In this document: piece by piece, positions 1 through 37,873 of the stretch
Position numbering within the stretch: position 1 is the first letter of the stretch
Layout of the letters: each line of letters opens with the position of its first letter
From: a virus
Length of the DNA: 37,873 nt
Reading direction: 5' to 3' (one strand)
IMG/VR virus record: IMGVR_UViG_3300025759_000253
Span: 1-37,873 of that record
Position numbers and translations under genes: made by a program
Notes under the pieces: model-generated
Told to the model about the DNA's origin: nothing
The model's database searches: none
Seen by the model: only the letters and a program-made list of their open reading frames with translations

Positions 1-475
1 CTGCACGAGCAAATTTATTACTCATTTTACATGACTTTGCTACAGGGATTTCCCATAAGGGGAAGAGAACGATGTGACAAGTGTTAACTCTAAACACACC
101 AGAAGTATAGCCCTCATGAATACATTTTTGAAGGATATCTTTACCACCTAACCACCATGATAGGTGTAAAGGTTCTGGTAGTTTCTTATCCTTATCATAA
201 GCAATTGATGATGGTGACTTACTTTGACATACGAACTGATTACCATTTCTATATATGGTTACAGTGTAATGCCCTGGAAAATTAATCTTAATATCTCGAT
301 CAACTATCATAATAGTTTCATCACCAACATAGGAATCCTGAATGAACACACTTTTGGTATCGATCCAAAGATGTGACATTAGTAATGTTGGGAGAAAATA
401 AATGGCACATCCTAAAAGGATTGCCCAATTGGAGAGCGTATTACGCTTTCTTAATGTATTTAGCGTGTTACTCAT
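1..475 (-). CDS. Membrane-anchored protein next to holin-like gene, partial (3' end outside window)
   Basis: An open frame runs leftwards from an ATG at 475 to the window edge with no stop, giving about 158 residues. The start overlaps the stop of the upstream holin-like gene as ATGA, so translation is probably coupled. Residues 1-15 are basic. A hydrophobic segment follows (about 17-36, with the run AILLGCAIYFLPTLLM), then a polar region with four Cys. This is an N-in/C-out single-span topology. The position after a holin-like gene fits a lysis accessory (spanin-like) or envelope protein, but no family is recognised. The gene is incomplete here. Confidence 0.6.
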   Translation of the reverse strand, partial: MSNTLNTLRKRNTLSNWAILLGCAIYFLPTLLMSHLWIDTKSVFIQDSYVGDETIMIVDRDIKINFPGHYTVTIYRNGNQFVCQSKSPSSIAYDKDKKLPEPLHLSWWLGGKDILQKCIHEGYTSGVFRVNTCHIVLFPLWEIPVAKSCKMSNKFARA

Positions 476-756
476 TTTCCAAACCTCTTCTTAATGACCT
501 CTTTGATAAAAGGTATGTCTGATAACAATGCAGAAGCCATCTCTAAGAACAAAAAGCCAAAAGCGGTTACTAATAGTCCTGTAATAACAAGAGATCCTCC
601 AACATACACAGAAAGATCAGGAGCTAGGGAAAATCCCATAGCTGCCGATACAATCGTAATAGTGAATCTAGTCACTAATGTTTTGTCCTTATTGCTCTCA
701 AACACAAACACTGAAGCTGCGATGAGAGCAATGATGAATTCTGCTGATGTCTTCAT
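472..756 (-). CDS. Small hydrophobic protein, putative holin
   Basis: 94 residues with three likely membrane spans (about 3-19, 30-49 and 54-80) and a short basic C-terminus ending KKRFGK. This size and topology are those of class I phage holins, which open the inner membrane so an endolysin can reach the wall. It is the penultimate visible gene of the leftward late block, 25 nt after the tailspike gene, and it overlaps the next membrane protein by ATGA. No endolysin is visible in this window, so the holin role is inferred from topology and place only. The plus-strand frame over the same bases is a shadow. Confidence 0.55.
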   Translation of the reverse strand: MKTSAEFIIALIAASVFVFESNKDKTLVTRFTITIVSAAMGFSLAPDLSVYVGGSLVITGLLVTAFGFLFLEMASALLSDIPFIKEVIKKRFGK

Positions 757-781
757 AGTGTTTGTTCCACTGTTCTAAGTT

Positions 782-2911
782 TTAATAAGCACCTAGCTCA
801 ATATAGTTGGCCCATGAATTGTATGTGCCACCTGATTGAACATCAACAGTACCGTTATCTCTATTTGTATATACTTGTAGATAATAACGATATTCATCAG
901 TAACACCACCCACAAAATCTGCAACTTCATCATCGAATACTTTGATTGTTACATCTTCTTCATGTGAAATAGCATCATTGGTACTGTTACCAGTGTTTGT
1001 TGAAGCAACAACATCAATACGTTGTTTCTGTATGATTTCTGGTGTTCCACGGTTCTTTACCTTCATAACCTCAACAGTTGTACGCATTGAACGTTGATCA
1101 GGACAAGCCATTTTCAAGTTCAAGTTAAACTCTGGGATACGTCGGTTAGGAAACTTACCGCGACAAATAATCTCAGATCCTGAGACAGTAGAAGCTGAAG
1201 TACCTGAATAAGATCCTGTATTGATCTGTTCTGGTTCTTTTACGCCCCTGTCTGGGTTTACTTTTGGTTTTGTATTCGCATCAGCTACATACATTGTCTG
1301 AATGGTGTTATTGAACTCCAATGCCCAGATTTCATTGTTAGTAGCACCAGAACGTACTCTACCAAAGACATTTGCCAACTGTACATAATCAGGTGTAAAG
1401 ATCATATCAGTACCAAAGGTATCCAAAATGATATCATAACCACCGAAATGACCACCCTTAGAAACGATACCAGATCCGTCAGCAACAAATACTGCTTTGT
1501 TACCCCAAGGATCATTCCAAACGATCTCAAACGTCTCACCTTGAGACCATGTGCTACCGAATGTAATACCCAAGTTTGTTGGAGTAGTTACATCTCCTAC
1601 AGTCACATCTCCTGGGTTTTCCCAGGTGTCAGCAAGAAGAACACGTCCAGAGGTCTCATCGTACAACTGGAAGTCTGTATCACGAGTTTTGAAGCCTTCA
1701 GCATCAATCCTATTCACCTTGATACCCGAAGCCTTATAAAGAGGTAAGGTAATCGTGAATGAGAACTCAGAGTTGATAGGAACCAAATCAACAATCTTTG
1801 TTGTTGTTAGCTGTGAGTAGATTTTCAGGCCAACTAGATCAAGAATCTGAACTTTCTTAGAACCAGTATCATCAATGTACAGACCAATGTTCGGGCCGTT
1901 GTTATGTTTGTTCGGGAAGTAAGTCTGGAACCAATCACCATAAATACGTCCATTGATAAATCCTGTATTCTGAGGATCCATACGCATACAGTTTACCCAT
2001 TTATCAACGTTGATACCGATTACAAAGTCACGACAACGGAATAGATAAATAGCTGTAGTAGCAGTTGTAGCAGAAGAAGTGTCAGCAACACCACGTACAG
2101 TAAAGCCTGTAATGCTAAAACCTGCTGTAATGGTTGTTCCTGATGCAGCACTCACAATACCATGTGTATTGTTAGTAAAGCGTATTTCAACGATGTCAGC
2201 ACCACTACCAGTGATTTGGTGGTTAGTATAAAGTGGTAGAGTACGGTTACAGAAATAACGACATTTACCACCACCTGATGTTTCACCAGTTGCAGGAATA
2301 TGTAGACGAACCTGGTTTTCACCAGACCAAACAAACACTTGATGTAGAGCATCACCTGCATCATTTGCAGCATCATTGGTAATAGCACCAGCCATAAGAG
2401 GTGTTACAAAACCACCTGTTTGCCAATCACGTTTCCAGCGACGACCTTGTGTATCAACGAAGTTGATAAAACCATCATCAGCAGTTGTAGTGTCGTTTGG
2501 ATCATAAACCAAATAACCACCACCACCATCACGTACAGTATGATAACCCATTAAACGAATAGATCCCTGTACTTGACCGATACCCAATGCTCGAACATCT
2601 GCAACCGTATCACATACGATGATATGGTTCATTTGTTCAATCAAAGTCTGCGTAGAAACAGCAATATCTTTTGCTTCTTGTGTAACAGTGTTAGCTGCTT
2701 CAGCTTTCAAAGCATGGTGAAGAGCAGAGAATTTACCGTCTTCTACAACGGTATTTTCTGGATTTGTGGCCCACTTCTCTGCTAATGCAGCCCATTCTTC
2801 AGCAGTTGATGAACTGGCTGCCATAGAATTGCTACTAGTTTCATCGAATTCATTGCTTGGAGTACCTGACTCTGTTTCAAAGTCATCAACTGGTTGATAT
2901 TCATCTGACAT
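782..2911 (-). CDS. Tail fibre / tailspike-like protein
   Basis: 709 residues. The first 35 residues are acidic and Ser/Thr-rich. At about 37-75 there is a helical module with the signature FSALHHALKAE, shared with the fibre gene just upstream. Residues about 100-165 look like the head-binding part of pectate-lyase-type tailspikes: a VRALGIG segment, a DGGGGYLVYD segment and GRRWKRDW. The middle is rich in short Gly/Thr/Asn strands, as in a right-handed beta-helix, and the C-terminal about 110 residues look like a beta-sandwich. It probably binds or degrades a surface polysaccharide. No catalytic residues can be assigned. It lies 6 nt after the esterase fibre gene in the late operon. Confidence 0.7.
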   Translation of the reverse strand: MSDEYQPVDDFETESGTPSNEFDETSSNSMAASSSTAEEWAALAEKWATNPENTVVEDGKFSALHHALKAEAANTVTQEAKDIAVSTQTLIEQMNHIIVCDTVADVRALGIGQVQGSIRLMGYHTVRDGGGGYLVYDPNDTTTADDGFINFVDTQGRRWKRDWQTGGFVTPLMAGAITNDAANDAGDALHQVFVWSGENQVRLHIPATGETSGGGKCRYFCNRTLPLYTNHQITGSGADIVEIRFTNNTHGIVSAASGTTITAGFSITGFTVRGVADTSSATTATTAIYLFRCRDFVIGINVDKWVNCMRMDPQNTGFINGRIYGDWFQTYFPNKHNNGPNIGLYIDDTGSKKVQILDLVGLKIYSQLTTTKIVDLVPINSEFSFTITLPLYKASGIKVNRIDAEGFKTRDTDFQLYDETSGRVLLADTWENPGDVTVGDVTTPTNLGITFGSTWSQGETFEIVWNDPWGNKAVFVADGSGIVSKGGHFGGYDIILDTFGTDMIFTPDYVQLANVFGRVRSGATNNEIWALEFNNTIQTMYVADANTKPKVNPDRGVKEPEQINTGSYSGTSASTVSGSEIICRGKFPNRRIPEFNLNLKMACPDQRSMRTTVEVMKVKNRGTPEIIQKQRIDVVASTNTGNSTNDAISHEEDVTIKVFDDEVADFVGGVTDEYRYYLQVYTNRDNGTVDVQSGGTYNSWANYIELGAY

Positions 2912-2917
2912 AATAAA

Positions 2918-5695
2918 CTACTTTCTATATTGAAGAATGAAGCCAATTGATCCTGCTGATCCACCAGCAGAGAAGAAATTAGTGTAACTTACAACTACAC
3001 CATTCTTATCGACAATTTGTACTTCGTTATTACCATTACTTACGAGATAATGCTCATTTAAATTGATACCAGCTTCAAGACCACTGCACTTAGTAGGTAA
3101 CCAGTTAAATGAAATCATATCAAGTTCTGTGATAAACTTAGGAATATTGATTTGAACTCCTGAACCATCATTACCAATTGCAGAAGCATCAATAAATACC
3201 TCTACCCAGACCATAGGACCAGTTTCAGTGGTTACCTTACCATATTGCTCAATATAAGTTACACCCGTACTTGCATCTAAAGTAGGGGTGAAATCTTCAG
3301 TTTTACTGTTAGTACCACGTAAAACCTCAAAGCCTTCTGGTGTATCATAAGCAGAAGGTATTGTGGTTGTATAAGAAGCACCTTCAGTCAAAACTTCTGA
3401 AATATCATCTGCTCTGATATCTACTCCATTAGATGCAAAATCACCATCTTTAACAGATCCACGAGAACCTGCTTCAGCATAAAAACCTCTACCTGTGTTA
3501 TTTTTAGCTTCTATATTTTGAAGATTACCAAATCCACCTTCTCGCATATAAACACCGTTACCCGTGTTATAACAGGTAAGTAAAGCGTTTAGATCCAAGT
3601 TACTATTTTCAGCATAAATACCTGTAACATTATGAGCAAACACATTTTGTTTGGTTGATAATTCTTTTAAAGAACCATCATTCAAACGAATACCATAACC
3701 ACGAGTACCCTGGAAACCAGCAATTGTTACATATTCAATACCTATACTTGACTTACCAATACGATTAGATTGATCTCTGCCATCGATACCTAATGCACTA
3801 TTAGTCTGATCACCAATAATAGATAATGTGCTCATACGTAATTTATAACCGCCTGATGTTATAAAGGGTGTTACACCAGATGCAATAATATTAGCTTTGT
3901 AAAAATTACGAACCATATCCAAATCAGTTATAAGTGTGCCTGTAAAGTCAGAGTACACTGGAGGAATTGTTTTCGAATTATCGAATGAACCTTGAAGCAA
4001 AATACGATCACCATTAATACCATATAAACGAATAATGCGATCTACAACTGTATCCTCAGTCATAAGAAGAGTAACTTGCCCTTCACTACGGAAATCCCAA
4101 TCATTAATATATTCATAAAAACGTGGTAATTCATTTTGGAATTCAGAAGACAAGTCCATATTAACAAACCTGTCAATAGTTTTATGTGGTAACCAAATAT
4201 GAGGTGTTTCCATTGCTAGAAATGTATCACCAAAACGTTTACCAGCTTCAGTAAGAGCACTGCCTGTAAAATGTACCGTATCAGAAGTTTCTAAAAATGA
4301 TGTATCAACCGCAGCAAAATTCAAATTTTCACCTGAATTTGCATACTGTCTAATACCTAAATTAGCTTTGTCACCTGTCATATTTTCAGCAACTAAACCT
4401 GAAATAAGTTTTGATTGTTTACCCCACCAAGAGTAAGTTTCAAGTCTTTTAACTAATTTTCTAAGAGAGTCACGGTATTCAAATCCGTCAGAATAAGCAT
4501 CATCACTCTCTCCCTGCATAAATAACATTCCATCAACTTTTGTTGAAGAATCTAAAGAAAGACTGGAAATCATTGCAGTGATTTGTGTATTAATTTCATC
4601 AAGCTTATCTATAGCAAAATTGAACTTACCTCCAGATGTATATGAAGAAAATCCAGTCGCATCAACACCATCCAATACAAATGTACTTTCATTATGGTTA
4701 GTAGAATGCACCGAATAAGTATTACCATTAACTTCAGTCATACCAACAACATCACTAATAACAATACTATTGTTATTCAATACTTTTGGGTTACCAATAT
4801 AAGTAACTACGGCTGGATTAGTGTTTGTGATGTTTGTAATTATAAAATCTTCATTCAACCAATAGTTGATAGCCAAACCACCTTGGGCATTCATAACCAT
4901 ATGATATTCTACATCATCACCCTCAACTAATTGAGCATGTCTAGCAGCTTGTAAAAACATATTATTTTCACCTGTAACTCTAAATGGTGCATTACCTAAT
5001 TCTGCTACAGATGATGTATTTGTTACATCGTCCCATATAAACACATTGTTATTAATTGGTGTGTCACCACCAAAATTATTACCAAGTCCATTTGACTGAC
5101 CAGAACAAATAATTAAACGTTTAGTTCTATTGCGGATATTCCTGCTAATTGTACTACCAACACTAGTAATTAGAGAAGAAGTTTCATCACGAAATGTCTC
5201 AGCTTCATTACGATATGTTTCTGCTGCATCTGCAATTGCTTGTACAGAGGTCTCAGCAGAATCTTTAATGGCTTGAACAGCAGCATGAGTTGCAGCAGCT
5301 TTAAGAGCATGGTGCATTGCAGAGTACAAACCAGGAGTTACTTCAGTATCTTCAGCTTCACCTGCCCATTTTGCTGCAATATCAGCGTTAGCCTGAATTT
5401 CATCAGCCAAAGCATCTAAAGAAGCACGGTTAGTGATCAATGTATTTAGATTGGCATAAAATGTAGCCAAATCTGTAAGATTATCACTCGTGAAGTTCAG
5501 AGCATCATCTTGAGTGCTCAGTTTGATCAGATCAGCCAAATTAGTATGGATGTCAAAAAGACTTTCCATGTAATGAGATACATGACGGATTTCCGCCAAG
5601 TTTTCATTAACATTTTCAATGACAAGATAAAGCTCACCGAGCTTTTTATCTACCAATTGACTAAGATTATGTGAAATTTCGCTTGTAGGACGCAT
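2918..5695 (-). CDS. Tail fibre with SASA/SGNH esterase and beta-helix domains
   Basis: 925 residues. Residues 1-105 are helical and coiled-coil-like. About 107-133 carry the same fibre module as the downstream gene (SAMHHALKAA), followed by Ala/Glu-rich helices to 180. From 193 an SGNH hydrolase of the sialate O-acetylesterase (SASA) type is visible: GQSN at 199-202 with Ser201 as nucleophile, QGESD at 394-398 and DTVH with Asp472/His475. It probably de-O-acetylates host capsule or LPS. Between the first two blocks (about 285-360) sits an FCCH-like small beta domain (VVTYIGNP, GMTEVNG, SSYTSGGK). Residues about 600-765 form beta-helix repeats, followed by a C-terminal beta domain. Its start overlaps the stop of the upstream gene as TAATG. 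Confidence 0.85.
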   Translation of the reverse strand: MRPTSEISHNLSQLVDKKLGELYLVIENVNENLAEIRHVSHYMESLFDIHTNLADLIKLSTQDDALNFTSDNLTDLATFYANLNTLITNRASLDALADEIQANADIAAKWAGEAEDTEVTPGLYSAMHHALKAAATHAAVQAIKDSAETSVQAIADAAETYRNEAETFRDETSSLITSVGSTISRNIRNRTKRLIICSGQSNGLGNNFGGDTPINNNVFIWDDVTNTSSVAELGNAPFRVTGENNMFLQAARHAQLVEGDDVEYHMVMNAQGGLAINYWLNEDFIITNITNTNPAVVTYIGNPKVLNNNSIVISDVVGMTEVNGNTYSVHSTNHNESTFVLDGVDATGFSSYTSGGKFNFAIDKLDEINTQITAMISSLSLDSSTKVDGMLFMQGESDDAYSDGFEYRDSLRKLVKRLETYSWWGKQSKLISGLVAENMTGDKANLGIRQYANSGENLNFAAVDTSFLETSDTVHFTGSALTEAGKRFGDTFLAMETPHIWLPHKTIDRFVNMDLSSEFQNELPRFYEYINDWDFRSEGQVTLLMTEDTVVDRIIRLYGINGDRILLQGSFDNSKTIPPVYSDFTGTLITDLDMVRNFYKANIIASGVTPFITSGGYKLRMSTLSIIGDQTNSALGIDGRDQSNRIGKSSIGIEYVTIAGFQGTRGYGIRLNDGSLKELSTKQNVFAHNVTGIYAENSNLDLNALLTCYNTGNGVYMREGGFGNLQNIEAKNNTGRGFYAEAGSRGSVKDGDFASNGVDIRADDISEVLTEGASYTTTIPSAYDTPEGFEVLRGTNSKTEDFTPTLDASTGVTYIEQYGKVTTETGPMVWVEVFIDASAIGNDGSGVQINIPKFITELDMISFNWLPTKCSGLEAGINLNEHYLVSNGNNEVQIVDKNGVVVSYTNFFSAGGSAGSIGFILQYRK

Positions 5696-6402
5696 TAGAC
5701 GAACCCTCTCTTGATAAGTTTAGTGTTTGTTGTGGTTACGCTTGTCCTAACCAGATCTTTACTCTCTGTATCAGAACACTTAGCCTCATACAACTGCATA
5801 TTTTGCAACGACTGGGCGGTATTACCTTCACCTTGCATGTTACCAAGGACTTTACCTGTAACATAATACTTAAGAGCTTCATGTAAGAAGATAGGGAGAA
5901 CAACCTTCTGTTTATCAAGGTATTTAGTCACAAGTTTGTTATGACTTGCCTGATAATGTACGAAGAAACGATCACTTTGGTGAACGTCAGTGATTTGAAG
6001 TGCATCGAAAGATGGGGTGAATACTGAAAGAGGTTGTTCATAATCATTTACGTACAGCTCTTGACCCTCAGAGTCATAAACCTGAAGGATTTTAATGAAG
6101 TTACCGTCAAATTTATCATGTTCGGTATCTTCAAGGTATTTCCAGGGAACTGTTGATTCTTTGTTAGATTGTGCGAACTCAGGACGCAAATAATACTCAG
6201 TGAATGGAGATTTACGTTTTACGATAACTTCACGCTGGGACAGAATGAATTTTGTATATAGATCTGTCAAAGCTTGATTAACATACAAAACGACCTTATC
6301 CAGAGACTTCTCGTCAATCTGGGTTGGGTCATTTCGGTCAACTACTGAGAAGTTACTCAACTCACCCAGTGCTAGATCTTTAAGCAGCTCTTCTAACGTC
6401 AT
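5695..6402 (-). CDS. Virion structural protein, adaptor-like (N4 gp67-like position)
   Basis: 235 residues, soluble, mixed helix and strand. A helical N-terminus (TLEELLKDLALGELS) precedes a segment predicting assembly contacts (VNQALTDLYTKF). A C-terminal helical hairpin holds HEALKYYVTGKVLGN and ends in a flexible basic tail. The fold pattern and size recall head-tail adaptor proteins of podoviruses. In N4-like genomes a structural protein of about 30 kDa sits directly after the large terminase, which is the position here (9 nt after terL). The identification rests on synteny and general pattern, not on a diagnostic motif. Confidence 0.6.
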   Translation of the reverse strand: MTLEELLKDLALGELSNFSVVDRNDPTQIDEKSLDKVVLYVNQALTDLYTKFILSQREVIVKRKSPFTEYYLRPEFAQSNKESTVPWKYLEDTEHDKFDGNFIKILQVYDSEGQELYVNDYEQPLSVFTPSFDALQITDVHQSDRFFVHYQASHNKLVTKYLDKQKVVLPIFLHEALKYYVTGKVLGNMQGEGNTAQSLQNMQLYEAKCSDTESKDLVRTSVTTTNTKLIKRGFV

Positions 6403-6411
6403 TTCAGCCTC

Positions 6412-8013
6412 TTATATAATGTAAGATGCTAATGCTGATCCTTGGTCATCATCATCATCAATTTCCCACACAGAGGTTACATTACTCTTTACTGGAACCT
6501 CTTCGCTTGGCTTCCATGCCTGTAAGTTCATTAGCATTGAAATGGTATCAAGGCAATCATCTTTACCTTTTAGACCGTTTACAGTAGCTAATTTCAGTTG
6601 TGACATGAAGTTACCCATGATCACACTATCTCTCATCTCGTCAGGGAAGTAAATCTTACCAGCTTTAAATAAAGGAACCACGAGATTAAAACGACTTAAT
6701 TTGTTAATGGTCGGTCTAATACCTGGCTTGCCCTTTTCCATTGCGAAGTTGAAGAAAATATTTCTGCTCATTTGTTCGCGTTGGAGCCACTGGATAAATG
6801 CGTTCTGTTGGCCCGTGATTTCCACACCAACAGCCTGTGGTTTGTATTCTTGCACTAATCTAAACAAATCGTCAATACTTTTGTCCATTGTTTGTCTTTC
6901 ACACACACCATCAACCCAGAACCAATCACCATTATGGTTATAGGCCCAAACCGAGATAACACTGAAGTCAGCGGTCTCTTTATCTGATGTAGCAAAGTCA
7001 GTGGTGACATAAAAATTAAAGCGTCCTCTATTCTCTAAAAGACTTTTACGAGCGAACCAACGGATCTCATCATCCTGTACTAGACGTTCCTCAGATGAGG
7101 AAATTCGTAGCATCAATTCCTGATTGAACGCTGAGAGCTTACCTGTCAGTTTCGAGTCTTCATATTGTTGTTGTACAAATTCATAGGTGAAACGATCTTC
7201 CCAAGCTCCTCGGAATTCTTCTCGTGAACAAGGGAACTTCTCACAAATAGGCCAAACGTTAACATCCCATGCACCAGACTCCACCGCTTCATAAAGGATA
7301 TCATCCTTATTAAAGGGTGTACCATTGAAGATAATCTTCCGTCTTGTTGGGTCAAGAGCGTAATCAACACCCTTGTAAATAGTGTCTTTGATTGCTTGCA
7401 TAGCGACTTTAGACTTCGCATCATCATCTGATACTAAGTCATCGAGTACAGCCAAAGGAGGACGTTTACCAAAGATTTTAGTACCACGAAGACCAGTCTT
7501 AGCACCAAACATCTTTACACCAAGACGACCACCGTCTTTGTTACCAAACTCCATATAACTGTCTGTGAAGTTTGCTTTTGGCAACCATTCCTGAAGAAAC
7601 GCTGAAGAGTGATATCTGAACTCAATGTTCTTTCTTGCTGACTTTACACCGTTTTCCATAGAGTCAGATACGTAAATCATACTGTCGAGCTTACCAAAGC
7701 CGTCAATTTCACCAAAAACAGCTACATATAGCACTAAATACTCGAACATTAGGGTAGTTTTAGCCATACCACGAGCACATAGATTAGCAACTCTTTGCTT
7801 CTTCCCAGAGATCTTATCGAGCATTTTCAGGTGAACAACAGGTGTTTTGTGTGCTTCACCCTCTTTACCATTCACCAATTTAATGAAGTTCATGAATTTC
7901 AAAGCAAATGTAGAAGGAATATACTGACCACTGTTCAATGAGTCGTAATCTACCTGATCTAACCATTCATCAACTGTTTTGAACTTTGAAAGTTCTACTT
8001 CAAGATTATCCAT
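6412..8013 (-). CDS. terL: Terminase large subunit (N4 gp68-like)
   Basis: 533 residues. This packaging motor cuts concatemeric DNA and pumps it into the prohead. ATPase part: a variant Walker A, ARGMAKTT at 80-87, Walker B LAVLDD at 187-192, and coupling motif NGTP at 230-233. Nuclease part (RNase H-like): Asp339 in TTDF, Glu398 in VGVEITG, and an acidic cluster KGKDDCLD at 483-489. The length is normal for phage TerL. It overlaps the upstream gene by 8 nt and is followed by the adaptor-like gene. The motif set is complete, so the assignment is firm. Confidence 0.92.
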   Translation of the reverse strand: MDNLEVELSKFKTVDEWLDQVDYDSLNSGQYIPSTFALKFMNFIKLVNGKEGEAHKTPVVHLKMLDKISGKKQRVANLCARGMAKTTLMFEYLVLYVAVFGEIDGFGKLDSMIYVSDSMENGVKSARKNIEFRYHSSAFLQEWLPKANFTDSYMEFGNKDGGRLGVKMFGAKTGLRGTKIFGKRPPLAVLDDLVSDDDAKSKVAMQAIKDTIYKGVDYALDPTRRKIIFNGTPFNKDDILYEAVESGAWDVNVWPICEKFPCSREEFRGAWEDRFTYEFVQQQYEDSKLTGKLSAFNQELMLRISSSEERLVQDDEIRWFARKSLLENRGRFNFYVTTDFATSDKETADFSVISVWAYNHNGDWFWVDGVCERQTMDKSIDDLFRLVQEYKPQAVGVEITGQQNAFIQWLQREQMSRNIFFNFAMEKGKPGIRPTINKLSRFNLVVPLFKAGKIYFPDEMRDSVIMGNFMSQLKLATVNGLKGKDDCLDTISMLMNLQAWKPSEEVPVKSNVTSVWEIDDDDDQGSALASYII

Positions 8014-8713
8014 CTACTGGTTCCTCTACAATTTCAGCATCCTCAACGTCATTTGATCGAACCAGGGGTTGATGGGCTATGGTTTTTGTTGAGCTACCGC
8101 CTTCAATCATTTCTTGCTGTGCTTTAGCCATCTCCTGAAGAGTGTCTTTAAGATCACGAAGACCTTCGCTTTCTTTGACGTTGATGTCTAGCTCCACAGC
8201 TTTCGACTCTGGTTTCTTAAGATGTGTCAGAAGAGAGTTTGCAGCATCTGCACGAACTTTCTCACTCTTCGCATTGAGCATTAGATCAGCTTGAGTATTG
8301 ATAGCTTTCTGATAAACATCTTGGTTCAACACATGAACAGGGATCAATGTTTGTTCAAGAACCAAGTTGACCAATTTATTCTTGTTGTATGCTGCGACAT
8401 AAGAAGAGATATCTTTATCTGTCTTACCAGCAGCAATAAGATTTTGATATCTACCAGGGAATGTACGAGAATAAGACTCTCTGTTATTGTACCCCATCAT
8501 CTTATAGCTGACATAAGCTACAGCATGGACATAATCATCTAATTTGAACTTACCGTCTTTCATCACATTGGTGTATGAAATGAAATTATCTCGCATAACA
8601 CGAGCTGCTTCAGGATCAGTAGACAGGTTATTAAGCTGATCCACCATATCTTGAGAAACGTTAGTATTTAGTTGTGCAGGTAAAGCACTCTTGACAGATT
8701 CAATAGTTAGCAT
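8006..8713 (-). CDS. Putative terminase small subunit (N4 gp69-like position)
   Basis: 235 residues, almost entirely helical and charged, with a disordered acidic C-terminus (DVEDAEIVEEPVDG). A helical core at about 50-165 contains YNNRESYSRTF and RADAANSLLTHLK. The KSEKVRADAANSLL stretch resembles the central oligomerisation region of small terminases. It overlaps terL by 8 nt and is the first gene of the leftward late block, as expected for a TerS that recognises packaging DNA. The start at 8713 has AAGG eight bases upstream. No clear helix-turn-helix is visible, so the call depends mostly on position. Confidence 0.5.
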   Translation of the reverse strand: MLTIESVKSALPAQLNTNVSQDMVDQLNNLSTDPEAARVMRDNFISYTNVMKDGKFKLDDYVHAVAYVSYKMMGYNNRESYSRTFPGRYQNLIAAGKTDKDISSYVAAYNKNKLVNLVLEQTLIPVHVLNQDVYQKAINTQADLMLNAKSEKVRADAANSLLTHLKKPESKAVELDINVKESEGLRDLKDTLQEMAKAQQEMIEGGSSTKTIAHQPLVRSNDVEDAEIVEEPVDG

Positions 8714-8746
8714 GATTCAGCCTTTAGATTTTGTTCCTATTAAGCC

Positions 8747-8774
8747 TATATAAGATCAGCTCTTAAAACACAAT
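8747..8774 (-). promoter_or_regulatory. Weak candidate promoter for late terminase-tail operon
   Basis: Read leftwards there is a TATATA box (8752-8747) preceded at 15-17 bp by a TTGTGT/TATTGT-like element. It lies about 35 bp upstream of the 8713 start codon. Late genes of N4 use host sigma-70 polymerase, so a sigma-70-like box here is reasonable, but the -35 match is poor. Confidence 0.25.
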
Positions 8775-8975
8775 AAATTTTTATTCTTTTTTCGGTTGTG
8801 ACTAAACTCCAAATAACTTATACAACAGAGGCGGGGTCGGACAGGGTTTTTGTTCCTTTCGCCCGATGTCTTATAAAACGTGTATTTGCTGTTTGGTCAC
8901 GTTAGACCCCGCATCCCCCAAATTCGATTTGCATCTGTACTAGGTTTGTTGATTGCCCTATAGTACAAGATGTAC

Positions 8976-9008
8976 GGGGAGAGGTTTTTACGTTTTTCCT
9001 CTCTCCCC
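8976..9008 (+). promoter_or_regulatory. Hairpin upstream of the 9034 gene
   Basis: GGGGAGAG (8976-8983) pairs with CTCTCCCC (9001-9008) around a T-rich loop. It ends 25 nt before the start codon at 9034. It has no following T-run, so it is not a classical terminator. Its role is unknown. Confidence 0.35.
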
Positions 9009-9033
9009 ACTCCATTCTCTAAAGGAACACGAC

Positions 9034-9306
9034 ATGAAAGATTCACCATTCCGTATTATACCTGTTGGCCTAGACAAATGGGCTGTAGAAGAAAAAAGGA
9101 CTGGATCCAACAATTACGAAGTGATCCAGTCCGATTTTGAAGCGGAAGGTCAAGCTGAAGAATTCATTGACAAGAAGATTGCGACTCGCAAAAAGATTAC
9201 GAAGCGAGCTGAAAAGTTCCCACCTCGTATTTATCCCAATCCTCGTGCCAATTTGAAAGTAGTTTCCTCACAAGAATTACCATCCTCATCAAATTCTAAA
9301 GGGTAA
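9034..9306 (+). CDS. Small hypothetical protein
   Basis: 90 residues. The ATG at 9034 follows AAAGGAACACGAC, a good ribosome binding site. The longer in-frame extension upstream has no such site. The N-terminal half has a strand-helix pattern (FRIIPVGLDKWAVEEK, then EAEGQAEEFIDKK), followed by a basic segment and a Pro/Ser-rich tail. This resembles small double-stranded-RNA-binding-like or ssrA-like folds only loosely, and no family is recognised. It stands alone on the plus strand between leftward genes and overlaps the metallophosphoesterase 3' end by 11 bp in convergent orientation. Confidence 0.6.
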   Translation: MKDSPFRIIPVGLDKWAVEEKRTGSNNYEVIQSDFEAEGQAEEFIDKKIATRKKITKRAEKFPPRIYPNPRANLKVVSSQELPSSSNSKG

Positions 9307-10540
9307 TTCTTGCTCTACCAACCTCACCAAACTCCTTGTCATACTCAATAGATGATAATGATCTACCAGCTAAATAACCATGCTGGTGGTGATAAGCATC
9401 TTGTGTGACGGGAGCTTGGTGGCTTTCGGTAATTGCACCACCACCCTCAAACACTCTCTGCGTTTTATGATGTACGTGGAAGCCGTGTGCGTAAGCATGT
9501 TTGGTTCTACCCCAAATCTCACGCCAACGAGAAGCCATAATCTCTGGCATCTTGTCCAACTTAGCCGCATGACCATGCGTTGCTGCCAACATCACTTTCC
9601 CAAATTCCCAATGCCAGAACAGAGATGGATCAGTGTCAATTGTTACACGTTTCTCATCACGATACCAAGCATGTAGAAACCATGTCATTGCAATAGCACT
9701 GTGTTCATCATGGTTCCCAGGTAAAATACGAACTGTAACATGTTTGTGTTTCTGTAGAGCAAGTTCAGTCTGGAATGTCAGAAGCTCACCTGCTTTACCA
9801 AGAACCTTTGCATAACGTGTATCAACGTCCAGCGTGTTACCTGATTTCAATGTACGGTTCTCAGAGTTATCTGCATGAAGCAAATCACCACCACCAAGGA
9901 TAACCGCTGTCTCAGTAGCATTACTTGCATGATGTACCCGTTGCATAGCTGTCTGATAAGCATCCATTGCAATAGGAATATCCCAATCAGTACCAGTCTC
10001 CTGACCCCATGCAAACAAACCAAGGTGCATATCGGGTAGAGGGTAAAACGTCATACGATCTGTAATGAGATTTTTTGGTTTTGGGAGTTCAAATTTAGGT
10101 CGTTTATAATCATTGAATTCTTCTTTAAGACCATCAATGAATATTTGAGCACCTTGTTTTTCAAGATCTGTCTTGTACCAAGCCTGAACAGTATCACCGT
10201 TTCCATCGACTTGTGTGGTCATTGCTTTGAGATGATGTTTCTCTGGGAGTTGGAATTGACCTTCCCGTGATTTTGATACCTTTACGCTTTTACCTTTTAC
10301 GTCACCGTCTGCATCGTACTGGGTACTTTCACCTGTGATCTCCATACCCGTGGGAACTGTGAGATTTGGAAAGCGTTTATCAAAATTCCTTGCGAATGCT
10401 TTTGCGAGATGTCGTCGATATGTTCCATGTTTGATACCGAGTTCTCGTGAAGCTGCTGAAGCGTTCTTATTGTTACGGTTGTAAGCAGCTAATGCGTCCA
10501 GACACTTTTGGTCTGTAATCGAATTTGTTTGTGAAGTCAT
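9296..10540 (-). CDS. Metallophosphoesterase with N-terminal HTH-like segment
   Basis: 414 residues from the ATG at 10540, which has AAGGA upstream. The longer frame to 10639 lacks a ribosome site. Residues about 10-50 look like a helix-turn-helix (ASAASRELGIKHGTYRRHL). From 165 all metallophosphatase motifs appear in order: DMH at 170-172, GGD at 217-219, GNHD at 275-278, HGH at 322-324, and a GFHVHH segment at 353-358. This is the two-metal calcineurin/Mre11-like active site, so it should be a phosphodiesterase or nuclease. The HTH suggests binding to DNA. It lies between the late and early blocks on the minus strand. The substrate is unknown. Confidence 0.8.
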   Translation of the reverse strand: MTSQTNSITDQKCLDALAAYNRNNKNASAASRELGIKHGTYRRHLAKAFARNFDKRFPNLTVPTGMEITGESTQYDADGDVKGKSVKVSKSREGQFQLPEKHHLKAMTTQVDGNGDTVQAWYKTDLEKQGAQIFIDGLKEEFNDYKRPKFELPKPKNLITDRMTFYPLPDMHLGLFAWGQETGTDWDIPIAMDAYQTAMQRVHHASNATETAVILGGGDLLHADNSENRTLKSGNTLDVDTRYAKVLGKAGELLTFQTELALQKHKHVTVRILPGNHDEHSAIAMTWFLHAWYRDEKRVTIDTDPSLFWHWEFGKVMLAATHGHAAKLDKMPEIMASRWREIWGRTKHAYAHGFHVHHKTQRVFEGGGAITESHQAPVTQDAYHHQHGYLAGRSLSSIEYDKEFGEVGRARITL

Positions 10541-10692
10541 ATGGTAGTTCCTTATCTTTTTGCAGGATCTGCATAGCACCGCAGTTGATACATGACTAGA
10601 ACATTTTTCCTCAAATGGGAACCAAAAGAGAAAAATCATTTCGTCATACAGCCCAAAACAGGAATAATATTTTTATCTGCATTTTCTGGGGC

Positions 10693-10720
10693 TTGACACG
10701 AAAATTTGGCTGGATATATA
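10693..10720 (+). promoter_or_regulatory. Strong sigma-70-type promoter, rightward
   Basis: A perfect TTGACA (10693-10698) is separated by 16 bp from TATATA (10715-10720); a 17-bp spacing gives ATATAT. This is the best host-type promoter seen in the window and reads into the early region. In N4 itself early genes use the injected virion polymerase, so a host promoter here is notable. Confidence 0.65.
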
Positions 10721-10775
10721 TGGGTTTCCGACGAACAAGTCGGGTAGGGGCTTTTGCTTGCCACAGTTGTGTTCA

Positions 10776-10790
10776 CACTCCTACGGAGTG
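10776..10790 (+). promoter_or_regulatory. Early hairpin promoter candidate 1 (virion RNAP type)
   Basis: CACTCC-TAC-GGAGTG forms a 6-bp stem with a 3-nt loop, lying in non-coding DNA upstream of the first early genes. N4 virion RNA polymerase recognises exactly such small hairpins (5-7 bp stem, 3-nt loop). Three further examples lie in other gaps of this region. Confidence 0.5.
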
Positions 10791-10866
10791 CTCACCAATC
10801 CTCTCGAACACCTTTTATTCACCGAATAAAACTGCTTCTCACCGCCAAACCCGATTCCACATAAAA

Positions 10867-10875
10867 GGCTCCGCC
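10867..10875 (+). promoter_or_regulatory. GCTCCGC heptamer with short stem
   Basis: GGC-TCC-GCC carries the same GCTCCGC core as the hairpins at 12798 and 14586 but with only three base pairs. It sits 46 nt before the start codon at 10921. It could be a degenerate or weak copy. Confidence 0.25.
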
Positions 10876-10920
10876 AAGCCCACCCTTTCTTTTATCTGTT
10901 AATTGTTATAAGACGTGCCT

Positions 10921-11082
10921 ATGGCACAAGATGATACAAAACAGATTAAGACGTTTGCTTCTCTTTTGGGTGATAACCCAACAGAATTTGAAGAATATAT
11001 ACCTTGGTATGATCGTCCACCTCCTCCTCCTATGACTAAAGAAGAGTTAGAAGAATATTTGGATGATTATATACCTTATTAA
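10921..11082 (+). CDS. Small acidic early protein
   Basis: 53 residues, strongly acidic. Two similar segments are separated by a run of five prolines: EEYIPWYD at about 24-31 and LDDYIPY at the C-terminus. The ribosome site is weak (AAGACG about 8 nt upstream), so the start is less certain. It is the first rightward early frame after the sigma-70 promoter and hairpin 1. Tiny acidic early proteins often inhibit host enzymes or mimic DNA, but this is only an inference. Confidence 0.55.
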   Translation: MAQDDTKQIKTFASLLGDNPTEFEEYIPWYDRPPPPPMTKEELEEYLDDYIPY

Positions 11083-11090
11083 TCAATGAC

Positions 11091-11215
11091 GATAATTAAA
11101 CAAACTCGTCGTCTCAGTTCTCCATCCTAAATCTTGTGCTCCCACCCTCGGCTACGCCGAAGGTCGCACAGAGATTTACGCTGTCGTTCTGCGACTCCTC
11201 ATTTGTTTAATTATC
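11091..11215. repeat. 14-bp perfect inverted repeat enclosing hairpin 2
   Basis: GATAATTAAACAAA (11091-11104) and its exact complement TTTGTTTAATTATC (11202-11215) flank 97 bp. That interval holds hairpin promoter candidate 2. The right arm ends 13 nt before the start codon at 11229, so it lies in the leader of the early operon. Confidence 0.7.
11144..11164 (+). promoter_or_regulatory. Early hairpin promoter candidate 2 (virion RNAP type)
   Basis: TCGGC-TAC-GCCGA (11148-11160) has a 5-bp stem and a 3-nt loop. The stem extends by three more pairs beyond one mismatch (ACC at 11144 with GGT at 11162). It lies about 65 nt upstream of the 11229 operon. Confidence 0.5.
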
Positions 11216-11228
11216 TTAGGAGAAAACA

Positions 11229-11420
11229 ATGAATAAGAAAAAGAATGCTATTAAAAATAAAATTAAAAAGGAGTTTCCAGAAGCTTATGTAAGCTCTAAT
11301 TATAAATTAGGTTTTGCTGTAATTGTTATAAGAAATAATTTTTATCATTATTCATATGATCATGATATAAATGAATTTATAAAGAATATCAAAATGGATA
11401 TCTTATTGGGTGCAACATGA
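11229..11420 (+). CDS. Early LLG-family small protein 1
   Basis: 63 residues, very basic at the N-terminus (MNKKKNAIKNKIKKEF), then a beta-like core (LGFAVIVIRNNFYHYSY) and a C-terminal helix ending MDILLGAT. The start has AGGAG upstream. It is first in a chain of five overlapping or close small genes whose products all carry a helix ending in an acidic residue, a hydrophobic segment and LLG or LMG. Its stop overlaps the next start as ATGA. No known family is recognised. Confidence 0.75.
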   Translation: MNKKKNAIKNKIKKEFPEAYVSSNYKLGFAVIVIRNNFYHYSYDHDINEFIKNIKMDILLGAT

Positions 11421-11683
11421 CAGATAATTATGTTGAACACTCTTATAACTTAAACCGACGAGTTATTGAGTATTATATAAATAAGGATCCTAATCTCTCT
11501 CATATTTACACTTGTAAACTAAGAGAACCTAAATCAATGAACTTCTATATTATGGATATTTATATCACTAGACAACACAAAATAGAGATTATTCATCCTG
11601 AATCATATAGTTTTGAGGAATTAATTTCTATAATTGATGAAGAAATCGATATGTGCAAGCTGTTAGGTATTAAAGATGGGTAA
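11417..11683 (+). CDS. Early LLG-family small protein 2
   Basis: 88 residues. It has an N-terminal helix, then strands (MNFYIMDIYITRQHKIEII) and a C-terminal helix with the signature EEIDMCKLLG followed by five residues. The layout matches its neighbours: helix, beta-hairpin core, then terminal helix with LLG. It overlaps the upstream gene by 4 nt and the downstream gene by 8 nt, so the set is translationally coupled. Function is unknown. Confidence 0.75.
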   Translation: MTDNYVEHSYNLNRRVIEYYINKDPNLSHIYTCKLREPKSMNFYIMDIYITRQHKIEIIHPESYSFEELISIIDEEIDMCKLLGIKDG

Positions 11684-11975
11684 TAATCTATACAAAGAAA
11701 GTCTTGTTACCGAATCTATCATGCATGGTCTTGAAGAAATAGGCCAAGGGGTTCAGGATATGTACCTAAGAGATGATTCTAAGCTCATGGTACTTATAGA
11801 TAGAGAAAACATCTCTGTTTTTCATTGGTTTGGTTCCAGGAAAGATGTTTTCAACAAAATTCTTGATGAAATTAATACCCATAGGCTCCTTGGATCGATT
11901 CAACCTCCCTCAAATGAAGCTCCAAAAGGTTGGGAATGGACAGATTACAAGGAAATAGTCGATGACCCATTATAA
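11676..11975 (+). CDS. Early LLG-family small protein 3
   Basis: 99 residues. N-terminal helix (about 8-26), beta core (KLMVLIDRENISVFHWF), then the helix DEINTHRLLG at about 69-78. Unlike copies 1 and 2 it continues for 20 residues with a Trp/Pro-rich acidic tail (GWEWTDYKEIVDDPL). Both ends overlap neighbours. The conserved LLG therefore lies inside the protein and not only at the stop, which argues for a true shared fold. Confidence 0.75.
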   Translation: MGNNLYKESLVTESIMHGLEEIGQGVQDMYLRDDSKLMVLIDRENISVFHWFGSRKDVFNKILDEINTHRLLGSIQPPSNEAPKGWEWTDYKEIVDDPL

Positions 11976-12315
11976 AACAAACTCAGTTTATAAAAATATA
12001 CATACTATTACATATCCTCAGTTTAGATTTTCTGGTTCAAGACACCAAGATCATGCTTATACAGATCGTTTAATGAAAATTATTAATACAAAAAACGTAT
12101 CTTTATACGATATAGAATTAATTTCCTCAGATTTGATAATTGTATATTTTACCCCAGACCATGAATTTCAAATTAAAGGCTTCCAAGGTGAGGAAATCAA
12201 AAAGGTTGCGTCCTTTATCATTGAAGAATTAGAAACATTAGTTCTTCTTGGTGTTATTGAACACCTTAAATATTTTCAAATACCTGATCTAAAATCAGGT
12301 ATTATGAAGAAATAA
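11962..12315 (+). CDS. Early LLG-family small protein 4
   Basis: 117 residues, the longest member. It has a polar N-terminus, strands (LISSDLIIVYFTPDHEFQIKG broken by a turn), and a helix IIEELETLVLLG at about 85-96. A C-terminal extension of about 20 residues ends in KK. It overlaps the upstream gene by 14 nt. Codon use is very AT-rich, like its neighbours. Function is unknown. Confidence 0.75.
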   Translation: MTHYKTNSVYKNIHTITYPQFRFSGSRHQDHAYTDRLMKIINTKNVSLYDIELISSDLIIVYFTPDHEFQIKGFQGEEIKKVASFIIEELETLVLLGVIEHLKYFQIPDLKSGIMKK

Positions 12316-12346
12316 ATCGAGTTAAATATATTAATAGGAGGTTAAT

Positions 12347-12619
12347 ATGAAAGAAAATCACAAACCTATTCAACAATACCGTTTTGCAAAAAATATTATA
12401 AACTCCCTCTTAAAAGAGGGTTACTTTATCTGGCACGTAATCGTTAATATTAATGAATTCCCTCCTTATACAAAACATGTAACTGTAAAAATGGATGAAG
12501 ATACCTTTATTAAGGTTTATGCTGCTACAGACCAAATTACAGTCTTTACACGTATGATCAAAGATGAAATTGATATCTTAAGGTTAATGGGTTTTGAAGA
12601 TAAACCTGAACCATTTTAA
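12347..12619 (+). CDS. Early LLG-family small protein 5
   Basis: 90 residues with N-terminal helix (YRFAKNIINSLLKEGY), beta segments (WHVIVNIN, HVTVKM, IKVYAATDQITVF) and C-terminal helix DEIDILRLMG followed by FEDKPEPF. The strong site AATAGGAGG precedes the ATG. This copy gives the clearest helix-strand-strand-strand-helix layout of the family, compatible with a small alpha/beta sandwich. It ends the first early gene chain. Confidence 0.8.
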   Translation: MKENHKPIQQYRFAKNIINSLLKEGYFIWHVIVNINEFPPYTKHVTVKMDEDTFIKVYAATDQITVFTRMIKDEIDILRLMGFEDKPEPF

Positions 12620-12669
12620 ATTGTGTTTGATAGTTCTGAATTAAGGATAGTCACAGTTTTGACACAATT

Positions 12670-12697
12670 GATTTGATTTCAAATCTCATATTTTTTT
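12670..12697 (+). terminator. Weak terminator-like hairpin
   Basis: GATTTG (12670-12675) pairs with CAAATC (12680-12685) over a 4-nt loop, and a run of seven T follows at 12691-12697. The stem is AT-rich and the T-run is 5 nt away, so strength would be low. It would end the LLG-family operon. Confidence 0.35.
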
Positions 12698-12797
12698 CAT
12701 GCTAGGTTTTTCGATACTGATGTCTGGTAGTAGTATTAACACTCCTGATCCCTCAAAGTTAATAGTACCCCCCCTACCTTTAACACTCTTAACACAT

Positions 12798-12810
12798 GGT
12801 GCTCCGCACC
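12798..12810 (+). promoter_or_regulatory. Early hairpin promoter candidate 3 (virion RNAP type)
   Basis: GGTGC-TCC-GCACC forms a 5-bp stem with a 3-nt loop around the core GCTCCGC. It sits 35 nt upstream of the ATG at 12846 in a 226-bp non-coding gap and shares its core exactly with the hairpin at 14586. Confidence 0.55.
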
Positions 12811-12845
12811 TGTTGAGTTCAACCAGCTAATCAGGAGCTATCATC

Positions 12846-13190
12846 ATGGCATCAGCAATCAACTCAGCTCGTAATGCGAGCGTATCTATCTTCGACTTGG
12901 TTAACAAGTCAGCATCAACCATCACAGACACAGTAGACTCAATCCAAAAAGCAGGTGACATCCTGCACAATAAGGTACGTGTACTACATGCAGCACAGAC
13001 ACAGAATACAGATCAAAAGATCTTAGCTGCTAAAGAACGTGATCTCATGACTATGGTCAAAGAACATACTACCTTCATGGTAGAGCTTCAGTCAGACATC
13101 GACAAAGACTCTGACTATAAGAAAGTGTTCGATGAAAATATGAAGAGATTCACTACAACTGTCTCTGAACCTTCAACTTCTGAGGCTTAA
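12846..13190 (+). CDS. Helical early protein
   Basis: 114 residues, nearly all helical, with low-complexity Ser/Thr-rich N-terminal part (ASVSIFDLVNKSASTITDTV) and a charged second half (AAKERDLMTMVKEH). There is no membrane segment. AGGAG precedes the start. It is the only gene between hairpin 3 and the large stem-loop at 13212, so it may form its own transcription unit and be strongly made. The family is not recognised. Confidence 0.7.
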   Translation: MASAINSARNASVSIFDLVNKSASTITDTVDSIQKAGDILHNKVRVLHAAQTQNTDQKILAAKERDLMTMVKEHTTFMVELQSDIDKDSDYKKVFDENMKRFTTTVSEPSTSEA

Positions 13191-13211
13191 GCTAAACCTT
13201 AACCTCACCTA

Positions 13212-13250
13212 AAGACTATCAGCAGTTTCCTCCCAACTGTTGGTAGTCTT
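13212..13250 (+). terminator. Large 15-bp stem-loop after the 12846 gene
   Basis: Positions 13212-13226 pair with 13236-13250 (15 bp, two G-T pairs, 9-nt loop). Only a short T-poor tail follows, so it may be a weak terminator, an RNA-stabilising end or an RNase III site between two early units. Confidence 0.5.
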
Positions 13251-13328
13251 AACCATTTAAAGGATAGGATAGTAGAGTTAACTATCACTCTAACTATCTT
13301 TAACTTTATACAACCTGGAGTACATATC

Positions 13329-13514
13329 ATGGACTACTGTACAACCTCTGATCTCATCAGAGCAGCTATGGCCTTAGATTCATCTCAGGTCGAAGTGTTA
13401 TTAGACACTCCAAAGCTCATCATGCTTAAGAGTCTAGTAACTGATTTAATCACTGTATGGAACTGGAAACCAGAATTCCAAATGTTCTGTATTGAACCAA
13501 TGGTAAAAGGATAA
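13329..13514 (+). CDS. Small hypothetical protein
   Basis: 61 residues with an N-terminal helical motif (TTSDLIRAAMALDSSQVEVLL) and a hydrophobic second half with several Trp/Phe. GGAG precedes the start. The spacing to the next gene is 4 nt, so it leads a chain with the exported and membrane proteins downstream. No family is recognised. Confidence 0.65.
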   Translation: MDYCTTSDLIRAAMALDSSQVEVLLDTPKLIMLKSLVTDLITVWNWKPEFQMFCIEPMVKG

Positions 13515-13518
13515 AATT

Positions 13519-13866
13519 ATGATTATCAAATCCTCTTTGTTAGCAGCAAGTATCATGCTCGCTGTTAACTTTTCAGGATGTGCTCCTGCTCATGCAGACA
13601 CATACCTGGATGATGATGATATTGGCTTGAGAACCCTCAAAGCCCTTAAAATCACCTCTGTTCGTATGAATAGACAACCTCAAAACTGTATTTCAGAAGA
13701 AAGACGATATGAACTCGTCAGAAACTGGAACTTTGATCTAATCCACGTATTTAACGGTGGTCATGGTCAAGTTTGGCAGAGCCAAGTATCTGGAAACATT
13801 ATGTTTACCTTCGAATTCGATGGAACTTCATGTGTTATCGGTACTGGTAAATCAACCCTCAAATAA
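13519..13866 (+). CDS. Exported or lipoprotein-like early protein
   Basis: 115 residues with a clear signal peptide: basic start, hydrophobic core (SLLAASIMLAVNF), then SGC at 19-21 and AHA before Asp27. It could be lipidated at Cys21 (imperfect lipobox FSGC) or cut by signal peptidase I after Ala26. The mature part has two Cys (in QNCISEE and TSCVIG) that could form a disulfide, as expected for a periplasmic protein. An early exported phage protein may act on the cell envelope, for example in superinfection exclusion; this is an inference. Confidence 0.7.
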   Translation: MIIKSSLLAASIMLAVNFSGCAPAHADTYLDDDDIGLRTLKALKITSVRMNRQPQNCISEERRYELVRNWNFDLIHVFNGGHGQVWQSQVSGNIMFTFEFDGTSCVIGTGKSTLK

Positions 13867-13877
13867 GGACTAATATC

Positions 13878-13997
13878 ATGTTAGAGTCAGTAACTGACAT
13901 CGTAGTATTCTACGGATTTCAACTCTTCCTACTTTGGGCTGTGTTTATGGGACTGAAAAGTCTCATTAAAACACTATGGTCTAAAGTATCAGGCTAA
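13878..13997 (+). CDS. 39-residue single-span membrane protein
   Basis: A short frame with AAGGA ten bases before the ATG. A hydrophobic span covers about residues 8-25 (IVVFYGFQLFLLWAVFMG) and is followed by a basic tail (LKSLIKTLWSKVSG), which predicts a C-in orientation. It lies 11 nt after the exported protein gene and 27 nt before the next membrane gene. Such tiny membrane proteins are common in phage early regions. Function is unknown. Confidence 0.65.
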   Translation: MLESVTDIVVFYGFQLFLLWAVFMGLKSLIKTLWSKVSG

Positions 13998-14024
13998 ACC
14001 TCAAACATATCAAGGAGATATCCA

Positions 14025-14201
14025 ATGTTTGATTTCACACACAAACACTTCTGGTTAGCTGCCATACTCACAATAGTGGGTGTCTTCTTGATCGAGACAT
14101 TCATGGGTACATGGGCTGTTATTGGAATTGTTATTTTCGTTATTCTTATTGCTAATCGCAAGAAGTTTACACGAAACAGTACCAACGACAAAGATGGCTA
14201 A
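14025..14201 (+). CDS. 58-residue two-span membrane protein
   Basis: Starts after a near-ideal AAGGAGATATCC. Two hydrophobic spans (about 9-25 and 28-44) form a helical hairpin, followed by a basic, polar tail (NRKKFTRNSTNDKDG), so both ends are probably cytoplasmic. The size would also suit a holin or antiholin, but its place in the early region makes a host-envelope role more likely. Confidence 0.7.
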   Translation: MFDFTHKHFWLAAILTIVGVFLIETFMGTWAVIGIVIFVILIANRKKFTRNSTNDKDG

Positions 14202-14242
14202 CATCTTGTTATCTTTAAACTAAAGTTAAAAGGAGTTAACTC

Positions 14243-14503
14243 ATGTTAACCATCTTATGTGCAGTAGCAACTGCATTCTTCTACTACAATGCAACAGAAT
14301 ATAACCAAGAGAACATATGGTTTATGTTCTATGGATGTCTATTCATGACAATCTTTATGTTCGGTTGCGAACTTGCATTCTACCTATTGAGACGTAATGA
14401 AAGAAAGCGTGAAGCTGAACTTCAAGATCGTGTTGACAGTGTAGTCTTCAAAAAACCAAGGTATGAAGCTTGGGGAACATCATTCCCAGCTCGTAGAGAC
14501 TAA
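14243..14503 (+). CDS. 86-residue two-span membrane protein
   Basis: AAAAGGAG precedes the ATG. Two hydrophobic spans (about 2-15 and 26-48) are followed by a charged cytoplasmic tail (RRNERKREAELQDR) that is probably helical. It is the last of four consecutive exported or membrane proteins. A GATAC/GTATC-type hairpin (about 14522-14545) follows the gene. The family is not recognised. Confidence 0.7.
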   Translation: MLTILCAVATAFFYYNATEYNQENIWFMFYGCLFMTIFMFGCELAFYLLRRNERKREAELQDRVDSVVFKKPRYEAWGTSFPARRD

Positions 14504-14585
14504 CTTCATTCCTTCCTACGGTGGGGATACAATCAGTATCTCCATCAATCCATTCTTGGGCTGCCTCTGTGCTCCCTCGATAGAG

Positions 14586-14600
14586 ACACGCTCCGCGTGT
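14586..14600 (+). promoter_or_regulatory. Early hairpin promoter candidate 4 (virion RNAP type)
   Basis: ACACGC-TCC-GCGTGT has a 6-bp stem, extendable by G-T and A-T pairs, with a 3-nt loop and the core GCTCCGC. It lies in a 176-bp gap, 79 nt upstream of the ATG at 14680. Confidence 0.55.
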
Positions 14601-14679
14601 TTTGGTGCTCTGTGGGAATGACCTCATTGAGCATTAATCAACAAAACCAACTACTTACATGATAAAAGGAAAAACAATC

Positions 14680-15072
14680 ATGGCTATTTTCGGTAAAGAC
14701 GAAGCAACTCCTTCAAACTCATCTGATCGTCCAGAGGCTCACCTTTGGTTGAACATTGGCGTTGAAGTTGACGTTCCAACAGCAGACGGTGAAGGCACAG
14801 AAAAGAAATTCATCTCTTTTCCTGTAAACCTTGCGCTTGACACAATGGAACCAATGGTTGCTCGTGGTAACAACAAAGCTTGGAACGAGCAAGTTGCAGT
14901 GAAGAACAAACTTCTTAAGTTTGCTCAGAATACTGCTCAGGCTTGTGAACCAGGTACTGGTGAAATCCTTGAGAACATCAAGGTACAAGCTTACAAGAAA
15001 GCTACTCCTTCAGCACCTGTTGCTGATGCAGAGAACTCTCTCTTGAAGCAATTGACTGGCACTATCGGTTAA
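14680..15072 (+). CDS. Abundant early protein candidate, unknown family
   Basis: 130 residues from the ATG at 14680, which has ATAAAAGG upstream; an in-frame ATG at 14659 precedes that site and is unlikely. The protein is soluble: a beta-rich centre (HLWLNIGVEVDV, KKFISFPVNLALDTMEP), a helix around 75-95 and a Pro/Ala-rich linker near the end. Its own hairpin promoter and its own strong terminator make it a single-gene unit, and its codons look more optimised than those of nearby genes, so high expression is likely. A nucleic-acid-binding role is possible but not shown. Confidence 0.75.
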   Translation: MAIFGKDEATPSNSSDRPEAHLWLNIGVEVDVPTADGEGTEKKFISFPVNLALDTMEPMVARGNNKAWNEQVAVKNKLLKFAQNTAQACEPGTGEILENIKVQAYKKATPSAPVADAENSLLKQLTGTIG

Positions 15073-15097
15073 TTCTGACTGCCTAAGTCTCATTATG

Positions 15098-15156
15098 ACG
15101 AACCTGTAGACCATTGCCCTTGATTGGACGCATTGGTACTACGGGTTCGTTTTTTC
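15098..15156 (+). terminator. Strong rho-independent terminator
   Basis: A 12-bp stem (15098-15109 with 15139-15150, one G-T pair) is followed by six T. The long loop contains further partial pairing. It ends the single-gene unit at 14680-15072. Confidence 0.85.
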
Positions 15157-15259
15157 TTAAAAACGATAGTTGATAGTTATTTAACTAACCTAAATGCTAA
15201 ATCCCAAAAAGATGACCTTATCGACTAAAGGTCACCTAAAGGATATAAGAGAGGCTAAA

Positions 15260-15475
15260 ATGGCAGAAACTCCAATAGAAAAACGTCTTAAAATACGTTG
15301 TAAAACGTGTAAATCAGAGGACGTTTTCCGTGATGCTTGGTCTTCATGGGATGTCGAAAAACAAGAGTGGGTACTCGAACATGTGTACGATGATGCCTAC
15401 TGCAACATGTGTGAAGGTGAGGTAAAACTCGAAGAGATTACCATGATGGATGTCCTCTTAGGAGCTGACTCATGA
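15260..15475 (+). CDS. Zinc-ribbon small protein with C-terminal LLG signature
   Basis: 71 residues from ATG 15260 (GAGAGG upstream). An in-frame ATG at 15194 would add 22 residues but lies before a small hairpin. CKTC at about 14-17 and CNMC at about 50-53 form a probable zinc ribbon. The C-terminus reads EEITMMDVLLGADS, like the early LLG family. The codons for LLG include TTAGGAG, which is also the ribosome site of the next gene. It overlaps that gene by 4 nt. Confidence 0.7.
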   Translation: MAETPIEKRLKIRCKTCKSEDVFRDAWSSWDVEKQEWVLEHVYDDAYCNMCEGEVKLEEITMMDVLLGADS

Positions 15476-15690
15476 GTAAAGGATCCTTCACCAAAATCAA
15501 ATTACAGTCTGAATATATTGATGCAGACTACATCAGTATTGGTCTTTCCAAAGAGACTGGTAATCCATTCATTCAATCAAACAGTGGTCATCAGAACACT
15601 ACTATCATTCACCCTTCATATGAAGAGCTTCAAGAGATTGCTACAGCAATAGAAAAGCTTCTTATGGACAGACTCTTAGGAGAAACATGA
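15472..15690 (+). CDS. Small beta-rich protein with C-terminal LLG signature
   Basis: 72 residues: beta strands in the first two thirds (FTKIKLQSEYIDADYISIGLS broken by a turn, then TTIIHP) and a helix EELQEIATAIEKLLMDRLLGET at the end. The terminal MDRLLG matches the MDILLG and MDVLLG ends of related small genes. The LLG codons again supply TTAGGAG for the next start. Both ends overlap neighbours (ATGA type). The order strand, strand, helix-LLG matches the early family. Confidence 0.7.
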   Translation: MSKGSFTKIKLQSEYIDADYISIGLSKETGNPFIQSNSGHQNTTIIHPSYEELQEIATAIEKLLMDRLLGET

Positions 15691-15947
15691 TGCTTTGTTA
15701 CAAAGATCAAACGTTTTGTAATGCAGAAGGTTGTAAGAACACCTCTTGTTCATCAAGACTAACCCAACAGATCAGTAATGATGCTGATAAGTGGGCTAAA
15801 GACAGTGGACTGTCTGAAACACCAATATCCATCACAGATGCTTCAGACTATTGTCTAGGCTTCATAACCCATACAACAACCAACTCGTTTGGTGATACTG
15901 TTATTATGGGTGGTGAACGTGTGATTGGAGTAATTCCAAAGGAATAA
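15687..15947 (+). CDS. Cys-rich small protein, probable zinc binder
   Basis: 86 residues (a start three bases later is equally possible). The N-terminus has four spaced cysteines (Cys4, Cys11, Cys16, Cys21) and a fifth near residue 57 (DYCLGF). The pattern CYKDQTFC followed by C-x4-C, and DASDYC later, matches a small family found in many phages that I know only as hypothetical. It is coupled to the upstream gene and lies 2 nt before the SLOG gene. Confidence 0.7.
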   Translation: MMLCYKDQTFCNAEGCKNTSCSSRLTQQISNDADKWAKDSGLSETPISITDASDYCLGFITHTTTNSFGDTVIMGGERVIGVIPKE

Positions 15948-15949
15948 TC

Positions 15950-16480
15950 ATGCAAAAACCAAAAATATACACTGGGATAGGTGCAAGGAAGACTCCTGAG
16001 CCTATTCTCAAGAACATGGAGAGTGCAGCAAGGTATTTAGCTGGTGAAGGCTTCATACTACGTTCAGGAGCTGCTGACGGTGCTGATAAAGCATTTGAAG
16101 CAGGTTGTGACTCAGTTCAAGGAAAGAAAGAGATTTATCTACCGTGGGAAAACTTCAACGGTCATAAAAGCAATTTCTGGAAACCTGGGCCAATAGCTCA
16201 TGACGTAGCTGCAAAATATCATCCAGCCTGGGATACCCTTTCAGATGGAGCCAAAAAGATGATGGCACGTAATGTCAATCAAATATTTGGTGATCATCTC
16301 TCAGTGAATACACAACTCGTTGTGTGTTGGACTGAAAAAGGAAAAATCACAGATGGGACTGGTCAAGCTCTTCGCATTGCTCAAGACTTTAAAATACCTG
16401 TCTTGAACTTCGGCTCTCTCTCCCTTGAGGAGATGGAGGAAAAACTGGTTAAATTTGTAAAGGAAACTAACCATGCCTAA
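15950..16480 (+). CDS. SLOG-domain protein (DprA-like nucleotide-binding fold)
   Basis: 176 residues. The Rossmann-like SLOG fold is shown by GIGARKTP at 9-16, the glycine motif SGAADGAD at 39-46, an EIYLPW strand near 67, and the C-terminal GTGQALRIAQ helix then IPVLNFG strand. SLOG proteins bind nucleotides, NAD or ADP-ribose derivatives, or ssDNA (DprA). Length and motif order fit the phage stand-alone version. AAAGGA precedes the start and the gene overlaps the next by 8 nt. The true ligand cannot be read from sequence. Confidence 0.75.
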   Translation: MQKPKIYTGIGARKTPEPILKNMESAARYLAGEGFILRSGAADGADKAFEAGCDSVQGKKEIYLPWENFNGHKSNFWKPGPIAHDVAAKYHPAWDTLSDGAKKMMARNVNQIFGDHLSVNTQLVVCWTEKGKITDGTGQALRIAQDFKIPVLNFGSLSLEEMEEKLVKFVKETNHA

Positions 16481-16772
16481 AATGTCCCAAGACCGTGTAA
16501 AGTTCACTATTCCAGCTTCTCGTTTATCAAGAGATAGTAATGGTGATCTTATGCGTGGAGTAGTCTCTAAAGCATTCGGTGAATGTTTAGGAAGATGTAA
16601 ATGGGGGGATGTGACAATTATCTGTCGTCCATCCCAGTTTGCACGCTTCTTAATCTACCGTAATGAAGCAGGTCTTCAGAATATGTTCAATGAGCTAAAT
16701 GCTGTATTGTTCACTCCTGAAGAGAGACAAGATACCGTCTTTGATGTATCTGAAAATCCATCCAGAAAATAA
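16473..16772 (+). CDS. Hypothetical protein between SLOG and RNR
   Basis: 99 residues, AAAGGA upstream, overlapping the SLOG gene by 8 nt. It is mixed alpha/beta with segments VKFTIPASRL, GDVTIICRPSQFARFLIYR and a helical LQNMFNELNAVLF. There is no membrane segment or metal motif. No family is recognised. Coupling with SLOG suggests a shared regulation, perhaps a shared complex. Confidence 0.65.
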   Translation: MPKMSQDRVKFTIPASRLSRDSNGDLMRGVVSKAFGECLGRCKWGDVTIICRPSQFARFLIYRNEAGLQNMFNELNAVLFTPEERQDTVFDVSENPSRK

Positions 16773-16861
16773 CTTAAATTCTTCTTCGATTTGCGTTGAT
16801 ACCAGTATCTAATATTGGTATCACCGTGGTCTCTTTCAGAAAATTTAAGTTAGGAATTCAC

Positions 16862-18793
16862 ATGACATCAAATCATGAACTACCCACTGTTTACCAACAG
16901 TTTATCCACCAAACACGATATGCAAAGTGGCTTGAAGAAGAGCAACGCAGAGAAACTTGGAGCGAAACAGTTGATCGCTACACTTCTTTTATGTCTGATC
17001 ATCTATCAGAAAAACATAATATGGAACCAAGTGATGAAGTGTTTATGGAAATCTCACAAGCTATTAAAAACCTAGAAGTTATGCCGTCTATGCGTGCAAT
17101 GATGACTTCAGGCCCAGCACTAGCTCGTGATCACATTGCAGGCTTCAATTGTAGCTTTATTCCGATTGATCACCCAAGAGCATTCGATGAGATGGTTTAC
17201 ATCTTAATGTGTGGTACAGGTGTAGGCTTCTCTGTTGAACGTCAACAAGTTGCAAAACTCCCTGTTGTACCTGATCAACTATTTCCTACTGATACTGAAA
17301 TTTCAGTACGAGATAGTAAGATGGGTTGGGCTAAAGCAGTCAAACAACTGATTGCAATGCTCTATGCAGGTGAGATCCCTGAATTGAATACTGATAAGGT
17401 TAGAAAAGCAGGTGCTCGACTCAAAACATTTGGTGGTAGAGCATCTGGCCCAGAGCCATTGATAGATCTGTATCACTTCTTGATTAAGATCTTCCAGGGT
17501 GCTGTCGGTAGAAAACTCACATCCATTGAGTGTCACGATATCTGCTGTAAGATTGGTGATGTAGTGGTATCTGGTGGTGTACGTCGTTCAGCACTTATAT
17601 CACTCTCTAACCTATCTGATCAGCGTATGCGTGAAGCTAAATCTGGTCAATGGTGGGAAACTACAGAATGGCGACGTTTAGCCAATAACTCTGTAGCTTA
17701 CACAGAGAAACCTGATGTTGGTCAATGGATGGATGAATGGAATTCTATCTATCAGAGCAAATCAGGTGAACGTGGTATTTTCAACCGACAGGCAGCCATC
17801 AAACAATGTTTGAAGTTCAATCGAACCATCACTGATGTTCATGGTAATGAATATGAGTTTGGTGTTAACCCATGTGGTGAGATTATCCTACGTCCACTTC
17901 AGTTCTGTAATTTATCAGAGATTATTGCAAGACAAAACGACACTGTAGAAACTCTACGTGTTAAAGTACGTCTAGCAACAATCATTGGTACATATCAGAG
18001 CAGTCTTACTGAATATCGATATATTCGTAAAGCTTGGAAAGAAAACTCAGAAGAAGAACGTCTTCTAGGTGTATCTTTCACAGGTATCATGGATTGTCCT
18101 CTGATCAATGGTCGTGGAACTTCAAGAGATGAGCGTAATAAACTTCTCGAAGAACTTCGTGAACTTGCTACATCGGTAAATATTAAATGGGCTGAAAAAT
18201 TCGGTATCAATCCATCTAAAGCTATCACATGTGTGAAGCCATCTGGAACAGTATCACAGCTCACTGACAGTTCATCAGGGATCCATAGTCGTTTCGCATC
18301 TCAGTATATTCGTACAGCTCGTAACGATAACAAGGATCCTATCACTCAGTTCATGCTTGAACAGGGTATCCAAGGTGAACTTGATCAAATGAATGTCAAC
18401 AACACAGTATTTTCATTCCCAATTGTTAGTCCTGAAGGTTGCGTTACACGTAACGAACGGACAGCAATTGAAGAATTGGAAAACTGGTTAGACTTCAAAG
18501 AAAATTGGTGTCATCACAATCCATCAGTAACCATTAATGTTCGTGAACATGAATGGCCTTCTGTTGGTGCATGGGTATGGGATCACTTCGACAGCATTGC
18601 TGGTGTAAGTTTCCTACCTCACTCAGATCATATCTATAAACAAGCTCCCTATCAGGATGCTTCAGTGAAACAAGTGAAAGCTCTTGCAGAAAGAACACCT
18701 GAATACATCAATTGGCAGTCACATGTTGAAAGCCAAGATGAAACTACTGGGACACAAGAACTAGCTTGTAGCTCAGGATCTTGTGAGATCTAA
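16862..18793 (+). CDS. nrdJ: Ribonucleotide reductase, class II (adenosylcobalamin-dependent, monomeric type)
   Basis: 643 residues from the ATG at 16862 (TTAGGAA upstream), which leaves out 22 unlikely residues. The enzyme reduces ribonucleotides with a radical from adenosylcobalamin. Key residues match those I know for the Lactobacillus leichmannii enzyme: Cys97 (GFNCSF), the NPCGE motif with Cys338 and Glu340, Cys349 (FCNLSE, the same 11-residue spacing), and the C-terminal shuttle pair Cys636/Cys641. KPSGTVSQL near 460 is the typical phosphate-binding loop. The interval from Cys97 to Cys338 is about 48 residues shorter than in that enzyme. Two hairpins follow the gene. It feeds dNTPs to replication and needs B12 from the host or medium. 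Confidence 0.93.
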   Translation: MTSNHELPTVYQQFIHQTRYAKWLEEEQRRETWSETVDRYTSFMSDHLSEKHNMEPSDEVFMEISQAIKNLEVMPSMRAMMTSGPALARDHIAGFNCSFIPIDHPRAFDEMVYILMCGTGVGFSVERQQVAKLPVVPDQLFPTDTEISVRDSKMGWAKAVKQLIAMLYAGEIPELNTDKVRKAGARLKTFGGRASGPEPLIDLYHFLIKIFQGAVGRKLTSIECHDICCKIGDVVVSGGVRRSALISLSNLSDQRMREAKSGQWWETTEWRRLANNSVAYTEKPDVGQWMDEWNSIYQSKSGERGIFNRQAAIKQCLKFNRTITDVHGNEYEFGVNPCGEIILRPLQFCNLSEIIARQNDTVETLRVKVRLATIIGTYQSSLTEYRYIRKAWKENSEEERLLGVSFTGIMDCPLINGRGTSRDERNKLLEELRELATSVNIKWAEKFGINPSKAITCVKPSGTVSQLTDSSSGIHSRFASQYIRTARNDNKDPITQFMLEQGIQGELDQMNVNNTVFSFPIVSPEGCVTRNERTAIEELENWLDFKENWCHHNPSVTINVREHEWPSVGAWVWDHFDSIAGVSFLPHSDHIYKQAPYQDASVKQVKALAERTPEYINWQSHVESQDETTGTQELACSSGSCEI

Positions 18794-18855
18794 AATATCT
18801 CACAATAACAACAAGTTAAAGACCACTGCTCTTAATTGAGTGGTGGTCTTTATAT
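18781..18855 (+). terminator. Tandem stem-loops after RNR, second is terminator-like
   Basis: First, a perfect 9-bp stem (TTGTGAGAT/ATCTCACAA, 18781-18805) spans the RNR stop codon. Second, a 14-bp imperfect stem (18818-18831 with 18838-18851) ends in TTTATATAT. The second arm is symmetric enough to work on both strands. Together they probably end the RNR transcript or protect its 3' end. Confidence 0.65.
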
Positions 18856-18882
18856 ATCAACAATCAACCAAAGGAAAACATC

Positions 18883-19329
18883 ATGTCTGACATGTCAAAA
18901 TATTATGAACAAACTACACCACCATCACCACCAAGACGACCTAGAGCGTTCAAGATGGTATTTGTATTCGGTTCTAATCTTGCTGGCGTACATGGAGCGG
19001 GGGCTGCGAAAGCAGCCCTAGAGCGACATGGAGCCAAGTATGGAATGGGTGTAGGTCGTTCAGGTAACAGCTATGCTTTACCAACCAAGGACGAAAGAAT
19101 CCAAACCCTTCCTATGTCACGTATTGAAGACTTCGTGACTGAATTCATCGACTATGCAAAAGCAAACCCAGGTGTCTTGTTTCAAGTAACACAGATTGGG
19201 TGTGGTTTAGCTGGTCTTAAATCACAAGACATTGCTCCAATGTTCTTTGATGCTCCTGAGAACTGTTTGTTTGATGAAGCATGGAAAGAATACCTTGGTG
19301 ATGATGCTCAATATTGGGGAACATTCTAA
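18883..19329 (+). CDS. Macro-domain-like phage protein (A1S_2505-type)
   Basis: 148 residues, start with AAAGGA upstream. After a Pro-rich N-terminal 24 residues, the core begins MVFVFGSNLAGVHGAGAAK (25-43), then GNSYALPTKD (61-70) and TQIGCGLAGL near 107-116. These match a phage family that resembles macro domains, which bind ADP-ribose or related compounds; the name A1S_2505 is from memory. A 7-bp GNRA hairpin is encoded inside the gene (19001-19018). Its stop overlaps the next start as TAATG. The ligand is not known. Confidence 0.7.
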   Translation: MSDMSKYYEQTTPPSPPRRPRAFKMVFVFGSNLAGVHGAGAAKAALERHGAKYGMGVGRSGNSYALPTKDERIQTLPMSRIEDFVTEFIDYAKANPGVLFQVTQIGCGLAGLKSQDIAPMFFDAPENCLFDEAWKEYLGDDAQYWGTF

Positions 19330-19526
19330 TGCGTGTTCTTATTCTTAAGAAACAAAACATGTTCACTCAAGCATGTAATGTAGATATTCCAATCTACGAA
19401 GAAATCGACTTCGCATCATCTATACCAAAAGCTGCGGATGTCATTGCTAATCTGATTAGAGATGACCGAGAAAAAGGAATCGACAATCCAGATGGTACAT
19501 ACATCATCTCTGAAACAAAAACATAA
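19329..19526 (+). CDS. Small hypothetical protein coupled to macro-like gene
   Basis: 65 residues starting at the TAATG overlap (19329); the alternative start at 19314 lies inside the upstream gene. The pattern is a strand (RVLILKKQ), a helix (SIPKAADVIANLIRDDRE) and a short strand at the end, so a small alpha/beta fold. No cysteine or membrane motif of note. It lies 9 nt before the first RNA polymerase gene. Confidence 0.65.
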   Translation: MRVLILKKQNMFTQACNVDIPIYEEIDFASSIPKAADVIANLIRDDREKGIDNPDGTYIISETKT

Positions 19527-19535
19527 GGTTCAATT

Positions 19536-20351
19536 ATGAAAGCGGATTATCAAACCCAGGTAGAGTTCGAAGAACTGTACAACAAGAACCAGTTGATGGA
19601 TCGTCTTAGACGTGAATTCAATATCCCTGATGTTATCGCTCAATGTGATAAACATGAGATCCCTCTGAAGTTCGGTGTGGATCTATTGGTACATATGGTC
19701 ATTCACAAGCGTGCTACTGTTTCAGTGCTCGTAGGCCAGATGTATAAGATGTTCAAGGACGAATCTAATCCTCTTCAAGCCTGTGCTGATATGCTTCTTA
19801 AAGCAGCTCAAGCAGACTTTATGGATTGGAGTCCTTTGGATGAAGTATTTATCCTTCGGATAGATGTATCATCTGATGTTTATGAAGAGTTGGAACGTTA
19901 TCAGTATCCTTTACCAATGCTGATTGAACCCAACGAAATCAAAGACAACAAACAGTCAGGTTATTACACCTTACAATCATCTATGCTGTTAAAGAACAGT
20001 CATCATGATGATGATATCTGTTTGGATCACATCAACAGGGTTAACCTAACAAGGTTCCGCCTTAATAATGAAGTCGTTAACATGATTTCAAATTCATGGC
20101 GTAGCCTAGACAAACAGAAACCTGGGGAATACATCCAGGATTTCAAACGACGGGTAAAAGCATTTGAGAAGTACGATAGATCTTGCAAAGATATTTTCGA
20201 TCATCTCAACATGTGGGGTAATGAATTCTACCTCACCCATAAGTACGATAAACGTGGTCGTTGCTACTCTCAAGGATACCATGTGAACCCGCAAGGAAAC
20301 GCATGGAACAAAGCGTCTATCGAGTTCGCTCATCAAGAGCTAATTCAATGA
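19536..20351 (+). CDS. RNA polymerase subunit 1 (N4 gp15-like, N-terminal half of T7-type RNAP)
   Basis: 271 residues, nearly the length I know for N4 gp15. The C-terminal end KYDKRGRCYSQGYHVNPQGN corresponds to the T7 RNAP palm-entry segment DWRGRVYA...NPQGND, and the polypeptide then stops. The upstream YPLPMLIEPNEI and NRVNLTRFRLN resemble the preceding T7-family region. With the 20574 product it would form the heterodimeric RNAP II that transcribes middle genes in N4. The catalytic Asp residues are in the partner. Its stop overlaps the small gene that follows as ATGA, so the split is genuine and not a simple frameshift. Confidence 0.88.
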   Translation: MKADYQTQVEFEELYNKNQLMDRLRREFNIPDVIAQCDKHEIPLKFGVDLLVHMVIHKRATVSVLVGQMYKMFKDESNPLQACADMLLKAAQADFMDWSPLDEVFILRIDVSSDVYEELERYQYPLPMLIEPNEIKDNKQSGYYTLQSSMLLKNSHHDDDICLDHINRVNLTRFRLNNEVVNMISNSWRSLDKQKPGEYIQDFKRRVKAFEKYDRSCKDIFDHLNMWGNEFYLTHKYDKRGRCYSQGYHVNPQGNAWNKASIEFAHQELIQ

Positions 20352-20554
20352 GTTTTTACCGTTTTTCTAACGGTGTGTTTATTGAGGCTACTTCTTATGA
20401 AGAGGCTCAAAACAAACTCATTGATCAAATTAAAAATGAAAAAGAAGATCCCAAGCGATGGTATAAATGCACTTGCGTGGGGTTATCCCATCGATTTGGT
20501 TGTTACTGGATGAACAGAGATCCAGAAACAGGTGAAATTGAGATCCCCTTTTAA
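20348..20554 (+). CDS. Small protein encoded between the two RNAP genes
   Basis: 68 residues. It overlaps the RNAP subunit 1 stop by 4 nt and ends 19 nt before RNAP subunit 2. It is mixed: a strand [11 protein letters not shown], a helix [17 protein letters not shown], then [16 protein letters not shown] with three cysteines and a His that could bind metal. It shows no similarity to RNA polymerase, so it is an inserted gene and not a polymerase fragment. Coupled translation with both subunits suggests it could be a polymerase-associated factor or only a passenger. Confidence 0.65.
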
Positions 20555-20573
20555 TCAACTAAGGAAAAAGAAA

Positions 20574-21803
20574 ATGCAAACCTTTACAGGTGTTGAATAT
20601 GTGAAAATGGACATCGCTAAGAACTTTAGCGGTGACCTCGACAAGAAAGACTTCATTGATCGACTCGACTGGTTCGAAGACAACAAAGAAGCCTTTCTGT
20701 TATGGATCGATGATGATCCAACAGAGTTTAACAAACTCTTGGAACAAGCAGAAGATCCAGCGTTATTCTATGCCTCAAGCATGGCCTACAGGGATCATTT
20801 GAATGGTAAACCTTCTGGTTATCCAATCTCAATGGATGCTTGTAGCTCTGGACTACAGCTATTGGCTTGCTTGGTTAATTGCGAAGCTTCTGCGAAGCTG
20901 TGTGGTGTTGTTCCTACTGGTCACCGTGAAGATGCTTATACTAACATTTATGATAGTATGTGTGTCACTCTCGGTAGCACCAGTGTTATCGAACGTAAAG
21001 ACACCAAACATGCAATAATGACCTCGTTATACTCATCTGAAGCGATACCTAAACAGGTATTTGGTGAAGGTGATCAATTGGCTGTGTTCTATGAGACAAT
21101 GGAGACATTGGCTCCTGGTGCATGGGAACTGAACAAGGCTCTCAAAGGTCTTTGGCAGCCCCATGCTCCAAGTCATGATTGGGTTCTTCCCGATAACTTC
21201 CATGTACACATCCCTGTGATGGACACTCACAGTGAAAATGTACAGTTCATGAATGCTCCTGTTCAAGTTGACATTAAGATCAACAAAGGAACCAAAGAAG
21301 GTCGAAGTATCTCACCGAATATCATTCACTCAATTGATGGAATGATCGTCAGAGAGATTACTCGTCGTTGTACCTTCAACAAAGACATGATCATTAATAT
21401 CAGCCGCATCCTTGATGTAAAAGGTATTCGTGATGACCGTGACCAAGATAAATTAGTTCACACTCTGTGGAATAACTATCAACAGTCAGGGTTTCTATCA
21501 GCTCGTATTCTTGAGCTGTTGGATCATGAAAATATGGGTCTAGTAGATCCTCTTGTGATTGCTAAACTATTGAAATCACTACCTGATCAACCATTTCAGG
21601 TTATCAGCATTCATGATTGTTTTAGAGTTCTTCCTAACTATGGGAATGATATTCGAAAGCAATACAACCAACTACTATCTGAAATTGCATCTTCAGATCT
21701 TTTGTCATATATTGCCTCTCAAGTTGTTGGTAAGAAATTACCAGTAGCGAAGAAAGGTAACATATCAGTTAAGGTTCTAAGTGCTGATTACACACTGTCT
21801 TAA
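20574..21803 (+). CDS. RNA polymerase subunit 2 (N4 gp16-like, catalytic half of T7-type RNAP)
   Basis: 409 residues from ATG 20574 (AAGGAAAAAG upstream), close to the length I know for N4 gp16. All catalytic motifs of single-subunit RNAP are present: motif [10 protein letters not shown] with Asp88, motif [16 protein letters not shown] with Arg141, Lys145 and Tyr153, the IHSIDG segment near 251-256, and motif C IHDCF with Asp348. Asp88 and Asp348 correspond to T7 Asp537 and Asp812. It completes subunit 1 encoded upstream. In N4 this polymerase also needs the single-stranded-DNA-binding activator gp2, which is not recognised here. Confidence 0.9.
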
Positions 21804-21813
21804 GGAACAGAAC

Positions 21814-22023
21814 ATGACAAAGAAACTAAGCAGGGTCGAACGTAAAGAGCGGCCCATGCGTGAAGCAATACAGCGTCGTTACAACGAAACGTACCCTGTA
21901 GACCAAGCATGTGTTAAACAACAAACACAAAATTGGAATAAAGTTTGTGATCTTATGATCGCAGAAATGGAAGCAGAAGGATTGAACAACTCTGTTGACT
22001 TAATCAAACAGTTCAAAAAATAA
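21814..22023 (+). CDS. Small basic helical protein after RNAP
   Basis: 69 residues from ATG 21814 (TAAGGAACAG upstream), 10 nt after the RNAP gene. The N-terminus is very basic (KKLSRVERKERPMREAIQRR); the rest is helical and charged, ending KQFKK. Size and charge would suit nucleic-acid binding or an RNAP accessory, but no family is recognised. Confidence 0.7.
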   Translation: MTKKLSRVERKERPMREAIQRRYNETYPVDQACVKQQTQNWNKVCDLMIAEMEAEGLNNSVDLIKQFKK

Positions 22024-22034
22024 GGAACAGAAAT

Positions 22035-22655
22035 ATGCCTCCAATTCATGTAAATGAAAAAGACCTGATCGACTACCTTGCAGGTATTCGAAATCCACCA
22101 TTTGTCTCTGAAGTAAGCCCTGAAGATCTACCTGGTTTTCATGCAGCTCTTGAAGAGATTGCTCAGGTGATGGGCTTAGAACCTGCTATTGCAGAAGCCC
22201 GTGCAAAGAACCAACAGAAGATGGGTATTCCTGCTGCTGTTCAAGACACAGAAGAATACAAACAGTTGTTGCGTGATTGGGGATTTGGATCCTTAGTTGA
22301 TGGCCCAAGCCAAACACTTGGAACTGAACGCAGCTTTGCTGAAATCGTTGAAGATGTTATGTCTCAACCACATCTACCTGGTTTTGTTGAACGTCCTTAT
22401 GAGGGTATCCTCGAAGTAATGACTGTTCTTCAAACCCGTAACGGTGAAATGGTTGGTAATGGTATCATCATTGAAGTTCGATACGATACTAACAATGGTG
22501 AAGTGCTTACAACTGTTTGTACAGATGCAGGTAACATTGCTACATACAATCTTGCAGAGCTTGAAGAACGCTTCCACCCTCCAAAGTGGGTTGCTAAAGG
22601 CTTCATCAGCAAACATGTTCAAAATGCAGTTGATCGTTACTTTGAACAAGACTAA
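22035..22655 (+). CDS. Hypothetical protein
   Basis: 206 residues, TAAGGAACAG upstream. The N-terminal 120 residues are helical and acidic. From about 125 a beta-barrel-like segment follows (ILEVMTVLQTRNGEMVGNG, IIIEVRYDTNNGEVLTTVC, AGNIATYNL), then a helical C-terminus (FISKHVQNAVDRYF). The second half could be an SH3- or OB-like small barrel. It ends the RNAP operon just before a strong terminator. Function is unknown. Confidence 0.7.
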   Translation: MPPIHVNEKDLIDYLAGIRNPPFVSEVSPEDLPGFHAALEEIAQVMGLEPAIAEARAKNQQKMGIPAAVQDTEEYKQLLRDWGFGSLVDGPSQTLGTERSFAEIVEDVMSQPHLPGFVERPYEGILEVMTVLQTRNGEMVGNGIIIEVRYDTNNGEVLTTVCTDAGNIATYNLAELEERFHPPKWVAKGFISKHVQNAVDRYFEQD

Positions 22656-22672
22656 TCACCTTTAATGGTGTA

Positions 22673-22713
22673 TAACCTCTCAGTCCCTTGTGGATTGAGG
22701 GGTTAATTTTTTT
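22673..22713 (+). terminator. Rho-independent terminator after RNAP operon
   Basis: A 10-bp stem with one G-T pair (22673-22682 with 22696-22705) is followed by a run of T (22707-22713). The T-run reaches into the leader of the next small gene. Confidence 0.85.
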
Positions 22714-22724
22714 AGGTGAGCAAC

Positions 22725-22934
22725 ATGCGATATTATTATGAAGAACCCATTTTGAAGACTATCTTTGTTTTAGACGAAGAAGTAGATCACCCTAGTTTGG
22801 ATTATATTGGTAAAAGCCAGAACCCCAATCATAAGATGGCAGCTTCTAAGATGCTCCCTCGAAAATCTGGATACAAATTTTCATTCTCCTTCTCGGTTGT
22901 GAGCGAATCCGCTCAATCTTCAAACGAAGACTAA
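22725..22934 (+). CDS. Small hypothetical protein
   Basis: 69 residues from ATG 22725 with AGGTGAG upstream; a GTG at 22716 lies inside that site and is less likely. The N-terminus is Tyr/Glu-rich (MRYYYEEP), the middle has KSQNPNHKMAASKMLPRK, and the C-terminus is a hydrophobic strand (YKFSFSFSVVSES) with an acidic end. No family is recognised. It stands alone between two terminators. Confidence 0.6.
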   Translation: MRYYYEEPILKTIFVLDEEVDHPSLDYIGKSQNPNHKMAASKMLPRKSGYKFSFSFSVVSESAQSSNED

Positions 22935-23035
22935 CTCTAGGATAAAGGAGAACGCTATGTGCCTGTAAGCTGGGCTGGTTGCACAGTTAATAAAGGCTAT
23001 TTCCCTCCCGTTTTTCATTCATAATTCAGATATAG

Positions 23036-23067
23036 CCCTGCTCTTTTAAAGAAGAGTGGGGTTTTTT
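23036..23067 (+). terminator. Rho-independent terminator
   Basis: CCCTGCTCTT pairs with AAGAGTGGGG (23036-23061, two G-T pairs) and is followed by six T. It separates the 22725 gene from the HNH cassette. Confidence 0.85.
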
Positions 23068-23101
23068 ATTGGAATATTTTTCTACTGGTTCGTTAATTAG
23101 T

Positions 23102-23155
23102 GGAATAATATTCTAATATGTCCCTGTGAAGGACTCCCATTGAGGAATAATATTC
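23102..23155. repeat. Two direct copies of near-palindromic GGAATAATATTC
   Basis: Identical 12-mers at 23102-23113 and 23144-23155, 42 bp apart; the second extends to the perfect interrupted palindrome GGAATA-A-TATTCC. A related GGAATA lies at 23071. The spacing of four helical turns would suit a pair of operator sites. Confidence 0.45.
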
Positions 23156-23219
23156 CTGCATTCGTAGTGGTCTGTAGAATTGCATTCCAAGAGATAGTGG
23201 GAACAGGGGCAAATGGAGA

Positions 23220-23257
23220 GGTTGGGTAAAGGATTTCACTAATCTGAGTACCCAACC
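23220..23257 (+). promoter_or_regulatory. 9-bp stem-loop in the HNH gene leader
   Basis: GGTTGGGTA (23220-23228) pairs perfectly with TACCCAACC (23249-23257). The loop has an inner GATT/AATC pairing. It ends 12 nt before the AAAGGAG site of the endonuclease gene and could affect its expression. Confidence 0.4.
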
Positions 23258-23280
23258 AATTCCCCTTAAAGGAGATCATC

Positions 23281-23613
23281 ATGAAACCCCATCCACCAAT
23301 TGAACTACCAGTTGATCGTAGATCAGACATCATAGGCAAGCTAATGTCTAACGTGCAAATTGATCGTGAGACAGGTTGCTGGAACTGGAAAGGTGGTACA
23401 TCTGGTAACGGTAGAGGTGGTGGATACGGTAGGATGTCGTTATCTGGTCAAACAGTTGCTACTCACATCGTATCATACACTCACTTCTACGGATATGTTC
23501 CAGGTAAGAAGCAAATTGATCACCTGTGTAAAAATAGACTCTGTTGTAATCCAGCTCATTTGGAGATGGTTACACATAAACAGAACCAAAGAAGACGGAG
23601 AAAAAAGTCATGA
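23281..23613 (+). CDS. Free-standing HNH homing endonuclease
   Basis: 110 residues with AAAGGAG upstream. The core IDHLCKNRLCCNPAHLEMV (79-97) gives His81, Asn90 and His93 of the HNH fold, with cysteines 83, 88 and 89. GCWNWKGG near 32-39 is the typical preceding strand. The C-terminus is a basic tail (RRRRKK). Such proteins cut DNA and spread as selfish genes in phages. It is not inside another gene and no intron borders are evident. Its stop overlaps the next start (ATGA). Confidence 0.85.
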   Translation: MKPHPPIELPVDRRSDIIGKLMSNVQIDRETGCWNWKGGTSGNGRGGGYGRMSLSGQTVATHIVSYTHFYGYVPGKKQIDHLCKNRLCCNPAHLEMVTHKQNQRRRRKKS

Positions 23614-23945
23614 ACTTACTTGCTTCAGTATTTTTAGCTGCATCAGTCACAGTAACATGGCCTCCATCATCAGTTCTAAAGTCATCAGTAACTATTCAAG
23701 ATAGTTATCCATATTATGAGCTTGTTTTAGTCAATAAGCTCACTATTGGTAAAACTCTTGGAGATGTTTATTTCCTACATCATGAGAGCGGTACATATCG
23801 TATTGATGTAGTTGAACGTGCAGGTGATATACCTGATACATTCAAAATAACCTGTCCAACAGGATGGATGGTCTTACATGACGAAATAACAATTGCAGAA
23901 GGACAGCAAACCACGATAAAGGTGTATAGTACCCAAATATATTAA
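23610..23945 (+). CDS. Possible exported beta-rich protein
   Basis: 111 residues, coupled to the HNH gene by ATGA. The first 15 residues are hydrophobic (MNLLASVFLAASVTV) without a basic start, so a signal peptide is possible but weak. The rest is beta-rich with alternating residues (YYELVLVNKLTIG, YRIDVVERAG, TFKITCPTGWMVL, QTTIKVYS), like a small beta-sandwich. No family is recognised. Confidence 0.6.
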   Translation: MNLLASVFLAASVTVTWPPSSVLKSSVTIQDSYPYYELVLVNKLTIGKTLGDVYFLHHESGTYRIDVVERAGDIPDTFKITCPTGWMVLHDEITIAEGQQTTIKVYSTQIY

Positions 23946-23956
23946 GGACTATGCTC

Positions 23957-24160
23957 ATGGCTTCAACCTGTGAATTCTGTTGTTATTACCAAAAAGATAC
24001 CACCAACAACTCTGGTATGGGGGAATGTCATAGATTTCCTCCAACTCAGACCAAAGAACCTTTCCCACAACAAGTGAACAAATTCATTACCCGATTTCCT
24101 TCTGTATCAGAAGGAGATTGGTGTGGTGAGTATTCCAAAATCACTGACATTTTAATTTAA
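23957..24160 (+). CDS. Cys-containing small protein, probable zinc binder
   Basis: 67 residues from ATG 23957, placed 8 nt after AAGGA; an ATG at 23951 is too close to that site. CEFC, then GECHRFPP and GDWCGEY provide four or five cysteines. This C-x2-C ... GxC-x-RFPP ... DWCGE pattern is widespread in small phage and bacterial proteins known only as hypothetical; it probably binds zinc or an iron-sulfur centre. Confidence 0.7.
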   Translation: MASTCEFCCYYQKDTTNNSGMGECHRFPPTQTKEPFPQQVNKFITRFPSVSEGDWCGEYSKITDILI

Positions 24161-24169
24161 CGGAGAAAT

Positions 24170-24691
24170 ATGATGAAACGTCCATTAGAAGAACAATGGT
24201 TCATCTCTGATACTCACTTCGGACATGGAAACATCATCAAATACTCTCGACAAGAGTTTGAAACCCTGGATCAGATGAATATGACTCTGGTTAATAACTG
24301 GAATTCTGTGGTTAAACCCAATGATCTTGTATGGCATTTGGGTGATTTCGCTTGGACTGTTAAGGCAGCCAAAGAAATTAAACCATTACTCAATGGAACT
24401 ATTCGTTTAGTTGCTGGTAATCATGACGATATCACCAAGTTGGCTCAGACTGGAATGTTCCAACGTATCTACATGTGGAGACAGTTTCGTGAACATGGCT
24501 TCACAGCTACTCATGTACCCATGAGACAGGAACAGATACGTCATGGTGATAAAAACCTACATGGACATGTTCATGGCGTTCTGGATGGCTTAGAGAGCTT
24601 CCACAGAGATGTTTCTTGTGAAAGTATAGGTCATACTCCCATCAATTTCACAGAGATTGCTAAGTGGGCAGTTGAAAAGAGCACTGATTAG
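24170..24691 (+). CDS. Metallophosphoesterase, YfcE/phage type
   Basis: 173 residues (or 172 from the second ATG), GGAG upstream. All metal-binding motifs are present: SDTHFGH at 13-19, GDF at 58-60, GNHD at 83-86, ATHVP with His115, and GHVHG at 132-136. This compact version is common in phages and bacteria and hydrolyses phosphodiesters or phosphomonoesters. It is clearly different from the larger HTH-linked enzyme at 9296-10540. The substrate is unknown, but cyclic nucleotide signals of host defence are one possibility. Confidence 0.85.
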   Translation: MMKRPLEEQWFISDTHFGHGNIIKYSRQEFETLDQMNMTLVNNWNSVVKPNDLVWHLGDFAWTVKAAKEIKPLLNGTIRLVAGNHDDITKLAQTGMFQRIYMWRQFREHGFTATHVPMRQEQIRHGDKNLHGHVHGVLDGLESFHRDVSCESIGHTPINFTEIAKWAVEKSTD

Positions 24692-24699
24692 TGTATAAA

Positions 24700-24726
24700 C
24701 CTTTCATCAAACTGACAGATGAAAGG
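24700..24726 (+). promoter_or_regulatory. Stem-loop covering the ribosome site of the Tad2-like gene
   Basis: CCTTTCATC (24700-24708) pairs perfectly with GATGAAAGG (24718-24726) over a 9-nt loop. GAAAGG is the Shine-Dalgarno of the start at 24735, so the closed stem would block translation. No T-run follows, so it is not a classical terminator. Confidence 0.6.
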
Positions 24727-24734
24727 AAATTATC

Positions 24735-25229
24735 ATGTCAAACAAACTTTTCTATGGAACCAAAGCAATTACGGCTGAAGTGATGAACCGTCAGCAATAC
24801 AATGATTTTCGTGGTTGGGATCTCCCATCAGACGAAAATGGTGCTGATGAAGGTTATCTTGTCGAATATCTTGATGGTGGTGAACCAAATGTACCTGGTC
24901 GTGCTGGGTATGTTAGCTGGTCACCTAAAGAACAATTCGAAAATGCTTATCAAGCAAGCGGTAGTATGAACTTTGGTCATGCTCTTGCTGCACTTAAGGA
25001 TGGTAAACGTGTTGCTCGTTCTGGTTGGAACGGTAAAGGTATGTTTATCTTCCTTGTTAACGGTTCTACATTTACTGTAAACCGTGAACCACTCCTATCT
25101 ATTATGGGTGAAGGTACTCAGGTCGATTATCATGCTCATGTTGATATGAAGACAGCAGACGGTCAAGTTGTACCGTGGTTGTGTTCACAAACAGATATGC
25201 TGGCAGAAGACTGGTGTATAGTGGAATAA
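24735..25229 (+). CDS. tad2: Tad2-like anti-Thoeris protein (DUF2829) with N-terminal extension
   Basis: 164 residues. Residues 78-164 are a DUF2829/Tad2 domain: MNFGHALAALKDGKRVARSG starts it, with NGKGMF, DMKTADG at 137-143, VPW and SQTDMLAEDW at 151-160. Tad2 proteins are known to trap cyclic ADP-ribose signals made by the Thoeris defence TIR proteins. The first 75 residues form an extra domain (GYLVEYLDGGEPN, GYVSWSPKEQFENAY) also seen in other phage proteins beside such domains. Translation may be controlled by the hairpin just upstream. The domain call is firm; activity against Thoeris is an inference from the family. Confidence 0.85.
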   Translation: MSNKLFYGTKAITAEVMNRQQYNDFRGWDLPSDENGADEGYLVEYLDGGEPNVPGRAGYVSWSPKEQFENAYQASGSMNFGHALAALKDGKRVARSGWNGKGMFIFLVNGSTFTVNREPLLSIMGEGTQVDYHAHVDMKTADGQVVPWLCSQTDMLAEDWCIVE

Positions 25230-25242
25230 TTCCACAAACAGC

Positions 25243-25330
25243 GGTAGATTGGCAGAGTGGTCGAATGCAGCGGGTTGCTAACTCGTAAGGCTTTACAGTC
25301 TCAAAGGTTCGAATCCTTTATCTACCGCCA
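25243..25330 (+). tRNA. tRNA-Ser, anticodon GCU
   Basis: Acceptor arms GGTAGAT (25243-25249) and ATCTACC (25320-25326) pair fully, followed by G and an encoded CCA (25328-25330). The anticodon loop is TTGCTAA, giving GCU for AGC/AGU codons. A long variable arm and the T-loop TTCGAAT identify a class II serine tRNA. It lies between the Tad2-like gene and the 25363 gene. Confidence 0.95.
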
Positions 25331-25362
25331 ACTCGAAACCCATACTAATAAGGAACATTATC

Positions 25363-25611
25363 ATGGGAACAAAAGTAGCTGTATCAGAGCCTCGTCGTAC
25401 AATCGTTTTCGATAACGGTGAGCGTCTTGATCTTCACAATGTAACAGCTTTCGATCCATCAGGTACATGGCTTCGTCTATGGTCTGATGAAGGTTTTTCA
25501 TTGTTGAACCCAGAGCGTATTCTGTATCACATTATCAAAGACGAACCTCGTCAAGATACTCGTGAACCAGAAATTTCTGGTGTTGGTCTCACTGGTGAAG
25601 CAGAAGACTAA
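25363..25611 (+). CDS. Small hypothetical protein
   Basis: 82 residues, AATAAGGAAC upstream. The first 60 residues are beta-rich (RRTIVFDNGERLDLHN, WLRLWSDEGFSLLNP), which could be a small barrel; the C-terminus is acidic and disordered (EPEISGVGLTGEAED). No known family. Codon use is more GC-rich and regular than in the early genes, hinting at good expression. Confidence 0.65.
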   Translation: MGTKVAVSEPRRTIVFDNGERLDLHNVTAFDPSGTWLRLWSDEGFSLLNPERILYHIIKDEPRQDTREPEISGVGLTGEAED

Positions 25612-25675
25612 AGGTATCGGGGGAACACCTTAAACAAGTTCCCCCAACAACTCTCTGAATAAAAGGAAAATCAGA

Positions 25676-25900
25676 ATGTCCCTATTGAAGAAAAAAGTCC
25701 CTACAGTTGCAGAAGCACTATCAGGGCTTACTAAGATTGCTCAAGACCTTGATAATGCACGTATTGCTGCTGAAGATGGTGTTGCAGAGCAAGAAGAAGT
25801 AATCAAAGCTGCAAAAGAATCTCGTGATGCTTTCAAAACAGAAGCTGATCAAGCTGTTGCAGTTGGTGCAAATATTCAAAAATTGCTTGGTAACGTATAG
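25676..25900 (+). CDS. Small coiled-coil protein
   Basis: 74 residues, almost completely helical with heptad-like spacing (LTKIAQDLDNARIAAEDGVAEQEEVI split by charged residues). AAAGGAAAA precedes the start. The C-terminus IQKLLGNV resembles the LLG ends only by chance. Probably a dimer or trimer. It is the last rightward gene before the reversed tail island. Function is unknown. Confidence 0.65.
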   Translation: MSLLKKKVPTVAEALSGLTKIAQDLDNARIAAEDGVAEQEEVIKAAKESRDAFKTEADQAVAVGANIQKLLGNV

Positions 25901-25994
25901 TAACCAAGTGCGGAGATGTCTTGTTACATCTCTACCAGTGGTCACAAGCCGCAGAGAGATGGTTGTGCATCTCACACAGGGTGAAATTCCCTAC
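25901..25994 (+). other. Three consecutive hairpins between convergent genes
   Basis: GAGATGT/ACATCTC (25913-25932), GAGATG/CATCTC (25956-25973) and AGGG/CCCT (25978-25992) follow each other within 80 bp. No T-runs are present. They lie between the end of the rightward coiled-coil gene and the end of the leftward tail island. They may be a transcription barrier or a small structured RNA. Confidence 0.45.
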
Positions 25995-26689
25995 TTAAGC
26001 TGGTTCAGACCATTTAGGAATAAATACCTGATGTTGGTAGTTACCAATTGACTCCACATCAGATGCAGGATTTCCAGGTGGTGTTGTTGATAGACCAGAT
26101 TGAATTTCGGTATCTTGGTTATTCTCATACACATATGCAGCGATACCTGTTGAACGAATATCAGAAGCAGTTCCAGAGCTATATTTCATGAATGCTACTT
26201 GATTTGGTGTCATCCATTGATTGAATGATGCTCTAGCACCTGCACCGTCTGTACCGAAAGCTATTGCATACCAACCACGATCAAGTGTTTCAGTAGCTGT
26301 GAATTCCAAATGACCTGCTGCATCAGCAGCTTGTGTACCCATATCAGTAATCAGGGATCCAATATCCCAATGGTTACCTGCCTCCGACCCAATGTTGTAG
26401 AGGCCAGCTCTCATCACAGATGATGGTGTCGTACTTGCGATATTAAGAGCAATAAAACCCCCCTCAAATTCTAACTGACGACCTACCCAAATGATATTAA
26501 AATACATACGACTTTGAACCAAATTCAAATCACTGCTTGAATACACAGATGTATAAGAGTTTCCTGGCCACCACCATTCAAAGTAGTTGGTAGACGTTCA
26601 GGTGGAAGTTCACCCGCAACTATCTTCATCCTGTCAACAATTTCAGGAGCCATAGCATCGATATGAGCTTTTGTATAATGTTCTGACAT
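25995..26689 (-). pseudogene. Frameshifted tail-fibre-like gene
   Basis: A frame starting at ATG 26689 has the N-terminal tag MSEHYTKAHIDAMA, also seen in the gene upstream, and GELPPERLP, but stops at 26525. A second frame, shifted by -1, is open from 26597 to 25995 and gives a natural-looking continuation (NYFEWWWPGNSYTSV, then about 180 residues of tail-tip-like sequence with GWYAIAFGTDG). Its only inner starts lack a ribosome site. The change of frame must lie in 26527-26597. No standard slippery site is visible, so a one-base deletion in nature or in the assembly is most likely. Intact length would be about 231 residues. Confidence 0.65.
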
Positions 26690-26693
26690 GTTC

Positions 26694-27176
26694 TTATGCC
26701 AATGCAGCGTCTAATGCAGCAGTAAAGTCAGTTATACCACTTGCTTCTGTGAAGTTAGTGAGTTTTGTCTTTTCAGCATCAGTAAACGCATTTGTATCCG
26801 CATTGCTTTCATATTTTGATTTAACAGTTGCAGCAGTCTCGGAAGTTGCAATAGCACCTGTATCAATCCAAGTACCTGCATCCTCATCCCAAATAGCTTC
26901 TGTGTCATCTGTTCCAGTGTTCAGAATAGTAGCACTATCACCAGAACTAGCTGTTGGATGAGCACTGATAATAGCAGCAAGGCTTGTAAAAGCACCTTTA
27001 TATTTTGTTGGTTCAATGGTTGCAATGGCTGCTTTTTCAGCATCAGATACCAAGTTTTTATCTGACTCCCCTTCGATAGCCGTAACAATAGCAGCACCTG
27101 TAGTACGTGCCTTCATACGGTTACCCAGAACAGTAGCCTGAGCATCAATTTGGGTTTTGGTATAATGTTCAGACAT
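26694..27176 (-). CDS. Tail-fibre-like protein of reversed island
   Basis: 160 residues starting MSEHYTKTQIDAQA, then NRMKARTTG. The body has internal similarity: the elements SDAEKAAIATIEPTKYKG and TDAEKTKLTNF are like the short repeats of phage tail fibre shafts. The TAATG overlap couples it to the upstream gene, and 4 nt separate it from the frameshifted gene that carries the same N-terminal tag. It probably extends or decorates the tail fibre. Confidence 0.65.
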   Translation of the reverse strand: MSEHYTKTQIDAQATVLGNRMKARTTGAAIVTAIEGESDKNLVSDAEKAAIATIEPTKYKGAFTSLAAIISAHPTASSGDSATILNTGTDDTEAIWDEDAGTWIDTGAIATSETAATVKSKYESNADTNAFTDAEKTKLTNFTEASGITDFTAALDAALA

Positions 27177-27481
27177 TAGCTCAATCCTTCATCTAAATTT
27201 GCTATAAAGCTTAAGATATCATCTGGAACTTTAACAGCTTCTACAAACATTTCACCATCTTCATTAACAGTGATTGCATTATCTTCGCTATCCTCAACGA
27301 TATCAGAGACATTCTCTTGAGTAAAGCCAGAGAAGGCTTCTCCATCTTTACCAGGAGCACCTTGATTAGCTGAACTTTGAACCGTATGGCTCTTTGTGTT
27401 GTGTTCTACAACTTTAGCAGGTTCATCAGGACTAGCTACCTGTAGAACTCTGGTTGTATTTTGTTTGATAACCGTTCTCAT
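27176..27481 (-). CDS. Tail-associated connector with collagen-like segment
   Basis: 101 residues. A beta-like N-terminus precedes GAPGKDGEAFSGFTQEN, a collagen-like turn typical of phage fibre connectors, and then an acidic region (DIVEDSEDNAITVNEDGEMF). Both ends overlap their neighbours by TAATG, so it is made together with them. The call rests on the GAPGKDG motif and on context. Confidence 0.6.
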   Translation of the reverse strand: MRTVIKQNTTRVLQVASPDEPAKVVEHNTKSHTVQSSANQGAPGKDGEAFSGFTQENVSDIVEDSEDNAITVNEDGEMFVEAVKVPDDILSFIANLDEGLS

Positions 27482-27804
27482 TAGCGAACCTCAAATTCAT
27501 ACTCATCCCAGGTTATCTGTTTGTCATCTGATCCCTTCAGTTTCAATAAGAGAACGTAATGATGGCTTGGAGGGAGTATCTTAGTGATTTCTCGATCCAA
27601 GTGAATCTGGACAAGATTGTTATCTGCATCAACGATAGTTGTAAGCTCAATGTTTACACCTTTGAACTTTTTCACAGTCTTATCATTGATACGGAGTTCC
27701 ACAAGAACAATAGTATCAGACAGATCAACAAATGTTTCATCTGCATTTTTGAACTGGTAATCGAACGTAAAGTCGTCACCTGTGTAATAAACATCTGTAG
27801 ACAT
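27481..27804 (-). CDS. Baseplate/tail-fibre N-terminal-like protein (BppU-like)
   Basis: 107 residues from ATG 27804 (AAAGGTAAC upstream); 19 more residues to 27861 are unlikely. The sequence is beta-rich: YYTGDDFTFDYQF, FVDLSDTIVLVELRI, HYVLLLKLKG and WDEYEFEVR. The pattern GDDFTF...DLS...V resembles the immunoglobulin-like domains that attach fibres to phage baseplates. It is the first gene of the leftward island, with a TATTAT box just upstream on the minus strand. Confidence 0.6.
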   Translation of the reverse strand: MSTDVYYTGDDFTFDYQFKNADETFVDLSDTIVLVELRINDKTVKKFKGVNIELTTIVDADNNLVQIHLDREITKILPPSHHYVLLLKLKGSDDKQITWDEYEFEVR

Positions 27805-27814
27805 GCTGTTACCT

Positions 27815-27835
27815 TTGCTATAATAGGTTATGTTC
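27815..27835 (-). promoter_or_regulatory. Possible leftward promoter of the tail island
   Basis: On the minus strand CCTATTATAG lies about 20 bp before the ATG at 27804. The -10-like TATTAT is fair but no good -35 lies at the right distance; TTGACA copies occur further upstream. The leader would be very short. Confidence 0.25.
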
Positions 27836-27888
27836 TTTTGACCTACATATATAAGTGTCAAAAGTCAATCCAACTAAGGAAAATTCTC

Positions 27889-28437
27889 ATGGCTAAATCT
27901 CATGTATATGTGTTTTCAGGTTTGATGTCCAGTATTGTCCCAGGTTTCAGAAAAGGAACCAAAGAGATAGCTGCACAAATCAAATATGAGCACCCAACCC
28001 TAGAAGTATCTCACCACATTTGGAACGAATGGAAAAATATCTCAGATGAGATTATAAAACGTTCCATGAAATCAGGTCGTCATGATGTTTATATCATAGG
28101 ACACAGTAATGGTGTTCTTGCATGTGCTAACATTGCTGAAGATCTTCGTAAGATGGATATTGATGTCAAATACATTGGTGCTATCGATCCCACAGCAGCT
28201 AGTTTCCCAGAAATTGGTTCAAACGTCACTAAAGTTGATGAATTCTGGGCAAGAACTGGATGGCCTGCTGTTAAACGCAGATTGACTAGAAATAAGAGAG
28301 GAGCTTGTGTCTTCTCAAAAGCTTTTAAAGGCATAAAGACCCTTATAAAAGTTCCTACTACTCATGTTGGTGCAAGTTCTTCTGATCGTACAGTCAAACA
28401 AATTTTGACCAGTATTCAAGAGCTTGCGGGAGATTGA
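27889..28437 (+). CDS. Alpha/beta hydrolase (lipase-like)
   Basis: 182 residues from ATG 27889 (AAGGAAAA upstream); a much longer frame to 27559 covers the tail island antisense and is not real. The nucleophile elbow GHSNG (71-75) has Ser73, Asp100 in GAIDPTA is the likely acid and His159 in PTTHVG the base. The oxyanion region FSGLMSS is near residue 9. It should be an esterase, lipase or thioesterase in the cytoplasm, with no signal peptide. Its target is unknown; it lies in a unit of its own between the tail island and a terminator. Confidence 0.8.
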   Translation: MAKSHVYVFSGLMSSIVPGFRKGTKEIAAQIKYEHPTLEVSHHIWNEWKNISDEIIKRSMKSGRHDVYIIGHSNGVLACANIAEDLRKMDIDVKYIGAIDPTAASFPEIGSNVTKVDEFWARTGWPAVKRRLTRNKRGACVFSKAFKGIKTLIKVPTTHVGASSSDRTVKQILTSIQELAGD

Positions 28438-28479
28438 TCCCTCCCTCGGTTTAGATACAATCTGGACAAAAAATTCTTT

Positions 28480-28509
28480 ACCGCTCCCTTCGGGGGGCGG
28501 TTTCTTTTT
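28480..28509 (+). terminator. Rho-independent terminator with TTCG loop
   Basis: ACCGCTCCC-TTCG-GGGGGCGGT forms a 9-bp stem with one G-T pair, followed by TTCTTTTT. The A-run before it makes it possibly bidirectional. It ends the hydrolase unit. Confidence 0.93.
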
Positions 28510-28529
28510 ATAACATAAGGAAAAACACC

Positions 28530-29546
28530 ATGTTTGAAATATCCCCTACTCGAATGGAACAAGAGGTTTTGCGTTGCATTAAAGCGAATGTAGTTCCATA
28601 TTTTCGCTCTTCCCCAGGTGTCGGTAAATCTTCTGTTGTAGCGAAAGTTGCAAAAGAAAATAAATTGATCCTAATTGATCTTCGTTTGAGCCAATGTACT
28701 CCTGAAGATCTTCAAGGTTTCCCAATGCGTAACGGTGATAAAGCAACATTTACACCGTTCGATATGTTCCCATTGAAGGGTGATAAGATCCCTGAAGGGT
28801 ACAATGGTTGGTTGATCTTGTTAGATGAACTCTCATCAGCAGGTAAACCAGTACAAGCCGCAGCTTACAAGCTTATCTTGGATCGTATGGTTGGTAGTTT
28901 TCAGCTTCATGAAAAAGTAGCTATGGTAGCTGCTGGTAACCTGGATACAGACAAAGCTGTTGTGTTCAACATGTCTACAGCACTCCAATCTCGTCTTATT
29001 CACTATGAACTGAAACCTGTTCTCAGTGATTGGATGAACTGGGCTGTGACCCAAAATTTCGATCACCGTATTTTGGCTTTCTTGAACTTCAAGAAAAATA
29101 TGCTGATGAACTTTGATCCAAATCACTCAGATAAAACTTTCCCCTGTCCTCGTACATGGGAATTTCTGAACCGTTTGATCAAAGATCAACCTGTAAATGA
29201 AGATACACTACCATGTATCGCTGGTACAATTGGTCAAGGAGCAGCAGCAGAATTTAATACATTCTGTAAAGTTTATAAGCAGCTCCCATCAGTATCTCAG
29301 ATTACATCTGATCCTATCAACGCTCCTATCCCAGAAGAACCTGGGGCTAAGTATGCTGTAGCTTCTATGCTCACACAAGAGCTGGATGCTAATAACATCA
29401 AAGATATCATCATCTATATTGAACGCTTCGATATCGAGATGAAAATCATCTTTGCTCGTGGAGCATTTGCACTCAACCGTAAACTTCGTGATGAATCACC
29501 AGAATTCTACAAGTTTGTCTCAGATATGCTTAAGTATCTGAAATAA
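28530..29546 (+). CDS. AAA+ ATPase, MoxR type (N4 gp24-like)
   Basis: 338 residues, TAAGGAAAAAC upstream. Walker A SPGVGKS at 28-34, Walker B LILLDE at 95-100, sensor 1 VAAGN near 133-137, and arginine finger LQSRLI near 152-157. MoxR ATPases work with a VWA-domain partner as a chaperone or metal-loading pair, and such a partner is encoded 11 nt downstream. N4-like phages have this same pair (gp24/gp25). The role in infection is not known to me. Confidence 0.85.
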   Translation: MFEISPTRMEQEVLRCIKANVVPYFRSSPGVGKSSVVAKVAKENKLILIDLRLSQCTPEDLQGFPMRNGDKATFTPFDMFPLKGDKIPEGYNGWLILLDELSSAGKPVQAAAYKLILDRMVGSFQLHEKVAMVAAGNLDTDKAVVFNMSTALQSRLIHYELKPVLSDWMNWAVTQNFDHRILAFLNFKKNMLMNFDPNHSDKTFPCPRTWEFLNRLIKDQPVNEDTLPCIAGTIGQGAAAEFNTFCKVYKQLPSVSQITSDPINAPIPEEPGAKYAVASMLTQELDANNIKDIIIYIERFDIEMKIIFARGAFALNRKLRDESPEFYKFVSDMLKYLK

Positions 29547-29557
29547 GGAACAAAATT

Positions 29558-30706
29558 ATGGCTGAAGAAGAAAACATTGATGTACTCTTCGACAAAACAA
29601 AAGGCCATTTGTTCTATGCAAAAAACTCTGGTTTTATCGCACCACTCTTCTGTAATTTGAAGTTTTATTGGGATAAAACCATTGATACTGCATGTACAGA
29701 TGGTGTTTCTCTACGTTGGAACCCAGACTTCTTTCTATCACTGGATCCACAAACTCGTGTAACAGTGTTAGCACACGAAGTTTGGCATGTTGCTTTGCAG
29801 CATATGTTCCGACGTGGTGATAAAGATCCAGAGCGATATAACATCGCTGGTGATCATGTTATCAACCTCATGTTGAAAGAGCATGGTTATTATATGGATG
29901 GTTTTCCATATGTGATGGATGATAAATATCGTGGATGGTCTACAGAAGATATCTATGATGATCTTCCACCCGACGCCCAACCACCTGTCGGTGGATTGGG
30001 CTTGGATATTGATATATCAGGTGATGGTAAAGCTGGATCTACTGGTGAAGACGCTGCTGATTATGAGAAGCGTAGAGCTGAATCAATCAGTATGGTTATG
30101 TCTGCTGCAATGACAGCTAAGATGACCAACAAAGCTGGTGACGTACCAGGGGCCGTAGAAATGATTATTGATGAGTTTGTTAACCCAAAACTACCTTGGG
30201 AAAAACTTCTCAAAGATTTTTTCAATGAATTGGTAGATCTGGAATATTCATTCCGAAGACCCAATAGAAGGTATGAAGATCCTATTCTACCTGGTCTTGT
30301 TGGTATGAGTGGACTTGAACACCTTATCTACTACCTTGATATATCTGGTTCGATCTCTGATGAAGATATTAAACGCTTCAATTCAGAGGTAAAACAGATC
30401 AAGGAAGAGTTCAATCCCCAACTACTTACACTTGTGACCTTTGATACTCAAATCTGTGATGAATATTCATTTACCGCAGATGAAGAGTTTGAGAAGATTG
30501 TTGTAACTGGTCGAGGTGGAACAAGTCTTTATCCTATATGGGAACATGCAAAAGAACATAACCCCAACGCTATGGTGGTGTTTACGGATCTTTATGTGGG
30601 TATCCCAGAAGAAAAACCTGTATGTCCATTAATCTGGATCTGTACAGATCATCCTGGTGCAGATGTACCTTATGGTAATCTAATTCATGTAGAGGACTAC
30701 GAATGA
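29558..30706 (+). CDS. HExxH/VWA protein, partner of MoxR ATPase (N4 gp25-like)
   Basis: 382 residues. The N-terminal half has HEVWH (73-77) with downstream acidic and His residues, the zinc-metallopeptidase-like domain of this family (DUF2201 type). The C-terminal half is a VWA domain with a complete MIDAS: DISGS at 261-265, GGTS at 320-323 and Asp344 in FTDL. The genes are 11 nt apart and the stop overlaps the next start (ATGA). It probably binds a target and hands it to the ATPase. Whether it is a true protease is not shown. Confidence 0.85.
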   Translation: MAEEENIDVLFDKTKGHLFYAKNSGFIAPLFCNLKFYWDKTIDTACTDGVSLRWNPDFFLSLDPQTRVTVLAHEVWHVALQHMFRRGDKDPERYNIAGDHVINLMLKEHGYYMDGFPYVMDDKYRGWSTEDIYDDLPPDAQPPVGGLGLDIDISGDGKAGSTGEDAADYEKRRAESISMVMSAAMTAKMTNKAGDVPGAVEMIIDEFVNPKLPWEKLLKDFFNELVDLEYSFRRPNRRYEDPILPGLVGMSGLEHLIYYLDISGSISDEDIKRFNSEVKQIKEEFNPQLLTLVTFDTQICDEYSFTADEEFEKIVVTGRGGTSLYPIWEHAKEHNPNAMVVFTDLYVGIPEEKPVCPLIWICTDHPGADVPYGNLIHVEDYE

Positions 30707-31149
30707 TCTACAATGGTAAAACACTCATCGACTCTGCTCCAATGACTCCCATGTTTGACACTAAGAAGAAATTCAATGGTGTCTCTCATGGATTATCTGA
30801 AGCAGGTTACGACATCAGAATTGCACAAGATATTTGTTTGCATCCTTTCTCAAGATTTAAACTTGCTTCATCTGTTGAGAAATTTAAGCTTCCTAATAAC
30901 TTGGTTGCAATTCTTCACGATAAATCCTCCCTGATCCGTCAAGGGCTTATGGTCGGTAACACCGTACTTGAGCCTGGTTGGGAAGGGTATTTGACCCTTG
31001 AACTTTTCTATCATGGATGGAAACCCCTACGTCTGAAATCAGGTCAGGGGATTGGTCAATTAATATTCCATGAACTCACTGAACCTTCCAATTATTCTGG
31101 AAAGTATCAACATCAACCAAATCGTCCAGTAGCGTCGATTAAATCTTAG
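30703..31149 (+). CDS. dcd: dCTP deaminase (Dcd/dUTPase family)
   Basis: 148 residues, shorter than the roughly 190 of bacterial Dcd. GLSEAGYDIRI (30-40) and DKSSLIRQG (73-81) build the trimer active site; GWEGYLTLEL (92-101) contains Glu100 matching the catalytic Glu of Dcd. It converts dCTP to dUTP; the next gene, ThyX, then makes dTMP after hydrolysis to dUMP. A dUTPase or bifunctional activity is also possible. Four-base overlap with the VWA gene. Confidence 0.82.
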   Translation: MIYNGKTLIDSAPMTPMFDTKKKFNGVSHGLSEAGYDIRIAQDICLHPFSRFKLASSVEKFKLPNNLVAILHDKSSLIRQGLMVGNTVLEPGWEGYLTLELFYHGWKPLRLKSGQGIGQLIFHELTEPSNYSGKYQHQPNRPVASIKS

Positions 31150-31159
31150 GATTAAAAAT

Positions 31160-32077
31160 ATGAAACGAGAAATTGACACTTCATGTGCAGTTCAAAAACC
31201 TGTTTCAGATGCCCTTGAAGCTATTCTAGGTCATGCTTTCCCTGTACTCGATCATGGTTTTATCCGTGTAGTCGATTATATGGGTGTGGATGAATCTATT
31301 TCAGAAGCTGCAAGAACCTCTTATGGTAAGGGTACAACTGCAACCAGTTCACCACAAGGGTTGATCAACCGTCTTATGCGTTTGGCTCATACCAGTCCAT
31401 TTGAGATGTGTGAAATCAAATTCCACATCAAGATGCCTATCTTTGTTATGCGTCAATGGATCCGTCACCGTACAGCAAATGTAAATGAATATTCAGCTCG
31501 TTATTCTATTTTGAATGATGAGTTTTATATTCCGCTTCCTGAACATCTTGCAAAACAGTCTAAAACAGACAAACAAGGCCGTGAGCAGGTGTTTGATCAC
31601 CAAGAGGCATGTGAGATCCTTGAGATACTAAAACTCAATGCAGCAAGCTCTTATGAAGACTATCGCATTCTTTCAGAACCAGAAAATAAAGGCGGTGATT
31701 ACGGTCTATCCCGTGAACTTGCTCGTATGGCAATTCCAGTAAACGTTTATACAGAATGTTATTGGAAGATTGATCTTCATAATCTGTTGCATTTCCTACG
31801 TCTTAGAGCAGACAGTCATGCACAATATGAGATCAGAGCTTATGCTGACATTATGATGGATCTTGTCAAACAATGGGTTCCAATGACCCATTCTGCATTC
31901 ATGAAGTATCGTATGAATGCAGTAACCTTCTCAGAACCAGAACTTAAAATCATCTCTAATATGCTTCCTGAGTTGTTTGATGCGAAATGGTTACCTGATT
32001 TCAGTAAATCAGAGGTACTTGAATTCAACAAGAAACTCGCAATTTTGAAGGAACATCAAAATGTCGAAACTCGTTGA
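31160..32077 (+). CDS. thyX: Flavin-dependent thymidylate synthase ThyX
   Basis: 305 residues. The diagnostic RHR-x7-S motif is RHRTANVNEYS at 102-112, followed by ARYS. NLLHFLRLRADSHAQYEIR near 215-233 is the C-terminal substrate-binding region. ThyX makes dTMP from dUMP with FAD and methylene-tetrahydrofolate, in place of ThyA. It follows dcd by 10 nt and overlaps the HD gene by 17 nt, which forms a dTTP supply cluster. Confidence 0.94.
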   Translation: MKREIDTSCAVQKPVSDALEAILGHAFPVLDHGFIRVVDYMGVDESISEAARTSYGKGTTATSSPQGLINRLMRLAHTSPFEMCEIKFHIKMPIFVMRQWIRHRTANVNEYSARYSILNDEFYIPLPEHLAKQSKTDKQGREQVFDHQEACEILEILKLNAASSYEDYRILSEPENKGGDYGLSRELARMAIPVNVYTECYWKIDLHNLLHFLRLRADSHAQYEIRAYADIMMDLVKQWVPMTHSAFMKYRMNAVTFSEPELKIISNMLPELFDAKWLPDFSKSEVLEFNKKLAILKEHQNVETR

Positions 32078-32594
32078 TCGTATCATCAACACATATGAAT
32101 CGGGTTTGGTTCAAAGATATCATACACACCCTAGATTTGCTCGTTTTGGTCAAACCGATGCAGCTCATCAATGGGGTGTGATGATGCTTGTGTTGATGTG
32201 TCACCCAAACCCATCAAAGAATCTTCTGATTGAAGCAGCAGCCCACGATACAGGTGAACGCTTTTCAGCAGATCTACCAAGCCCAGTTAAAAAATTGGAT
32301 CCTGTTCTTGCAGAATCTTTTGACAAACTGGAACTTGGCGTTCGTATTAATCGAACGATTGCACCGCTTGAGTTAACTGAAGACGAATATGCTTTCCTAA
32401 AGTGTATGGATGTATTGGAATGCTACCTATTTGCAGCCAATACTCTTCCTGAAGCTCTTAGCACTAAAAATTGGAGGAAATTACGTGACTATGTTGTTTC
32501 TTCTGCTCAAGAGCTGAATACACAACCTATCATCTCAGTTGATGAGGTTATGGAAGCAGCTAAAACCCGTCAAGGCTTTACGGAGGCTTATTAA
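32061..32594 (+). CDS. HD-domain phosphohydrolase (YfbR-like 5'-deoxynucleotidase)
   Basis: 177 residues. Metal ligands of an HD domain: His36 (AAHQW), His62-Asp63 (AAHDTGE) and Asp117 (KCMDVLE). Size and motif spacing match YfbR-type deoxynucleoside 5'-monophosphatases. It overlaps thyX and would balance the dNMP pool. The reaction is inferred from the family. Confidence 0.8.
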   Translation: MSKLVDRIINTYESGLVQRYHTHPRFARFGQTDAAHQWGVMMLVLMCHPNPSKNLLIEAAAHDTGERFSADLPSPVKKLDPVLAESFDKLELGVRINRTIAPLELTEDEYAFLKCMDVLECYLFAANTLPEALSTKNWRKLRDYVVSSAQELNTQPIISVDEVMEAAKTRQGFTEAY

Positions 32595-32595
32595 T

Positions 32596-33081
32596 ATGAA
32601 GAAACTACTCGTAATTGGGTATGGAAGACACGGTAAAGATACTGTGTGTGAAATGCTCTGTAAGGTGGATGATTATGCTTTTGTATCATCATCTGAATTC
32701 TGTGCGATGAATGTAGTCTACCCTACCATGTTGGATAAATATGAAAACTGGGAAGAATGCTACAATGATCGTCATAATCATCGTGCTCACTGGTTCAACA
32801 CTATTAAAGCATATAACGATGAAAACCCTTCTCGCTTGGCTACTGAAATTCTAAAAGATTACGATATCTATTGCGGATTGCGTAACATTGAAGAATTTGA
32901 GGGAGCAAAACATCTTTTCGATCTCATAATTTGGGTTGAACGACCTGGATTTGAACCAGAAGGTTCAGATTCTATGACGTTGACTCGTGAACTCGCAGAT
33001 ATTGTGATCTTTAATGATGGTACACTCGGTGATTTGTACCGAAAAGTTCACAATCTTTCTAAAGCTATCAACAAGGAATAA
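32596..33081 (+). CDS. P-loop kinase, deoxynucleoside monophosphate kinase-like
   Basis: 161 residues from ATG 32596 (ACGGAGG upstream), beginning immediately after the HD gene. The P-loop GYGRHGKDT is at 8-16. The middle contains PSRLATEILKDYDIYCGLRN, with Arg residues that would be the nucleotide site, and LIIWVERPG near 115-123 is the core strand. The form resembles phage dNMP kinases that add the second phosphate. Its place after ThyX and the HD enzyme supports this. Confidence 0.75.
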   Translation: MKKLLVIGYGRHGKDTVCEMLCKVDDYAFVSSSEFCAMNVVYPTMLDKYENWEECYNDRHNHRAHWFNTIKAYNDENPSRLATEILKDYDIYCGLRNIEEFEGAKHLFDLIIWVERPGFEPEGSDSMTLTRELADIVIFNDGTLGDLYRKVHNLSKAINKE

Positions 33082-33085
33082 ATCA

Positions 33086-35467
33086 ATGAAAGTCTCTCAT
33101 GTTGAAAACATGGACACTCATGCTGTTATTGGCGGTCAGGACGTACAAGCGTTCGGTATGTCAGACAGTGCAGAGTTCTTCACAATCCTATCAGATACCC
33201 TTTATTCTGATAAGATCCTGGCTGTTTCCAGGGAAATTATTTGTAATGGTTGGGATTCTCATATCGTTGCAAATATTGAAGACAAGCCAATGGATATTAC
33301 TGTAAGCATGGATAAACTTACAATCCGTGATTATGGTACTGGTATTCCTCATGAAGACATTCGGGCAATTTATTGTGTCTATGGTGATTCTACCAAGACA
33401 AAGAGCGATAAAGAAACAGGGGGTTTTGGATTAGGTTCTAAAGCTCCCTTTGCTTACACTGACCACTTTACAGTAACCAATTGGCACGATGGTGTTCGTA
33501 CAGTGTATGCTATCTCTCGTGGTTCTGTTGAAACAGGTGGTAAACCTGACATTCGTACTGTTGTATCAGTTCCTGACGATAAGGGACGTGGTATCGAAGT
33601 ATCAATGCCCATTAAAAATGAGAATGACTATCTACGTTTCAGTCGTGTGATCAAAAATGTCGTATTCTATGGTGGTATTAACGCAACATTCAACGGAGAA
33701 GCTATTGAAACTCTTGATTATTCTCTATTTGATAATGGTTTCGTTTTTACTGAGAAAACCAGTCATTTGAATGTTGAAGGCAATATCTTCATTAAATATG
33801 GATCTGTAGTTTATCCGATCCAAAAAGCTGATGAATATATTTCTGAATATGAGGAAATTTCTAAAATCTTCAATGAAGGGGAATTTCGTTATAATAGATC
33901 AAATAAGATGGTCATCTTCTCAGCTCCTCCAAACACAATTGCAGTAACACCAAGCCGTGAAGGTTTGTCTCAAACCGAACAAACTCGTGATACAATAGCA
34001 CGTATCTTGAAACGTTTTTGCGATAAGCTAAAGAGTCTTGATAGCAACTCGCTACAAAGCTTGGTGAAGCTATCTTGTGATCATGCTATTGCTGAACAAA
34101 AGTTTCATAATCTCTTTTTTCATTTAGCGAACGATACAATAAATAAGGAAGTACCTGCTATTAAGCAGATCCTGGAAAGTGAAATCCACACTTATGAGGA
34201 TCTAGCAAAGTATTGTATCCTCAAAGGTGTGAATAACAACTTACGTGAAACTGAATTGTACAGTTGTGCGAGCAAGTATGTGGCTTATTTGCTTAAACAT
34301 GAGCCTAAGTATAAGAAGATTTATCGTTCACTCGATAAGTACCTTAAACTGAATACACGAAACTTTCACATGACTGATCGCTTGAATGCTATCATTACTC
34401 GTCATATGATTTTTGAGGTAAGTAAAATCCTGGGTGATGATCGTGATATGATACGTATCACTCAAAGATCTACCAGCAAAAACCACAAAATGAGAACTGT
34501 ATCTGTTCTTGATAAGCTTCCTCTTATCAATGTGGATGATATACTTCTTGCTTCATCAGAATATGCTGTAACTGAGCACATTGGTTTCACATACACATCT
34601 CGTTTGGTCATTAGACCAGGGGCCACTAAGAAGGCCAGAGAACGTGTTATTGAAACTCTGAATAAGAGTTCACTAAAATATACAGATGTCCTTCACATCG
34701 TTGAAGAGCGTATCGATTATGGTGTGATCTCCGATACAGAGCCAAAAAAACCAAAACCTAAAGGTTTCATGTATCTGAAAAATTGTTTGAATGAATACGG
34801 TAATTATTCTGTGAACAGTCTTGATGATGAAGAACATGAACGTCTTGAGGAACCAAAATATGTTGTGTTCAATCGATCTGATGATGGTAATCATATCATT
34901 GATGGTTGGGGTAATACAAGTTTCCGAACACTCTTGGAACTTTATCCTGATACAGTAGTATTGCGTAACAAAACCTCATATGACTCGCAAATATCGAAGG
35001 GTGCTATCAACTCTATCGATGATCTCTTCAAGACTATGGTTAAGTATATTAAGGATAATCCAAAATTCCTTAATAAACTAGACCTGACAAGGTTCAGTAA
35101 CAACTCATACTATAGTAAGGATCTGACTAACTATAGAAAGTTGTTCAAACATATCCCCAATCTTCGAAAGAAGATGGGTATTATGTTGCTTAAGTCTTCT
35201 AAAGATAAGCAAATGGCTAAACTGTTTTACAGTATGTACAACAGTAAAAGCAGTCGTTCACTTTCATATGAACACACAGACTTAATGAAAGAGCATTTCA
35301 ATGCTGTTGAGAAACTTAGAGAAGATTCTAAGAAGATCAGTGATGTTCTTTCCTTGAAGGTCTTTAATACTATCGATCTTCGTGATGCTCTCTCAGCTAT
35401 TGAGAGTGGATCAGAAACAGAAAAAGCAGTTATGATTAAACTGCTCAATCTTGCTCTGAAGGAGTAA
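33086..35467 (+). CDS. rIIA: rIIA-like protein with GHKL ATPase domain
   Basis: 793 residues from ATG 33086 (AAGGAATAA upstream), similar in length to T4 rIIA. The N-terminal Bergerat fold is complete: Glu50, Asn54 and Asp57 in SREIICNGWDSH, DYGTG at 82-86 and GGFGLGSKAP at 112-121. The rest is helical and charged, without a known domain. With rIIB it forms a pair that in T4 counters the exclusion of phage by a lambda prophage; in N4-like phages the function is not defined. It lies 3 nt before rIIB. Confidence 0.88.
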   Translation: MKVSHVENMDTHAVIGGQDVQAFGMSDSAEFFTILSDTLYSDKILAVSREIICNGWDSHIVANIEDKPMDITVSMDKLTIRDYGTGIPHEDIRAIYCVYGDSTKTKSDKETGGFGLGSKAPFAYTDHFTVTNWHDGVRTVYAISRGSVETGGKPDIRTVVSVPDDKGRGIEVSMPIKNENDYLRFSRVIKNVVFYGGINATFNGEAIETLDYSLFDNGFVFTEKTSHLNVEGNIFIKYGSVVYPIQKADEYISEYEEISKIFNEGEFRYNRSNKMVIFSAPPNTIAVTPSREGLSQTEQTRDTIARILKRFCDKLKSLDSNSLQSLVKLSCDHAIAEQKFHNLFFHLANDTINKEVPAIKQILESEIHTYEDLAKYCILKGVNNNLRETELYSCASKYVAYLLKHEPKYKKIYRSLDKYLKLNTRNFHMTDRLNAIITRHMIFEVSKILGDDRDMIRITQRSTSKNHKMRTVSVLDKLPLINVDDILLASSEYAVTEHIGFTYTSRLVIRPGATKKARERVIETLNKSSLKYTDVLHIVEERIDYGVISDTEPKKPKPKGFMYLKNCLNEYGNYSVNSLDDEEHERLEEPKYVVFNRSDDGNHIIDGWGNTSFRTLLELYPDTVVLRNKTSYDSQISKGAINSIDDLFKTMVKYIKDNPKFLNKLDLTRFSNNSYYSKDLTNYRKLFKHIPNLRKKMGIMLLKSSKDKQMAKLFYSMYNSKSSRSLSYEHTDLMKEHFNAVEKLREDSKKISDVLSLKVFNTIDLRDALSAIESGSETEKAVMIKLLNLALKE

Positions 35468-35470
35468 ATT

Positions 35471-36916
35471 ATGACTACAATAACCGTTGTTGCGGCTATC
35501 GCAGACAAAGAGCAAATTACGCTCTACAAAATTGATGGGGGTACGGTAATTCTCAAATCCGATGATTACCGAACTCAAGACATCGTTGATGCTGTGCTTC
35601 CAAAAATTGCACAACATCAAAAAGCTGAAGTCGATATCTCTGAATATGCTGTTACTCAAGCTTTTGAAGCAGCTACAGAAGGTGTTATCGTCTTCTTTAA
35701 AGTAGGTCGAGAAATAGTTCGTGGTATCTTGCACCCAGATGCAAACAGCAATATCACTGTTCAGGATATTGTTGAAATGGGTGATAAACCTACCTCAATG
35801 ACTGTTGCTGATGATGAAACTATTGTCGCTGTTGTCGATGATAAAATCATCCCAGACATGGAGAAATTGGAGAAGCAATTCACCCACTCCAACAAAACAA
35901 ACCCCAAAGGTATGACTGCATTCTTAAAAAGAATCTCAACTGTGATCGACAAACGATCTCATTCGGTTGAAGATCTCATGAAATTCATGGAGAAAGCAGA
36001 TTTACCTATTGCTGATGATGGTTGTGTAATTGCATACAAGGTTCTTGCAAACACATCAGTGAAAGGTACTTTCGTTGATAAACATACCTGTAAGGTCAAA
36101 CAACGTGTTGGATCCAAGGTATTTATGAAAGAATCTTTGGTAGATGCGGATAATCGTAATGATTGTTCAAATGGTCTGCACATTGCTCGACGTGGGTATG
36201 TTGGTGGTTTCAGAAGTGGTACTGATCCTGTTCTTATCTGTAAGATAGCACCAGAAGACTTCATTGCAGTACCTCAATATGATGCCAACAAAGTTCGTGT
36301 ATCTGGTTATCACATTATCGAACGTCTTCCAGTTGAAGCTGCTTCAGCTTTGGCTAATAACCTACCTATGACGGAAGTTAAAGGAATGAAAGAGCTTCTT
36401 GGTTCTATCATTGCAGGTAAACACAGTGAACCTATTGAAACAGTGGAAATCACTGGTCATCATGGTGAAGGTGTAATTATCACTCCGACAGGTGTTAAGA
36501 AAAGTCAAAAACCTTCTGTTAAATCTAAACCAACTACAGCTATTGATGTGGATGGTAAGGTTGCTGATTCTTCTAAAGTATCACCAAAGAACCTACGTAA
36601 GAAGGCAGATGCTGTTATCAAAACAACAGCTAACCAACAGAAAGCATTCAAACTGCTTGATGAAGGTAAACTGTCTAAAGCTGAGATTGCAAAACAATGT
36701 AATACCAGCACACGTACTCTTGGTCGTTGGATCGATAAACGATCATCACTTGAACAGCCTGAACCAAAAGGTAAAAAGTTGGATGGTGCGACCCCAGAAC
36801 AACAAAAAGCTATTGACGCTTTCCTATCTGGTGGTATGACTAAAACCGAAGCTGCAAACTTGGTGAATACCAGCTTGCGTACATTCGGTAGATGGCTCAA
36901 TAAGTTTGGGCTATAA
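35471..36916 (+). CDS. rIIB: rIIB-like protein with two C-terminal HTH repeats
   Basis: 481 residues, much longer than T4 rIIB (about 312). The start has GAAGGAG upstream. The rIIB core is at about 145-310, with FMEKADLPIADDGCVIAYKV, GLHIARRGYVGG and ICKIAPEDF. The C-terminal 100 residues contain two similar helix-turn-helix units: NQQKAFKLLDEGKLSKAEIA with TSTRTLGRW, and EQQKAIDAFLSGGMTKTEAA with TSLRTFGRW. This suggests DNA or RNA binding. A strong terminator follows. Confidence 0.82.
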   Translation: MTTITVVAAIADKEQITLYKIDGGTVILKSDDYRTQDIVDAVLPKIAQHQKAEVDISEYAVTQAFEAATEGVIVFFKVGREIVRGILHPDANSNITVQDIVEMGDKPTSMTVADDETIVAVVDDKIIPDMEKLEKQFTHSNKTNPKGMTAFLKRISTVIDKRSHSVEDLMKFMEKADLPIADDGCVIAYKVLANTSVKGTFVDKHTCKVKQRVGSKVFMKESLVDADNRNDCSNGLHIARRGYVGGFRSGTDPVLICKIAPEDFIAVPQYDANKVRVSGYHIIERLPVEAASALANNLPMTEVKGMKELLGSIIAGKHSEPIETVEITGHHGEGVIITPTGVKKSQKPSVKSKPTTAIDVDGKVADSSKVSPKNLRKKADAVIKTTANQQKAFKLLDEGKLSKAEIAKQCNTSTRTLGRWIDKRSSLEQPEPKGKKLDGATPEQQKAIDAFLSGGMTKTEAANLVNTSLRTFGRWLNKFGL

Positions 36917-36931
36917 CTGCCATTAACATTT

Positions 36932-36960
36932 AAGATGGATGCTTTAAGCATCCATCTTTT
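36932..36960 (+). terminator. Rho-independent terminator after rIIB
   Basis: AAGATGGATGC (36932-36942) pairs perfectly with GCATCCATCTT (36948-36958), followed by T residues. It ends the long unit that began at 28530 and is symmetric. Confidence 0.9.
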
Positions 36961-36982
36961 ATATTCTACGTTAGGAAAAATC

Positions 36983-37171
36983 ATGGCAGATATTGCTGAT
37001 AATGCGAACAGAATTAGTGATCTATATCTCAAAACATCTCTTCAAAACGCTCAAGCTAAACCACAACCTTTCTCTGGTTTTTGCTTGTCATGCGACGAAC
37101 CTGTCGTAGAGCGAAGATATTGTAATCGAGAGTGTAGAGATGATCACGAGAGAAGCCTAAGAAGGCCATAG
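36983..37171 (+). CDS. TraR/DksA-like zinc-finger small protein
   Basis: 62 residues from ATG 36983 (TTAGGAAAAA upstream). The N-terminal helix ADIADNANRISDLYLKTSL resembles that of phage TraR-like proteins. The C-terminus FCLSCDEPV...RRYCNRECRDDHE has the C-x2-C and C-x3-C ligands of a zinc finger. TraR proteins bind host RNA polymerase; however, the CRDDHE end is also found in other small zinc proteins, so that role is only possible. Confidence 0.7.
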   Translation: MADIADNANRISDLYLKTSLQNAQAKPQPFSGFCLSCDEPVVERRYCNRECRDDHERSLRRP

Positions 37172-37180
37172 AGAGTAAAT

Positions 37181-37873
37181 ATGCCATTAAACAATGATCA
37201 AACAATTGCTGCTGATGCAGTTTTAAAGTTCCTTATCTTTTCAGATAAGGAATTTATTTTATCTGGTGCTGCTGGCACAGGTAAAACATTCATGATGAAA
37301 CATATCATGGATACAAGCATGAAAGATTATGCTGATATGTGTAAACTTCTTGGTGAAAAGCCAATCGATTACACTATCCATTTGACTGCTACAACCAACA
37401 AAGCAGCAGAGGTACTGGCCTCTTCAACCAGCTTCCCCACCGTTACAATTCATAGCTTCATGGCTTTAAAAGTCACTGATGATTATAAGACTGGAAAGTC
37501 TAATATCACCAAGACAGCCAACTGGAAAGTTCACTCTAATAGCATCATCTTCATTGATGAAGCTTCTATGATTGACAAGAAACTACATCAATACCTTTTA
37601 GAAGGTACTGATAAGACTTGTAAAATCATATATATCGGTGATCACTGTCAGATGGCTCCTGTAGCTGAAACAATCTCACAAGTGTATATGAACAACAATA
37701 ACTTTGTTGATCTTAAACAACCTGTTCGTAATGCTAATCAAAATGCTCTTATGGATCTTTGTACTCAGTTGCGTGAAACAGTTGAAACTAAGATCTTTAA
37801 ACCAATTGTTGAAGTCCCAGGTGTCATTGAATATTGCAATGATAACAAGATGGAACACTTACTGAAAACACAC
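37181..37873 (+). CDS. DNA helicase, Dda/RecD-like SF1B (N4 gp37-like), partial
   Basis: The frame is open from ATG 37181 to the window end, giving 231 residues. Motif I GAAGTGKT at 29-36, motif Ia TATTNKAAE near 69-77, motif II IDEAS at 125-129, motif III GDHCQMAP at 153-160 and KQPVRN near 179-184 are all present in order. This is the 5'-3' helicase type of T4 Dda and of N4 gp37, which acts in replication. The C-terminal motifs lie outside the window. A strong hairpin is encoded near its start. Confidence 0.9.
   Translation, partial: MPLNNDQTIAADAVLKFLIFSDKEFILSGAAGTGKTFMMKHIMDTSMKDYADMCKLLGEKPIDYTIHLTATTNKAAEVLASSTSFPTVTIHSFMALKVTDDYKTGKSNITKTANWKVHSNSIIFIDEASMIDKKLHQYLLEGTDKTCKIIYIGDHCQMAPVAETISQVYMNNNNFVDLKQPVRNANQNALMDLCTQLRETVETKIFKPIVEVPGVIEYCNDNKMEHLLKTH
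37229..37252 (+). other. Intragenic 10-bp hairpin in helicase gene
   Basis: TTCCTTATCT-TTTC-AGATAAGGAA is a perfect 10-bp stem with a 4-nt loop, extendable by three more pairs, and is followed by a T-rich stretch (AATTTATTTT). It lies at codons 17-24 of the helicase and looks like an attenuator although it is coding. Confidence 0.5.

Follow-up and report, generated by a model that had tools for sequence, protein, structure and literature searches.

Two short hairpins in the early region of an N4-like phage, at 12798 and 14586, are very probably early promoters for the giant virion RNA polymerase (vRNAP) that such a phage would inject. The case for them is built on the sequence rules known from N4, the spacing to a G at +1, position before homologues of gp1 and gp2, recurrence in relatives, and a covariance model made without any sequence from this phage. 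The preliminary description had proposed four such hairpins as vRNAP promoters; the proposal holds up for 12798 and 14586 and not for the other two, at 10776 and 11148, which in all likelihood are not N4-type vRNAP promoters. This provides two precise, testable start sites, 12815 and 14604, for an N4-like phage known from sequence alone.

The material analysed, referred to here as the window, is a viral record of 37,873 bases that is, judging from its gene content, a fragment of a Schitoviridae (N4-like) phage. Homologues of the Schitoviridae type include the heterodimeric RNAP1/RNAP2, gp2, the terminase and rIIA/rIIB-type proteins. A phrog_2125 virion protein, an ATPase, rIIA and rIIB are further proteins of the window. 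Among the matches listed, RNAP2 is ~45–53% identical to its counterparts in cultured Schitoviridae. The early region used as a nucleotide query found no match in phage records, and single-sequence scans with the window's gp2, 12846 protein and RNAP1 did not find relatives. One contig obtained with an exonuclease query (L034) was set aside; it has no rightward TNC hairpins and its early side looks unrelated. The window also carries a tRNA gene at 25243-25327 (Rfam RF00005, 57.1 bits) and, just 3' of the rIIB homologue, a terminator-like element at 36932-36958 in which a perfect 12-bp hairpin is followed by TTTAT.

Table 1. Features of the window discussed in the text
Feature	Coordinates	Strand	Remarks
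Hairpin CACTCC-TAC-GGAGTG	10776-10790	+	6-bp stem, core CCTACGG
GCTCCGC heptamer	10868-10874	+	3-bp stem only; aligns with a heptamer in L004
Imperfect inverted repeat, 125 nt	11091-11215		Arms of 44 nt, 73% complementary
Hairpin TCGGC-TAC-GCCGA	11148-11160	+	5-bp stem, core GCTACGC
Array of five tandem small early genes	11229-12619	+	Common C-terminal (E/D)(I/L)xxxxLLG-like motif
Hairpin GGTGC-TCC-GCACC	12798-12810	+	5-bp stem, core GCTCCGC
P1-type predicted vRNAP promoter	12798-12816	+	N4 rules; covariance match; hairpins before gp1 in relatives
N4 gp1 homologue candidate	12846-13190	+	hhalign E 2.7e-4, probability 41.5
Hairpin ACACGC-TCC-GCGTGT	14586-14600	+	6-bp stem, core GCTCCGC
P2-type predicted vRNAP promoter	14586-14605	+	N4 P2 layout; covariance match; gp2-upstream recurrence
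N4 gp2 homologue	14659-15072	+	phrog_4099 (family of N4 gp2), E 7.7e-29
RNAP1 homologue	19536-20351
RNAP2 homologue	20532-21803

In N4, the strand recognised by vRNAP is the template strand; hairpin extrusion requires a 5'-G..A-3' loop with C-G closure and template -12A and -10G, and the polymerase contacts -11A/G, -10G, -8G and +1C on the same strand (PMC4496689). Read on the non-template strand, these rules become GCTYCGC followed by G after 7 nt. A scan of the first 12 kb of N4 for C-TNC-G hairpins returned exactly three sites, at 95, 564 and 4553, all with GG at +1. Given their number and their position before gp1, gp2 and gp15, we take these sites to be the known P1, P2 and P3.

All four hairpins with 3-nt loops that had been described in the window are present (Table 1), and they are more than chance would supply. 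The early gaps (946 nt) hold four GC-rich hairpins of this kind, whereas dinucleotide shuffles average 0.21 and none of 1000 reached four. Window-wide, hairpins with a T-N-C loop, C-G closure and five or more stem pairs number nine (0.57 expected), GCTNCGC cores with stems of the same minimum length number three (0.07 expected), and GCTYCGC hairpins with G at +1 occur twice (0.013 expected). The three full-stem GCTNCGC hairpins all lie in early gaps, and to this extent the earlier statement that the hairpins are confined to those gaps stands; it does not extend to 3-nt-loop hairpins in general, and five additional C-TNC-G hairpins are found inside genes. Loop size alone says little because the window holds 92 3-nt-loop hairpins with stems of at least 5 bp, 22 of them GC-rich in the stem. 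Stem covariation was not counted as evidence, since the hairpins were selected for pairing. The heptamer with a 3-bp stem reported earlier at 10868 is also there (GGC-TCC-GCC); it and the aligned heptamer of L004 both have A at +1.

At 12798 and 14586 the agreement with the N4 rules is detailed. On the template strand, both sites form a 3-nt-loop hairpin with a stem in the 5–7-bp range, and the extrusion determinants (-12A, -10G and the C-G loop-closing pair) are all in place, as are the purine at -11 and the G at -8 that vRNAP contacts and the C at +1, 11 nt past the loop centre (non-template G12815 and G14604). The 14586 site reads ACACGCTCCGCGTGT-TTT-GG, with a predicted start at the GG of 14604-14605, and has the GCTCCGC-N7-GG arrangement of N4 P2 and P3. 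The 12798 site reads GGTGCTCCGCACC-TGTT-GA, and its predicted start at 12815 is GA, not GG. The window's TCC sites thereby share with N4 P1–P3 the template-strand triloop, the non-template GCTYCGC and a G at +1 spaced 11 nt downstream of the loop centre. They differ from N4 in their stem sequences and in the GA start of 12798, and RNAP1 lacks a P3: no P3-type hairpin was found before the RNAP1 homologue at 19536. The GA start and the missing P3 count against the promoter reading.

The genes that follow the two sites also point to N4 (Schitoviridae, Enquatrovirus). N4 gp1 and gp2 are cofactors of that phage's middle RNA polymerase, and as with N4 P1 and P2, 12798 precedes the gp1 homologue and 14586 the gp2 homologue. 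The 12846 gene is a probable gp1 homologue, with a match to a profile of three gp1 proteins and a position and gene order that agree with N4, L027 and L049; direct BLASTP of its product against gp1 fails. For the gp2 homologue the true start is likely the ATG at 14680, which is preceded by AAAAGGA. The window differs from N4 in having an extra block of small genes upstream, with two non-conforming TAC hairpins.

Following the N4 model, host gyrase would supercoil the phage DNA after entry, and the template strand would then extrude a hairpin with a 5'-GGA-3' loop and C-G closure, to which vRNAP would bind through -11G, -10G and -8G. Rightward transcription would begin 11 nt past the loop centre, from G12815 into the gp1 homologue and from G14604 into the gp2 homologue. 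In this scheme the steps of extrusion, binding and initiation are carried over from N4; the present analysis contributes the sequence, the spacing, the gene order and the recurrence across the family.

Hairpins of the same kind recur before gp1 and gp2 in relatives. A gp2-protein alignment scan yielded 39 contigs with a gp2 homologue, and a C-TNC-G hairpin lies within 700 nt upstream of gp2 in 32 of them. With duplicates removed, the stretches upstream of gp2 (22.9 kb) contain 24 hairpins, or 1.05 per kb, and the opposite strand (323 kb) contains 15, or 0.046 per kb; GG at +1 follows 19 of the 24 compared with one of the 15 (Fisher p 1e-5). A hairpin also precedes gp1 in L049, L027 and L082. 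A covariance model was built from 32 hairpins of the gp2 relatives picked for +1 GG, none of them from the window, with TAC loops and -8C included in the training set. In an unfiltered search of the window, for which E-values are rough, this model matched 14586 at E 1e-5 and the 12798 hairpin, from 12797, at E 7.4e-4; the next match in the rest of the window had E 1.7, with 11148 at E 3.6 and 10776 at E 9.3.

Among the relatives, G003 (IMGVR_UViG_3300009059_000024) has a terminase 69% identical to that of the window, and the model finds +1-GG hairpins ahead of each of its gp1 and gp2 homologues; the training set contained the gp2-side one, by way of L050, but not the gp1-side one. Gene order and hairpin positions in G003 are like those of the window, and both of its hairpins have GG at +1. 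It differs in the loop of its gp1 hairpin, which is TCT and not TNC, and upstream of this hairpin no TNC hairpin turned up. At L027 7447-7468, this G003 hairpin reads GACGC-TCT-GCGTC, followed by tatt and GG, with the TNC pattern broken and the +1 GG kept.

No gene for a vRNAP of about 3,500 aa lies in the window, as had been stated earlier, and a search with the N4 polymerase domain gave no match in the 37.9-kb fragment. The same domain found a match in every one of 29 relatives searched and, separately, in four more: G001, G002, G004 and a Rhizobium phage. Given its presence in these relatives, the vRNAP gene of this phage is presumably located outside the window. As a proxy for vRNAP, phrog_1636 is meaningless.

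The TAC hairpins at 10776 and 11148 are not random, yet by their sequence they fail as N4-type promoters. Template -11 is T in both, template -8 is G at 11148 and C at 10776, and the non-template base at +1 is A (10794) or C (11165), leaving both with no template C at the start. A reading in which all four hairpins are vRNAP promoters is unlikely; the TAC pair would then serve the small-gene array as a class of lower strength or different spacing. The four share one orientation, and C-G-closed TAC loops with +1 GG do occur in L082 (twice), L084 and L053, the gp1 promoter of L082 having the identical core tcggcTACgccga. LIT1 (a Pseudomonas phage, Litunavirus) has hairpins with the same cores as 10776 and 11148, CCTACGG and GCTACGC, before genes 12 and 13. 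The LIT1 report predicts promoters for three genes, 12 and 13 among them (PMC3715699). The LIT1 TAC sites have GG at +3, whereas the TAC sites of the window have no such GG. The pair remains unsupported because it lacks the +1 G, has a pyrimidine at -11 and scores as noise even though TAC loops and -8C are represented in the model, because L004, the one relative with this leader, also has the gene array but no counterpart of these hairpins, and because 11148 forms the apex of a palindrome far longer than itself. In L049 a similar hairpin, CCTACGG followed by ACC, sits directly 3' of the gp1 stop codon and speaks against a promoter. Possibly, 10776 is a decayed or variant promoter.

That position in L049, together with the short GC-rich stems within intergenic gaps, would suit transcription terminators, but such a role for the hairpins is highly improbable. 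None of the four is among the eight terminator-like sites of the region, no T run follows them except the TTTT of the 14586 spacer, and hairpins of the 12798 and 14586 type lie directly 5' of gp1 and gp2 in many phages, with +1 GG.

For 11148, our preferred reading, in which we place about even confidence, is a structural role in an RNA leader, where the palindrome would act as an RNase III-type processing site or a stabilising leader hairpin for the small-gene array. This reading covers 11148 alone and is compatible with promoters at 12798 and 14586. The hairpin is not free-standing, forming the tip of the 125-nt palindrome, and its count of centre-spanning pairs is the highest among 119 TNC hairpins of this phage group. 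The palindrome has a folding z of -6.5 as RNA, with an MFE of -44 kcal/mol and internal loops of 1x1 and 2x2. It ends 13 nt before the ATG at 11229 and directly abuts the ribosome-binding site TTAGGAG (near 11216). Against an RNA role, the palindrome folds equally well as DNA (z -7.2), is present as a single copy, is carried by no relative and has no match in Rfam.

The products of the small-gene array, 63–117 aa long, have neither a Pfam family nor an informative PHROG. A block of ~8 proteins with the (E/D)(I/L)xxxxLLG-like motif occupies the same place in L004. Upstream, the leader at 10694-10766 has TTGACA and a small stem-loop followed by TTTGCTTGCCACAG, a 14-mer that is identical in L004 despite diverged surroundings. 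Among terminase-bearing relatives, a search for the leader motif TTGACA-N-TTGCTTGCCACAG returned L004's own contig only.

The comparison across relatives bears on how general the N4 promoter code is. The literature describes a promoter loop with a central purine (e.g., PMC6027278). This N4-derived rule, which has been restated for other phages, does not seem to be general across Schitoviridae, because TAC and TGC loops with GG occur in other members: L082 has TAC-loop hairpins with a correct +1 GG before both gp1 and gp2, and a correct +1 GG is also found with TAC in L084 and L053 and with TGC in L085 (twice) and L081. Most TCC and TTC phages retain the residues that make the -11 contact in N4 (K114, R119 and W129); W129 is replaced in every TAC/TGC phage examined and also in some TCC/TTC phages. 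Counted by hand, W129 is present with 16 TYC and no TAC/TGC loops and absent with six TYC and seven TAC/TGC loops (Fisher p 0.001). The vRNAP tree requires six or more changes of loop class, and the association loses its significance when relatedness is taken into account, with few independent pairs and none in the wrong direction. For L049, L081 and G001 the alignment is uncertain in the neighbourhood of residue 129. We regard the association as a lead, not a result. There is perhaps an even chance that the vRNAP promoter code is lineage-specific, with -11 pyrimidine or -8C loops matched by changes in the K114/R119/W129 element. If so, the TAC hairpins of the window could be a second promoter class. 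With the rule apparently not valid throughout the family, the coevolution of hairpin promoter and polymerase becomes directly testable.

Spacing varies as well. L029 (G001) has GCTCCGC hairpins at 6633, 7092, 8056 and 8691 with GG one base later than in N4, and at LIT1, JA-1 and pYD6-A sites GG is often found at +2 to +4; the later GG in these four phages suggests a lineage-specific spacer. In the first 16 kb (1-16000) of L044 and L037 (pYD6-A and JA-1) there are 11 and nine rightward C-TNC-G hairpins, respectively, and no leftward ones, with several of the hairpins beyond the RNAP genes.

Follow-up and report, generated by a model that had tools for sequence, protein, structure and literature searches.

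The window, by which we mean the whole stretch of DNA analysed (37,873 nucleotides, the full 37.9 kb of the record), derives from an N4-like phage (schitovirus). Membership of the genome in the Schitoviridae is indicated by the presence of the heterodimeric N4-type RNA polymerase, RNAP1 at 19536 and RNAP2 at 20532, with matches to PHROG 2166 (E 1.6e-88) and PHROG 2051 (E 6.6e-145). The window amounts to about half of a typical schitovirus genome, and the gene for the giant virion RNA polymerase (vRNAP) would fall outside the record. The phage appears rather isolated, since the closest RNAP2 found in IMG/VR is 61% identical (contig L016), and named relatives reach 50-53%, the best among the matches listed. 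Late genes (tail fibres, terminase) run leftward, together with a SbcD-like nuclease (9296-10639, minus strand), and the rightward early region begins near 10.9 kb; further genes encode rIIA, rIIB, an ATPase, an HNH endonuclease and a thymidylate synthase. The nuclease gene borders the early region, and its counterpart in another contig (L062, 231-1442) likewise lies ahead of the early region; apart from this case, its resemblance is to genes from phages outside the N4 group.

The leftmost part of the early region is occupied by five consecutive small genes, here called p1 to p5 (Table 1). A preliminary description had singled them out, between 11229 and 12619, as a tandem family with a common C-terminal signature: all five are present there, with the lengths and endings it had quoted. 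Shine-Dalgarno sites of the AAGGA/AGGAG type are found at most genes of this phage, and ribosome-binding sites are recognisable for most of p1-p5. Genes p1 to p4 are tightly ordered and overlap: the stop codon of p1 and the start codon of p2 share the sequence ATGA, and both a weak ribosome-binding site and the beginning of p3 overlap the 3' end of p2. No overlap with a downstream gene is found for p5. Two genes further downstream, p6 and p7, carry similar endings and are considered below.

Table 1. Genes of the array, downstream genes with similar endings and candidate promoters in the window
Feature	Position	Strand	Protein	Description
p1	11229-11420	+	63 aa	member; KMDILLG at residues 55-61
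p2	11417-11683	+	88 aa	member; motif EEIDMCKLLG
p3	11676-11975	+	99 aa	member; motif DEINTHRLLG, internal, 26 residues from the end
p4	11962-12315	+	117 aa	member; motif EELETLVLLG, internal, 20 residues from the end
p5	12347-12619	+	90 aa	member; motif DEIDILRLMG, 8 residues from the end
p6	15194-15475	+	93 aa	zinc ribbon, excluded from the family; tail MDVLLGADS encoded where p7 has its ribosome-binding site
p7	15472-15690	+	72 aa	possible sixth member; LLGE codons double as Shine-Dalgarno site for the gene that follows
Weak candidate vRNAP hairpin promoter	10865-10882	+		core at 10868, stem of 3 bp only, no match at +1; ahead of the array
Good vRNAP-type hairpin promoter	12798-12815	+		5 bp stem, GCTCCGC core, match at +1 (top-strand G) at 12815; just after the array
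Second good vRNAP-type hairpin promoter	14586-14604	+		6 bp stem, GCTCCGC core, match at +1 (top-strand G) at 14604

Promoters and the slot of the array

The core GCTCCGC occurs three times in the window (10868, 12801 and 14590), always in the rightward direction and within the early region, against 0.6 occurrences expected. On the template strand it provides -11G, -10G and -8G, the bases read by the N4 virion RNA polymerase (PMC4496689). The array ends just before the first of the two good promoters and is therefore probably part of the first early unit, its own promoter being uncertain.

Directly ahead of p1 lies a strong 125-nt hairpin (11091-11215; -44 kcal/mol, z -5.9, 14-bp closing arms), for which no match was found in Rfam, and which may act as a regulatory RNA or a terminator, or belong to an early start region. 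Its tip (11148-11160) was considered as a further vRNAP promoter, and rejected for its wrong loop centre and wrong +1.

Both good promoters have counterparts in the related contig L019 (5455 and 6471). These precede homologues of the genes found at 12846 and 14659 in the window, and the late leftward genes reach almost to the first counterpart, leaving the slot empty. In L016 the slot is filled by other small genes, and small ORFs are found there in L017 too. Being absent from the empty slot of the one and replaced in the other (L016), p1-p5 are accessory genes.

The common C-terminal block and the start signals of neighbouring genes

The best 13-residue block common to p1-p5 (FIKNIKMDILLGA, IDEEIDMCKLLGI, ILDEINTHRLLGS, IIEELETLVLLGV and IKDEIDILRLMGF, respectively) is exactly the C-terminal LLG/LMG pattern of the preliminary description, and follows the consensus h-I-x-(D/E)-E-(I/L)-x(4)-L-(L/M)-G, to which p1 is a poorer fit, with N-I where the others have E-I. 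Its score, 213, compares with 98±13 in shuffled sequences (maximum 146, n=300) and with a maximum of 197 among 826 five-ORF sets from related phages, the top set being itself composed of real paralogues. Among annotated schitovirus early proteins, the same score was reached by none of 500 random length-matched sets and by none of 98 consecutive sets. The motif was selected post hoc, and the control sets were equally free to pick their own best block. The similarity of p1-p5 is thus real, and beyond chance as a sequence block. Much of the signal, however, is contributed by LLG itself: once this is masked, 13 of the 500 random and 4 of the 98 consecutive control sets score as high, and the similarity becomes marginal. 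L(L/M)G within the last 35 residues is found in only one of 123 annotated early proteins of four relatives, versus 8 of the 44 listed ORFs of the window. Pairwise similarity extends past the motif between p2 and p4 (local alignment, p=0.002) and between p3 and p5.

Part of this resemblance has to be read together with the start signals of the following genes. In p6 and p7 the LLG(A/E) codons read CTC TTA GGA G, which serves at the same time as the site for the gene that follows, with the start of the latter overlapping the stop codon as ATGA; the LG codons thus coincide with a strong Shine-Dalgarno sequence, TTAGGAG. The sequence CTTAGGAGAAA is also present upstream of p1, in non-coding DNA, and a 19-nt DNA repeat is common to the ends of p1, p6 and p7, which fits an account based on ribosome-binding sites. 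The motif ends of p1 and p2 overlap weaker sites, while those of p3, p4 and p5 are clear of any. These three genes, taken alone, score 79, a value reached by none of 300 shuffles, 4 of 500 random sets and none of 106 consecutive sets. The argument that the motif, being internal in three proteins, is not an artefact of gene ends thus holds for p3, p4 and p5, and not for all seven genes, because only in these three is the motif clear of such sites.

Two additional members had been proposed, at 15260 and 15472. The former corresponds to p6 (starting at 15194), and is discarded: its core is a zinc ribbon (phrog_32296), and the MDVLLG tail is lacking in its relatives from Paxi, Piffle, Pokken, X3_15 and ZC03. 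As the codons of this tail are the ribosome-binding site of p7, the resemblance of p6 to the array stems from the signal that starts p7, not from kinship; this signal was possibly kept through a gene exchange. The case of p7 is less clear-cut: its local alignment with p2 gives p=0.004, yet its LG codons form a strong Shine-Dalgarno site, and on sequence grounds it is a possible member of the family. A remote ORF, at 25676, also ends in a similar way (KLLGNV); it is far from the array and seems helical over its whole length, and its ending was judged a coincidence.

Start signals may shape protein ends elsewhere too. The ORF at 23281-23613 closes with a basic run (RRRRKKS) that shares DNA with the ribosome-binding region of the gene that follows (23610). 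In a phage which is not N4-like, three small proteins in a row (L002, 16193-17201) all terminate in DDLI or NDDLI, possibly because of a shared tail or of a start-signal effect.

Predicted structures and searches for relatives

AlphaFold2 models were evaluated for two of the five members, both of low confidence. p1 (mean pLDDT 66) is predicted to fold as H-E-E-H (H7-15, E19-24, E29-34, H43-59) and p5 (mean pLDDT 67) as H-E-E-E-H (H5-23, E30-32, E42-50, E53-60, H61-80); in both models the motif lies at the end of the final helix, following a helix and a beta-sheet, and within a helix carrying residues of the buried type. The expectation that all five proteins share a beta core followed by a helix ending in the motif, equivalently placed, agrees with the low-confidence models of p1 and p5, and the sequences of p2, p3 and p4 appear, by eye, to fit the same order of helices and strands.

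L-L-G at the end of a helix is a usual C-cap, and for this reason LLG is read here as a structural feature. Most simply, it is probably a helix C-cap with hydrophobic packing and, as such, it is no functional signature by itself. The LLG signature itself is less special than it first appeared.

The order of helix, three strands and helix in the p5 model is also that of SRP9/14 and of double-stranded RNA-binding domains. Comparison of this low-confidence model with folds of these types gave Z values of 3-4.5, among them the SRP Alu core (1e8o_A: Z 4.5, rmsd 3.2, 65 aligned residues), and comparison with T7 Gp1.2, a dGTPase inhibitor, gave Z 4.7 (7u65_G: rmsd 8.4, 76 aligned residues). PH domains score equally high. 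Since all look-alikes proposed by VIA-align (PH domains, SRP9/14, dsRBD, T7 Gp1.2 and VapD) have Z below 8, they were set aside, and no kinship is claimed. A Foldseek search in BFVD returned no matches at E<=0.001, and the profile search of the PDB gave no sequence match.

Nothing below E 0.7 was obtained by tblastn with p2, p3, p4, p5 and p7 against 50,697 phage records, and no match by pattern scans, which reach close relatives only, with p1-p5 in IMG/VR and with p5 in bacterial genomes. Within the window, the family profile recovers its six training sequences and no seventh; elsewhere, among all ORFs of about 90 loci and 82 related records, profile searches yielded chance matches only (the best, E 0.015, covering 14 residues of a 2103-aa frame). 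Pfam, NCBIfam and PADLOC gave no credible match; a weak match of p4 to PHROG 10333 was dropped, because 4 of 14 unrelated control genomes match it too. Literature searches found no account of such a protein family. In line with the earlier remark that no named family is known to carry this signature, no homologue turned up in named phages, IMG/VR or the 82 related records, and the family has so far been found in this phage only.

The arrangement, as opposed to the sequences, has parallels. In the N4-like Rhizobium phage RHph_Y2_6 and Sinorhizobium phage ort11, the left-end early clusters consist, as in the window, of many small orphan genes in one direction ahead of RNAP1/RNAP2, but they contain neither a homologue of p1-p5 nor a comparable LLG set. 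In the schitovirus contig L081 (2277-3353), three tandem small early paralogues, located just ahead of RNAP1, share a C-terminal block. Their ending, EPTE(K/E)xVxxxxEGxxCL (EPTEKNVxxFLEG), differs from the motif of p1-p5, and sequence kinship to these was not detected; tandem paralogous early genes are a kind that also occurs in this other schitovirus contig.

Origin and possible role of the array

On balance, we lean towards regarding p1-p5 as old tandem paralogues, of predicted helix-sheet-helix fold, in an accessory slot, which most likely inhibit different host or defence proteins. Convergence would mean that unrelated small proteins came to carry a common leucine-leucine-glycine helix cap, partly helped by ribosome-binding sites forcing LG codons. 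This is shown for the zinc ribbon p6; the same codons are found in p7, weaker sites underlie the motif ends of p1 and p2, and little similarity is left when LLG is disregarded. The three members clear of such sites nevertheless match one another, and a motif so rare near the ends of annotated early proteins recurs in five consecutive genes, so that convergence appears somewhat unlikely as an explanation of the whole array.

A docking tail shared by proteins with differing cores, and binding one common machine of the phage or of the host, would agree with the tail being the best conserved part and with its presence on the unrelated p6. The p6 tail, however, is explained by the ribosome-binding site, the motif is internal in p3 and p4, and its helical setting among buried-type residues in the p1 and p5 models is unlike a free tail; we consider this reading highly improbable. 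Equally little weight is given to the five proteins being subunits of a hetero-oligomer, joined via the conserved helix, despite the tight order and the overlaps of p1-p4 and the fact that this helix could be an interface.

According to the favoured reading, that of paralogy, the five genes would be old duplicates of one small protein, predicted to fold as helix, beta-sheet and helix, placed in a slot within the leftmost part of this N4-like phage's early region. We infer that they arose by duplication and are expressed by the virion RNA polymerase, their products being probably among the earliest made following DNA injection. In the C-terminal helix the two leucines would pack against the sheet or against a partner copy, with the glycine terminating the helix; this cap role would explain why the C-terminal part is conserved, while the rest is free to diverge. 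Each copy would most likely bind and inhibit a different host protein or defence system. Since no homologue was found, function is read from context alone: the proteins are probably expressed first, accessory, small and encoded by diverged tandem copies, which points most likely to small host-takeover or counter-defence proteins. The fuller proposal, of at least five paralogous early proteins with a small fold unlike known ones, each with its own host or defence target and with the capped helix as scaffold, we hold to be unlikely.

The downstream genes at 15194 and 15472 call for caution, since, where phage genes are tightly packed, the signal that starts one gene can impose shared C-terminal residues on the protein of the gene before it. 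If p1-p5 are truly paralogues, they would form a compact series of natural variants on a single small phage protein, and could help to identify new targets of host takeover or counter-defence.
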